From Branchiostoma floridae (taxonomy: Eukaryota > Chordata > Leptocardii > Amphioxiformes > Branchiostomatidae), in NCBI RefSeq assembly GCF_000003815.2, contig NC_049983.1, forward strand, positions 1-64,000: DNA of 64,000 nt, given 5' to 3'. The notes beneath the pieces are model-generated. The model did not search any database and was not told where the DNA came from. It worked only from the letters and a program-made list of their open reading frames with translations. This document shows positions 1 to 64,000 of the stretch, piece by piece; within the stretch, counting starts at the first letter, position 1; every line of letters starts with the position of its first letter. The translations under genes were made by a program, and so were the position numbers.

Positions 1-579
1 TGTTGCTATTATATGTTTCTCTCAAATAAATCATTTGTCTACTTATATCCGATTAATCTGTTGTCCACAAACAGCAGTCAATCACCGAAAACATAAGTAT
101 GCAGTATATTTTTCATGACCCTGTATGAAACCGTACGAATCTGTATCCCTGTTGACTTCGTCGTGTTACCATCAGAAGGCATCAGAATGGGTAGTACTTG
201 TGCTTGACATAGCTGTAAAAAGACAATAATGATGGTCAATTTCAATGAATTTTTCATCCCATGTCATATTTGTCCCTAATATTTCATTGCAATTGTAATA
301 ACTAGAGTACCTTTCAGAGTAGGTCTGAGGTGAAACAGATTGTTGCCCAGAAATATATGGTACTATTGTCGTCATACCCACGAGGTATCTGTATAATTTG
401 TCTGTTTTAACCACCCCAGCAGGTTTTCTTTTTCACACTTTACAGGCATGATGTTATACTAGTATCGCATATCCTATATACAATATATAATATAAGAAAA
501 AGATATTCTGTAGAATTTGCAGCAAATATGTTGTTTTAATCCAATGTTTTTATCATCATCTAAAGGAAAAACAACTTAC

Positions 580-659
580 AGCTTGGCTCCTACGAGGCGC
601 AACTTCCGGTCCAGCTGACCGAGTGACGTCAGATCCTCCTTAGAAAGGCTGAAGTCCAT
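580..659 (-). CDS. Candidate first coding exon of an unrecognised minus-strand gene
   Basis: An ATG at 659 opens 26 codons (starting MDFSLSKEDLTSLGQLDRKL) and ends at a consensus 5' splice site (GTAAGT, read on the minus strand just below 580) in phase 2. The stretch is more GC-rich than its surroundings and includes a TGACGTCA palindrome. A possible acceptor (pyrimidine tract plus CAG) near 210-225 would add about ten residues before a stop, giving a protein of about 36 residues, but that join is speculative. I do not recognise the protein. The same stretch also follows a CAG on the plus strand, so strand is not certain. Confidence 0.3.
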
Positions 660-3153
660 GATCTTCAATATGCAAATAAAGAAGAAATCAACGTCATGAA
701 CCACACAGAAGTATGTTTGACAAAATATTAGCCTTTAGTTTGCCCATGATCACTCCTGCAAGAAATTTGTCAAAATAAACAAATTCATTCCAACGATCTG
801 AAACTTTTAATTCGATAATCGATCGACTGTGCGGCATTCCAAAAATGATCCGATTTTGCCTACACTTCTACTTGTTTAAAAACATAACAAGTTAAAGGGA
901 GCTTCATGTTTGATTAGCAGATGAGCGGACTGCCCGAGATGATTATAACATGTTGGCGTAACATGGAGAGAATAAAGTTATGACTACATGTAACAAGTGG
1001 AGCATGCAGTCAGTNNNNNNNNNNNNNNNNNNNNNNNNNNNNNNNNNNNNNNNNNNNNNNNNNNNNNNNNNNNNNNNNNNNNNNNNNNNNNNNNNNNNNN
1101 NNNNNNNNNNNNNNTATGTATGTCAGGTGTTGGAAATAAATTTTGTCATGCAAACTGTTATCTGCTAACTATAGCTCACCTTTACCTCACCCTACTATGC
1201 CCGTCTGTAAAGAGCATTCTATTCATTTAGAGGCAATTTAGCCAGCCTCCCTTTGTCCAGGGAAAGATGCAGGTCTAAAGATGGACAAGGGATCAAAAAG
1301 GGTGAAAAATGCTGCCAAAGGTTGATGGATGTTCCAGGGTCAGCAAGGGTGCTACTGTGTGCCCTACTTCTGGTCCATCTGCACCATATGGATGGAGTGG
1401 TCGCCTTTGTTCTGCTGCCAATATTGTTCTGCCTTGGTGGTGCCACGTTTGAAAGTCATAGGCATGGAAATTGCATAGAATCTGTGTTTGATCTATCATA
1501 GAAAAGCTTTAAAGGCAGGGGATTTCTCTTTAAGAGTAGGGTAACTAGCTTGTAGTACGGCTTGGTTTGCAAACATGATCTCCCCTTTGCCGTTTTCCTC
1601 TGCGTATTGTAATTTCACCCACTACTAAGTCTTTGAATTTTTCAATGGTGTACAACATATCATTCATATGATCTCGCATGACTCGCAATATCCCTTTCTA
1701 AGGAGTTTTCAAATTTCAATCCAACCATTATTTCTGACACAAGGGGTTACAAGATGTACTGTGTGATTGAATACCGCACGTTGGCTGAGGAGCTTTAGTA
1801 CGACCTGTCATGAGGGATGCTCCAATCCCAGGGTTTGGCTATTTTTAGCTCCTTGCCATAGAAACAGGCCCAGGAAACATACAGGGGAAATCTGCCTCAA
1901 TGGGCAAGAGCAACATCTGATAGGCGAAGGTCACAGGAAAACGTGTTCAATCCATTTGGAGTGACCTCTCCATAGAACAGGTGTACTTGTGTTGGCAGTG
2001 AAGGCCATTTCTGCATTTTGCTGGCTGTTGTTGTGCCATCTGTACAGACATGCCCAGGGCATAGTTGGCAGACATCTTTGAATATGATTTATTGAATTAT
2101 TCCTAGTCATTGTGCTAAGTTTCTATTATCGTTATTATATATTAGGGTCATCTGGTAATGCTAGTTATTATGTGTTTCTGAAATTCATCTCTTGTATTAA
2201 AAATATGACTCCCCATTCTTATGCAGTCTCTTTGAAAAGTGCTCCAGGGAAATGGTAAGAATTGGTTGGGAACTTCAGCATGTGAAACAGGTACTACATG
2301 GCCTTATGTAAACCTTTGCCACAAATGCCTTCTTTTGGCATTACAAAATTTTGTTTGCAAAGAACCTGACAAGTGGATACCTTTTGCTTCTCTCTAGTCC
2401 CTTTGGATGATACCTGAATTAAAGATAGCCACCTGTTCATATCAATACTGTAAATGTTGACACTTCCGAAGTGGTTTTGTATTTGCAGTGAGCTCTTCAC
2501 TGCAGCTTCATGACACCACGAATATGTCTCCCAAGTACCAGGCTATGACAACTGTGATACAGAATTGTTTTAATTGCTAATTCAAAACACATTTGAAGAC
2601 CTCCCTTTTCCTGCTACTGGGAAATAAACCAACTGCAATTGTAAATAGATTTGCAGTATGGTCCAATTCAGCTGGGCAAAACCTTCAAAATAGTAGCAAT
2701 CTTCACTATAACTTCAGTCCTCCAAGATCCCCAGGATTATAGAAGTATTGGACTGCACCTGCTCTGTCCTGTTCAGGCTGTTTTTCAGTGGGGAATGTTA
2801 GCCCAGAGGCATTAGTCTGTTATTTCATGGTGCCCACTTACCAACCACAGGGATAGATCCTGGCTCAAATGNNNNNNNNNNNNNNNNNNNNNNNNNNNNN
2901 NNNNNNNNNNNNNNNNNNNNNNNNNNNNNNNNNNNNNNNNNNNNNNNNNNNNNNNNNNNNNNNNNNNNNNNCTTTGGGGCTGCTGGGTCAAGATTTCGAC
3001 AGGTCGGAGTTGGCAAGGTGGGTTAAAATCCCCTTCAATTTAGATTTTTAAAAATTATTTTGATAGTATGTCAAACATAGCTGTGTTGCGGTCTGCTAAT
3101 TTTTTTATTCTACTCCAACGTTGCTTTATTTGTGTACTTGGTATCTCTTGCAG
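660..3153. other. No recognisable gene; two 100-N gaps
   Basis: AT-rich non-coding sequence with 100-base N runs at 1015-1114 and 2872-2971. Open frames here are short and show no family signature. If the hydrolase gene below is complete in the genome, this is either its intron or its upstream region, because no exon carrying the catalytic S-x-x-K motif is visible here. Confidence 0.6.
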
Positions 3154-3426
3154 AAGAATGCGGTATTACAGACAGGTCTACCCGTTCCGTACCTTCTTTC
3201 ATTACAACAACGCCCTCTACACCCTGGCCGGGCACGTCGCTGAGAGGCTAACAGGGCAGTCCTACGAGGCCCTCTTGCGGGAACGGATATTACAGCCGCT
3301 GGGAATGGACGACACAGTGTACCTGGCAGACGCACTGGAGGATGGGGGTTTCTCCAACTTTGCTCAAACGTACTTGACCTATAACAGAACAGGCCATTCG
3401 ATACCGTACAGTGAAGAGGAGTTCAG
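3154..3426 (+). CDS. Hydrolase exon A (YNN box)
   Basis: The acceptor TCTCTTGCAG precedes 3154 and the donor CAG|GTCAGT follows 3426; entry and exit are both phase 2. It encodes the YNN catalytic box and the LQPLGMDDT segment typical of the family. The frame stays open past the donor, but the family match stops there. Confidence 0.85.
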
Positions 3427-6400
3427 GTCAGTACCACTGGGCTATATCCCATTTAGCTTCAACAAAGTCCAGTTCAACAAACAAGAACGTGGTACAATCT
3501 TTATCTTTTTGTACTTGAAAACCTTTAAGTTATAACAGAGCCTATAAAAAGGTAAGGCCACACTGACTTCACAATTTTATGAATGACACCCGCGAGCGCA
3601 ATGATTTTCGCCCGTTTAGAAAAAATGTTGGCACATGTCACCCAATAGCTTCCCTGGTCAATTTTGTACTTCCCAGAGGATCTACTTTCCGGGGTAAGGG
3701 GCCACATGGTCAGGGCATGGGGCCACGTCATCCTTGTTTCATTCTTTAAACACGCATGGCAATACAAACATGATTGAAACTGCAACGATTCTCGCTTACA
3801 GTCTTACTGGAGGTGAGCATAAGACAAACCAAGCCTGGAAAAGAATGGACTGGATGTATAGTCCTGCAGTTTAGCCGCATCTTTTTGGCTGGGTTTCTCT
3901 TTTTTTTTCGCCCGTGAGCATTAGTTTTGCAAGGTCTCCAGAGGATGCCATCCTTAAAAGTAAGTCAGTATGGCCTAACCTCATATCTTTATACTTTTCA
4001 CTATCATGCTGTGCAGAATTATCGCTGTGAGACGATTCATCAAAAATCTGTCCTGATTTTTTCCGTTATTAGGCCTCTGAAGTTACATCTACCGGCAGGG
4101 GGCGTGGTGTCCAACGCCGTGGACATGGCCCGGTACATGAAGTTCCACCTCAGCGGGGGGAGGGACACGGTCGGCCGCCTGGTGGTCCCGGAGGACAACT
4201 TACGTCAGACCCACACTGTGAATTTCGTCTCGCCCCGGAAAAGTGCCCTCGACAAGTTGGAACCTGACTGGCCGGTGGAAGCGGGGACGACGCAAGGCTA
4301 TGGATTGGGATGGGGGATCGGCACCTATAGAGGTACTTGCATCCTTTTTCTAGGGTAACGTCACATGTCCAACCCAGGCCCGGTCGGGCTGTATGTGGAA
4401 ACGAAAAATAGAAAATTTCATGTATACGTAAAAACATACACAAATTTTGTATCATACTTTTCGTTCCGAAAGGATGCCCTGTAGGGCCCGGTCTGGTATG
4501 TGACGTAGACCTTTTAAGCTACTGGCAACAAGTGCCTGTCATTAAGTGTTTTAACATAGCTTGAAATCACGGTTAACGGTTAGACTCATTTCCATGTATA
4601 CATCGGCTGTACGTAGGGAACATGTCTTTTCGGACTTAGTGTCAGTGTAGATTTCTGTACCAAGAAGCAAATGTTCATAACCAGCACCGAAAATAATAAA
4701 GTCTCCACCCAACGTAAGCGTGGATTCATAAAAAGTTAAAGTCTACGGAAAAACATTGTTTCCTGGTTGTAAAATGAACGAATATATGGTACGTCCTTGT
4801 TGTGACAGTGACAATTCTTTATAACATTGCAAGGGGAGCTTCTGTTGTCCAATATTTTCACCGTGTTACAACAACCATTACTACTTCAAAGTTGGGAACC
4901 AAGTTATTGCCTTCGCCAGAATGGCAGAAGGTTATGCAAACTGTTGAGCCAGGGCTTTTTGGGTCTGTATGTAGGTCAACAGCATATAACTTAAGAAGTT
5001 GTGAATGGATTTTGATGATATTTGGTAGGTGTGTAGCAGTTGTGTAAAGGTTAGTCACGTTTGAAAATGGTATACCTGGTGTTTTCCTACTGGTCCCCAG
5101 GGAACTTTGTACGTAAGTGCGTTTGGCTGTAAACAGCATAACTCGAGATGTTGTTGATGGATATTAATGATATTTGGTGGGTAGGTAGGGGTCACAAAAT
5201 TAAAGGTCAAGTTCGAAAATGGTATACCTGGCGTTTTCCTACTGGTCCCCATGGAGCTTTGTACGTAAGTGCGTTTGGCTGTAAACAACATAACTCGAGA
5301 TGTTGTTGATGGAAATTAATGATATTTTATAGATCAAGGATCAAATGCTCTTACAAAGACTTGACATAAGTAAAGGATCGCAAGACGCAGAGAATAGAAA
5401 CAGGAAATTTTCTGCTGTTGATCAAATGGTTTGTTTCGTGTCTGAACTTTGAGCTTGATTAAGTGTGAAAAGGGGTAATTAGATAACAGAAGTTTATCAT
5501 GACATTTGCTATGAGATAAACATTTTACGCGGTTTTCATGAGTATGACCCCACAAATTTGCCCTTTGACAATAGCTAAAAAAATCCCGAACATTACATTG
5601 TTTTTCGCATGGTTTAACAGTGGATATAAGAGTGGACGACCTTACATCTGCTCGAAACACTAACCATAGCGAGAGACGAGCACAGAGACAACTCTCTATC
5701 TTTATGGCTACCTTAGCCAGTCCCCCTAACGACCTGGAGGTCAAGGAACTAGGTAGGTGTGCCGATATAACGCCAGTTCACCTTTATCCATTGGGTAACC
5801 TATATCCGTTGCTTTTAAGAACAGAGTATTTGGGGATGTCACGTTGATGGACATTAGTTTGAAATTGCAATATTGCAGTTTAAAACTATCACCCTCCGAC
5901 TTGTTGTGCCTAAATACACTGTTTTTAAAGAGCAACGGATATAGGTTACCCAATGGATAAAGGTGAACTAGCGTTAGAACTAACGCGGTGTCGCACAGAG
6001 TTGGTACGGATTCGGAGTCCATGTTATTCCAAGGATGCCGTCGGTGTTTGGTGGAGGAGCGCCCTCTGGCGTGTTGAAGGTAAATGACTGCAACAGGCAC
6101 GAGAAGAACAGGAAAAGCTCCATCCTGGCCAGCTGCTCACCAAGACACACACGGCGGCCTGGAAATAAAGAATACTCAGTTAATAGAATTTTCATCAATC
6201 CTTGACTACTTTTTGATACTAGGTAAACTCACGTACCTCCAAATTGTCGATAGCTATAAGTCTATCTTGATCACGGAGTGACCCAGTTCTCGCGAGAGTT
6301 GCGAGAACTGGATGGAGACTTGCGTGGATCTTCTGCCCCTCACCCACCTCCTTGCGGAGTAGAGGTAAGTAGGACATGTACAGCTCCCAGCCATCATTGC

Positions 6401-9400
6401 GGTTCAGCTTCGCACCTTCCAACTGGATGTGGACTGCTTCTTTGATCTTTCTGTGGGCCTTTAAACGTTAACAGATTCCAAAATAATAAGGGAAAATCCA
6501 TTTTATTCTTGGTCGATAACATCGACGGTGTCTGAGATGGTAACGATGTGGCGCGACTGGAGCAGATGTTGTCTCTGTGCGGATTTGCCGTCCTTGTTGT
6601 CTACGGAGTTTTGGTGCTCAGCGGTCCGTTCACCTAGTGATCTTTCTGTTTCGCCTACGTAAACCTCACCACACTCATCACACGCTATTTTTTTTTCTAT
6701 TAACTGTGTACATACGTGACTGATGAACCTCTTCAACGATAAAGAATACTTTGTAGTAAGAAGGCAGACAAGTGTAGAATAGAGTGTGTTCTATAACTAG
6801 GCCATGGTTACTAGTATATGGATGACATCCTACAGAAAACCCCAAACTGCTGCAAGCGTGCAAATAAAAAACTTTTGTCTTTAGTATGAAATCTAAGTCT
6901 TCAAGAAGGTATGCCCAAACGACAGATTTTCCATTTTTGTTCTTTAACATCTTCTTCTTTGGCTTTGGGATTAAGTTTGCGTCTTCCTATGTTTTTGTTC
7001 AACTAAGGGCATTACGTTATATATGTCAAAAAGTAGTTACTCAAGCAACTGCTTGTCCTGCCGGCCAACCTCGTGGAGGGCGGGAGGGCGCCCTCCCTCC
7101 TCAACGGCGGTCTGTTTGACAACCTCGGCTTTCTCGGCCTCGTCGCTCTGGGCACCGCCTACCTCGAGCTCAACACGCTGGACAACGTGCAGGGCCTCAC
7201 GCCGTCTGGCTACCTGGCAGGCTACCTAGGTTTCGACCCGCTCGGTCTCGGAGAGGGAAAGATGGATCACATGGCCGACGCGGAGATCAAGCACGGACGT
7301 GCGGCAATGCTCGCGGTCGTGGGGTTCGCCGNNNNNNNNNNNNNNNNNNNNNNNNNNNNNNNNNNNNNNNNNNNNNNNNNNNNNNNNNNNNNNNNNNNNN
7401 NNNNNNNNNNNNNNNNNNNNNNNNNNNNNNNACTAAGTTATAAAAACACGAAGTTGCCCAGTCGCTGCATGCACTTAGTTTAGTTCCCATGTTTCTGAAG
7501 CAACAGTACAGCAGGAATATACAATCCTGTGATATGCCTCTATACCTGGGTTCCTTTGGGAATGTCAAACTTCTGCACTTTGACGTCCTGTGTGGTGGAG
7601 TGGGGAATGGCTAAGGGAACCAGGGTGCGGATCCGCATAGTCTCCAGCAGGCAGGCGTTTACGTAGGGCAGCCGGGAACGGTGGGACAGGGTGGGCAGAC
7701 TCGCACCAACAACGGCATCTAGCTCCTCATGGACCTGTGTTGACACAGCCATTGACAATCTTAAAGCTACGTAATATTTGGACAATACAAAAAGATTTTC
7801 CTGCCATTTCTTTACACAGTAAACGAAATGTACCCTCTAGTATTGAATACTAAGTGTATTTCTGTACCTTATGTTGAATGGCTGGATTCTGGGTTAAGTA
7901 GAGCAGAGCCCACAGCAGAGTGTTTCCTGTCGTCTCAGTCCCGGCCAGAAACAGGTTCATGGCCATGTACATGACATTCTCCTCCGTCAGACCCTCCACC
8001 TTGTCCTGCTGGTCAATCTCCAGCAGGCAGAAATCCAGGAAGTCTCGCGGGTTCTCGCGATGCAGGTGTTCGCGACGGCGCGAGATCTCCTCCCACATCA
8101 CTTGATGTATCTTCGAGACGTGTTGTAACAAATCAGTACCCGCTCTGTTCACTGGAGAAAACATGTAGTTAATAGAATTTTCATCAATCAGTGACTAGTT
8201 TTTAAAGGTAAACTCACGTACTTACAAATTTTCGATGGCTATCAGTCCACCTTGATCACGGAGTGACCCAGTTCTCGCGAGAGTTGCGAGATTGATGAAA
8301 ATTCTATTAACTGTGTACATACGTGACTGATGATTCTCTTCAACGAGAAAAACATGTAGGGAAACAGGAATATGGTTCTGTCATCGATTCGGAGTTTTGC
8401 TTTGAAAGCTGGCAAACTTTAGGGGGGGGGGGGGTCAGATGATCTACACAAGCCTGGCTTAGTCTCGTGCTCTCTCGCGTGATCGAGACTAGGCGATTCT
8501 CCGTGAGCAAGATGTGCTGTTAGACGAACTTGACCTTGAGTAAGAAACAATTTACCTCCAGGAACAAACCGCAGGGCCGGGAAGACGCTGATGATTTGGC
8601 CGGCGGCAAGTTCAGTCACAACGGCAGTAACGGCCTTCGAGAGCTCCTGAAACGTCTCATCCTCGTAGTCGTAGCGCTTCCCGAACACCATGGAGCAGAT
8701 GACGTTTGCTACCGTCACGGTGACGTCATGGGCGAAGTCAAAGGGCTGTCCTTCGTATTCTGCCACCTGAAAAAGTTGACACATTGTGGACACAAGCTGG
8801 TGGACATACCGACCGATAAGTATCTAATACCAACTCAAAAACGAACTAGAAACAGTTATGCCTACAAGTACCAGAGGTACCAACCTAGGATTGATGTGTT
8901 CGAAAATTCGTATTTTCCCAGAACTAACGTTATTGTAGAGTGGAATATGTTATCATCAAACACAGTAGGGGCATCTTCTCTGGATATTTTTAAAGAACAC
9001 TTGCAGATAGATGTGCAAAAGTTAGGTGTGATGAATCGTTCAGTGTAATACAACCAGCTGCTGCCGCGCCGCGTGCCTGTTCAGCTGGTGTGCCAAAGGG
9101 GTGGTTATACCGGCTATATAAATTCAGATACAGATAGATCTAATATTAGGCCATTTGCTTGCTTAAACAAAAAAGAATACCAGACTTTTCAACATGGTCA
9201 ATGTCTTTGTTAAATCCTACCCTGCTGCGGAGACAGTTGGCTTCCTCTCGGATGTTGTCCTCGATGCTGCCACGTCCAACCTTCATACCCAGGTTCTTCA
9301 GGGCAATGGTGGCAAACCTCTTCCTCTGTCTGAACCCGGGCCCCCAACGTGCAGCAACCATATCTTGGGGAACAAAATAAATATAGCGGACTTCTTATGT

Positions 9401-12400
9401 CTCTGCAGACTTATCTGCAGCGTATCTGAACATGTCACAAGCAAAGTAGTGCGTTCTGGATATCAAAGATGCCCTTTGATCGGGTTATCAAAAAGTGCCC
9501 TTTGCTCTCTATGCGTTTACTGGAGCCCACACACCGAAGTATCGCTATCTCAAACCAAACCAAACAAACAAAACAAACCCCGCGCGGGGAGAACAAAGAT
9601 GGCGGCCTTCTGACCACAAAAAAATCACATGCAAGATAGTTTCCGCCTCCTAAGACACTATGCTCACCACACAAGTGCACGTTCCGGATAAAAACGTCGG
9701 ATCGCATTCAGAATATCCAGAATGCGCTCCTTCGCTTGCGACGTGTTCTGGATATCCCAGAAGCGCTTTTGGGATAAAAGCACATTTAGGATGCAAGTCT
9801 ATCCCAGATGTGCTTCTATCCCAGAAGCGCTTCTGGGATACAGGACTATTTGGGATATAACATGGAGCCCGTCTGGATATTAAAAGGAGCTTGAAGGAAT
9901 TTGTAGAGTCACCTTTTCCGTCACCAGCAATCGAATCAAGCATGTAGATTCGCGGCCGTGACGCGAACAGCTCGGACCTGTCCACGAGCGCGTCCTTGAC
10001 GGCAGTGTAGCCGTTCAGAACCACCACATCTTCCATCCCCATCCTGACGGTGAAGACGTCCCCGTACTGCCGCCTCCACGCCGTCAGCTTGAGGTGAGGC
10101 GCTCGGCCTAAGGCGAGGAGGTGCCCGAGAACAGGCACACGTCCTGCCGGGTAAGGAGGCAGGTTCTGGGAACGCCTCAAAAGTGTACATGTCAACAGAA
10201 AGGCCAAACAGAAGATAACGAACGTCTGCAGAGTCAGCCCAGGGGCCTGCAGAATCTCATGGACGGACTCAGCTATCCACTGGACAGCACCGGCCATTTT
10301 CTCACGTTTTTCTCACGTGGGTGAACTTTGAAGTTTGCACTTTATTTCACCTTTAAATCGGCGGCACATTATATACATAATAAACATGACACAGTTACAC
10401 GTTAACAAATGGCATTTAACGATATAGGTATAAACAGGTATGCGGAGATTGACTAATCGGTACATACGGTCAGATTGGTAGCCTGGGTACCATACCATCG
10501 AGGCGCTCGAGTTGCTCTTCGGCGGTGTAGGGGTGGCCGCCCGTGCAGTTAATTGCTACAGGCGAGGGCCGGGGGGTTCTTACGGGGTTAGGTTGATTTC
10601 GTCGCGTAAACTCCAAAGGCCGGCTACAAGCTCTGGCGGCCAAATCTCAAAGGGCAGATAACTAGACAGACTGACAAAAGCAGGTCGGTGCCTTAGCATT
10701 GGGCCGGGTAAAGCATCCCAAAGCCGACCCGCGGAGAATGGTACCCAGGTTATCAGATTGGACACCTGTGGGAATTATGCTCTAATTTACGACAACACGC
10801 CAGGTTTGTGGAGCAGTAATGCAGAGGGAACAAGTAACATCTCCGTCTGTGATCATCATCATATCTTTCCGTGTTTGTGGATCTCGGTTGGTGACAAGAC
10901 CATTTTACATCACTGTTGCCTCGTTGTCGCTTCACATGCAACATCGTAATATGACCCAGTGTGTTAAGAACCAGGTGACCTATGACCTAGTTGTTACCTT
11001 CGACAAGATTGTTTTCGGTTGAGCAGCTGTGGTTGTGGGGCAAAACTACGAAAACCTCCCCCTCCTTTTTCAGCACTGGAACCCAGTGCTGAAGATGGCG
11101 TCAGCACTGGAAAACGAGTGCTGACGAATATTCAGCACTGGAAACCGAGTGCTGAGAGATCGGGAGACTCTGAGATATACAGTAATTTGGAATTACGATA
11201 CGTCCTTTGCTTTACTACTAAACTTAAGACATTCCTGGATTATAAACGTCACCTATGGCAGACCTCATCCTTTTGGAAGTTCAGCGGCGCCTCTTCAACG
11301 ACAACAACAACGAGGAGGCAGGCTGACGGTCTGCCTCACAGCACCCCGGCCCTTTTCAGGGCCACCCAAATCTTTCCCAAAAGGGCTATATCTATCACAA
11401 TCACACAATAAAGTTGCTTATTGTTATAATGACAGCTATCCCTTAAACACCTCTTACACATATACATATATCTACCTTTCAATTACACATGTACAACGAA
11501 TAAAATACACAACTTTACACGAAGTTTTCTTTGCATGAAGTAGCTTTAGTCAAATTTGCGTCCTTTTACTAGTACCGCTATCAGTACTTTATAAAAAATG
11601 TGCAATAAAGGTCTTCATTCATTCATTCATTTTATAAATGATATATATCCCTTATACAGTATACATATATTCAATTAAATAACGAATGGATAGCACAACT
11701 ACAATTTTCTTTGCACGAAATAACTTATCTTTCCTTCGAATTTACGTCTTGTACCCCTCTCAGCACTGGGAGATTCCAGTGCTGGAAGGACGTCAGCACT
11801 GGTTCGCACATCGTTCCAGTCCTTTAAAGACGTCAGCACTCGTTTTCCAGTGCTGAAGATTTCATAGCACTGGTTTTCCAGTGCTGAAGTGTCCTCGAGC
11901 ACTGGTAAATCCAGTGCGGAAGGCGAGGTTTTTGTATATCAGCACTCGGTTCCAGTGCTGACGGCAGTTTCAACCAGTGCTGAATGACCTTTGCCCTGAC
12001 CCGGCCCCGATATCCCCGGATTTCAGCACTGGTAACCGAGTGCTGGCGGCAGTTCAGCACTGGAAAACGAGTGCTGACAGAAGTTCAGCACTGGAAAACG
12101 AGTGCTGAAAGAAATTCAGCACTGGAAAACCAGTGCTGAGGGAGTTTCAGCACTCGAACAAGGCCGATCAGCACTGGAAAACGCGTGCTGAAAGAATTTC
12201 AGCACTGGAAAACCAGTGCTGAGGCCGTTCAGACAATTGATTCAGCACTGGAACACCAGTGCGGAAGGCGAGGTTTTCGTAGACTTGCGGTTGTGGGTGT
12301 AAATGTAGGTCAATCAACGTATATTGAGAAGCTTTTGATGGATTTTCATGATATCTGGTATTTCAGGAGCGGTTGCAAAACGGAACGTACAGTTCGAAAG

Positions 12401-15400
12401 AGGTTGACCTGACATTTTCCGTCGGTACTGCAGCGGGCCGAGTGTGTGTGCCCGTTTATTTGCAGAATGCAGAACTCCAGACGTTGCGGATGGTTTTGCA
12501 TGATATTTGGCAGATATGTAGAGGTTGGGAAAAGGAAGGTCAAGTTCAAAAGCTAAGTAACAGTGAACATTATCAGGCACAAAGCATGCAAATCAGGGTC
12601 TTATTTACATAATATATGAGGAAATGCTATGATAGCCTTGTTTGCTAATAGAAGACTTTCATACTTTGGACAACACAATAATTAAAACATATTTTGTTAT
12701 TTGGTTAGACAAAGACGATCAGCTGATAATTTATGCTAATGAGGACATTATTTGCATAATGACTGAGAAACATTTATAATACATCAGCCGAAAAGGTTAG
12801 TTAAGATTTTAATCTAAGATTTCACTAATAAAGGGAACTCTACAGCCCAGTTATATCTACAAATTTTAAGAACATGACCATCATAACATCAACAATCTAT
12901 AAGGTTTCTTCATAATAAACCTTGTTAATTTGGTGAAGGTGCGTGGAACTCTAGATCAGATTAACATTAATTCACCTTTATCCGCGGATTGACCTATATC
13001 CGTTGCTTTCAAAAACAGGATATTTAGGAATATGATATGAAGTCCACGGATGGCGGTTACAAACTGTGATATTTTGAAAACGTTAAAATTTGAAAACATA
13101 ATCCGTAGAGTTGACATTACAAAGTTGTTAAAAGCAACGGATTTTGGTTACCCGCGGATAAAGGTGAATGTTTGCCCTCAGGATACAGACGACTGGAACA
13201 CAGCGGTGGTGTGGCAGGCTTTGCTTCTCTTCTAACCCTGTACCCTGACGCTTCGGGAGGAGTCTATACCTCCGTCAATGGTCCCAGTACGGCAGGGGTG
13301 GCCTCCGACGTCCACGAAATCATCCACGGCATGGTCGGAGATATCCTCACAGGTACAAAGTTTGATTACGAAATTGAGCTTTGGACATAGGAGTTTTCTT
13401 TTACACAACCATTTTTCTCACCTGCCTGTCAGACATCTTTCGAAGTATAGCTTCTAACTGGAGTTCTGCTTGTAGCCGATGTAGGTGGCGCTTTTCCGGC
13501 GAGAACACTATCCCAAACGTGGCTTAGCTTGTACCACCCCCCCCCCCCCACCCCCCTTCGTCCCGGTTCGTCACTAGGGTGGACTTCCTTACCTAAACTG
13601 CTTCTTGATTTCAACGGATTCGTCTGTTGTCTTCTCTGTCTATAACCTTTTCGCCACCGCGAAAGCGCAACCTACATCGGCTGCATATAGCGGCGAGAAG
13701 CAGAACTCCAGTTAGAAGCTCAAAGAAAGATCGATGTCTGACAGAAATCGAAACTTCAGCAGGTGAGAAAAACTGGTTGTGTAAAAGAAAACTCCTATGT
13801 CCTATGATCCATCAACCTGATGAAATTATTTTCGAAAGCTTTACGTTGTTCCAACACAAAAAAAGAAAAAAACTCACCGTAAAATTTCGGCCGATCTCAC
13901 CAACCTTCGTCAGATATCTCACCACGTTCCGGAAGTCGGATGTGTGATGACGTCAGGAGCGAATCGTAAATGGCGGGAAGGCGGAATCTACCACCTTCAC
14001 GGTTCAATGAGGGTTGATGACACCCCCCCCCCCCACGTCACAAACCAATATTGTATCTTATCCAAAATGCGTACTAAATTTGTGTTGCAACGAAGCTTAA
14101 CTTCGTGATTATGTCTCCTACCAACATAGATGAGTTTTCATTCGAAGGTACAAAGTTTCTAATCTCAAGGTAGAGGTTGGGATCAAAAATGGTTACGTTT
14201 TCCCCGTTTCTGTCACAGATCGTCTCCCTTAATTTTGGAGATACCAACGTTGTAACCTCGAAATTCTTGGTTGGATGAAAACAGACCGTTGCAAACCCAT
14301 AGACAATATTTCAAGCCGAGAGATAAATGGCATGGAGCTCCCCCCGACATTCCTCCTGACTTCTTACCGACTAAGGTTGGTGCTGCTAGGTTGGGAGTAG
14401 CCAGGAACACACACTTTTCTAGCTTCAGTTCGTTTCTCTGGTTACATCCGAGCAACATATGACCTTGTCACCTTTAAGTTGTCAAAAACGTGCAGAGAAC
14501 TTTTAAAAAGAAGGAAACCTCACTGAGCAACGCCCAACCACAGATGGGCTTAGTTAGGTGCAGTCTCACTGCACTTGCGTCAAACTTGTGTCACTGCGGG
14601 GTTCCTTCACAGCGTCACTGTTTTAGGATTTTCTAAATTTTTTTCAATTTATGATTTAGGTATTGTGTAATACGAAAAATTATGACTCAGAAGACAAAAA
14701 ATACACAAAAAAGTAAGAAAATTCGTTCTTTATTCCTGACATTCGTCGAGTATCTTTCGAACCCCGCAGTGACGCAAGTGCAGTGAGAGTGTACTATGGC
14801 CTGGAGAATGTCGGGAGACCATGGAAGGCTATGTGTGACTGATGGCCTTTAGAAATAAGCAAGAGAAAAACTGAAATTTTAATGTCTATTATTTCTTTTG
14901 CTCACCAATAGGCAAGGACCACTGGCTAAACGCCACCACAGCCTGCACGTATCCTGAGCCTTGGTGGACGAGACCGGAGCCCAACAGCACCGTCCTCCTC
15001 GAGATCTCGGACAACTTCCCGCGAGACAAACGTGACTACGAGGGTGTCTATGGCAACCACGCGGCAGGCAATTTGACGATAACCCTGAACACGACCGACA
15101 ACAAGTTATACTTCAGAATCGGTCTGACCGGACGTGGTCTAGTTCTTCCTACCGTTTCTGATTACCACATTCTCTGTCGAGCAGAACCGATAGCATATAG
15201 CCCCGCATTCGTTGCTATCATAGGCCAGAAAGATGGTAAAGTATTCTCTTTAGCCCTGCAAAGCGATCCCCCTGAACCTCTTGTACTGTTCGAGCGAGGC
15301 CTGAAGCTGACAGACCCGGACCCTACAGAGCCGGAGTGGGACGACTGTACAAGTGTCTCCGGCTCTGCAAGGGACATGTCCTATGGTTACATCTTCCTCG

Positions 15401-15447
15401 TCTTGTTCAGCATGGTCTTTGCGAACTACATGACCAATCTGATGTGA
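3154..15447 (+). CDS. Class C beta-lactamase-related serine hydrolase, 5'-partial, four exons seen
   Basis: Exons 3154-3426, 4073-4332, 13182-13352 and 14912-15447 join in phases 2, 1 and 1 and give about 412 C-terminal residues ending at TGA 15445-15447. Motifs in order: YNN with [11 protein letters not shown] and LQPLGM (second catalytic box of class C beta-lactamases and penicillin-binding-protein-like esterases); [19 protein letters not shown]; then HSGG-x3-F with a SVNGP strand (third box). The last exon adds a roughly 110-residue beta-rich tail and a hydrophobic C-terminus, suggesting a membrane or surface-anchored protein. The N-terminal S-x-x-K exon is missing and would lie upstream of 3154 or in a gap. 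The substrate cannot be inferred; animal members are hydrolases of mostly unknown substrate. An antisense P450 gene lies in the second intron. Confidence 0.85.
4073..4332 (+). CDS. Hydrolase exon B
   Basis: The acceptor GTTATTAG precedes 4073 and the donor AGAG|GTACTT follows 4332; phase 2 in, phase 1 out. It encodes the helical-subdomain signature around [18 protein letters not shown] and ends in [11 protein letters not shown], which continues into exon C. An inverted-repeat element begins only about 20 bp after the donor. Confidence 0.85.
4353..4507. mobile_element. Short inverted-repeat element (MITE), ACGTCACAT type
   Basis: The ends are inverted: ACGTCACATGTCCAACCCAG on the left against CCCGGTCTGGTATGTGACGT on the right, with a second internal inversion (AAAATTTCATGTAT region). 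About 155 bp, no coding capacity. A related element is at 35985-36162. Confidence 0.7.
4940..5335. repeat. Direct repeat, about 150 bp, two good copies plus one degraded
   Basis: Blocks starting near 5065 and 5210 are nearly identical over about 120 bp (GAAAATGGTATACCTGG ... ACTCGAGATGTTGTTGATGG). A more diverged third copy precedes them from about 4940 (GGTCTGTATGTAGGTCAACA ... GATATTTGGTAGG). The same theme (GATATTTGGCAGATATGTAG ... GGTCAAGTTC) recurs at 12300-12550, so it is probably a dispersed family rather than a local minisatellite. Confidence 0.75.
5775..5969. mobile_element. MITE with about 42-bp terminal inverted repeats
   Basis: The left end AGTTCACCTTTATCCATTGG and following bases are mirrored by the right end ending GGATAAAGGTGAACT; the terminal repeats extend through CTATATCCGTTGCTTTT with almost no mismatch. 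About 195 bp, no ORF. It lies 10 bp beyond the stop codon of the P450 gene. A sister copy is at 12970-13169. Confidence 0.9.
5980..6158 (-). CDS. P450 last exon (haem-binding loop)
   Basis: The acceptor TTTATTTCCAG precedes 6158. The exon enters in phase 1, as in CYP2 genes, and reads [18 protein letters not shown] to stop TAG at 5980-5982. It supplies the haem-ligand cysteine and the L-helix, but the preceding exon that would end in F-x-x-G is not in the assembly. Confidence 0.85.
5980..10297 (-). CDS. Cytochrome P450, CYP2-like; one internal exon missing from the assembly
   Basis: Six exons (10297-9913, 9363-9221, 8766-8556, 8151-7868, 7734-7546, 6158-5980) join in frame except between the fifth and the last. 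The product is a microsomal haem monooxygenase: an N-terminal membrane anchor (about residues 18-42), a proline-rich hinge ([15 protein letters not shown]), an I-helix AGTETT, a K-helix ETMR (E-x-x-R), and a haem loop GRRVCLG with the cysteine ligand. The exons seen give about 463 residues. CYP2 proteins are near 500, so about 48 residues (meander, P-x-R-F, start of the haem loop) are absent; that exon should lie between 7546 and 6158, where a gap and foreign sequence sit. The helix-C tryptophan position reads GPGFRQRKR, with F in place of W. The substrate cannot be inferred. Confidence 0.88.
6175..6745 (-). mobile_element. Penelope-like retroelement remnant (GIY-YIG endonuclease end)
   Basis: Minus-strand frames encode [20 protein letters not shown] (Y-V-G, then E-R-S-L-x-x-R-x-x-E-H), the GIY-YIG nuclease region found at the C-terminus of Penelope-like elements. 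After a stop at about 6503 and a shift, a second block ([20 protein letters not shown] ... YLPLL, about 6470-6355) matches the usual end of such proteins. The RT domain is absent and the ORF is broken. Flanking sequence (GTTAATAGAATTTTCATCAA) is shared with 8164-8360. Confidence 0.7.
7049..7330 (+). CDS. Light-harvesting chlorophyll-binding (LHC family) protein fragment, probably algal contaminant
   Basis: One open frame runs from a TAG at 7034 into the N gap at 7332 without an internal stop. It contains [14 protein letters not shown] and [17 protein letters not shown], the conserved pre-helix FDPLGL and helix E-x-K-H-G-R-x-A-M-L signatures of the chlorophyll a/b and fucoxanthin-chlorophyll protein superfamily, preceded by a helix-2-like [20 protein letters not shown]. 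The family is photosynthetic and has no role in an animal. GC content and third-position GC jump sharply at about 7050 compared with the AT-rich flank. The piece abuts a gap, so it sits at a contig end. The best explanation is feed-alga (haptophyte or diatom type) sequence joined into the scaffold; horizontal transfer is possible but much less likely. Confidence 0.85.
7332..7431. other. Assembly gap (100 N)
   Basis: An estimated-size N run directly after the LHC fragment and within the span where the missing P450 exon should be. Confidence 0.99.
7546..7734 (-). CDS. P450 exon 5 (K-helix)
   Basis: The acceptor TGTCAACACAG precedes 7734 and the donor CAG|GTATAG follows 7546; 63 codons, phase 0 to 0. 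It contains [15 protein letters not shown] with the invariant E-x-x-R and then the PKGTQ segment. Confidence 0.9.
7868..8151 (-). CDS. P450 exon 4 (I-helix)
   Basis: The acceptor TTTTCTCCAG precedes 8151 (phase 1 in) and the donor AAG|GTACAG follows 7868 (phase 0 out). It encodes [11 protein letters not shown] and the oxygen-activation motif [18 protein letters not shown]. Confidence 0.9.
8164..8360. mobile_element. Internally deleted copy of the Penelope-like element flank
   Basis: It matches 6175-6302 (GTTAATAGAATTTTCATCAA ... GAGTGACCCAGTTCTCGCGA) and then jumps to sequence matching 6700-6745 (TATTAACTGTGTACATACGT), so the coding middle is deleted. The 22-bp ends GTTAATAGAATTTTCATCAA are inverted relative to each other. 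It lies in the P450 intron between exons 3 and 4. Confidence 0.7.
8556..8766 (-). CDS. P450 exon 3
   Basis: The acceptor CTTTTTCAG precedes 8766 and the donor GGAG|GTAAAT follows 8556; phase 0 in, phase 1 out. It reads [20 protein letters not shown] then [14 protein letters not shown], a strong CYP2-type match (PFD, N-V-I-C, F-G-x-R-x-D/E-Y). Confidence 0.9.
8810..9140 (+). mobile_element. Non-LTR retrotransposon (LINE) 3' end
   Basis: The plus frame ending at 9048 reads [16 protein letters not shown] then [20 protein letters not shown], the usual C-terminal tail of LINE reverse-transcriptase ORFs (S-F-F-P-R-T, W-N-x-L, S-L-x-x-F-K). A 3' UTR follows with GTGGTTATACCGGCTATATA and a tail of ATACAGAT-like repeats. 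5'-truncated and inserted in the P450 intron between exons 2 and 3. A weaker relic of the same tail is at 35185-35260. Confidence 0.75.
9221..9363 (-). CDS. P450 exon 2 (helix C)
   Basis: The acceptor TTCCCCAAG precedes 9363 (phase 1 in) and the donor AGG|GTAGGA follows 9221 (phase 0 out). It encodes [20 protein letters not shown] and [13 protein letters not shown], the CYP2 helix-C region. The haem-propionate tryptophan of W-x-x-x-R is replaced by phenylalanine. Confidence 0.85.
9745..9845. repeat. Cluster of palindromes, TATCCCAGAAGCGCTTCTGG type
   Basis: A perfect 24-bp palindrome occupies 9817-9840, with a near-perfect copy at 9753-9777 and a half copy near 9799-9815. The GGATATCC-like core is also scattered over 9455-9740. 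It lies in P450 intron 1. Origin unknown; possibly a decayed foldback repeat. Confidence 0.7.
9913..10297 (-). CDS. P450 exon 1 (membrane anchor)
   Basis: ATG at 10297 has GCC next to it and is followed by [16 protein letters not shown], a hydrophobic anchor [20 protein letters not shown], basic LRRS and the proline hinge [14 protein letters not shown]. It ends at AAAG|GTGACT in phase 1. The length of 128 codons fits CYP2 first exons. Confidence 0.92.
10470..10761. mobile_element. TAGCCTGGGTACC-type MITE with 9-bp target duplication
   Basis: TAGCCTGGGTACCAT at 10479 is inverted at the right end (ATGGTACCCAGGTTA, ending 10752). TCAGATTGG flanks both sides (10470-10478 and 10753-10761). The 9-bp duplication suggests a Mutator-like transposase. 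The interior is GC-rich and non-coding. Confidence 0.85.
11025..12300. mobile_element. Foldback-like element built from 31-bp hairpin units
   Basis: The left end (GTGGTTGTGGGGCAAAACTA then CGAAAACCTCCCC) is inverted at the right end (GAGGTTTTCGTAGACTTGCG then GTTGTGGG). Inside both ends are arrays of TTCAGCACTGGAAAACCAGT GCTGA-type units: three at 11068-11155 and about thirteen at 11758-12265. At 12022-12146 the units are spaced exactly 31 bp apart. Each unit is an 8-9-bp stem with a short loop. Terminal repeats made of short subrepeats are characteristic of foldback elements. No transposase is seen. Confidence 0.65.
11160..11640 (+). mobile_element. Non-LTR retroposon 3' tail inside the foldback element
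   Basis: The insert between the two hairpin arrays ends in GCAATAAAGGTCTTCATTCA with a (CATT)n tail at 11612-11632, a typical LINE/SINE terminus. No coding domain is recognisable in the remainder. Confidence 0.45.
12970..13169. mobile_element. MITE, sister of 5775-5969, abutting a splice acceptor
   Basis: The left end ATTCACCTTTATCCGCGG and right end CCGCGGATAAAGGTGAAT are inverted, with CCGTTGCTTT continuing the repeats inward. The right boundary is 12 bp before hydrolase exon C, so the upstream part of that intron end is transposon sequence. Confidence 0.88.
13182..13352 (+). CDS. Hydrolase exon C (HSGG box)
   Basis: The acceptor TTTGCCCTCAG precedes 13182 and the donor ACAG|GTACAA follows 13352; phase 1 to 1. 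It encodes [17 protein letters not shown] and SVNGP, the third active-site box of the beta-lactamase-related fold. It follows exon B's [11 protein letters not shown] directly in the spliced frame. Confidence 0.85.
13383..13802. mobile_element. Inverted-repeat element with long arms
   Basis: Left-arm sequence (GGACATAGGAGTTTTCTTTT ... CTTCTAACTGGAGTTCTGCT) reappears inverted at 13684-13802 (AGCAGAACTCCAGTTAGAAG ... AAAACTCCTATGTCC). About 420 bp. A single arm of the same family lies at 40284-40455. It starts 31 bp after the donor of hydrolase exon C. Confidence 0.8.
14560..14791. mobile_element. MITE with CACTGCACTTGCGTCA termini
   Basis: The left TCTCACTGCACTTGCGTCA and GTCACTGCGGGGTTC are inverted at the right as GAACCCCGCAGTGAC and TGACGCAAGTGCAGTGAGA. 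AT-rich interior, no ORF. Confidence 0.8.
14912..15447 (+). CDS. Hydrolase last exon (tail domain and hydrophobic C-terminus)
   Basis: The acceptor CACCAATAG precedes 14912; phase 1 in, TGA at 15445-15447. It encodes a beta-rich tail ([34 protein letters not shown]) with several N-x-S/T sites. It ends in [18 protein letters not shown], which reads as a transmembrane or GPI-signal helix. Candidate AATAAA signals are at 15621 and 15822. Confidence 0.82.
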
Positions 15448-15496
15448 TATCACGACAGAATGTTAATCCACATGACTTGATTTTATAAATGACATT

Positions 15497-15597
15497 CATG
15501 CGCGCGATCGTTCGAATGGTAACGATCACCAGTCGCATTGGCAGGAAGCGTACCTCTGGGAAACGACCAAAGCACAATATGGCTGGATTCCAGGCTA
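15497..15597. mobile_element. Solo arm of the TAGCCTGGAATCCAG family
   Basis: The run from ATGGTAACGATCACCAGTCG through GGCTGGATTCCAGGCTA matches the right arm of the long-TIR element at 40884-41444, but no opposite arm is present nearby. Confidence 0.7.
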
Positions 15598-16169
15598 ACG
15601 GCCGACTACATGTCAAGAAAAATAAACTAGGTGTATAGAGTAACTATTTCTAAATGAACAATGTGCAATGTAAGCCTACTCAGCTGAATCCCAGTGAGAC
15701 TTTACAGTACGTAAAAAGAAATTTCTATGGTTTAAATTTTAGATTGCAGACATGGCACTAATTTTACTCAGTATAAGATTTTCATCAAGCTCGCATTTTG
15801 AGAATGTGAAAAAAAAACGAAAATAAAACTTCTTGCTTTATATCGTCTATAGCAATAGAGGCTGTATTGTATGAGCAAAACACGACCCTGACTTCTACTT
15901 CCTGTCAGTATGCAAGTCATTTCGCCTCCTCTTCCTGTCACATTCCATTTCCCCCTTAAAATCCTGCCACTCTACTTTATTCATACGACTTCGATCATAA
16001 CTACGAACACAATTAAGGCCAGCAAATATCACAAGTTCTTAGAAATAAGTTACACTGCACAAAGAATATTTAACGTTTTTATGAATTTTATTTGTCAACA
16101 CGGCGTTTAATTTTTGCACATCACTGGAAACGCCGGTCTTCCGTTGATCTTCCATGCCGGGTACAGGAG

Positions 16170-16731
16170 TCAGCGTCGCCTCATGGCGTCTGAAAAGAAG
16201 CATACATATCAGATCTGACAGCAGAGCCAACGAAATTTCAGTAATTTTCAGCCATAAATTGTTAGATTTTAGAGGGTCTCTGAGGGGGATCCCAGACCGC
16301 CATAACGAAAAATACATGGAGGGTTTTAACAATATGGCTGTTCATAGTTCCACATATCTATCACACATACAAAGTATGTATATATTTGGCCGACTCCATC
16401 TTCCGGCCTCTGCCGGGTTTTGCCTGGTTTTCTTAAATGTATTTACAGTACATGGTAAAAAAAGGGACAGCAAAACGTGATTTTTCTTACCTTCTTGCTC
16501 CTCCAGATCCTGTACCTTCTGTGCACGTGCGTCAAGCTGCTCATCCACTTCATCCAACAGGTCATGTAGGTTATCCAGGAGGGACCTCGTTTCTTTCTCG
16601 TACCCCGGCAGCTCTTCATTTTCCAGCTTACCTCTACGCCGCCGGCGACCCCACAAGAAGCCCTCCGAGTGGTCAATCAGCATTGCGGTGAAAACCATCG
16701 TCACAAGCAGCACACAGACGAACAGCCTCAT
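16170..16731 (-). CDS. Small secreted peptide precursor, two exons, 86 residues
   Basis: Exon 1 (16731-16491, 80 codons plus 1 base) starts at ACC-ATG and ends at GAAG|GTAAGA. Exon 2 (16189-16170) follows TTCTTTTCAG and adds DAMRRR and a stop. AATAAA on this strand at 16087-16092 fits a short 3' UTR. The protein has a signal peptide (MRLFVCVLLVTMVFTAM), then FLWGRRRRRGK, then an acidic amphipathic helix (SLLDNLHDLLDEVDEQL). The layout of signal, basic processing-like site and acidic segment resembles precursors of secreted bioactive peptides (neuropeptide or cationic antimicrobial type). I recognise no named family. A pyrimidine-rich CAG just upstream of the ATG hints at a 5' UTR intron. Confidence 0.65.
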
Positions 16732-17264
16732 GGTGTACACTCACCTGAGGGGAAAGGAAATAGTCTTCTTTATAGTTGGATATTTTCCATCGCATATAGA
16801 GATTTTCGTTTGATTTATTCGGCTGTACAGAGAAATACAGCCCGGGCTACCCAACTAGCCGAAGGCTATTTCAACGGCTAGCCCTGGTAACAACACAGTA
16901 TAGAATATACATCATTACGTTTACCAATTGTTTTTCGAAGTAGGTTATACAAATACAGACAACGCAAGATACGGATAATTTTGACTGTGCAGAGGCAATC
17001 TGTGTTCAGAACCTTGACTAGCATTCGTGTCGTCTGTGACTCTAGTATGAAAGCAGTCGTTACTCTCTGTGATATCAAGTCTATGATAATACAAGTATTA
17101 CGAGGTTATAACAATATAAGGCTATGTGAAGTAATTGCCACGTGTGAACGAATTAATACAGATCGTTCAGTAAGAACAGTGTTTGTTTTGGTGAAACTGA
17201 GTAGCACATATAGCGGACACAACTACATAGCAAGAGGTTGACTCCGATCGCAAGGGCTAGCGGA

Positions 17265-18130
17265 TGTCAACAATCAGGACGAGCAAGGCGGGAAGAAATA
17301 GCTTGGCCGAGTTGACCAGGGTTTGGGCCGAGTTAACGCTGGCCGAAATTCTAGATTGGTCAGAGCTTGCTGAATTTCAGCATCGCCCGAGCATCGACTG
17401 TATATTTTTAAAACAATCTGCTTCATCACAAATTGGACGGGGCTCGGTGTTTGACTCCGGAAAATTCAAGTGGTTGTCCTTTCTGCTTTTTTATTGTACA
17501 ACTGACATCACGCGGACGGACGAGCTTTTAAAAGTCGCCCGAAGCCCGCGTAACCGCCAAAACGCCGGTCATAGTCCGGCCGAAAATGTCCATTTGGAGC
17601 TTGTCGACAAATCGGCCGAGCTAAACTCTTGATTTGTAAAGGGTTGCTAGGAGTTCAGACCTGGAAAAACCAGTGCTCGGAGAAGTTCAGCACTGGAAAT
17701 CCAGTGCTGAGGTGTGAGCTTCAGTACTGGAACAAGGCCATTCGTCAGCACTGACCGCCCAGTGCTAAAGCCCCGTTTACAAATCAATAATTGAGCTCGG
17801 TCGATTTGTCAGCGCGAGCTCTAAATGGACATTTTCGGCCGGAGTATGACATTTTCGGCAGGAGTTTGGCGATTACGCGGGCTTCGGGCGACTTTTTCAA
17901 GCTCCGCGTGATGTCAGTTGTACATTAAAAAAAAAGCAGAAAGGACAATCACTTGAACTCTCCGTAGTGAAACACCGAGCCCCGTCCAATTTGTGACGAA
18001 GCCGATTGTTTAAAAAAATACAGCCGATGCTCGGGCGATGTTGAAATACGGCTAGCTTTGACCGATCTATAAATTCGGTCGGCGTTCGCATGGATTGTAA
18101 AGCCGGCGTAAGGCCGATTCAACCGTTGAT
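17265..18130. mobile_element. Foldback-type inverted repeat with hairpin-unit centre
   Basis: The left arm (about 17330-17642) and right arm (about 17770-18100) are inverted copies; for example GACGGGGCTCGGTGTTT at 17439 is mirrored by AAACACCGAGCCCCGTC at 17969. The right arm has a short internal duplication (GACATTTTCGGC). The 130-bp centre holds TTCAGCACTGGAAATCCAGT-type units like those at 11025-12300. No ORF of a known transposase. Confidence 0.75.
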
Positions 18131-18563
18131 TCAGTACTGGAACACCAGTGAGGAACCCGCCAGTTTTGTACATTTGCCCTATTGTTGGGCCCGTAGTCTG
18201 TTACGCTGTTGCGATCAAGTTAAACTAAATAGACCAGCTTTAAGATACAATAAAATGAGCGATATATACTGACTGCTTTGTGAAAATGGATGCTATTCAT
18301 GTAATGCTAAATAAGAGTAGCTGATAATGTAAACTTGGTACCTACCCGGTGTGCAAGAGCGATCACGATGTCCCTTGCGTTCGCAGGGATAATTTGTTTT
18401 GGAGTAGCTATAGGGACAAAATGGAGTGTTCGCGGTTAAAATTGCCATATAGGGTTTGGACCAATGGCTTACTTACCATGGACCTTGCTTACATGTTACC
18501 CTGGGGGCCATCCGAGAACGGGCGGCTATTGGGACAGTTTATTCGGTAGCCCAAGACAGACAG

Positions 18564-18768
18564 GTCCGCCGAGCTCCTACAAAGCGATCCCTCTGAAACG
18601 CCTGTACTGTTCGAGCGAGGCCTGAAGCTGACAGACCCGGACCCTACAGAGCCGGAGTGGGACGACTGTACAGGTGTCTCCGGCTCTGCAAGGGGCACGT
18701 CCTCTGGTTACATCTGCCTGGTCTTGTTCAGCATGGTCTTTGCGAACCACATGACCATCCTGGTGTGA
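18564..18768 (+). pseudogene. Truncated duplicate of the hydrolase last exon
   Basis: From about 18574 the sequence matches 15254-15447 closely and stays open to TGA 18766-18768 ([20 protein letters not shown] ... [12 protein letters not shown]). The upstream part of the exon and all other exons are absent, and an in-frame stop lies near 18547. It is either a dead fragment of a paralogue or its only exon in this window. Confidence 0.75.
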
Positions 18769-18789
18769 TATGTCGAGTGTATGTTAGGC

Positions 18790-21700
18790 CAGACTACCTT
18801 AATGTTATGAACGACATTGATTTTCACCTGTTAAAAAAACACATGTCACCCACATGTTCTGGGGTCTACAGAGGATTTTAAGCATAAAACCAAGTCAGTG
18901 TGACCTTGTTGGAATTTAGAGTCAGCTTGTAAGGCTCTGGGATTTCCTCGCTTTGGAAAGTTTTTTCTCCAGTTTTCTGTTATAGCCCCCGAAATGTTTG
19001 GTACCGCATTCTTAACATTGCAGTTGCTAGCTGTACACCTAGCTGTACAGTAAAGTAATACCAGTCAGTATTGACCTGAAGAAAGTAACAGTCACCGAAA
19101 CGTCGGCAAGGTAAATAACGACTGGTTGTTATCTAAAATATTACATTAAAACTCCAACCATGCTAACTTGAAAAGGAAGACAACACACAAAATACACCTC
19201 TAATATTCCTTTATTTTTTTTGTTTGTTTATCAAAATTTTGGGTAAGAACACGTTACGTAGTTCTCTACTACATAGGAGGTTCTCGTCCGTCCTCCGAGT
19301 CTCTTGTGACATCAAAAGGACTAGAAAGGCATGGTTCAGTGGTACTTTGATACAAATTGTGCCTTGATTTACCCAATAACTTTCGCTGTGGAAATATAAA
19401 AATGCTTTGTCTCTATATACGGCCAGTCTATGTAATAAATATCTTAGACAATTGTTTCATTGGACGTTTTTCTTTCTTTACATAAATATCAGCTTTGCTA
19501 GTAAGCATCCTATCTTTTACCCCAGGTTGTTGAAAATGTTTGGGTTGTGTGCATGCTTGCAGTGTTAAGTATACGAGGTTGTGCAAAATCATGACATTCC
19601 TTACACTTACTGTCTACCGAACACCATTTCCTTGCAACAAACAGCAAATATGGCAACTCTGATGCTTTCATAACCCCCTAAAGCTCCTCCTGTACATGGG
19701 CAAATTCTTGTCGCCACCGGTGGTTAGAAAACAAACAAACGCTTCATCTTTTAGCAACTTCAAAAATGCGTCATTTTTGTACCCATCAAGTATGGGCCAA
19801 CATCTTTCTTACGTATAGACTTGGTATGCAGTGAAACATATTACAAGGCACAATTCCCAGAGAATACCCAGGTTTATATCAGTTTCTTTCCTTTTTGTGT
19901 TCTTAGTCAATTGGGCCATGTACATCTCGTGAGCGCGTATTTCATCGCTTTTTGGCAACAAGTCGTGCCCCTAGTTACTCGTGCATAACAAACGCTCGCA
20001 ATTGTGACAACATCTCTGTCAAAAACAGTCAGTGGTAGAACTGTGTACCTAAACATATTTCAGATACAGGTACAGTAATTTAGGTAAAGGTCCGGGCTTA
20101 AACAAGTTTGCTCAAATATCTGTAAGTCATACAAGTAACCAACTCTCTTTTGAATAATTGTATCTCAAAGCAATATTCTTGCAAGTTCTTTAACCGTAGG
20201 ACTGCCACAACAGTCCTCGTTGACAAGGAATTTACCCATCTTAAAGACCTAAGTCTTAAAATTGGTGTCCACTAGTATTTCAGTTTACTCAGGTCCAGGT
20301 ACACCTGTACATACCTGTACATGTACCTACACTATTTCATAGGTATGGACATTAGGTACACAGCCCTAGTCAGTGGTGAAGTGTATTACTACCTAACACA
20401 TCATTGCTTCTTCTACAGCTGCCAGTACTTTGATAACACTGATCAGAAAAAGCACTGCAAGTACAAAGCATGACGTTAGTACAAGTAAGCAACATCGTAG
20501 TCATCCCTTTATAATAGTTATCCTTCATAGCAGGTTTCAGGGCTTTGGTTTATTATGTCTACCTTCACAAAAGGTGGGAATTTTGTTTTTGCTCCGTTTC
20601 TTCTTCTTCTCTTCCCTTTCCAAACAAATAAGGGCAATGACCTCGATCAGACGCCTGTCACCATGGTTACTGGAGGTGCTTGCAGACCTCCTGTGATGTT
20701 CGATTTCATAATGTAGCAAGTGGAAGGACAGGGCTGGTCTTTGTTTGAGAAAGAACAAACCGGGCAGTAGCTTGTTACACTAGACCATGTGAAGGCAAAC
20801 ATAACACATTTGCTTGAAAATGTTGACAATTCTACTTATGTTTTCTGATTGTATATCAGTATTTTGATTAGCTGACTGGCAGCTTGAATTCTAATATACA
20901 AGTAGAAAACATTTCACAGTATTCCAACAATGTCAAGCCCTGCAGGTTGCTATGAAGGTTACAGTATAGTATAGGTGAGTCCTTACCTACTTGAATACAA
21001 TAATAGACAATGTAACAGCAAGCAAGAATCCCAAAGTGTCACACAATTGACATAATTACATGTGAACAACATGACTAGATGGAAAATCGTCTTCGTGGCA
21101 GCATCATATATGATCTGTGCATCGGTTTTGTAACATATTTCACATCTGGATTAGCGCCATTCAATAACATATTACTGTAATATACTAAATAAGACCATAA
21201 AATCATGTACCAATCATCACACAGCTATGGCACAGGAGGTATACTGGAGTATTCAGAAATACGCTATAGGATATATCAAATAATGACATTTCATAAGTAT
21301 TGCAATCTGAAATCTGAGAGCAGACACCATTGTGGTGGCGGCTCCCTTTTAAAACCATGCTAACAAAATAATTCACTTACTGAACGTTCACCTGTCAACC
21401 TTGTTAGACAAGCATTTAGTACCATACTTTCTTTCAAAATAGTTATGACATTATATAGATGTTAGAATATAACACGATGGCTATGGACATAATCACCAAT
21501 CTGGTAATACACCACCACTTGCAATACCGTATCCAGTACTAATGGCATTTCATAGAAACTATTGCCTAATCTGAAATGGACAACTCACCAACAAGGGCAC
21601 ATTTAATGTTGTCCCCTCACAAAAAAATCTTTCAATGTCTTTTGTTAACATCATTACCAGTGACTTCTATGACAACACTGCGTAATAATGCAAATATCAT

Positions 21701-24700
21701 ACATAAAATATACTGGCATTTTGATCACACGGTTTACCATACATGCTACACTGGTAAACAATCAAAGAATACATAACTGTTGAAATAACAGTTCAACTAT
21801 TTCAAGAATCAAAGAATACCCTAGTTCACTTAATTGCATCTTATAATAATCGAAGATTTCCACTGAAAGATACCAAAGAACAGCTTATTAGATAATAGTG
21901 GTTGAAACCTTTTTTACCAGTACCCATATACTGTACTTTGTTATACAACGTAACATGGAAGATCTAGATGTAATATACTGACGGCTCCGCCCCTGAGGCG
22001 TCGCCAAAACATGCAGCACTAAAAATGCCCTTTCTACTACCAAAAGGACTGGACTTTAGTAACAATATATAAACTAGGCTTTCCTAGGATCTCGTATAAC
22101 TGTTTATAACAAAGTATAAGCAAGTGCTCACATATTCTTTCAGTAGAGTTCAAAATCTGAATATTAAACATTGATAGAAAATGAGTAGTTGCTGTAGTAT
22201 GAATAAATAACTGCAACATATTACTGCATAATTTTTTTGCAAGAAGTGCTGTACTTCATATAAATAGATGATCAATATTGGCTTATAAATGGATATTTTG
22301 ATACCGTAAGCATTTGCAAATATTTGATAACAATGTAAATTGCCAATTTCTTTAAAAATAATACAAAACATAGATTGCGTTGAATATATATGTGTAAAAA
22401 TAAGAATATAGGCTTTGGAAGAAAAAATTCATTTACACTTACAGGTTGATTGGTGGGATCACGATTGGTTTGGCTGGAATACTTTGAGCTGTTTTACTTA
22501 GTCTGAATAGACACACAAACTTGTAATACGTTTCTGTGTTAATGACCATTACCAAGCCAAACAAGCCATTCAATAAAAGGCTAACAAGCATGCTCTCATA
22601 AACATGCTTTATATACGTGTATTAGAACACTTATACCACATAACTGGAATGTGAATATGACTTATTCTAAGGCCTACCCATTATTCCATTATATAATTAG
22701 TATTGTTACAATACATTGAACAAATGCACTTCTATAGTTAAGAGACGATAATATACAATACCACCAAAAGTGTTAGTTTAAGAGTCACGAAATTCAATGC
22801 TATAGTACATTTCCTTGCCCCCCTCCCACTCGGAAGAAACCATCATAGATGAGGGGGTGACCAGCGGGTGGATCGGTCCACAGGGCCCATGCACATGCAA
22901 AGATGGCTGCTGACATGCATGACTTCTAACACTGTGGAAAAGAGGAAAATCATAGAAAGAAACCATAGTTAAATAAGAGCCGATATACCTGTATAATGAA
23001 ATAAACCACTCACTGGTAATAAATAGCAAAGGAATGCAAAGACAAGTGTGTTTAAAATGTAGCAAGAAAGAAGTAAGAGAAAGAAACAGTAATAGTAGAA
23101 TGTTCTTTATAACTTAGTTTCATATTGAAGACAACGAATTGTATAAAAGTTGCAAACAAAAATTGCACAACATATTGCTATGCCACTTTGGGAATGACTT
23201 GATTTTTCCACCTTGCATAGATGCACAACATGCATGTTAACTACCCCATGTTGAGGGCCATTCTAGCAGCTAAGGTAAAACTCTTGAATCCTCACCTAAA
23301 CGTGTTAACAGTAACTTCCTTGACAATATGGCATCAGAAATTTTCAATATACATCAAGTATGGCAAATTTGCAGGCAAGACTACCCTAACCAAAACTACA
23401 ACACCTTTGGGGGCACTGTGTTGGTAATAATACATGATGCTGAACATATAAAAGAGTTACTTTGATTGCACCTATAGTGAAGACAACACCGCAAGCTAGC
23501 TAAAGGCATGGTTTAAGAAACTTGCTGTTGTCATTTTGTAGAAATGTCTACCTTCTCCTGGGTTATTCCAAGAACACTTTTGTTGTCATCGATACACTGA
23601 CTTATGAAGACTGGGAATTCTCTATTCTTTCACAGTGTCGTCAGTTGTGTTCTCATTCTGTATGTACCTTAATGCTGTGATAGGTAACATGGTACTAACA
23701 CCTAGCAGTAGTACTGAGAACACACGTGAACGTTTAACACTTTCGTTAACTCCTTTCTAGTCGTTCTTTCTTGCACTGTTGGATTAGGCCTCCTCCCCTA
23801 GCTTTGGCACTTTAGCGCTAGAGGGAGAGTGAGAGAGTTCTCCTATATATGCAGCATGGGGCTTGTGCTTCAGGTTTTGTCTCGATGGCGCCTGATGCGG
23901 GGCTCCGAATCCCTGCGATGGCTCTGAAACCAGGCAAGTCTTAGTTCTCACTTTAAGACATTACCAAAGGGGTTGACACTTGCATAATTATAGTAATACC
24001 AAAGTTTGTAAGTTGACAGGCTATTGGTTGGTTCATTCTTCAAGTTGAAGACAAGGTTACGTACCACTGATGGTAAGCCTTCATGCTAACACAGACCGAA
24101 ATGTTATGTTAAGAGTAGGGCTATACAAACTGCAATTGTTATGTCTTAGATATGCCATAAGTAGACATGCTTGCCATAATGTGTTATTGTGTTTACACAG
24201 TGTTAGCATATTGCAGGTAGCAAAGGGGCAAATCACATAGAACAAGCTGTTACCAGTAATTGTCAATGCTTAGATCATGACAGTGACACGCAAGTCTCTT
24301 ATGACATCACAGTAAGTCAGGAAAGAGTTTGTCAGACAAATTTGACAGTAGTTGCACATACTTGGCAGGGTACATTCATTCACAGCTCATAGCCTCATTT
24401 GCTTGAGAACTAAGTACAATGCCATCAAAATCATACCTCTACAACCACTTTTACAGCCGAGGCTAGTCATACACTTTTCCTACCTTCTATGTCCAAAGCA
24501 TGCCCATCATGACGTGCTAACTACATTGTCCATGCTGACACAAGATTGAAGACAGAAAAGTGGACAGGTTACACGTTCGTGCACAGAGATTGTATGTCAA
24601 AGTGGTAAGGGGTGCCTGGACAAGGTACAGGATCAGAGTGACCCAAAAAAGGTCTACTAGTAGTTTTATTGCACATTGTGGCATTACTGTTTTGAAACTA

Positions 24701-25999
24701 GAGGGTTTTATTGTAACTGCTGACACCCATTACAAAGCAGCTTTAAAAAGTTAAATCTTTAAACCCAATCCCATACCTTGCCCACTCACTTCTTTTGCAT
24801 GTTGACATGATTTTGACATTGTGAGGTATATAATGGATGCAGGATAGTAAAGTGTCATGGCAATTTCTTACCAAGATATCACCCAAGCTCACTCTGACAA
24901 CATCATGTATAACAGGATAGATTTTTTTCTGCAGATCTTTTCTTTACATTGCTCACCCAGAAAAATTAAGAAGCCCTAATTAGCATGAAATTACCATGCC
25001 AGTCGGCAACAACGCTACATGTACCTTCAGGCAGCATGAAAACATCAGTGCTGCAATGACCATCAGTTTCCATAGGGATTCTGTTTCTGCAATCACCAAG
25101 AGAAATGTATCCTTTGTAAAATTTGTTACACCTCTTCTCAAGAAGTGTTACCAGTAGTAGTTTTAGGTGACTATCTTGGCAAGAAAGCCATGTTGTTACG
25201 TACAGATTGTTCAACCTTCTCCCACGTACAGAAAGGTGTTACCTTAGTAGGAAGAAGGTTAATTCTCACAAAGTACAGATAATGTACAGCAACAGGAAAG
25301 GTGGATCGGACAATGATGCACAGTGAAAAGGCATTCTAATGGCATCTACTACCCTGAGAGACCGTATTTACCAGGTAGAATACGTAAAACCTTTGACATG
25401 CTGTACCCCCTTTCAAAAAAGGTGTGACAATGATCTAAATGCNNNNNNNNNNNNNNNNNNNNNNNNNNNNNNNNNNNNNNNNNNNNNNNNNNNNNNNNNN
25501 NNNNNNNNNNNNNNNNNNNNNNNNNNNNNNNNNNNNNNNNNNCTTAGTTAACCTTGGTTTTGCATGTTTGGCATATTCAAACATTTGTTGTTTTAACAAA
25601 TTTTGTCAACTTTTTTTGGTAATGGCTAGGAGGAAGATAGGCAGACACTCACTAGCTTACCCTGACATGGCCCCTACCTGTTGCACAGTTCACGTTGGGG
25701 GCAAGGGGGTCGACTTGACTTTCCCTTACTACGTAGCCAAATACCCTGGGGTACGAGCATTAGCGAATCCCATTGTACAGAGCTGGTTACCTCTGTATGT
25801 TCTGTACAGTCTCAGTCCTGCATTCGACAGGCACGCCGAGCTTCGGGAACATGTTGAAAGGAAGCTGTGAGCAGCTGAGATTATTACAGATTAACTCAGC
25901 ACCCTCCCTCCGTCTAGCCCCGAGCAGCTATTCGCACAGTCGGCCTACACATGCAACACTGTTGTCTCCATGCTACAAGCACGGAACAGTGGGGCCGTT
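18790..25999. other. No recognisable coding gene; possible BicD 3' UTR and downstream DNA
   Basis: AT-rich, low in repeats compared with the flanks, with a 100-N gap at 25443-25542. A repeat-like motif (CACCGAAACGTCGGCAAGG) is at 19094. Minus-strand polyadenylation signals (TTTATT on the plus strand) occur at 24664, 24705 and elsewhere, so the left edge of the BicD transcript cannot be fixed. A possible minus-strand acceptor (CCTCTTTTCCACAG) ends near 22935. Confidence 0.5.
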
Positions 26000-27014
26000 T
26001 TAGTGGTTTGTGGCCCCTCCTGGCCGATATGTAGCCCCTCCAAAGTGGTGAGAACCCCCCAACCCCGCCCCCGCCCCACCGTCGCGGTGGTGGTCTCTAT
26101 GCCTCATTGAGGGTTGCCTGCCCCTCGGACTTACTTTGGTGGTGGTGCCGCCGTATCGCGACGACATCCGCATGGAGCTGGACCTCTTGACGCGATTGGT
26201 CTGCTCGCGGTCGAACTCCAGGTCCTCCAGTCTCTGTGTGAGCGCCAGTTTCTGCTGTATGGCCATGCGCAGCAGGGAGTTGAGCGTCTTCTTCTCGTCC
26301 TCCGCGGCCGCCAGCTGCCTCTGCATCTCGTCCAGCTGGCTCACGTACTCGTCGCAGCGACTCGCGAACATTGCTCGCAAGGAAGAGAAAGTGGCCGCAT
26401 CTTCCTTGAGGGCCTTGAGTTCCTGACGAAGCTTCATCATGGTCTCGTGGACCATGGACTTCTCCGACTCGTATTTGCTCTTGAGGTTGGCGAGCGCCAC
26501 CTCGGCCGTCTGTTTGTTCGCCTTCAGCACCGTGCGTAGCGTGGCGATCTGTTCGCGTTTCGCGCTGAGGAGGGATTTCAGCTTCAGCACCTGTTCCTGC
26601 AGCTCGGCCTTGTCCATCGCATCCGAGGAATCCACTGGCGACCGCTGGCGCGCAACCTCCACCATGTGGTCGATTGCACGCTTGAGGTGCCTAATCTGGT
26701 CCCTGACGGTTTGCAGCAAGTTGTAGCACGTGGTGGGGTCTCCCTTGACCTCCCCGTTCTGTGCGGCGGCCCCCTCGGGTCCCGTCTCGGACGTGGGGCT
26801 CTCGGGGCTGGACGGAGGGGAGTCGGTGCCTCTTCGTCGGTGCGCTGCGGGGTCGGGCGTGCTGAGGCCGGAAGGCCTGATCTCCGCCATGCTGTTTCTG
26901 CGGGCCAGCGTGGGGCTGGTCTGCCTGCCGTGACCGTTACGGGATGAGAGGATGGGCATCGATCCCGCTCTCAACCTGTGACCGTGACTTTTTCTCTCCT
27001 TCTTCATACTGTTC
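26000..27014 (-). CDS. BICD: BicD exon 9 (cargo-binding C-terminus)
   Basis: The acceptor TTGTCCTGCAG precedes 27014; 1 base completes an Arg codon, then 337 residues run to TAA 26000-26002. A low-complexity Ser/Arg/Pro stretch comes first, then the strongly conserved third coiled coil ([40 protein letters not shown]). The tail after [10 protein letters not shown] is Arg/Gly/His-rich and not conserved. A consensus internal donor (AAA|GTAAGT, 26135/26134) could give an alternative C-terminus. Confidence 0.93.
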
Positions 27015-30000
27015 CTGCAGGACAAATAGAACGTCAGCCTTAAGCTTATGATCTCTTTTTACATAAATCTACATTTGTACTAAGCATATAAAGATAATGC
27101 ATAAACACTTGTACAAGTTGAAAAGACAAAAAAAATTTAACAGTTCTTGGTGAATGTCAATGTGCAGATGTTGACACATCACTTTCAGTGTAGTATTTGT
27201 TGAAAGATATACACGAATAAATTCTCTCCTTCTTTTTACTGTTCCTGTGGGACACAACTAGGAAGAAAAAAGTTTGTGAATCAATCTCTGCCTACCGGAA
27301 ATTTCTCCAAAGGCATAAATTGTACCTACTGTCACTGACATACCTAAAAACATGCAATACCACATACATACGAACAAGTACACGAACACACAGACAGACA
27401 CACACACACAAATACACACACATACAATGTTCAAATATCTGCTACTGTCACTCCTCTAAGTTGCAGTGCTATTAGAAAGGGTTGCAGTCAAGAATATTGT
27501 AAGACATGTCTGACACCTTTCGGTATAAATGCAGTTGACTGTTCTACTATACAGTCAAACTTGATCTAATGACCACTTGCACAAGACGACATTCACCTCA
27601 AGATGACTGCTTTTTGACGGTCCCCAAATTTCCCCCATAGACACAAGTATGACACTGTACCTTCTGGCTCCCTTGGCAGTTCTCATGTGATCCAGCATGA
27701 TCCTGCTGGGCGTCTCCCCGTTCACCATGCAGATGTGGTGGTACAGTTGTGCGAGCTCCTCGCTAACCGTCACCAGCTCGTCCTGTGTCATGTTGATGCT
27801 GCTCTGGCCCTCGCTAGCCAGCTCGCTCGTCGAACACAGCCTGTCCTCCAGCTGGCGGATGGTCTGTTTGGGACAGAAGTGAGAAAACTGTCAGATTTGT
27901 CGTGACTTCAGCACTAAAACGGCATTGCTGTAATGTATAACAACTGGAGTCGGCACGCATGCATGCCAGTTTGGGGGGATGGCTGGGGACCAATTCATAT
28001 ATGAAATGCAGTCACTGGAGTCACCTAAATTCCAAGCAGATGTATTGGTCAGGCTTGTTTTGTGTGTGTTTTCTGTATTTCTATGTCTCCCTCTGTATCA
28101 ATGCACTCTTTACAACTACATGTACATGCATAAGTAGAGACAGACTTAGAAACCAGAAAAGACAACAAAGAGCCTCAGGTCAAGCTTGAAATGTATGTTC
28201 TGGCTGCGGATTAGGAAGAATGTCTACAATAGAACCTCGGCTATCAGACAGCTTTTGGATCAATGCAATCTTTTTCAAGATAACTAGAGGAATTGGGCTG
28301 GACTGCCAATTCATTGAAAGAAATTAAACAGTACTCGTTAGAAAATGCTTACATATAACATCAACGGATTAACCATTTTAAAGACCAGGCTAAAACTGTA
28401 GGGTCTAGTTCACCAGCTACTAGTCTTGTCTTTTATCGTGCAAATGTTTGAAAAACTCAATGTCACTTCCATGTAGCGTAGTCATACAACAAATCAGTGT
28501 GGTACAAATGTACAATAATTAACTTTTCATATCATTCCGGTTAACAACTAGCCTGGGTACCATCCGGGTAGTAGTTTGCTCCCATGTTCGCTTCTGCTAC
28601 CCATCCGTGGCAATGTACATTCAAATCTTTTGGTGTTGACGTCAGTTAATGAACGAATTAAGGAATGATTTATACTTTTAGAGCGCTCTGTCGAACAGGT
28701 GTTGTAAACAGGAATTCCAACACCTGTTCGAATACAGCGATCAATTTAACCATAATTTTCAAGTGTCTTGTGTGTCTGGTTAGGCACCAGTCAGCGCCCT
28801 TGTTAAAAATTTTGGACGAGAATCAAATACTCCAGGTATTAGAGATGTTGAAGTTTCTAAATGGAACAGGAGAAAAACAACTCTATATAATGTTTAATAA
28901 ACTAAGTTTGGAGAGAACTACTTCCTGGATGGTACCCAGGCTAGTTAACAACAGTTTGTTGCCTGTGGTAGCAAGGAATCATGGTACAACATTGAAGAAA
29001 CACAGTTCATCTGGGTTCCTTGAATCAAGTAGGCAGTCTTACAAGATGTTGGAATTTCTGCATCCAATAGTGGCTTCCTGATAAATTGGAGGTTCTAATA
29101 ATCGAGGTTGTACTGTTCTTATTGCCCTAGATCTCTCATTTGCAGGAAACGATCACAACATTTCAACTGTTTCATGTAACAGTTGAGGAAGAAAGTATCA
29201 ATGAATGGAGTTGGCCTAGTTGTTGAAAAAGAGTAGCAAATGCAAGACAAAACTTGAATAAGTATTGCATGTTGGGTCTGCCTTAGATCATGACTTGTAC
29301 TCGTTACTTAAACATCACACCATTTCACCAATTGAAATGTGCTAGGAAACAAACCAGAAAAGAAAAGGTAAAATCATCGTTAACTGAGCATGTGATGCAC
29401 TAGTATGTATGCTGCACATTCTGCTTGACCGAACGACAAACCAAATGCTTGGTAACCTGGCAGTTCTCTTGCTCACGGTTAGACGGGGGGAAGGCTGAAC
29501 GGTAAACAAAAGTACAGGCAAGGACAGGACAGGTAAACTTTTGTTCATGACACTCCAGCTCACAGAAAAGGGTCTAGAATTTGGTACATTTCTCTGGTTT
29601 GACATTAGTAGCAGGGGGTGAAAACAGTGAGTGGTAAAACATTTCAAATGCCGAAGCCCTAAGTGAATGCAAGACAAAAATTTTCACAGCAAGAATGCAC
29701 ATGTCATGTACAATTTTAAGCAAACATAGAGTTAAACGCATTCATGGAGAGGGTCAAGCAATAAGCCAGATACATTTGTAAGCGTAAGGGCACTGAGTGA
29801 AGGAAGTTTGTACTGGTACATATAAAGCAATATTGGCCAGCAAAGCTTTGACCATGGCCCGATATCATCACAATTTTGCTGTGGGCAAATGTTGAGCCAC
29901 ATTTATGTTAGTGCAGTAAAGAACCAACATTCTCTTTACCAAAGCAAGGCTTGGCGTATCTACCTGAGGTGCAGGGGCTGTGATAGCGGCGGCGGCGGTG

Positions 30001-32963
30001 ATACTAACAAAAAACGTCTACACAAGCCAAGTTACTGGATGAGAAAAGCTCTTTAAATGTTGAAAGCATCTTCCATGACGAGCTAATTATTAACGGTCCT
30101 GACCTGTAATCTTTCAAGCATTTGTCTGTGGAGTTGCGAGACTTGAGCCTCCAACCCATGAATGACGGATGCGGACTGCCTCAAACCCCACTCCTGATAG
30201 AGGACGAGAGAGAAACCCCTCAAGGAATCTTTACAGACCAGTTGGACGTCTCAAGTATTTCCTTAAACTTCTGTCTTAATAATTTGTATTGGCTTCTTTC
30301 AGTGGCAATGGGACCTGTCGACAGATGCCTTTAAACCTCTTTTTGTATCTTTGCATTACACAAAGGGACCATAAAGTTCCAAAATTCGGCTTCTTTGAGG
30401 TTGATCGTGCAGCAAGTTTAATACAAAGAGAACGTAGTAGTAGTAGTGGCAGAGCTTGCAAAGCAGTGCATTTGTTTGCCATCTAAAAGTGCAAGTTATC
30501 ATAAACAACACAGAGAAACGGCTAAGGAGAGTGCACACTGTGCTGTGTGTCCAGTATCGTGACAAGTGTAAAGACATATGCTGTGCAAACTCGCATCTCG
30601 GTCGAACTGTAGACGACGACTATTACAGTAAGCATTATGGCAATAGTGCGTGTGTATATGCTTGAAAAAGCGAGTATACTTTAGGGCCGAGACTTCTTTC
30701 TGTTTGTTGAAGTTTGTTGGGTACAAACATTTTGGACCAGTAAGTTACATGTATGATACTACGTAGATGAACGTGGCATGGTTACCTGTCTTGCTTCGAT
30801 GTTCCTCTTGTTCAGAGCAGACATCTGAGCTTGCATCTCGCTGAACCTGGACTTGTGTCTCCTGTCCTCGTCTTCCTGACTCTCCTGAAACATCTTCAGC
30901 TCTGACTCCAGGGTCCTCAATTTCGCCTGCAACATTTCTTTGCTCTCGTGGTCAACCTGTAAAATTGTGGGGGGACGACTCTTATCATTCCACATGATAG
31001 TTAACAGTTCAGTACTATCAAGAGTATATAAGAGTTACTAGTATGTACTATGACGTAGGGTCCTCAATTTCGCCTGCAACATTTCTTTGCTCTCGTGATC
31101 AACCTGTAAAATTGTGGGGGGGACGACTCTTATCATTCCACATAATATCATTGGGTAACAGTTATTATCTAGCATATATTTACTATAAAGCATATATGAG
31201 AGAAATGGATCATTCTCTAGAGTACTCAATTTCAACATTGGGAAATCCGATGACTCTTATCATTCCACATAATAGTTAACAGTTCAGTACTATCTAGAGT
31301 ATATGAGGGTTATGTACCATGACGTAGGGTACTCAATTTTGCCTGCAACATTTCTTTGCTCTCATGGTCAACCTGTGTAGTTGTGTGTGTGTGGGGGGGG
31401 GGGGGGGTGTTCTTATCATTCCACATAATAGTTACTATTTAGAGTATATGAGAGTTATGTACCATGACGTAGGGTACTCAATTTTGCCTGCAACTATTCT
31501 TTGCTTTATAATCTAATGGCAAAGTAGTGGAGGAACAACTGCACATATAGCATTGGCAGTTTAAAAGTTTTGTGTCTGTGATATCTTTGTTTCCTTCTGC
31601 TATTGGAGAGAAAGATATCAGCCAATCACATTGACTCTTGACTGCAGACGACGACGTGATTGGCTGATAACCTTCCCTTCAACAACAGGAGGGGTAGTAC
31701 CTGATTGGCTGATGGCTGGCCAGCCCAAGGCAGCAAGAAGAATAGATCAGGTATGATACATACAAGTATGGTATGACTTCAAGTACCCCTTGCAACTAAA
31801 ATGTGTTACCGTACATGTATCTCAGAGCAAAAGACGTAAAAAAAAGGAGGGGCCTGCGTGTCTTACCTTTTTCTTGGTGCCTTCGATCTCCGCAGTCATC
31901 TCAGACATCTTTAAGTCCTGCTCGGACAGTTTCTGCTGAGACTCCTGCAAAGTCTTCATCAGGGCCGCCTTCTCCATCTCAACCTGGGGGAAATTTGCAT
32001 ATCATGACATCATTTAAAACCCCACAATCCATCTGATTTTCTTTCTGTCACTTGTAAGTGTTGTATGACAACTGTATACATATGTATTTTTGTAGCCCTT
32101 GTCAATTAAACATTGAGCTGGAGATTTGGTGCCAGACAAGTCCTTGTGATGTTGCCGTTACAATGGGAAATTGAAGCATTCAAGGATCTAGAATGCAGGT
32201 TTCCACTCACCTGCCTCAACTTTAAGGCATGTCCCTGTAGCTCAACTGGCAGCGACCTCACAGTTGAGCTCCTACAAATGTATATGCAACTCGTTGGTAA
32301 CTCACGTGACCCTAGTCCATGTCCTGGGATGAGGACTGAACTGTCTTTCGGAAGGGACGTAAAATGGGGGGCCTGTGTTCGAGGAGGTGACTTGTGCAGC
32401 CCATACGACACTTGCTGACCTACGTACCACAACGCACTACAAGGTAACAACTCACCTGCTTCAACTGATGCTTCAGCTTCTGGATCTCCGACATGTGAAG
32501 TTCGCTGAGGAGGTCTGAGACGAGGCTGGGCCCCGGCTTGGCACCGTTGGTCTCCTCGTGGTAAACAATAACAACAACAACAACAACAACTCACCTGCTT
32601 CAACTGCTGCTTCAGCTTCTGGATCTCCGACATGTGAAGTTCGCTGAGGAGGTCTGAGACGAGACTGGGCCCCGGCTTGGCACCGTTGGTCTCCTCGTGG
32701 TAAACAACAACAACAACAACTCACCTGCTTCAACTGCTGCTTCAGCTTCTGGATCTCCGACATGTGAAGTTCGCTGAGGAGGTCTGAGACGAGGCTGGGC
32801 CCCGGCTTGGCACCGTTGGTCTCCTCGTGGTAAACAACAACAACAACAACAACTCACCTGCTTCAACTGCTGCTTCAGCTTCTGGATCTCCGACATGTGA
32901 AGTTCGCTGAGGAGGTCTGAGACGAGGCTGGGCCCCGGCCTGGCACCGTTGGTCTCCTCGTGG

Positions 32964-32995
<32 letters not shown>

Positions 32996-35900
32996 TCACC
33001 TGCTTCAACTGCTGCTTCAGCTTCTGGATCTCCGACATGTGAAGTTCGCTGAGGAGGTCTGAGACGAGGCTGGGCCCCGGCTTGGCACCGTTAGTCTCCT
33101 CGTGGTAAACAATAACAACAACAACAACAACAACTCACCTGCTTCAACTGCTGCTTCAGCTTCTGGATCTCCGACATGTGAAGTTCGCTGAGGAGGTCTG
33201 AGACGAGGCTGGGCCCCGGCTTGGCACCGTTGGTCTCCTCGTGGTAAACAACAACAACAACAACAACAACAACTCACCTGCTTCAACTGCTGCTTCAGCT
33301 TCTGGATCTCCGACATGTGAAGTTCGCTGAGGAGGTCTGAGACGAGGCTGGGCCCCGGCTTGGCACCGTTGGTCTCCTCGTGGTAAATAACAACAACAAC
33401 AACTCACCTGCTTCAACTGCTGCTTCAGCTTCTGGATCTCCGACATGTGAAGTTCGCTGAGGAGGTCTGAGACGAGACTGGGCCCCGGCTTGGCACCGTT
33501 GGTCTCCTCGTGGTAAACAACAACAACAACAACAACAACTCACCTGCTTCAACTGCTGTTTCAGCTTCTGGATCTCCGACATGTGAAGTTCGCTGAGGAG
33601 GTCTGAGACGAGGCTGGGCCCCGGCTTGGCACCGTTAGTCTCCTAATGGTAAACAATAACAACAACAACAACAACAACTCACCTGCTTCAACTGCTGCTT
33701 CAGCTTCTGGATCTCCGACATGTGAAGTTCGCTGAGGAGGTCTGAGACGAGGCTGGGCCCCGGCTTGGCACCGTTGGTCTCCTCGTGGTAAACAACAACA
33801 ACAACAACAACTCACCTGCTTCAACTGCTGCTTCAGCTTCTGGATCTCCGACATGTGAAGTTCGCTGAGGAGGTCTGAGACGAGGCTGGGCCCCGGCTTG
33901 GCACCGTTGGTCTCCTCGTGGCCACCGTCCCCCCGACTGCCCGCAGCGGCGGCGGCGGCGGCCTTGTCGTTGTCGTAGGTGAGATTGAGGGCACCGAGAG
34001 TGTCGTGACTCCAGCTGGAGAAGGAGTCGATGCTCATGAGGGAGTTGAGCTCGCGGCGCAGGCTCAGCTTCTGTTCCCTCTCCTCCTTCAGGGTGGTCAG
34101 GGCTTCTTCAAGCTGCCCAAGGAAAGATGGAGAGGCACTTTAAGTACAACATGTAACGCAGGGTTCTAGCCAGCCGAATTTTTGCAGCTGGGGACAGACA
34201 AAAATTTTGCCCATTTCGGACGAAAATCAGCATGTAATGATATTTTGCAAAGATCTCCAGAAATTTAGCACAGATGCCGTTGAACCAAGCTGAGTCTACT
34301 CTACCAGCAAAAATCTGCCCCTCAATATGCAGGAAATAGTGTTTCAGAGGGTCTTGATTTCAATAACGCCCTTGGATTGTTGCGCCTTCCACCCTCGACA
34401 GGATTTCCATTCAAAATGCCGGGAAAAAAAAATTCAGGCTGGCTAGAACACTGATACTGTAACAATAAATGTATATTGTTATAAATGATAGTCTTGTAGT
34501 TGTGTTTGTGTGTGTGCAGGGAAAGCCATGGGACAGGATGTTAAGGGAAAGAACAATAACCCACCAAACAAGAATCTCTTTCATACTTTCTTTTCTGGTA
34601 AGTGAACATGCAAGTGTGACTTCGACAGGTGTGTCTATGAGGTGGAGCAGAATACACGTATCCTCAACTACTAGAGATACTCTTTTATCTCAGTTGCCAA
34701 CTAGTAGACACTACTGGAGGCTCTAAGATCTTAAGTAAGGTGCATGTACAGTAAGCCATGCACTAAAATGTGTCCAACTCTCAGCCAGTAGCACACGGGA
34801 CCCAAGCAGCACATGCATGCATAATGTAGTCCCAAAGGTACACTGCACAGTGCAAAGCACAATTTTGGACAGACCTTCAGTATAAACAGTCAAGCTACAT
34901 TTGTAGACACATACATGTATGGGAATCTTATAACTACAAAAGAAACTAAGTATGAAACTTATAATGATAATGGATATTGCAGGAAACGGAACGTATTTTC
35001 TCAAGCCAACCAAACTCAGTCTCAGTTCAGTATACGGAAAATCCAATTTGAACACAACAACATTCTTTCATCGTTGTGTTTTATCGACAAAATAACTTCT
35101 CTTTGCAGCAATGTGCCAAATTCAAGGAAGCCTGGAGCAAAACCAGCAAAGCTGACATGTAACAGGTCATTCGGTGTAAATACAACTGCGTGCCTGCGAA
35201 GCTGGTGTGTTATGCCGAAGGACGGTTAAGCTGCCTATACAAAACATAGTCTGAGATAGATTTAAGGGAGCAAACATGCTGTCTTAGATTTATTCAGCCC
35301 AACGTTTGCAGGCAATACCAGACACAAGAAGCAGATCTGCTTTCAGCATGCCTTGGTGCAAAGCGATTTTGTTTCTCCGTGGAAGGATAAGAAAAAAAGC
35401 GGAGTTTCCCTGCTAGTGGGAAGACAGGTTCCACCCACCTTCGGCAAAACCTCACCGTCCCAAAGAGAGCATGCAGGGAATGAGCGATGGAAGAATTCGG
35501 GAGAGGTCGTTGACCCAAGTAGGTGACAAAGACAGACAGCTTCCAAGATTAACTCTTGCTGCGCACGGTCAACAGGTTTGTAACACGGACAATCAGTCTA
35601 CGAACTGGCATCTTCCCGCGTAAAACATAGCTCGAAATAGCTAGAAACGCCTCAATTTGCAGCTAATTTTTTTCACAATTTTCTTTGTAACATTCCTAAA
35701 CTTACATGAATTCAAGTACTTTATTAGCTGATTTTCTGTGAAAAATGTGTTTGAGTTTTGAACTTCAAAATCTTCCTTTTCTTAAGCATGAGAGCTGTCG
35801 ATTGTCACCGAAAAGAGCCAATGCGGTGGAGTATCAGTTTTTAACTCCAGAGGTTAGTACTAGTAGTAGTACAAATGTAACATACATACACGCATACCCC

Positions 35901-38900
35901 GTCAACCCAACATATACACAAAAAAGTTGAAAAACAGGACAAGAAAGAGGTCCACGACATGTTAGACTATCTACAACTAAGGCCTACGTCACATTTCCAA
36001 ACCTGGACCCAGCCAGCTGCAGGCAGCTTTCAGGAACGAAAACTCTAAAAGACAACAAACTACACAAGACATAAAGAGAATAGTCATAGGCATATTTTGC
36101 GTAAACATTTCTATTCTTTGTTTTCACCAAAAAGCCCGGCCAGGTTTGGAAATGTGACTAACTTGGGTGGTACAAAGAGCAGTGGGGAAGGATAGCATGG
36201 AGGTGAAAAGGGCAAGGCCCAACATGAAGGGACAGAAATAAAGATGTGTGATAGAGCACATAAGGCTATAGCTGAAAAGTTAATCCATACAGAATTGCTA
36301 GACCTAAGCTCAGCTCTCACATATAAAGCTCTCTGAACAATTCAGCCAGCAACATAGACAGCATCAAAACAAAAACAAGTGTTTTTCTCTGCTTCAAGCC
36401 CTAAAAAATGTGCCACAAGACAAAACGCCATACAGCTTATGCTTCGCATTGCGTTGCAAGCGACACCAGCAATAAGCCAGGAGAAGGATAGGATTTTATT
36501 TTAGTTTTACCTTGACAAAAGGTTCTAATCAGTTGGGAGAAGGAGGGGCATGTTAGAGACTGTCAAGGCTCGAAATACTTTTATCTGTTAGCTGTACCAT
36601 AGCCTGGGTGCTATCCTATTGGTAGTTTATTGGAGCTCTCATAACAAGGATAGAACCCAGGCTACCTGTAATATATGTATTGGGAGTTGTCAAAATTCTA
36701 TCTAAAATTTGGAAAGTCTTTCTGCAAATATGCAAAATTGAATATTCATTCCTTACTACAGATGACTACATGCACATACAACATTCATTGGTTGTACATG
36801 TATGTGTAGGCATTTTGAGCCCTGACACAAGGGAACACGGCAACTAAAGGAGTCGAATGGAAAACTCCTGATCTACATACATTTGCAGGTGGGCTGCCAG
36901 CATGGAGGATTCCCTGTTAATGCGGAATCCGGGAGCCAAAAACGGGACAGAAACACAGAACATGCACCGTTACTGCCACAAGCAAGGATTCGCTTGGGGA
37001 GGGGGACCTTTTAAAGTATGGCTAGCGACTTTGTAAAAATACTACTAAAATGTAGAAAAAACGTAACTTCATTGGCACAATATAAAAGGAATTTTCATAT
37101 CACTCTATGTGGATACAAGATAGCAGTACGTTATTTTTGCAAAATGGTAGAAGCTCTTTTTAACAGTGATACTTTCATACACTTCAAAAAAAAATCTGCA
37201 AGACATTTTACAAGACAATGTGCAGCTAATGATGCTTCACAGATGGTGTACTTGACAAGGTAGCTCAGGCATAGTGCATGGGGCCTTGCATTGTTAGCCT
37301 CCACAACAGACTCTACAGACAACATTTCAAAATTGCCATTTTTGGCTGGCTGGAAACTTTTCATGACGATTCTTTGAGATTGAAGAATATAAACAACTTG
37401 TAATATTTTGGCAAGACAAAAGAATACGGATTTAGTACCATGATTTCATATTGCAAAAAAAAAAAGAAGAGGTATTATGTGGCTCTCTGCTTTTTAGAAA
37501 ATAAGGCATCCATGAAATCAGCAACGAAAAAGGCAATATCTAGAGAATCTTAACCCCATCTTCGGCATTGAGTCAGCTAGTCGAACTTGCCAAAGCTCAA
37601 TGTTTCTGACTTAGGGAGAAGAGAAGCTACTACAGTGAGCATAGTTCAGTACCTAGAATGGTCATGTACTGGACAAGCTTGTTAACAAAAAGAAACAAAT
37701 GCTTGACACTGAGTAGGACAAAATCAGGACATGGATATCGATGTATTGAGATAACTGTATAGAATCAGCCTAAAACAGGCAATATCGAGAATGCTTGCTG
37801 TAGAGTCTGTTATAGAGGCTTGTGTTGTGAGTGGACAGCCCAGTTACCTGTTTCTCTGCAATCTGTTTCAGCTTCATGGCTTCCTCCATCTGACTGTTCA
37901 GTAGCTCTGTTTCCTCCATCAGTCGCTTGTTCTCGTGTTTCAGGGCCTCGTACTCAACCTGGGAGGACTTCAGCACAGACACCTGGCACAAACAAACAAA
38001 CGTTGATCAGAGATCTGTTTCAGCTTCAAGGTCTCCTCCATCCGTCGCTTGTTCTCGTGTTTCAGCGCCTCGTACTCAACCTGCGAGGACTTCAGCACGG
38101 ACACCTGGCACAAACAAACAAATGTTGATTTAAGAGAAAGAAGCAATTGTACTTAGACTGCTACAAATCCCCCATTAGAATTTCAGCAAAGACACCTAAC
38201 ACAAACAAACAAATGCTGATCAGACTTTTATCTAAAAGTATGAGAAAGAAGTAGTAATCGTACTACACTGCTACACATCCCCTTCAAGGATTTCATCACA
38301 GACACACAGACTAGAGTAAACAAAGAAAACTTGGTCTGTTGTTTTCAGGAGAAAAGAGCACTTGCAGAACATTGCTGTTAGAATAGGTCACAGTCCTTTG
38401 GAGGTAATGCCAGTATTGTCCAGGGGCATCCCCACCTCATCCTTCTTCCATGGTGTGGAGTTGTAGAAAATCTTACTAGAGCTTCCTGAGTGGCAAAGGT
38501 ACTGTTAGACTGGCCACAGTTGAAGACTGTGGACATATGTGATCTAGTAGCATCCCTGGTCAATCAGAATTTCATACTTGTCAGAGGATGTGGTCCTCAG
38601 GGTAAGAGCTGTCTAGCTTCAAAGTAGGGCGTCCAATTTCTTACTATTTTTAGAATAGTGCGTCCAAAAGACGCATGGACGCATGCCTAACTCAAAACCT
38701 TCTTACCTGTTTCTGTAGCGAGATGTTTTCATCCTCCAGCTCTCCGTAGTCCTGCATGAGCCGCGCCTCTCGGAACTTGTACTCCTTGATCTCGTCTCGC
38801 AGACCTTTCCTCTGTTTCTCCAGCGTCTCGATGGCCTGGCAGTACTCATGGTTCAGCCCTCCCAGCCTCTCGTTCTCCGACTGGACGTTACTCAGAACCT

Positions 38901-41900
38901 GGAGGTAAGACAAGTCATAGAAATGTTTCAGAAACATTTGTAAAGATTCAGGTGACTATATTGTTCCTTTTAGTGATATAGCCATGCACATCTTACCCCC
39001 CCATGACAAGTAGTGAGGGTGAATGAGTGAGACTAATGTCTGTTTTGGTGACAGATTAATAGGAACATCTGACCAATTGCTCCATGCAAGTTTGACTACT
39101 TGAATATGACTTATGTCATATGGTGACATACCTAGGCCACTATACAACGTTTGATACGGGTCTTCTAGACCAGGAGATAACTTTGCTTATCTCAAGGGGC
39201 TCCACTGTTATCACACGGGCTTCCATAGAATCATTACAATGAACATCAAAAGCTCTATTATTGATTATTCCAAAACCAGATTTGCACATTGGAATGCTGT
39301 TGTTACTTGTTCAAGAAGATCACATTTTCTGGCACAATTGGCATTAAAGCATGGTATATGACATAAATATAATTCAACACAGTGTATTGTGCATCACTCT
39401 CTGTCTCAACCTCCTGAAGCCTGAGTACGTACCATCCTCCATAGTGACCGCTGTTTCAAATATTGGAGAATAGTACTCAGGCCAGCCCTCCTGCAGCTCA
39501 GGCTGGTGCCTCGCGTGATACAGAATGACGCGAAAATGTTCGATACGGGTGTTCCGGACAGGGTGATAACTTCCGTAACAGACTGGCTCTAAGCTGTATC
39601 ACACGGGCTCCACTCGAAAAAACTGAACTGTTTCGAGTGTGGCGCCATAGAAATTCGAATACCATGTTCGGACGTTGGAACATTACTGTTGCAACACTTT
39701 GTTCGAGGGCACCAAATTTTCTCAACTTCTGGTGCATTTCTCATTGAAACGTGTTTTCCTGGGTGGGTATGACATCTATGAAAATTACTATACAACACAG
39801 TGTATTCTGCATCACCCTCAGTCCCAGCCCTTCCCCGGGTCGGCTTGTCCTCTGGCCAAATCCTACCCGCGGTTGGGCTGGTACCTTGGGTGATACAGAA
39901 TACACCGTGTTGTACTGTATACAAGTCATGTATTCTATATGTATATCAACCCCACCTGTTTGGCATGTTTGAGATCCTCCTCCAGGTCAGCTATCCTGGT
40001 GACCAGGTCGGCCTCCCTGGTGGCTGTTTCCTTCAGCAGGGTCTCCTCTCTGTCCTCCCCATCCTGGGACACTTTCTTATGGGTCAGGTGCACCTTCCCC
40101 AGGGTCTGAAACATACAAAACTATATGTTAGCAAAGTGACGCAGTGAAATAACATTAGACATTTTAGAGACACAAAACCTTTTCTTCATCTTCTATACTG
40201 TGGTATTTTAGTTTCTATGTTATTCTATGTACATGTATTTCATTTTCTTTTACTAAGTAATTTCTTCTATTCATCCTCATTTGGGATAGTGTTCTCGCCG
40301 CAAAAGCGCCACCTACATCGGCTACATATAGCGGCGAGAAGCAGAACTCCAGTTAGAAGCTCTGAGGAAGATGTCTGACAGACATCGAAAAGTCAGCAGG
40401 TGAGAAAAACTGGTTGTGTAAAAGATATGTCCTATGACCTACCAACCTGATTAAATTATTTTCGGTACTAAAATTCTAGTTTGAAAACACAATCATAGAT
40501 ATCCCACGATACAATAATACTACAGAGAAGTGCAATAATTCCTATCTGAAATGTACACAAAAGTATAGAATCTGATGCAGAACTACAGCTGCTATTACAT
40601 TGTAACTTATGTAAGTCCCATTTCATACCTCACTGCTTTTGACATCATTGTCAAAGGAGCCCAAAAGATACAATTTATGAATGTCTTGTGCTATAATCTA
40701 CCATTTCAATCACTTTTATTTCACATAAACTGATAAAGTATGTCAACATCTCCACAGGCTACTGTAATACTATAGTCTATACACATGAACAATCCATGAC
40801 TTTAAGCTTTAAGAGATCATTGAGACAGATGGGGTATATGAAATTTTGATGCTACTACTACTAGGGGTTTATGGCCCCTGTTTTAGCCTGGAATCCAGCC
40901 TTGTGCTTTGGTCGCTCCCCTGAAGTACGCTTCCTGCCAATACGACTGGCCTTCGTTACCATTCGAGCGATCAGCATTTGAATATTCGCAGAGATTTTAT
41001 GCGAGACATCTGATTGGATGAATTATGGATGGTTCAAGTGCTCGTTCGAACAGCCGTTCCATCATCATCAACATGACCACCGCGTCAGACGTTCATAATG
41101 CCTGAACTACCAAATCACCCGGAATTTCTTCACTAAAACGAGCAAACAAAGACCTTAGAGGCTTTTCTCAATGGAAAGGATGTTTGCATAGAGCTCTTGC
41201 CAACCGCATGTGGCAAAAGTTTGATTTATCAGATCGTTCCAATAGTCTCGAAGAAGATGGGTCGTTGATGATAATAGAACGCCTGTTCGAACAAGCGCTT
41301 GAACCAGCCAAACAGAAATCTCGCATAAAATCTCTGCGAATATTCAAATGCCGATCGTTCTTATGGTAACGAAGGCCAGACGTATTGGCAGGAAGCGTAC
41401 TTCAGGGGAGCGACCAAAGCACAATACGGCTGGATTCCAGGCTACCCTGTTTAGCATTAACTCTGAAAACCTGCCCTAGTGGAATAAAACCGTAATGGCA
41501 AAGGATGAGCCATGTACCAACAGACAGCTTCTTGTATCTACTGGTATGAATAATTAAGGAGTACAGAGGAGGCTGCAGTAAAATGTAATCAGTACAGGGG
41601 CAGGAAAGGGAATCTAATTGAGAGGGCAAATCAGTCAGACTCATTCGGACAAACGTCATCATAAATTTTATTGTAAAACGGTACATGGGTGAAGTTGCAA
41701 GACCTTTCCCTAAACACAGTATTACTTTTACACAATATAACAATATATCAATGATAACATTTTAGGGGCGATAATATGTCTATGAAAAAGTGTTTTAATT
41801 TAAAACTTAGATTAGATTTAGTTTCATATCAAAACACAGTCAGGATTTTTCTGTCGGATTTATTTATGCTATCAGTATAAGCACATGGGAATTACTGTTC

Positions 41901-44900
41901 AGTTTACCTTATTTTACCATTTTTGGCACCTGGCTGAAAAAAGAGACTGTAGTCAAATAATATCAACATTTATAACCACCCAAGGGTGCCTCTAGGAAAA
42001 GACCTCTGCACCGAGACAGAAATCTGCTTGTAACTTAAATGTTTGCAGTTAGGACAGACAAGATTCATGACAAGAAAACACAGCAACCACTTCTACATGT
42101 AGCTCTATTATGAAGAGTCTAGCCGTATGTGTACGTGTTGTTTCCAATGCCAATCTAGGTCAACAGATTCTGGATGGACGTGTTGGCAAATCTAATTTGA
42201 TGAATTGTTGGTTAGATGGCTTTTCGCCTCCCTCCTAACAAGGTAGATTGGGAACTCTAGGATTGAGGACGTAACAGATGGAAGAACAGATACAGTGGGA
42301 CAGGTTAATGTAATGGTCCTTGTAGTGACCAGGTGGAAATTCAAGTACCTTTCTACCTGCTACAGCACACATGTGTATGTACTACGAATAATATAATGTC
42401 TGCCTTCTGGGTCAGACATTTAGCCATTTGCAGAGAAGGATTGGCAATTTAGTTCACAATTATAACAAGATAATATCAAATTATAATACTAATAACACAT
42501 TTAATGTGATAAAACTAAATCTCTGAGCAGATCCTATGGTGCCATAATTAAGATAGTATCAAAGCTGGCAAAGGAGTACAGCCAGCCAAAGGGAGTCAAA
42601 CGGGCTCTGGCCTTTGGTCCCATACACACTCCTAGGCCAGCTTCACTCCTCTGTCAGCTTTTGCTACTGTAGGATCTGTTTGGAGAATACTAATAAAACG
42701 AGTAGTATGCCCAGCACCAGCATTGGTAGTAATATTAATAGTATACCGGGCCAGCACCGATACCAGAAATCTTCAATAATTTCTTCACTATAGCTTAGAC
42801 TTGGATGCTTTCAACATTGTGCTTAGATATTGACCCCAATTTCTTTATTGCTGACAGGTTTTCTTAGCCATGTTGCTAAGCCTGGATACCAGACCCCAGC
42901 CCGATCTCAAAATACCTATCGTGTACACAACAGATATTTTTTGAGATTGGGCTGGGGTCTGGTATCCAGGCTACCATGTCAGAGGCATGGTTTGGCAAAA
43001 GACGTTCAATGAAAATTTAATGGTGTTTGTAAGGTTAGGATGAATTCTTGCTTAACCCTATTCAGACCGGGCTTTTTTGGTCATCCCTGGACCGGGGGGG
43101 GGCTTTTGAGGCCCTCCACTTTGAAGTCCTATAACTCTAAAACGACGTGCCGTAGGGCCACCAAATTTTTAGGACATGATATCGACATAATATCTGACAA
43201 TTATTTGACGTTTGACGTTACGTTGACGTAAGATGACGTAATTATGACGTCATCAATTCGATTATATTGGCCGGACCCATGAAAAAAGGGTATTCTCAGA
43301 AAACTTCAAGTTATTCTACAAAAATGTAACAACAAGTGCAGATAACAGAATAATAATGTTTATTACGACTTGCGTTGCCAATAGCAACATCAATGACGTC
43401 AAAATGACGTCATAAAATGACGTCATGCACATCTAAGATACCAGTTGGGCTCCGCCATATTATATCCACCACCTTGAATTTTTAAAAATACTTTTTTTGC
43501 AACAAATAATCACAAAGGGCAATGGAAATAGACTCAATTCATTCATTTAGATGGTTTTTGATGAAAAAATACCAGGTAGTTATAAATTTTAAGGGATAAT
43601 TAGCTCGTTATTCTTGATCTGGTCATACGGTCCGCCATCTTGGATTTTGGGCTGATGACGTCATCAAATTAGCATAATTTATGCATATATAATTATGAAA
43701 GATATGCTAGATAACATAAGATTTTATTTATGTAACAAAATAGTTGCAATATAGCAAATAAATGTGAAAAATACATTGTTAGAACCAAAAATAGTGATTT
43801 TTGGCAAAACAGCCTGTCAACAAACGGTTGCCATGGCAACACGAAAAAATGGACAATTTGTCAAACTTCGTGAAATTGTTGCCAACAATATTTTAGGAAA
43901 ATTCACCAAATTTGGTGGCTCTAGCGTAAGCCGTTCTGGCGTTATAGGACATCAAAGTCAGCGCGGGCCTCAAAAGCCCCCCCCCCGGTCTGAATAGGGT
44001 TAAAGGGTCTGTTCGATAGTCATCACAAGTCAGACAGGCTCAACACAAGATTTCTTAACATAAAAACCTTATCTGTTCCTCTGAAACCACCCTGTAATGT
44101 GTAGTCTCTCCTTTCACACTTCATAATCATCATTTATCATCATCTAGTGAAAAACATTGTATATCATCCACGCACCAAATGATGCAGTTAAGTATTTCCT
44201 CCTTTCCTTGTTAGCTTTGGATGTAATTTACTTCAATTTACCAGGACCCACTCCGGTTGAAAAGTCGATGTGTCAAGACCCAACGTCCCATCTCTGATTG
44301 GCCGACCCATGATTGGTGGGCAATCTTGGGTAGTGACGGCAGGTGGTCCATTTTCCAAACAGCGAGAACCTTCCCAAGTATATTATGATCGATATGTAAC
44401 AGGCCAAAGCCAAGGAAGGGTTTGACCTATTTTACCTGATTTACAACAAAATCATCTTTTATTCATGCATTTATGATAGACTGTTGTGTATATGGTAATA
44501 TTGGATCTTCTTTTATGGCCTAGTAAAAACTAAGGGTTAAGAAAATTGCCTGCTTTTTTATCATTCATCAGCAAGATTAATTTCAATAATTTTGGTATCT
44601 TTATGATGGCTGGTTCTTATAATTTGGCATTTTATTTTTGTAAAATATATAATATATTTTCCTGACACACATGTCTACAAAAATGTTTATAAAAATGACA
44701 ACATTTTGTATGAGAATTAAGATGACACTACTCACATATCTAATAAGAATTGTGGATAGCAATATAGTAAAGATGTTAAACCTTAAATTCTGGCATCAGG
44801 CACATGACATTAACCATACATGGTTGGATCAAGGAGGTTATATATAACCTCCTTGATTGGATCAATAGTGAAGGAAATTTTTATAAGCCCTACAGACTTG

Positions 44901-47900
44901 ACCTGTCTGGTTTCCTTAGGCTCAATGCCCTAGGGTAATAACGTCAACTTTTAAAGTGTGGACAATTCTTCTCCGTTGGGCGCTTATTTTTTTCTATGTT
45001 GTAAATATTACTATCAGACATTAGTATCACGTCTGCTTTAATGCCATATATTGGTATCTGTACGTTACACTTACAGGAAGAAAACTTAAGTTCTATGTGC
45101 ATAGGTGTCACTGTCTAGGATTCTTATATAATCTTAATACTTGTATCGATATCGATGCGAAAGATTATCTAGGGGGCCATCAAAATGTGGTCAGGTGATA
45201 TTAGGACTCCTTATATGTAAAGGTAGCCACATGTACATGTCTGACTGTACTTCAACATGGTTGCATCCTGGTCAATGCTAATACAACTCAAACTCCACAT
45301 GGCTGATGCTTGTGTACACATTTCTCTGGGTGAGGAGATTGCTTTGGACACATGCCATGAGCTTTAGATGGGGGCTGGACTAACAGACTACACAACATCC
45401 CAACGCACGTCTGGGGCAATCTCAACACTTGGGAGCATTCTGATGATGTCATTTGGGTTGGTCGAAAATGAGCGCTAGAGCATCTGCCATATGATGCATT
45501 ATTTTGTCTCTTGAAGATATGATAGAAAAATGGCAATGATGTAGAAAGAACATATGTGTATGTGTGTGTATGTGTATGTGTATGTGTCTGTGCGTGCGTG
45601 CGTGCGTGTGTGTGAGTGAGAGAGTCTGTGTTTGTGAGTGTGTGTGTGTGAGTGTGTGTGTGTGTGTGTGTGCACGCAATACATCATTCACCTGTGCACT
45701 GCATTGGACATACAATGTAGTTTCTTAGATTTAAGTTAGAAATATGAATTTCAGAACAATACATTTTGTATGTTGTACTGTACTTCTTATTTCATCAGTA
45801 GAGTTCTATCACTTCTAAATTTTACAGTATTTCAAGTATTAGTTTACACATAGTAACAACGAATTTTACCGCATTTCATGTATTTAAGTAACAACAACAA
45901 ATTGCATGTACGTTCTAATGAGGACCATTATATAAGAATCCTGTGCTGACTCTGGTTACATGTCTCCTTTGATTAACACGTCAATGTATCATGTTATATC
46001 TTAGATCTAGTATTTCAAACATCTCGCCTATATCCGGAGACATGATACCCGATACCGCTGTAAGGTCCTGCAACTGAGAAAACATCCACGTCATTTAGGG
46101 ATGCTTGGAGGTAAGAAAATAAATCTTCAAACATTACAAAAAATGTCTCAATGAAAGCCCTTCACAAATGAGTCGTGGGTAGAAAATTAGGATGCCAATT
46201 AGTATATGGTACCTGACTACCAGTATGATGATGATGATGATGACCAGTATATAAAAGGTAAAGCCTTGTTTTGGTAATAATATTGGTACTGGTATCTTGT
46301 AAATGGCCTATCTGCATACATGAAATTCGTGTGATACTTCAAACTTCCACCCCTGACCAGCGCTCAGCATGGGAGGCATTTTATTATCATTCCGCTCTGA
46401 TATACGATACGATTCCCTACGAGGTATCAACAGTAAAATAGGATATGCCATAATCACAATACGGACCACTATAACATGTTTATACTGTAAATGCATTTAA
46501 GTTCGCGGGGATTTAATTTCGCGGTAGTGGGAAAATGGACTTTTCGCTGTGGATTTAAGTTCGCGGTAACACCATAGACTGCAATCTACGACCATAATAG
46601 AAAAAATGTTCGAGGTGGATTTAAGTTCGCGGTGAAGAGGTCACCGCGAAAACCGCGAACATTAATCCACCGCGAACATTTCTGCATTTACAGTACCTAT
46701 GCCTAGTGCTGACATTTGTCAGCATAATGTCTATTGCAAAAAAGCCTATATATTGCTTATTTTCTATTACTGTATAACCTATGATACATATATTTTGATA
46801 CATGTATGTATAAAACTATAATATAAACTGTATGGTAAAGGTTTATACCACATATGTTTATGGTGTAATAAGTTGTGGCAAAAATGTGAGGATCTTTATT
46901 ATCATTCCACTGTGAATATAATATACTTCCCTATATGGTACCATGGTAACAATCATGTATGCTTTTATCATCAATATTAAAGTGGGACAATATAATGACA
47001 TATGTAGGACTCTACATGAATTAGAAACATCCTATTCCAATTTCTGGACCAAATGATTAGAGGAGTGTGCAAAACTGTGCATATATGTATTAACTCAAGG
47101 AATGATCATAAAGATTGAAGGAATGCCTTAGGTTTCCCATTCATGGCTTGAAAAATGTCTTGAAGAACCATATTATGGAAAAACACATCATGTCTGTACT
47201 GAACAGTACAAGCTGCATATCCAGGCAAATTTATTTGATCCACTCACAATGACAAGGATCCCTACTCTATAAAAGTTGGGGGGGGGGTATGTGTAGAAAT
47301 TACTAAAATATTCTGCTATTAATATTATTATTATAGAGATGTCATACGATGTCAACTCATCAAATAGCTAGATATGAACATGAACTTGAGTACCCAGCGA
47401 ATAGTGCTCCATTTTCTTCTTCTCAAATATTCAAGGTCATAAAATATACGACATACCATAATAAATGCCTTATATATATAGGAAATCGATACAGAGATGG
47501 GCTGCAAAGATACCAGCCCTTAAAATCAATAGTAATCTGTTCAAAGCCCCATCCCTCGGGGATCAATTTTAAGAGAGTTGGAGAAAATTTAAGATAAGAT
47601 CTTTTCATATGAAATTATAGAGATGCTGTGTATTATTAGTATGTACACAGCTTGTGACAGAGAAAAAAATGCCAAAAATATATATCTATGCTTTGAATTG
47701 CTGTTTCCTTAATATTGGATTTAAAACATTGTATTCGTATAAGTTATACACTAAGTTAATTCTAGTTTGCTACCTAGCAAGTTGTTTCTCTTTTCTTCAA
47801 TCTCACTAAAATGTTTTGGCAAATTGTAGGCTATACATGAGTAATTCACTCACATAATTCAAGTACCAAAATATCAACTTTTACAGTAAAAAGGATAAAA

Positions 47901-50900
47901 CTGACATCCTCAATTGAGGCAAAGCATGATGACTTTTCAAGGAACTAATAAAAAATAATAATATTAATAGTACAAACTGAAGTGCATGTAGTGTTAACAC
48001 ATTGATGTACAATCCACATTGTAACACAACTTTCTAAATTCATTTCAAAAATTGTTGGGACTCAATTATCAGCTGGAATTTGCCACAGAATTCTTAAAAT
48101 TCTATTTGTAGCATTTTTTTTTCAATTCTATTTCCAAAAGACCACCCTGTTGGTAGACTGGCCTCTTCGAAAGCCATGTTGTGCCTTGAGCAAGAAAAAT
48201 CCAGAAATACTGGCCTGATAAAATCAATGAACTGGCACTACCGTTCCGCAAAACGAGTAATTGTGCTGATAGCCCAGATTTTGATAACATTCCAAGACTG
48301 CATTTTATGACGTTTATAATTACTGCCCTTCCTGTCATTTTCGAGTGGTAACGACTGACCGTTAGTGCAAACCAGGGTGCCAGTTTTCCGCCACTACTGG
48401 CATTACCACTTTGGTTCAATGTTTCGTCCGTGTTAATATTTCAGCTATGCCTCTCTTCTGGGATTCTAGCCAAAAGATTTCTGACGTCAACGCATTTTTA
48501 CGCTGACAAGTTCTAAAATTCTTGTTGCAGTGATTTTTTCGTCTGTGTCAAGAGTATATTTAACAGTGTTTGCAAAAGGCAATACATTGTACATATCATA
48601 GCAGATATTTTCCAATTCTAATCTGTCCTAGGACAACCTATAACAATCCGAGATTCTGCTAGTACTAGTAGTAGTAGTAGCAGTGTTTCCGCCAGACCTC
48701 AGCTGGGAGGCCGTCCACCTTGGGGCGCGAAAACCGCGAAAATTAAATTTAATTGCAAAACCGCGAACATTAAATTTAATTGTAAAACCGCGAAAATTAA
48801 ATTGAATTGTAAAATCGCGAAAATTAAAGTTGATGGTTAACTGTCGCAAGAAAAAACAAAACAACTAACGTCCGATTAAGGTATCTCGGTTGGCTAAATT
48901 GGCATTTTGACCTTCCACTGTTTTCTTATTAATAGATTAAGAAAGAATGGAGCCGTAACGAATGTTGATAGATGGGCACTAGAGAATTCTAATTCTGATT
49001 TTTTTTGGGCCGAATTTATGACGTCATCATTTTTATTACCTCTGATATTATTTTTTTCTATGACAAAATACAGCACTTTGGTACATACCACTGTAATGAA
49101 ACTTCGTTTTTCGTTGCATAATGATGGAAGCTACAAACGTAGTGTTGCGCAAACTGATATCTCCTAATGATCTGTAGTAATTAGAAAATGTTTGTTTTCA
49201 TCTAATTGAATCNNNNNNNNNNNNNNNNNNNNNNNNNNNNNNNNNNNNNNNNNNNNNNNNNNNNNNNNNNNNNNNNNNNNNNNNNNNNNNNNNNNNNNNN
49301 NNNNNNNNNNNNTTAGTAGATATCAATTTGCGCAACACTACGTTTGTAGCTTCCATCATTATGCAACGAAAAACGAAGTTTCATTACAGTGGTATGTACC
49401 AAAGTGCTGTGTTTTGTCATAGAAAAAAATAATATCAGAGGTAATAAAAATGATGACGTCATCAATTTGGCCCCAAAAAATCAGATTTAGAATTCTTTAA
49501 TGCCCATCTATCAACATTCGTTATGGCTCCATTCTTTCTTAATTCATTAATAAGAAAACAGTGGAAGGTCAAAATGCCAATTTAGCCAACCGAGATACCT
49601 TAAGTTCAGTGCCGAAGTGCTATGATCTGTGCCGCGTACCGGTATGCAGCACCGAACGGGTACTACGACTTTTAAAACGTTCTAGAAACGGTTCTTGGAC
49701 TTTCAAAAAAGAAATAGCATTTGTATATATTCTCTTTTATGTTGTAGTATACTTATAAATCATCTAAAAACTTCCAAAGATCGAGAAATTTGCGTTCAGA
49801 AATGACGAAAAACATCGTCTATCGGCGACAGTGAGCGTAATGGCGGCCGAAATCCCGCAATCTCACGTGGTGACTTCTCGCAAGATCTGGGAAAGCTAGC
49901 GACGTCACGGGAAACTAGCGCTGTGATTGGCTAGGATACACAACAGCTACTGACCGCCATTTTTGATGCGTATTTATCCCGAAAATTTCTGCCGTTTTCG
50001 GAGATTTTGCGGGCTCAAAACTCATATAAGAAGGAACCAAAGTTATACTTGATGTTTTTTACGTCCATCACCTCTTATGTGAACACTTTATTTTTCCGCT
50101 GTGTTGCCGATAACGAACTTGAAAGAGGTTGGGGATTTCCCGTGCCAAGCACCCGGTGGGAACATGTTTCTCAGATCATCGTGTTTTGTTTTGTTTACGC
50201 ATTACGATGATTGATGATGAAAACAGAGACTAAAGTTTTTAATATCTAGACAAAGTTAGTGTGTTTTCTTATTAGTTATCTCTCCCAATTACAACTATTA
50301 GTTTGTAGTGTAATATCGAGATCGACCTACCGCCAAGTTTTCGAAATGTGGCAGGGAAAATTCGCATAACTGAGACCTTGAAAAACGGGTTTTAATGAGA
50401 TTATCGTATGCAAAAGGCCGCCGACACACATTGTCAACAATCATAACAATAGCAAAACAAACAGTAAGCGGCTTTCTGACTGTGGACGGCGTCCCCGAGC
50501 GTCTAGCTTCAATACAAAACACAAAACTGCGGTTTACATTTATCGACTTTGTACAGATTTCTCGGCAAAATGTGGGTCGCATTTTTTTTATGAGGACGGC
50601 CTCTGTTTGCGTTCAAGCCATCCAAAACGAAATGAGACCGTCAATGGACGGGTGGACGCCCCTCTGGCGGAAACACTGAGTAGTAGTATAGGTTGGGTCA
50701 GGGTACACCAAACTGGACATGCTAACCCTAACCCAATATCCAGCGCTAGCAGAATTGCAGAATGTGCTTGAAGTTGGACAGATCCCAATCCAATATCAAA
50801 TCAAAACAGATTCTAGTTTGTCTTAAGACAGATTGTGGCCACAATCTGTAATGGTAATCTACACAGATTGTAGAACAGATCCCAGTTTGAATTCTAATCT

Positions 50901-53900
50901 CTTAGTTATTAGATTAANNNNNNNNNNNNNNNNNNNNNNNNNNNNNNNNNNNNNNNNNNNNNNNNNNNNNNNNNNNNNNNNNNNNNNNNNNNNNNNNNNN
51001 NNNNNNNNNNNNNNNNNNNNNNNNNNNNNNNNNNNNNNNNNNNNNNNNNNNNNNNNNNNNNNNNNNNNNNNNNNNNNNNNNNNNNNNNNNNNNNNNNNNN
51101 NNNNNNNNNNNNNNNNNNNNNNNNNNNNNNNNNNNNNNNNNNNNNNNNNNNNNNNNNNNNNNNNNNNNNNNNNNNNNNNNNNNNNNNNNNNNNNNNNNNN
51201 NNNNNNNNNNNNNNNNNNNNNNNNNNNNNNNNNNNNNNNNNNNNNNNNNNNNNNNNNNNNNNNNNNNNNNNNNNNNNNNNNNNNNNNNNNNNNNNNNNNN
51301 NNNNNNNNNNNNNNNNNNNNNNNNNNNNNNNNNNNNNNNNNNNNNNNNNNNNNNNNNNNNNNNNNNNNNNNNNNNNNNNNNNNNNNNNNNNNNNNNNNNN
51401 NNNNNNNNNNNNNNNNNNNNNNNNNNNNNNNNNNNNNNNNNNNNNNNNNNNNNNNNNNNNNNNNNNNNNNNNNNNNNNNNNNNNNNNNNNNNNNNNNNNN
51501 NNNNNNNNNNNNNNNNNNNNNNNNNNNNNNNNNNNNNNNNNNNNNNNNNNNNNNNNNNNNNNNNNNNNNNNNNNNNNNNNNNNNNNNNNNNNNNNNNNNN
51601 NNNNNNNNNNNNNNNNNNNNNNNNNNNNNNNNNNNNNNNNNNNNNNNNNNNNNNNNNNNNNNNNNNNNNNNNNNNNNNNNNNNNNNNNNNNNNNNNNNNN
51701 NNNNNNNNNNNNNNNNNNNNNNNNNNNAGACCTAGCCCTCTACATAATCATGTAAGTCAGATATGCCTATTAGAAACTTCACAATTCTCTACTCCCAATA
51801 TCTGCTTGGAGATGACTGTTCTTGACAATAGGGGAAGATTGAAGGAAGTGATCTCAACCTCCGGAAGTGCTGAACTCTTCCTTCCTGGTTCCCGTCTGTC
51901 TACAATTCCTGATCAGGAAGGAGGATAATATATCTGGTCTTTGAACTTACGAGAGCTTTTATGTCTGTCGCATATCTCATGATTACAGTCGTGCTCTTGT
52001 AGATGAAATCAGGTCTGTGTAGTTAAGATAATATGTGGACTGCATATGATTATGAGTATTCACTTCAGTGCTCAAAATATCCACGTGCATAAGCGTTTGT
52101 ATTTATATTTGATAACAAAAAACATATTACATAGTTATTATGAAGAAATTATAATAGATAAGTAGCTGATTTGAAGAACGTAAAAACTGGAAAGTGGGGC
52201 AACCTGAAATATTGATGGCACAACCTGTCTTAAATTTGACTCAGGTTGCCACTTGGACAACCTGGCTGAAAAAAGTATTTCGGGCACTGGCATTTCAGAT
52301 GGACTAAGTCAAATACAAATGTATTTCAAAATCATCAAATCTCACATTTAAACTATTGGTTGCTTTTCAGAGACAACAAGTAGTCACACAATAGAAAGCA
52401 AATATATAGACTTTACATAATGTACTCCAATTGAAATAGCTAAGAGTTTGCAGATCTATTTCCAGGCTTTACAGAATGCTTATAGTTATCAAAAGAACAG
52501 TGAACTTCTGATTGTAATGGTACCAGAAAATATACTGCTGAATGAAGCTGGATGAGCAAAGTAAACCAAAATGCATGAGGACACTTGTCTTTCCATGTCA
52601 AACTTTAATTTTCAATTGATAGATAGATTTATCCTTCATGAGATATGACAAGCTATGTTTTTACTACAATAGGCTGAATAAAATTAAAAATTCTAACTGG
52701 AAGCTATGTGACTCCACTGACCCCCCCCCCCCCCCAAAAAAAGTCTACGGTTGGCAGGTTTTCTAGTGTAGGTAGGGAAACGGGAAACACAACATTTTTT
52801 CCTAAGCCTTAAGGCAACATTTTCGCAAAAAAAGCAGAGTGATTTCTCAGTAGCCTTTTGTCACGCTACTCACACACAATACAGTAACATTAGGCTCAAC
52901 CTATATATAGTATTATTGTGTGAGACTTAAGAAAACTTTTTTAAAAATTGCTCATGTGAACAATAGCAGCTAATGATATCGAATCTAAGCTCTGATTGGC
53001 TACTGGTAAAAGAAGAAGAAAGAAAAAGACCAGCAAAAACAATATGCTTTTCCCCAAAGAGGAAATATAACTACATATTAGTGGTCTGGCTTGGGAAGTT
53101 TATGTCTGTATTTCTCTAAATCTAACAGTTCAGTTAACAATTAACTAGAAAAACAAACACTTCACTCTGAAGTTACATAAACACAAACAACGGGTGCGCT
53201 TGAGTTGATCTTAGTTCTTACTCAATGTTGACTTACTATTTTTGGTTGCACACATCATCCAAAAAACCCTTACACTATTGTTTACTATCACAAGTCAAAC
53301 ATATGACTCTTAGCATAACCTATATTGTAGGTACGCAACTTCCTTCAAAGACTTCAACCTTATTAATTCGTAAAATAGATATGGAAATAAACCATTCATA
53401 TGCACCTGGATGCTGTGCCATTACCAAAAGCTATTCATCAACCTTTTCCCAAGCTAAAAATATATTTCAAAAGCACTGGGGACTTGTTGAGGCATGTCTG
53501 AACATGGGCTGCTATAATTGCTGTATTAATCATAGATTGTCAGCCAAGGCAGCCACCCATAGTAAACAAGTTGTTACAAACTACAAGTAGTAAACTATTG
53601 ATGTTTTTTTCAAGTGCAAGCTATTTCCATCACTGCCAATATACTGGTTCTAGTGGTAGGAAATAGGAACACACAGTTACACCTACCGCCGGCTACCGGT
53701 AATATAACAATTTTGGTGCAAGAAAAAAATCTGAGGGGATTTAATTTCACAGTTAGCAGGGAAATGCAGCATTTGTGCTTGAGTTTGCAGTAGCGCCGAA
53801 CAATGTAGTCACATACTGTAACGGATAAAAGTTCGTTGTGGTTTTGAGTTTGGGATGAAGTGGTTACGCCTAACTTACGGTAAAAAGCGTGAACACAAAG

Positions 53901-55575
53901 CTGCAGCAAACTTTTCTGCATTTACAGTATTCTGACAGACAACAGTGGACAATAGGACTGACTGAGCCCTGTTAATGTATTTTCCAAGCAGATGTTGGGA
54001 GGGAGCAGTTAAAATCCCCAGCCACTAGTATCCTTCCTCCCCATTCCCCAACCTCTGCTTGGAGAATACCGTTGCACACTTCTAAGTTCTATAGACTACA
54101 CACTCCAGGACGCCAACATTATATAACGGCTAATGAGCAACTGATGATCCACAAAGCAAAGCATAAAAATTCAATTAAGTGTGTATAATTCAACTAACTA
54201 CTCTCTCTGGGAGGCCACCACAGGCATGAAAAAATAAAGACGAGAAGCACAAATGTGAAAGAAAAGACATGTCTGAAAGGGCTAATCATACAGAGGTTCA
54301 GCTCTAGCTGTTTCTGACATGTTTTAGGCATTTTTGTTGGGATTTCTACTATCTAGATATTTCTATTTCACCAGCAGGCATTTAAAAAAACGGGACAGAA
54401 TAAAGAGCCTGACAAAAATGCCTAGAACACAGGAGCCGAACCTCTGCTTGGAGAGTAAGAAACAGCCAGTATCTTGGAACAGTGAACACCTATGGGAGGC
54501 CACATTCCTGAGGTGAACAGCTACAAACACCTGATGGGACACAGGTGAACACAACTTCATGGGTCACATATGGTGAATGATTCACAAGGTCATAGGGAGG
54601 ACATGGCATGTTCAAAATAACAAACAGGCTTTTGAATGAAAACTCAAAGGGCCTCTGTTTAAGGGCCATGACTTCAGCAGATGTAGGATCTTTTGTTTTA
54701 GTGGAATTTACAACTACAAAAAGTCTTTTTACTCTACTCAAATAGTAGAAATATCTACTCAGTGATGTCAGTTGAAAGTGAATGTCATTGTAGTTGATCA
54801 TCCAATAGCTAAGTATGCTGAGTGCAATGTAAAATGCAGGGCTCGAAATTCATTTTTGGGAATAGGTGCACTGGTGCACCCAACCTAGAAAATTGGGTGT
54901 ACCAAACTATTTTTGGGTGCACCGCATAAAATAAAGTAGAATATCAGAATAACCTAATTGCAAACCTACTAAATTAGTAATTTAATCAGAGCTCTTCAGA
55001 AATCGGAAGTACTATGACAGTCATTTTATTATCTTTCTAACACGCAGATGTGAAGAATATGGTGTTTACCTAGTATACTGACATCTTAACATACATAAGC
55101 CTATGGAAATACATGGGTGCACCCTGTGCACCCAGAGAAAATAATTGGGTGCACATCTCCAATTTTGGGTGCACCTGGGTGCACAAAACCCCAGTATTTC
55201 AAGCCCTGAAAATGGCACAAGTGTTCTAATTTGTGGTACAAAAGTCCTGAGCTGAGGTTAGCTGAGGTGAGGACAACTCAGGTGTGACAGGTCCTTGGGT
55301 AAACAAACTCACATGTCATGCCAAGCAACACAAAATTACACACTGGCTAATTAAACAAATATATCTTCTTAAGCAAGGCAATCAACTGTTTCACTATAAG
55401 TTTAAGATGCTTCTGAAAGAATTGAGAGTTTTCTTTGTAATCCATAGCTTAGTAAACTGCCTCATGGCATAATACAGCAGGTTTGTACTAATCAACTTAC
55501 AAGCTGCATTTCCAGACAAATTTATAACTATTTTTACACACACACAACACACACACACAACACACACACACACAC

Positions 55576-55613
<38 letters not shown>

Positions 55614-58600
55614 AGACACACACACACATGAACCCTAGTTTCGCCTTCTCATTTTGGATAAATGTGATGGGTTCTTTAATGGGCCAGGTGTGACTTTCCT
55701 CGAACATGGGTATCCAAGGGACATCCCTAACCAAAGCTAGGTACTCATTTTCACCCAAGTGAAGTGAGGACATTGGTGCAGAGTGCCTTTCCATTGAAGC
55801 ATCAGAGCAAGCAACATTTGTGCAACTCACATGAGCAAATGTCACATCCTTTCAACAACGTCACTGAGGGGTTGAAAAACATCTCTGGTGGCATGTGGCT
55901 GCCAGTGTTTAGCCAACTTGTAAGCATGACCGTGTTGACAAGAAACCAGATATTGGATATGCCAGGGCGAACTTGTGCAAACAACTGCACACAAAACCTG
56001 TCTTCAAGCGAGCAGCAAGTTTGGGCAAAGCTCTGTTTAGTTCAACAAAAGTTGAAAGCAGGCATCAACACTTCTGCTTGGTTTTGTTTGACTCCCCAAG
56101 GACACATCATAGCATTGACACCACCCGCAATGCAGAACAGTCCTCCTCAAACTTGAAATAGATTCTCAACAAGCTTGTGGCACTGTCTTGATGTAGATTT
56201 TAAGTATTTAGGACATTGGGTCCAAGACCCAGAGGTCCTGGGTTCAAATCTGCTGTCGTGCCATCAATGTTGTGCCCCTAGTGGAAATGAAACTTTGCAT
56301 GAACTTAGTCATTTCAATCAGGCAAAAATTAGTTCTTCGGTAAGGGAAGGGACATTAAATGGAGGTCCCATTTTTGAGGAGAGAAACATCTTGGACAGGT
56401 TAAAGAATCCACCACACTGATCAAAAATAGAGGGAGGCCTTCCTGGTGTGCGCAGATCAAGTCAATCTGTCTCCATTATGAGTGTTTGTTTGCAAATTCT
56501 ATTTATGTGAGTGTAGAGTAATATGTTATCTTTGAAAGACATTCTTTGTTAGCTTAGCGCTTAGCATTTACATTATGTTGCTTTGTAGTCTACAAATCTT
56601 TAGTAGGAATTTTTGTAGTGCAAATAAACATACAAATACTACTACAGATCCTCTGAACTCGTTCCACTTTTGTGTACATAACAAGCGTTTCCATGTTCAG
56701 TGCCAGAGGCATGTTTATATATAACCTGTCTCTCCGCTAGGGTAGCCTTACAAAATGGCCTGGGTGACATACTGGTTAGTTTAATGTTTCCTGGGTTCGT
56801 CTCTCAATAAATTCTGTCAGCCTGGTGGTAACAACAACTGGCCTGGTGATAAAACTAGCCATCGCAGCTGCCAGGACACTCACAATACCAAACTGTAAAT
56901 TTCAACATTTCCTTGTTCATTCTCGAACTCGGGCTTTAAGTTTTACAGAAGAACATAGAAGCCAGTCAATTGCACGACAACAGATAACTGCACACTTCTG
57001 TTAATTGCACAGAATCTCAAAGTCCTGTAGTGATGCAGTCCAGCTCAATAACTTTGTTTTCTTGCAATAATTGCACAAATTGAAAATGTGCTGGCAAATG
57101 GAGAGTGCAATTAAACAGCTTCTACTATACTAGTAATTTCACCATACCAAAATTGCCATTAGGGCCCACTTACATGTAGGCTTAGTTAAATTAAAATGCT
57201 TTCTCTGGGCTACTTGAAACCTAGCAAAAAGAATAATGGTATTGGCCATAAAACTACCTAGGATGGCACCCAAGACACACACTACAACTGTGAGGGAAGC
57301 TTTCCAAAGGTGCTTTGGTGTCAAATCCTGCATTAGTCATTTGTGCATCACTCCCTACCCAAAGCCCACAAACTGACAGCTTGGAAAACTGATTTGCTCC
57401 GCCACACTCAAGGGTACTACCCAATCAAATTGCAGAGGATGGTGATGTACATATAACCCTCTAGGGTTCCTTGCTACAGCTGTCAGCTAACCCCATTTAT
57501 CTAAATTACTACAAGAACTGTGGCTCTTCTATTCTTACATACTGCCTGCCAGTTGGATTTCTCCCCATATGGACCACAGCTTGTTTCTTATATATGGAAG
57601 CAATCAGCAATCAGTATATACCGGTAGATATCAGTTTACTACTAGAGGCCCATAAAAATAGACAACATGCAATATCAAAAGGACCGTGTGTTTTGCTTCT
57701 ACTGGACTAATAAAATATGGCATTGTTATGGGATGGTAATAACAGGTGTGTTCTACTCCAATAATGTTGTTGTCAGCGAAATTTCTCTAGCAAGATTTTC
57801 TTATTTTCTATAATCACAAATCAGTGCTGTTTGTGTTCAGATCTGTATGTTTTAATTTGACAATCTTGCTTTGGGACAATATTCATATTGGGACATTTGA
57901 ATTTAAAAAGAACCTGACCAAAGCACATGTGGCCAGTGCAAGCCAAAACGTGTCTCTTCTATATGTAACATTTGGCTGGAAAGCTATCATTCCTTCCACT
58001 TTTTCCCTTTAAAGTTCTCTACAGATAAACTTGTAATACACATTTTTTGCAGTTAGTAAATGTATGCCATTTTTAGTACTATCCTTTTTTGTACAAAAAA
58101 ATGCTGCACAATTGAAGCTCACTTTGGCACAGTGAGGAAAAAAAAAGTAAACTTTGAGGCCTGATATTTTCTCCTTTTTAGAACAGACTGCCAAAAACTC
58201 CTTAGGAGGGCGGGGTTGTAATAAACACAGGTAAACTTGCTCCGCCTCTCCTTTAATTCTCACATAGGCCATAATTGGGACCTGTTCAATTCTTCACCTC
58301 AGATCATGGTAATTGCACATTAACACCAGAATGGTCCACTTTTAGACAAAGCATGCTTCAAATTCCTTGCATTAAAAAAGGCCAATTGTCGCCTTTCCCT
58401 CTTTCAGTCTTTGCCTGGCAAGAGACAAATCTCCCCATTGTTAGTGATAAAGGCTTACAGGAAACAAAGGGTGTTTGATATACATATAATTGTATTGTTG
58501 CTTTAGATATGCAACTTGACATCTAGTAATCTTCTAATTGATGGATAGATCTGGATGTTCATCTACTACATGTTTCAGGCTCTTTTTGGTCATCTTTCCG

Positions 58601-61026
58601 GAGCTTTAGATTTTTTGCCTTGCACATCATCTCAGAGAGGACCAAAACGAGCAAGCAAAGGGAGCTGAAAAAGAGCGCATCTGGTTGCATATTATTACAC
58701 ATATGGCGGATATGAAAGCCTGATGACAACTTAATATCAGCTGTCATACCATGTCAACAGTACACTTGCTTGTCTGCATTCTATAAATCAGTCATTATTG
58801 CTGTGACATATCTATAAAGTGCATAGTACTATACCATATGTTCACTTTTGTCACAAATAGTTTAACTTGTAAGATTATTCTGAAATCTCCTGCAATGTAT
58901 GATATAAGACTAACAGCCTTACAAGTCATAGAAAGTTTTTCTCACAACGTTTCTAACTCAAACTGAAAACTACTCTGCAACTGTACTTCCAAGCAGATGT
59001 CGGGAGATCATTTGTTAAATATTCAATTGATTCACCCTGCTTTCCTGTTTATAGTCAAACATCTTTGAAGTTTCCTCGAATCCATTTTAAGATTTAAACC
59101 CTCTCCTGAAGCAGGTCAGAAGCACAAACAGTTATTGGATCAAAGGTCTAGGTCTTGCCATGGGAGCAAAACTGGGTCAACTTCATTATACAAAGATCTC
59201 TTCTCCCTTCAAGGAGGCCTTTCATTCAGGCTCATTCAGCTCAATTTAATGGGAAGACTCCCTAGGTTAATACTTTAATCTCTTCTACACCATAGAAGAA
59301 TCTCTTCTACACCATAGAAGCACAAGCAAGCGAGCTAAATTGGTAAGGTAGACCGCAAGGAAACGTAAAGCTTATATAGGTCAAACAATAACACTGCATT
59401 ACCATACCGGTAATGAATACCTTTGAAGGCCTTTGTTCATATTTCCCAGGCGAAGAACCTGCAGTGATTTGGAATAAACTAAAACAATTGAAGCATAGCC
59501 AATGGATTTAGAAAAAGTATTTGACAGGTATTTCAGGTATGAGATCTATTCAGGTGCTAAAGACAGCCTCTTGGGCGTGAGAAGTGGTGTAGCTCTATTG
59601 TTTGGGGCGTGTACAAATAAGTTACTATTTTACCTAGCTTGACAATCTGTTTTTCATTAGTTGCCCGCCAAAATTTGTATGTACAATGTCACAGCGCGCG
59701 CTTGGTGACCATGCCAAGTGCGCCATGGGTACACTAAAAAGCAGAACTTCTGAATCACGCGGAAAACATGGCCATCTTTTTCTTTCAGTTTGAGATAAAA
59801 CTGACTAAATATTAGTGGTATCTAATGTTAAACTTTTAAACACTTTGAAGAGAATTATGTACGTGAATTATTGCTCTTGACATAGAATTACTGATTATTT
59901 TCTTTATAAATCATTGTCTCACAATAAATTAATCTTAATCATTCTTTAACTCTTAAGAGTAGGGTAGAGTACTTAGAGTAGAGTAGAGACTAGAGTGAAT
60001 AAATCTTGACCCCTAATACTATGGGCATCCCAAGAAAGAAAAGAAAACCTAGACTAGAGACATGACCCTAACATTCAATCTACACTTCGAGCCAAACTGC
60101 AAGTATTTACTTCTTCAACAAGTCTAGAATTACCCACCTATAAATAGATTTTTGGATGCTCCTTGTACATGATGAGATGCAAATTTTCCTCTTGAAAATA
60201 ATAATTTGAAATCCTTGAACATTTTCTTTCGTTGCAATAATTTTTGAAGGTCGTATTGAGGACAAAATTCCTTCCACTCCAGAATAATTATTACTTGTAG
60301 ATCTGATAATTTCAATTTTCTACCACTTCTGTCTGCGCTTCGCTACTAAACAAGCCGTAGCTAATTCAATCATAGTAAAACGGACTCCCTAGTGATTTAT
60401 GTGTTTTTCAGTATCCAATGCTGCAGTTTTTGTCCTAATCCAATTTCTGAATCATAAAATCGTTCTGCAGTGCTGCGCGTAAAAGGGGGAGGGGTGAAGA
60501 CCTCGTAACATTTCCACATAGGAAAAATATTTCTAAATTTGCATAAAAACGGGGTTCGCCAGCGTGGCAAACGGTACAAAACTGACGTAATCTGAGCCAC
60601 TAGTATACGTCTATTTCAGCTCTGCCTGGGTGATATGGTTGGATATATCGGACTGACAGAAATTTTTGTGGATACGTCAGTTTTGTGGGGAGGGCTGATA
60701 CGCCATCCGGCGCTCGCATGGGTGCGTGAAAGCGTCGTCTGACTTCCGCCCTTATATGATACGTATATATTTATGAACCATAACCGTAACAAACTATGAA
60801 TATGTCCTACCTCTTTGGCTAGGTCCAGCTCCCTGTTAGTCACTTCAAACAGCGCTTCCAAGTCTTCATATTGCTGGAGGATGAGCTGTTTTTCCTCCAG
60901 CACTTGCAGTCCGTACTCGGCCGCTTGGATTTTTTCCTGGGACGTCTGTTCCAATTCCTGCCGCAGCCGCAGCACCTCGACCCGTAACCCCTCCACCGAC
61001 GACGGTAACCCCTCCCCCCTCTCCAT
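26000..61026 (-). CDS. BICD: Bicaudal-D homologue, dynein-dynactin cargo adaptor (whole gene)
   Basis: Nine exons join in frame (61026-60811, 40105-39956, 38898-38707, 37982-37848, 34112-33816, 31983-31867, 30956-30786, 27863-27661, 27014-26000) to about 831 residues; human BICD2 is about 824. All junctions are phase 0 except the last (phase 2). The product is a coiled-coil homodimer that links dynein-dynactin to vesicles or RNP cargo. The N-terminal EKIQAAEYG carries the A-A-x-x-G CC1 box (residues 35-39) that binds dynein light intermediate chain. [20 protein letters not shown] is the central conserved block. The C-terminal block [20 protein letters not shown] through [20 protein letters not shown] is the cargo-binding coiled coil. 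The vertebrate segment with DYYEVDINGPE between exons 6 and 7 has no counterpart. Intron 1 is 20.7 kb. A single chordate orthologue of BICD1 and BICD2 is inferred. Confidence 0.95.
27231..27262 (-). repeat. Partial duplicate of the start of BicD exon 9
   Basis: ATTCTCTCCTTCTTTTTACT then GTTCCTGTGGGACA matches 26991-27022, which holds the exon 9 start and its acceptor. The copy keeps CACAG|GAACAGT on the minus strand, but the Met codon is changed to Lys. The distance to the parent is about 240 bp. Confidence 0.7.
27661..27863 (-). CDS. BICD: BicD exon 8
   Basis: The acceptor CCCAAACAG precedes 27863 and the donor AGAAG|GTACAG follows 27661; phase 0 in, phase 2 out. It contains [20 protein letters not shown] and [12 protein letters not shown], near-identical to the same block of vertebrate BICD proteins. 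Confidence 0.95.
28540..28952. mobile_element. TAGCCTGGGTACC-type MITE with 9-bp target duplication
   Basis: TAGCCTGGGTACCATCC at 28549 is inverted at 28927-28943 (GGATGGTACCCAGGCTA). GTTAACAAC flanks both ends (28540-28548, 28944-28952). The interior of about 395 bp has open frames but no recognisable domain. It sits in the BicD intron between exons 7b and 8. Confidence 0.9.
30104..30193 (-). CDS. BICD: Candidate BicD exon 7b, 30 codons, possibly alternative
   Basis: A strong pyrimidine tract and acceptor (TCTCTCTCGTCCTCTATCAG) precede 30193 and a donor CAG|GTCAGG follows 30104. The 90-nt interval is open in phase 0, matching both neighbours. It encodes a heptad-rich stretch ([17 protein letters not shown]) that fits a coiled-coil protein. 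No obvious counterpart in vertebrate BICD is apparent, so it may be lineage-specific or a cassette exon. Confidence 0.55.
30786..30956 (-). CDS. BICD: BicD exon 7
   Basis: The acceptor AATTTTACAG precedes 30956 and the donor CAG|GTAACC follows 30786; 57 codons, phase 0 to 0. It encodes a coiled coil ([20 protein letters not shown] ... [16 protein letters not shown]). Its 5' portion and acceptor are repeated upstream at 31058-31500. Confidence 0.92.
31058..31500 (-). repeat. Degraded tandem copies of the 5' part of BicD exon 7
   Basis: Units starting near 31058, 31222 (exon part deleted), 31327 and 31472 each carry the exon start (antisense of GTTGACCACGAGAGCAAAGA in two of them), the acceptor region and about 90 bp of intron with CTTATCATTCCACATAATAG and TATGACGTAGGGT. 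The parent unit starts at 30911. The period is about 145 bp. The nearest copy keeps the acceptor and 16 codons but not the rest of the exon. Confidence 0.8.
31867..31983 (-). CDS. BICD: BicD exon 6
   Basis: The acceptor TTTCCCCCAG precedes 31983 and the donor AAG|GTAAGA follows 31867; 39 codons, phase 0 to 0. It reads [20 protein letters not shown], matching the vertebrate segment that follows the LKQQL block of exon 5. Confidence 0.92.
32225..32425 (+). mobile_element. tRNA-derived SINE
   Basis: TGTAGCTCAACTGGCAGCGA resembles a tRNA A-box region. GGACTGAACTGTCTTTCGGA then AGGGACGTAAAA and GGCCTGTGTTCGAGGAG resemble the conserved body shared with the copies at 55.6 and 56.2 kb. It lies directly beside the exon 5 duplication array. 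Confidence 0.65.
32451..33810 (-). repeat. Ten tandem copies of the 3' end of BicD exon 5, each with a 5' splice site
   Basis: Units begin (donor side) at 32451, 32590, 32720, 32853, 32995, 33134, 33273, 33403, 33539 and 33678; the true exon's donor side is at 33811. Spacings are 130-142 bp and differ only by multiples of 3, from the (CAA)n linker. Each unit is about 105 bp of exon ([20 protein letters not shown] ... KLKQQLKQ) plus CAG|GTGAGT. Few substitutions separate units, so expansion or homogenisation is recent. Upstream of each copy, where the exon would need an acceptor, there is only U/G-rich (GTT)n followed by TACCACGAG. Confidence 0.95.
33816..34112 (-). CDS. BICD: BicD exon 5
   Basis: The acceptor CCTTGGGCAG precedes 34112 and the donor CAG|GTGAGT follows 33816; 99 codons, phase 0 to 0. 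It contains [20 protein letters not shown], then an alanine run (seven A) and a Gly-rich hinge, and ends with [20 protein letters not shown], which is almost identical to vertebrate BICD. Confidence 0.95.
34159..34453. mobile_element. hAT-like MITE, CAGGGTTCTAGCCAGCC termini
   Basis: CAGGGTTCTAGCCAGCC at the left is inverted at the right as GGCTGGCTAGAACACTG. About 295 bp, no ORF. The CAGGG/CACTG ends suggest hAT; no clean 8-bp duplication is visible. Located 47 bp upstream of BicD exon 5. Confidence 0.7.
35985..36162. mobile_element. MITE, ACGTCACATTTCCAAACC type
   Basis: ACGTCACATTTCCAAACCTG at the left is inverted by AGGTTTGGAAATGTGAC at the right. About 175 bp. Related in its termini to 4353-4507. 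Confidence 0.65.
36600..36665. mobile_element. Very short TAGCCTGGGT-type hairpin element
   Basis: TAGCCTGGGTGCTATCC and GGATAGAACCCAGGCTA enclose about 30 bp. Probably a deletion derivative of the family at 10479 and 28549. Confidence 0.65.
37848..37982 (-). CDS. BICD: BicD exon 4
   Basis: The acceptor TTTGTGCCAG precedes 37982 and the donor CAG|GTAACT follows 37848; 45 codons, phase 0 to 0. It reads [20 protein letters not shown] then [17 protein letters not shown], aligned to the vertebrate [20 protein letters not shown] block. Confidence 0.95.
37983..38330 (-). repeat. Tandem partial copies of BicD exon 4
   Basis: At 38001-38104 a copy keeps the acceptor and about 30 codons ([20 protein letters not shown]) but has lost about 11 internal codons and the donor. 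It continues into CAAACAAACAAACGTTGAT. Two further decayed units are recognisable near 38178-38220 and 38286-38330 by CAGCAAAGACACC and CACAAACAAACAAATG. The period is about 105-120 bp. Confidence 0.8.
38707..38898 (-). CDS. BICD: BicD exon 3
   Basis: The acceptor CTTACCTCCAG precedes 38898 and the donor CAG|GTAAGA follows 38707; 64 codons, phase 0 to 0. It contains QSENERL and [20 protein letters not shown], the most conserved part of the first half of BICD proteins. Confidence 0.97.
39140..39860. repeat. Two diverged direct copies of a dispersed repeat
   Basis: Both 39146-39430 and 39536-39850 run from GATACGGGT through GGCTCCACT, CACATTGGAATG-like or GACGTTGGAACATT, to CAACACAGTGTATTCTGCAT-type ends. 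They are clearly alignable but diverged, with CGTGTGATAC-like inverted pieces. Class unknown. Confidence 0.5.
39956..40105 (-). CDS. BICD: BicD exon 2
   Basis: The acceptor ATGTTTCAG precedes 40105 and the donor CAG|GTGGGG follows 39956; 50 codons, phase 0 to 0. It reads [20 protein letters not shown] then [15 protein letters not shown], matching the vertebrate NHKKVAADGESREESL segment. It was found by direct translation because it opens no long frame. Confidence 0.93.
40284..40455. mobile_element. Single arm of the element family at 13383-13802
   Basis: GTTCTCGCCGCAAAAGCGCC ... GAAGCAGAACTCCAGTTAGA ... GTGAGAAAAACTGGTTGTGT corresponds to 13645-13802 in the same order. No inverted partner nearby. 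Confidence 0.7.
40876..41452. mobile_element. Long-TIR element, TAGCCTGGAATCCAGCC type, 8-bp duplication
   Basis: Terminal inverted repeats of about 120 bp: TAGCCTGGAATCCAGCC ... TATTCGCAGAGATTTTATGC at the left against TAAAATCTCTGCGAATATTC ... GGCTGGATTCCAGGCTA at the right (40884-41444). CCCTGTTT flanks both sides (40876-40883, 41445-41452). The central open frames show no transposase. Confidence 0.88.
42879..42973. mobile_element. Hairpin MITE with 35-bp arms, AGCCTGGATACCAGACC
   Basis: AGCCTGGATACCAGACCCCA then GCCCGATCTCAAAA is inverted almost perfectly at the right end after about 25 bp. It would fold into one long hairpin. Confidence 0.85.
43052..44003. mobile_element. Non-autonomous piggyBac-like element, TTAA duplication
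   Basis: TTAA|CCCTATTCAGACCGGG at the left and GGTCTGAATAGGG|TTAA at the right (element 43056-43999, 944 bp). The inverted ends extend through the G-run and TTTTGAGGCCC. TTAA duplication with CCC-starting termini is the piggyBac signature. The interior is AT-rich with many TGACGTCA-like steps and carries no transposase. Confidence 0.88.
44828..44857. repeat. Perfect 30-bp palindrome
   Basis: ATCAAGGAGGTTATA is followed directly by its reverse complement. The half-site GTTAACCTCCTTG recurs at 62998, 63128 and (inverted) 63646. Confidence 0.85.
45555..45672. repeat. GT-rich microsatellite
   Basis: Low-complexity (TG)n with interspersed TATG, CGTG and GAGTG steps. Long frames here are artefacts of the repeat. 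Confidence 0.95.
46493..46695. mobile_element. MITE with CTGTAAATGCA termini and TA duplication
   Basis: TA|CTGTAAATGCATTTAAGTTC at the left and GAACATTTCTGCATTTACAG|TA at the right. The interior repeats TTCGCGG and CCGCGAA as subterminal motifs. 199 bp. TA duplication suggests a Tc1/mariner-type mobiliser. A decayed relative is at 53700-53930. Confidence 0.85.
48728..48835. repeat. Four tandem copies of a 27-28-bp CCGCGAA unit
   Basis: AAAACCGCGAAAATTAAATT repeats four times with one- or two-base changes. It resembles the subterminal motif of the 46493 MITE and could be a transposase-binding array. Confidence 0.8.
48876..49604. repeat. Large inverted repeat, arms about 290 bp, gap at centre
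   Basis: The left arm 48876-49168 (AAGGTATCTCGGTTGGCTAA ... TAGTGTTGCGCAAACTGATA) is inverted at 49318-49604 with roughly 93% identity by eye. The loop holds 44 bp plus the 100-N gap at 49213-49312, as expected where a hairpin blocks sequencing. Confidence 0.88.
50918..51727. other. Assembly gap (810 N)
   Basis: The largest gap in the window, in BicD intron 1, flanked by a short repeat (CACAGATTGTAGAACAGATC). Confidence 0.99.
53700..53935. mobile_element. Decayed MITE related to 46493-46695
   Basis: GGGGATTTAATTTCACAGTT near the left and TTTTCTGCATTTACAGTA at the right end match the TA-type element; the left terminus is no longer recognisable. Confidence 0.55.
54837..55208. mobile_element. 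hAT-like MITE with repeated GGTGCACC
   Basis: CAGGGCTCGAAATTCATTTT at the left and CAGTATTTCAAGCCCTG at the right are inverted. Near both ends GGGTGCACC or GTGCACCC is repeated (at least eight times overall), as subterminal motifs of hAT elements often are. Confidence 0.75.
55537..55800 (-). mobile_element. SINE body with (GT)n tail, minus orientation
   Basis: On the minus strand GGAAAGGCACTCTGCACCAA, GAAAATGAGTACCTAGCTTT and GGTTAGGGATGTCCCTTGGA are followed by ACCCATCACATTTATC and a CA/GT microsatellite at 55537-55630. This is the same body as the copy at 56180. Confidence 0.7.
56180..56470 (+). mobile_element. tRNA-derived SINE
   Basis: GAGGTCCTGGGTTCAAATCT carries a tRNA B box (GGTTCAAATCT) preceded by AGGACATTGGGTCCAAGACC. 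The body includes TTAAATGGAGGTCCC, GAGGAGAG and AAAGAATCCACCACACTGAT. It is diverged, so an old insertion. Confidence 0.75.
60811..61026 (-). CDS. BICD: BicD exon 1 (dynein-binding CC1 box)
   Basis: ATG at 61026 opens 72 codons ending at [29 protein letters not shown] and [20 protein letters not shown] match the vertebrate N-terminus. A-A-E-Y-G at residues 35-39 is the A-A-x-x-G CC1 box for the dynein light intermediate chain. The start is shorter than in vertebrate BICD by about ten residues, but no in-frame upstream ATG was found in the adjacent sequence. Confidence 0.95.
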
Positions 61027-61150
61027 CTCCGCTACTTCTGAGCTAAAAAGTCCGACATCAAAGCTAGCTAGACGGTAAAAAAGCGTCCGTTTTGCCTGCA
61101 GCAGCGGTCCGCAGACGGTAGCAAGTCCTCAGCCCCGCCATTTTTAATTT
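61027..61150 (-). promoter_or_regulatory. BicD 5' UTR/promoter-proximal block with YY1-like site and uORF
   Basis: On the minus strand AAAAATGGCGGGG at about 61133-61145 matches the YY1-type AAnATGGCG element often found at metazoan start sites. Its ATG (61141) opens a 25-codon upstream ORF ending near 61064, out of frame with BicD. The region is richer in CpG than its surroundings. The transcription start itself cannot be placed from sequence. Confidence 0.4.
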
Positions 61151-64000
61151 ATGTTAATGTATGCAAACGTTCGAAATCGGGGCCTCATGACGTCATGTCA
61201 ACACCATCTGTATACCTCAATGTATCAAATTTCAAAACACTTATAAAATGGTCTGGATTTAGTATGTTTTATAAACAAAATTATACATAAAACAGAGTGA
61301 CCTGTACTATAGAATTATGATGCAAGCAATTTGTTGATAATCAAAGGTACATAAAACATGACAAATTATGAGAGGTTTGGATGAGTCATCAACTGAGAAT
61401 GGCTTATCAATGCTATGGGGATGGGTTAGGTTTTAAGATCTTTCTTATTGTTGAGTCAAATGAATTTTCAAAATCAATGAAATTTCACGATCAGATCTCA
61501 ACGATATAATCTGCCATCATAAGTTTTGTTGGAAATTTGCACTTCTTTTGCCCAGTTTTCTATTCGGATATTCATCAATCAAATAACGTTATGTTACAGT
61601 CCTTTCTTTTAGCATATCTAGTAATATTTATTTATAAATATTTTGATACTTTTCCTTGCTGCACTATTTGTGTGTGATATCCCGACTTACTTGAATGATA
61701 GTGATTCAAGCCTGCAACATAAAGTGCAACATTATGGCCATATTGTTCGTCCAAATTAGTCAATCATAGGGCCATAAACCTTCTCCACAACTAGGGCAGG
61801 GTACACAAATGTGGTAAGCCAGGAAGCTAGACTGTTTTCAGGGCCTACTTAGGCCAGCTCCATGGCTCCAGGGACTTCCTCAAAGGAGGATGTACGAGGG
61901 GGGTTCCTGACAGTCCTTTACGCTGAATTGAGAAGAACCCCCTACGTATTATTTTTTATGCTAAAATCGAGGTAGGCAACTATACAAAAAAATATACCCC
62001 TCTCTAAGAATTGATATGAATAAGGACGTCCTTGATATGAATAAGATGGCTTTTCCTAAAAATTGTGGGAAACAGAAATAGGCTACCTACGCCTTACCAA
62101 GGAGCTTTTAAAAGCTCCTTGGCCTTACAGAAAGTACAGAGGTGTGTATGCAGGCCCTCTTGAACTTGTGAGGCAAAATTTCCAAGAGCCTTTGTATGCC
62201 CTGTAAAACAGCCTGGCTCCTAGGCTATGTATGGTTCCTTGGTAGTTGATTTCAATGACATATGGCTGATCTCCTTTGACAGTCCCCCGCAAATACTGGC
62301 CAAATTGTTAACAAACGTGACAGTGAGCTAACTCTGTACACTCTTTTGTCATGTTGTTTGCAGACCATATATATGTAAGATCAAGTGGCTAGATTACGTT
62401 TCAAAACCAAGAAAGTTCTATTCCAGCAAGGACTCAATGAAACCTCGATTCCTGAGGCTCTTTAAAACGGGCCTATGCCTGGCATTTTGGAGCATGGTGT
62501 TCTAATATAGCAAAACACTTGGACTTCATATACTCTTACATAGTCGGCATCTAAGAATGAACAAAATTAATTATTATTACATAATTGTATAAGAAGGTAC
62601 TGGTTGTATTACCTGTAGTATGTACCAGTGTCCATGGTAAGGTGTAAAAAAACAGCCACCTCCCATTCTAGGCTTCATATGATTTATTGCAAGAAAAATG
62701 TTGGCCGGTTGCCCAACTCGAGTGTACACACTAACCGACTTTTGATATATCACAAGTTTCCTTGACATAAAGCATGACTACATGGTTTGAATATTAACAG
62801 AAAGTTTGGTAGTCGCAATTATCGGCCATAACCATAACTTTTTCACCTAACAGCTTATCAGCCAACATAAAGTTGTGGTTGACAGTATTACAGTCAACAG
62901 AGACATATGTCCTGTTTGAAAAAATACCAGTTTTACTGGAGTCATTTAAAGTAACAATTCAGTCCCGGTTCTCTTGATAAGACAAGGATGTCCCTCGTTA
63001 ACCTCCTTGGACATTAAAGATAATTCGATTAAAGCTAGAGGTTTTAAGCATTTGCAAGCAAATACACACAATTCTTTACCTTCACTTGGTCTAGCCTAAC
63101 AAACTAATGGTCCTCTTTATTCTTACTGAGACCAAGGTTAACCTCCTTGCTGAAACACATTCATATACAGGGTGACCAGCCCCTCCAGCTCTGTCCTACC
63201 ACTTGCTACATAATGTAATCAAACACAATAGTGTCTGCTACAGTAACCATGGCGACAACAATCAGGTCATTGACCTTATTCGTTTGGAGAAGAAGAAAAA
63301 AGAAACTGAGCAAAAACAATATGTTACTGTTCGGTGGAGCCAAACATAATAATAAAATCCTCCAAGTCCATATTACATATTAAACAGACTGGCTGCCACA
63401 CCAAAACCAACAAAACGAGTCATACTTTCTTTTTTTTACATACAATTCTTAACTTCAACAAAGTCACCAACATATTGCATACAATGTTGACTATTCTTCA
63501 ATCATAGAATTTTTAACATCCAAAGTTCCAACAATTACAATTTGGAATAATCTCATTACAAGCAAATACTTCTAACGAGATTTGGTATGCGCAGTTATAA
63601 CAATAGGCACTTGATAAATATCCGTAAAATAAACTTTGTCAGTACAGACAAGGAGGTTAACAGACGACCCCCCCCTACAGTCTCTGTCTCACTCAATTAC
63701 TTCTCACAGCAGACAACATATTGATAACTAATGAAGCAAGAAATTTGATCCTCAGTGGTTTGGATTAGACATTTACATGTAAATATGGGTGCTCATAGTC
63801 CTACCAAGGGGTCTATTCAATCTTTCTAGTCTTACATATTTTCATTCAAATGATCATGGACATGACAATGTGCTCTGTCTCTTGCCTTTTTTGTGGTTTC
63901 TTTTACATTCTATTTCAAGTTTAAGCACTTCTGTTGAGGCTTTTAGCCTGGATGCCAGACTGTTTCCAGGGCCTATACAAGCCAGTTCATTGTTGTTGTT
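61151..64000. other. No recognisable gene
   Basis: AT-rich flank upstream of BicD. It holds a perfect 26-bp palindrome at 62097-62122 (CCAAGGAGCTTTTAAAAGCT plus CCTTGG) and an inverted pair of GTTAACCTCCTTG ends at 63128 and 63646-63658 that may bound a roughly 530-bp TTAA-type MITE. A partial TAGCCTGGATGCCAGACT terminus lies at 63943. Confidence 0.55.

What the first reader, a model, noticed from the sequence alone, without database searches (positions are those of the whole stretch)
32451..34112. Eleven-fold array of a BicD exon end, each copy with its own 5' splice site
The last ~105 bp of exon 5 plus its GTGAGT donor is repeated ten extra times with (CAA)n linkers. Copies are almost identical and spacing varies only in threes. 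Each copy could act as a competing donor. If TACCACGAG before each copy works as a weak acceptor, each would be a 99-nt, 33-codon frame-preserving cassette lengthening a coiled coil. A multi-donor array inside an essential adaptor gene is unusual.
Basis: partly seen in the sequence, partly recalled or inferred. Interest (0 to 1): 0.8.

Follow-up and report, generated by a model that had tools for sequence, protein, structure and literature searches.

The report
Amphioxus BicD splice-junction minisatellite ("mirage")
In an amphioxus gene for a motor-protein adaptor, the end of one exon with its splice signal is repeated ten extra times inside the next intron; this is a large example of a known amphioxus oddity called a mirage, and it is most likely ignored by the splicing machinery.

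Summary
On the minus strand, BicD exon 5 (33816-34112) is followed by ten extra tandem copies of its last ~106 nt, each with a CAG|GTGAGT donor. The same genome holds globin and Adh repeats whose unit lengths match published Branchiostoma mirages (157, ~150, ~59 bp). Mirages are minisatellites that duplicate exon-intron boundaries (PMC3087553, PMC3902484, passages), so this is a new, large member of a known kind. BicD carries more: acceptor-side copies at exon 4 and exon 7, and a short one at exon 9. Used as alternative sites, donors 2-11 and four extra acceptors tested all give premature stops. The proposed 33-codon cassette keeps frame, but 9 of 10 of its acceptors score below all eight authentic BicD acceptors scored, and adjacent-copy introns would be 31-43 nt. 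In P450 and kinesin samples 3 of 50 exon matches carry such duplications; over 82 matches, repeats cover 8 of 164 edges against 3.6% of distant positions. Best reading: near-neutral tandem-duplication debris, with the exon-attached site used. No RNA data were available.

The parts
33816..34112 (-). BicD exon 5 (297 nt), the authentic copy; its donor GT begins at 33815
   Evidence: Pfam PF09730 E 2.1e-19; joins in frame to exon 6 as [19 protein letters not shown]
32446..33921 (-). Tandem array: authentic exon 5 end plus ten extra copies of exon end + GTGAGT donor + (GTT)n linker, unit 130-142 nt
   Evidence: TRF score 2617; unit list; each copy matches the BicD profile
33683..33781 (-). Extra copy 2 (first extra copy), 99 exonic nt, donor at 33682; identical to exon 5 end
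33544..33642 (-). Extra copy 3, donor at 33543; preceded by ATTAG instead of ACGAG, the best of the ten proposed acceptors
32456..32554 (-). Extra copy 11 (last), donor at 32455; runs into unique intron GTGAGTTGTTACCTTG
31867..31983 (-). BicD exon 6 (117 nt), normal splice partner of exon 5
   Evidence: acceptor CCCCCAG, donor AAG|GTAAGA; weak similarity to BICD2 (E 0.006); in-frame join
37848..37982 (-). BicD exon 4 (135 nt), authentic
   Evidence: tblastn, BicD profile, in-frame join
37909..38305 (-). Second boundary duplication in BicD: copies of the exon 4 acceptor and exon start (acceptor junctions at 38104 and 38195, further degenerate copy to 38305)
   Evidence: 94% over 99 nt, 90% and 85% over 48 nt, 79% over 42 nt
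30786..30956 (-). BicD exon 7 (171 nt), authentic
   Evidence: Open frame, splice sites and in-frame join; no BicD profile match
30910..31505 (-). Third boundary duplication in BicD: copies of the exon 7 acceptor and exon start (acceptor junctions at 31103 and 31372; older fragment at 31471-31535)
   Evidence: 98%, 86% and 60% identity over 65 nt
27222..27254 (-). Weak fourth case: 33-nt copy of the exon 9 acceptor junction (authentic junction near 27014), 230 bp upstream in the intron
   Evidence: 87.9% over 33 nt, 42.8 bits; TGTCCCACAG|GAACAGTAAAAAGAAGGAGAGAA against TGTCCTGCAG|GAACAGTATGAAGAAGGAGAGAA

Best explanation
A donor-type 'mirage': a minisatellite formed by tandem duplication across the exon 5 / intron 5 boundary of BicD in an amphioxus (almost surely Branchiostoma floridae), expanded to eleven copies, with (GTT)n slippage in the linkers. 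The duplication left the complete exon and its own donor intact at the 5' side, so the ten extra half-exons became intron. Splicing most likely joins exon 5 at its own donor (33815) to exon 6 and removes the array; a transcript using a later donor meets a stop codon and is probably degraded. Shown here: anatomy, homogeneity, frame outcomes, further boundary duplications in BicD, and repeats matching published mirages in the same genome. Inferred: species, first-donor use, near-neutrality, degradation of mis-spliced RNA, and origin by slippage or unequal exchange (a 2-bp CC overlap joins intron TTACC to exon CCACGAG; the linkers carry one extra T).
For: Array and donors. The same scan finds repeats whose units match published mirages: globin offset exactly 157 bp (L013), globin offsets 150/305/463 (L017), Adh family with ~59-bp units (L019), against BflGb9 157 bp, BflGb6 150-160 bp and Adh3 10-72 bp in PMC3087553 (passages). 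That paper states that the Adh3 data and its globin RT-PCR suggest no interference with regular splicing. Frame outcomes: donor 1 gives an open frame through exon 7; donors 2-11 (10 of 10) give stops; the four extra acceptors tested at exons 4 and 7 also give stops. Census: 8 of 82 exon matches overlap local direct repeats, 7 of the 8 boundary-type on reading; coverage 1.1% in exon interiors, 3.6% more than 200 bp away, 8 of 164 at match edges: boundaries are neither spared nor clearly favoured, as expected if such events are tolerated.
Against: No RNA or second haplotype could be examined. All eleven donors are identical and score above six other BicD donors (12.8 against 7.4-11.0 for exons 1, 2, 3, 4, 6, 7), so leak to donor 2 (430-nt exon) is not excluded. 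Differences among the intronic copies fall mostly at third codon positions (4 of 5 sites, P 0.045 against 1/3), which pure neutrality does not predict; weighting by GC sites leaves P about 0.06. Random placement of the window's five local-repeat arrays rarely puts three on BicD edges (P 0.008; circular-shift test P 0.08); coverage within 100 bp of exon matches (6.0%) exceeds that further away (3.6%); and a weak fourth case exists at exon 9. So some attraction to boundaries is possible.
Confidence: 0.83

Rival explanations
1. Cassette array: extra copies are at times spliced in as 33-codon exons through the weak CACGAG| acceptor, lengthening the coiled-coil region.
For: Each of the ten 99-nt copies keeps the frame without stops; copy 3 has a better TTAG acceptor (6.3, above two of eight authentic ones); 3 of 5 variable sites are synonymous and 4 of 5 at third positions.
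Against: 9 of 10 acceptors end in GAG and score 2.3-3.1, below all eight authentic BicD acceptors scored (5.9-10.9); adjacent-copy introns of 31-43 nt; 6 of 10 (GTT)n tracts hold no A; a stronger cryptic acceptor in every extra copy (7.7) yields a 49-nt frame-breaking exon.
Confidence: 0.05
2. Regulatory decoy: the ten strong donor sites compete with donor 1 and tune BicD output through unproductive, stop-containing transcripts; copy number sets the level.
For: All 11 donors are identical and unmutated; all ten alternatives end in premature stops.
Against: Lack of decay is also explained by recent homogenisation (mean identity 98.8%); similar structures occur in unrelated genes without clear boundary enrichment; no test here shows selection for it.
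Confidence: 0.08
3. Assembly artefact: the copy number, or the array itself, comes from misassembly.
Against: Copies carry individual variants and different GTT numbers, no N lies in 31801-34800, and repeats matching published mirages are present in this genome. The exact number 11 may still be wrong or allele-specific.
Confidence: 0.04

Closest known systems
Amphioxus mirages: globin BflGb6 and BflGb9, Adh3 (PMC3087553, passages; original Adh paper PMC117041 not held)
   Same: Head-to-tail duplication of an exon-intron boundary with splice signals kept, unit length in the same range, very probably the same species; BflGb9 is likewise donor-side.
   Different: Eleven near-identical donor copies in BicD against 3 and 6 repeat units reported for two BflGb6 haplotypes and one duplicate for BflGb9; several boundary duplications in one gene; (GTT)n linkers. 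Splicing was checked by RT-PCR there, not here. Adh3 copy numbers in print were not seen.
Lancelet PGBD5 tandem repeats over splice sites (PMC3902484, passages)
   Same: 60-bp and 108-bp tandem repeats over splice sites of one gene, copy number differing between assemblies (2 or 7, 3 or 6).
   Different: Those copies are imperfect; one annotation had turned them into an unsupported exon, much like the cassette idea here.
Human internal tandem repeats at exon-intron boundaries in segmental duplications (PMC2812944, passages)
   Same: Tandem repeats at boundaries that can alter splicing and form new introns.
   Different: Human, recent paralogues, with transcript evidence for repeats kept or spliced out.

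Membership tests
Amphioxus mirage minisatellite | Repeat unit spans an exon-intron boundary and carries the splice signal | tested here: met
   11 of 11 copies carry CAG|GTGAGT with at least 99 nt of exon 5
Amphioxus mirage minisatellite | Head-to-tail minisatellite with similar copies | tested here: met
   Period 139, 10.8 copies; mean pairwise identity 98.8% in the exonic part
Amphioxus mirage minisatellite | Found in Branchiostoma | tested here: met
Fit of 513 Mb to B. floridae is recalled.
Amphioxus mirage minisatellite | Normal splicing is kept despite the copies | not testable with these tools
   No RNA data; only frame outcomes
Amphioxus mirage minisatellite | Copy number unstable between haplotypes or cells | not testable with these tools
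   One assembly; only one such array found
Duplicated cassette or mutually exclusive exon array | Each copy has its own usable acceptor as well as donor | tested here: not met
   9 of 10 proposed acceptors end in GAG with scores 2.3-3.1; one scores 6.3. Scores come from a recalled matrix, not from RNA.
Introner-like dispersed element | Copies at many loci in the genome | tested here: not met
   All 10 listed matches of the 301-bp query lie in this array; that search skips very common words and scores only the best candidates

The most novel reading that the evidence does not exclude
The array is a copy-number-variable splicing rheostat: U1 bound to up to ten decoy donors, or rare inclusion of 33-codon cassettes, changes how much full-length BicD is made and how long its coiled coil is, and the coding sense of the copies is kept because some are translated.
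Probability: 0.06. Interest if true: 0.75.

Novelty: new member of a known kind. Interest (0 to 1): 0.4.

Why it matters
Mirages are natural half-exon experiments. Here ten strong donors lack an upstream acceptor of their own, while at exons 4 and 7 extra acceptors lack a downstream donor, all in one gene. Whether the cell uses only the copy fused to a whole exon is a direct in vivo test of exon definition. In the P450 and kinesin sample about 6% of exon matches (3 of 50, 95% interval 1-17%) carry such a duplication, so amphioxus may offer many replicates and a supply of raw material for new introns. It also warns annotators: gene predictors may call these copies exons, as happened in PGBD5 (PMC3902484, passages).

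Tried and rejected
Cassette exon: rejected as the main reading because of weak acceptors, very short introns and few branch-point A's. Read-through of the array as coding: rejected, every unit adds 1 mod 3 and stops follow. Dispersed element: rejected. Origin from a SINE-like tail at 32221-32450, which abuts the last copy: not resolved; a weak 37-bp and a 13-bp second match in the window, no tRNA or Rfam hit, and the genome search for it did not complete. Coding constraint on the intronic copies: third-position excess 4 of 5 here, 14 of 21 pooled with globin (8 of 11), kinesin (2 of 4) and Adh3 (0 of 1); I tallied the pool (P 0.002 against 1/3, 0.04 against 0.45). One indel-shifted Adh3 copy and the Adh-family L036 were left out of that tally. 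Re-seeding of copies from the constrained exon explains it as well. Boundary enrichment: not shown, mixed in the window. An earlier, smaller version of the census (62 loci, distant positions 4767 of 148862) is superseded. One search started exon 7 one base late; one search corrects it. The exon 4 acceptor score printed is one base off; one search gives 9.6. Exon 5 had no match among PDB chains.
Full report
Observation. The array is real. Tandem Repeats Finder reports 32446-33921, period 139, 10.8 copies. On the minus strand eleven identical CAG|GTGAGT donors follow one another at 130-142 nt. The first belongs to BicD exon 5, 33816-34112, which matches Pfam PF09730 at E 2.1e-19. The ten extra copies hold the last 106 nt of the exon (copy 3 is altered within the first seven of these); over the last 99 nt they differ from it at 7 of 990 positions. 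The linkers are GTGAGTTGTT(GTT)nTTACC with small variants. All ten spacings are 1 mod 3.

Gene context. A genome search with the BicD profile independently marks exons 2, 3, 4, 5, 8 and 9 and all ten extra copies (16 of 19 matches). Exon 1 rests on tblastn (E 2.9e-13), exon 6 on weak similarity (E 0.006) and its in-frame join. Exon 7 rests on its open frame, splice sites and in-frame join; the BicD profile did not match it. Further exons between 7 and 8 may exist. Exons 4-5-6-7 join in one open frame when exon 5 uses its own donor: [19 protein letters not shown], parallel to human LKQQLMQ|MEREKAGLLATL (recalled). The profile search also shows a second BicD-like gene on the same strand at C5:85812-91869 (the other 3 of the 19 matches); no run of repeated matches is seen there.

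More boundary duplications in the same gene. Exon 4 is preceded by copies of its own acceptor and start (94% over 99 nt, then 85-90% and 79% pieces; sequence). Exon 7 is preceded by copies of its acceptor and start (98%, 86%, 60% over 65 nt; sequence). Both sets contain copies more diverged than any in the exon 5 array. A weak fourth case is a 33-nt copy of the exon 9 acceptor junction, 230 bp upstream (87.9%). At a threshold of 50 bits and offset up to 700, 3 of the 16 BicD splice edges that I placed are covered by local direct repeats, and these are 3 of the window's 5 arrays. At the looser threshold (40 bits, offset up to 1000) it is 4 of 9 repeat clusters. A random-placement test for the five arrays gives P 0.008; a circular-shift test, which keeps the clustering of edges, gives P 0.08. 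Several edges were placed with recalled splice matrices and the exon 5 array was chosen beforehand, so these values flatter the result.

What it is. I recalled the term 'mirage' for amphioxus boundary minisatellites and searched for it. [quoted passage not shown] BflGb9, 157 bp, duplicate of the 3' boundary of exon 2. It cites the same in Adh3 (10-72 bp) with somatic instability, and states that the Adh3 data and its RT-PCR suggest no interference with splicing. PMC3902484 (passages) adds PGBD5 and troponin C. The original Adh paper is not held.

Is this that animal? The window is C5:1-64000 of a 513-Mb genome in 431 contigs. Searching that genome for globin (9 matches) and ADH_N (23 matches), and scanning each locus for local direct repeats, gave an offset of exactly 157 bp over a globin exon end (L013), offsets of 150, 305 and 463 over another globin exon start (L017), and about 59-bp units over an Adh-family exon start (L019). 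Reading the sequences shows the splice junction inside the unit in each. I did not compare them letter by letter with the published genes, but three matching unit lengths in the right families make Branchiostoma, almost surely B. floridae, the natural conclusion, and they serve as positive control for the scan. A further Adh-family mirage (L036) was also seen.

How common, and is it targeted? I added P450 (118 matches, of which the 30 best-scoring loci were cut) and kinesin (134 matches; 20 taken by the rule 'first twenty stop-free matches of at most 350 nt'; one of them, L071, had already caught my eye in the table). Of 82 exon matches, 8 overlap a local direct repeat (globin 2 of 9, ADH 2 of 23, P450 2 of 30, kinesin 2 of 20). 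On reading, 7 of 8 are boundary duplications; L063 is a 58-bp duplication inside a P450 exon that breaks its frame and was dropped, and L089 is a partial donor-side copy without its donor. Globin and ADH were chosen because mirages were known there; the other two families give 3 of 50. Local repeats cover 1.1% of exon interiors (355 of 31017), 3.6% of positions more than 200 bp away (6285 of 172967), 6.0% of the 100 bp next to matches (991 of 16400), and 8 of 164 match edges. Match ends are only approximate exon ends, and five ADH matches lie inside open frames of 1559-2368 codons, so their ends are probably no splice edges. No clear enrichment follows, though the near-exon value leans that way. 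The pattern fits a simple rule: local tandem duplications arise throughout gene bodies, those inside exons are mostly removed, those across a boundary survive because one copy keeps the whole exon.

Mechanism. Use of donor 2 adds 133 nt and brings a stop at the start of exon 6; donors 3-11 read into a stop inside the extended exon; the four extra acceptors tested at exons 4 and 7 also end in stops. So, of the sites tested, only the copy fused to the full exon is productive at each of these three places. This is what exon definition would choose: extra donors have no acceptor just upstream, extra acceptors no donor just downstream (inference from established splicing knowledge). Donor 2 would make only a 430-nt exon, so some leak is plausible; such RNA would probably be degraded.

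The cassette reading. A 99-nt cassette is in frame for all ten copies. With a rough recalled matrix the needed acceptor scores 2.3-3.1 in nine copies and 6.3 in copy 3, against 5.9-10.9 for eight authentic BicD acceptors (exons 2-9). The acceptors of exons 2, 8 and 9 were taken as the best-scoring AG near the similarity start, which flatters them. Splicing between neighbouring copies would need introns of 31-43 nt; skipping a copy would allow longer ones. Six of ten (GTT)n tracts hold no A, four hold one. A better cryptic acceptor inside each extra copy (7.7) gives a 49-nt, frame-breaking exon. In its favour, 4 of 5 variable sites among the intronic copies are third codon positions (P 0.045; about 0.06 after weighting by GC sites). 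A similar excess in the globin copies (8 of 11) suggests another cause: copies are re-seeded from the functional exon and record its synonymous changes.

Origin. The intron after the last copy reads GTGAGTTGTTACC and the exon before the repeat reads GGCCACGAG; the linker ends TTTACCACGAG, consistent with a join at a 2-bp CC overlap, with one extra T. This is inference. A SINE-like sequence lies just beyond (32221-32450), but its status was not resolved.

Verdict. A confirmed, large and homogeneous member of a known amphioxus class, in a gene with at least three such sites. No paper on a BicD mirage was found in the held library (search for BicD with amphioxus: 2 papers, both unrelated by their listings; mirage searches).

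Noticed in passing
window 7037-7331: GC-rich (54-74%) open frame matching Chlorophyll A-B binding protein (Pfam E 1.9e-4) and algal light-harvesting chains in the PDB (best E 1.1e-7, a fucoxanthin chlorophyll protein), starting abruptly after 36% GC sequence and ending at a 100-N gap: probably algal contamination built into the scaffold.
   Followed up: partly
G000:C5:85812-91869 (outside the window): A second BicD-like gene on the same strand, some 25 kb beyond the first exon of the BicD gene studied here: a nearby paralogue that could serve as a comparison for the array.
   Followed up: no
L071 (G000:C2:31967200-31968700): Kinesin exon with two extra upstream copies of its acceptor and exon start, unit 151 bp, 91-93%: a mirage not mentioned in the passages read.
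   Followed up: yes
L036 (G000:C2:5230621-5233785): Zinc alcohol dehydrogenase family gene with three extra copies of an exon start, units about 145 bp.
   Followed up: partly
L054 and L089: P450 exon with a duplicated acceptor side (offset 183), and kinesin exon with a partial donor-side copy (offset 140) that lacks the donor.
   Followed up: partly
L063 1447-1563: Perfect 58-bp tandem duplication inside a P450 exon that breaks the reading frame: young pseudogene, polymorphism or assembly error.
   Followed up: no
window 11068-12281 and 17649-17753: Arrays and stretches of a 31-bp unit with TCAGCACTGGAAAACGAGTGCTGA, each unit holding a short inverted repeat, at several nearby places.
   Followed up: no
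window 4975-5327: About 150-bp tandem duplication (84-94%) beyond beta-lactamase-like exons; not searched for coding content.
   Followed up: no
window 15255-15499 and 18576-18821: 87% identical pair; from the open frames, the second looks like a frame-shifted partial copy of the coding stretch at 14875-15447.
   Followed up: no
window 48876-49167 and 49313-49603: 95.5% inverted pair flanking a 100-N gap: an inverted repeat or a gap-filling artefact.
   Followed up: no
window 32221-32450: SINE-like sequence (A-box-like TAGCTCAACTGG, recalled motif) in intron 5 directly next to the last array copy; its genome copy number could not be checked because the search did not complete.
   Followed up: partly
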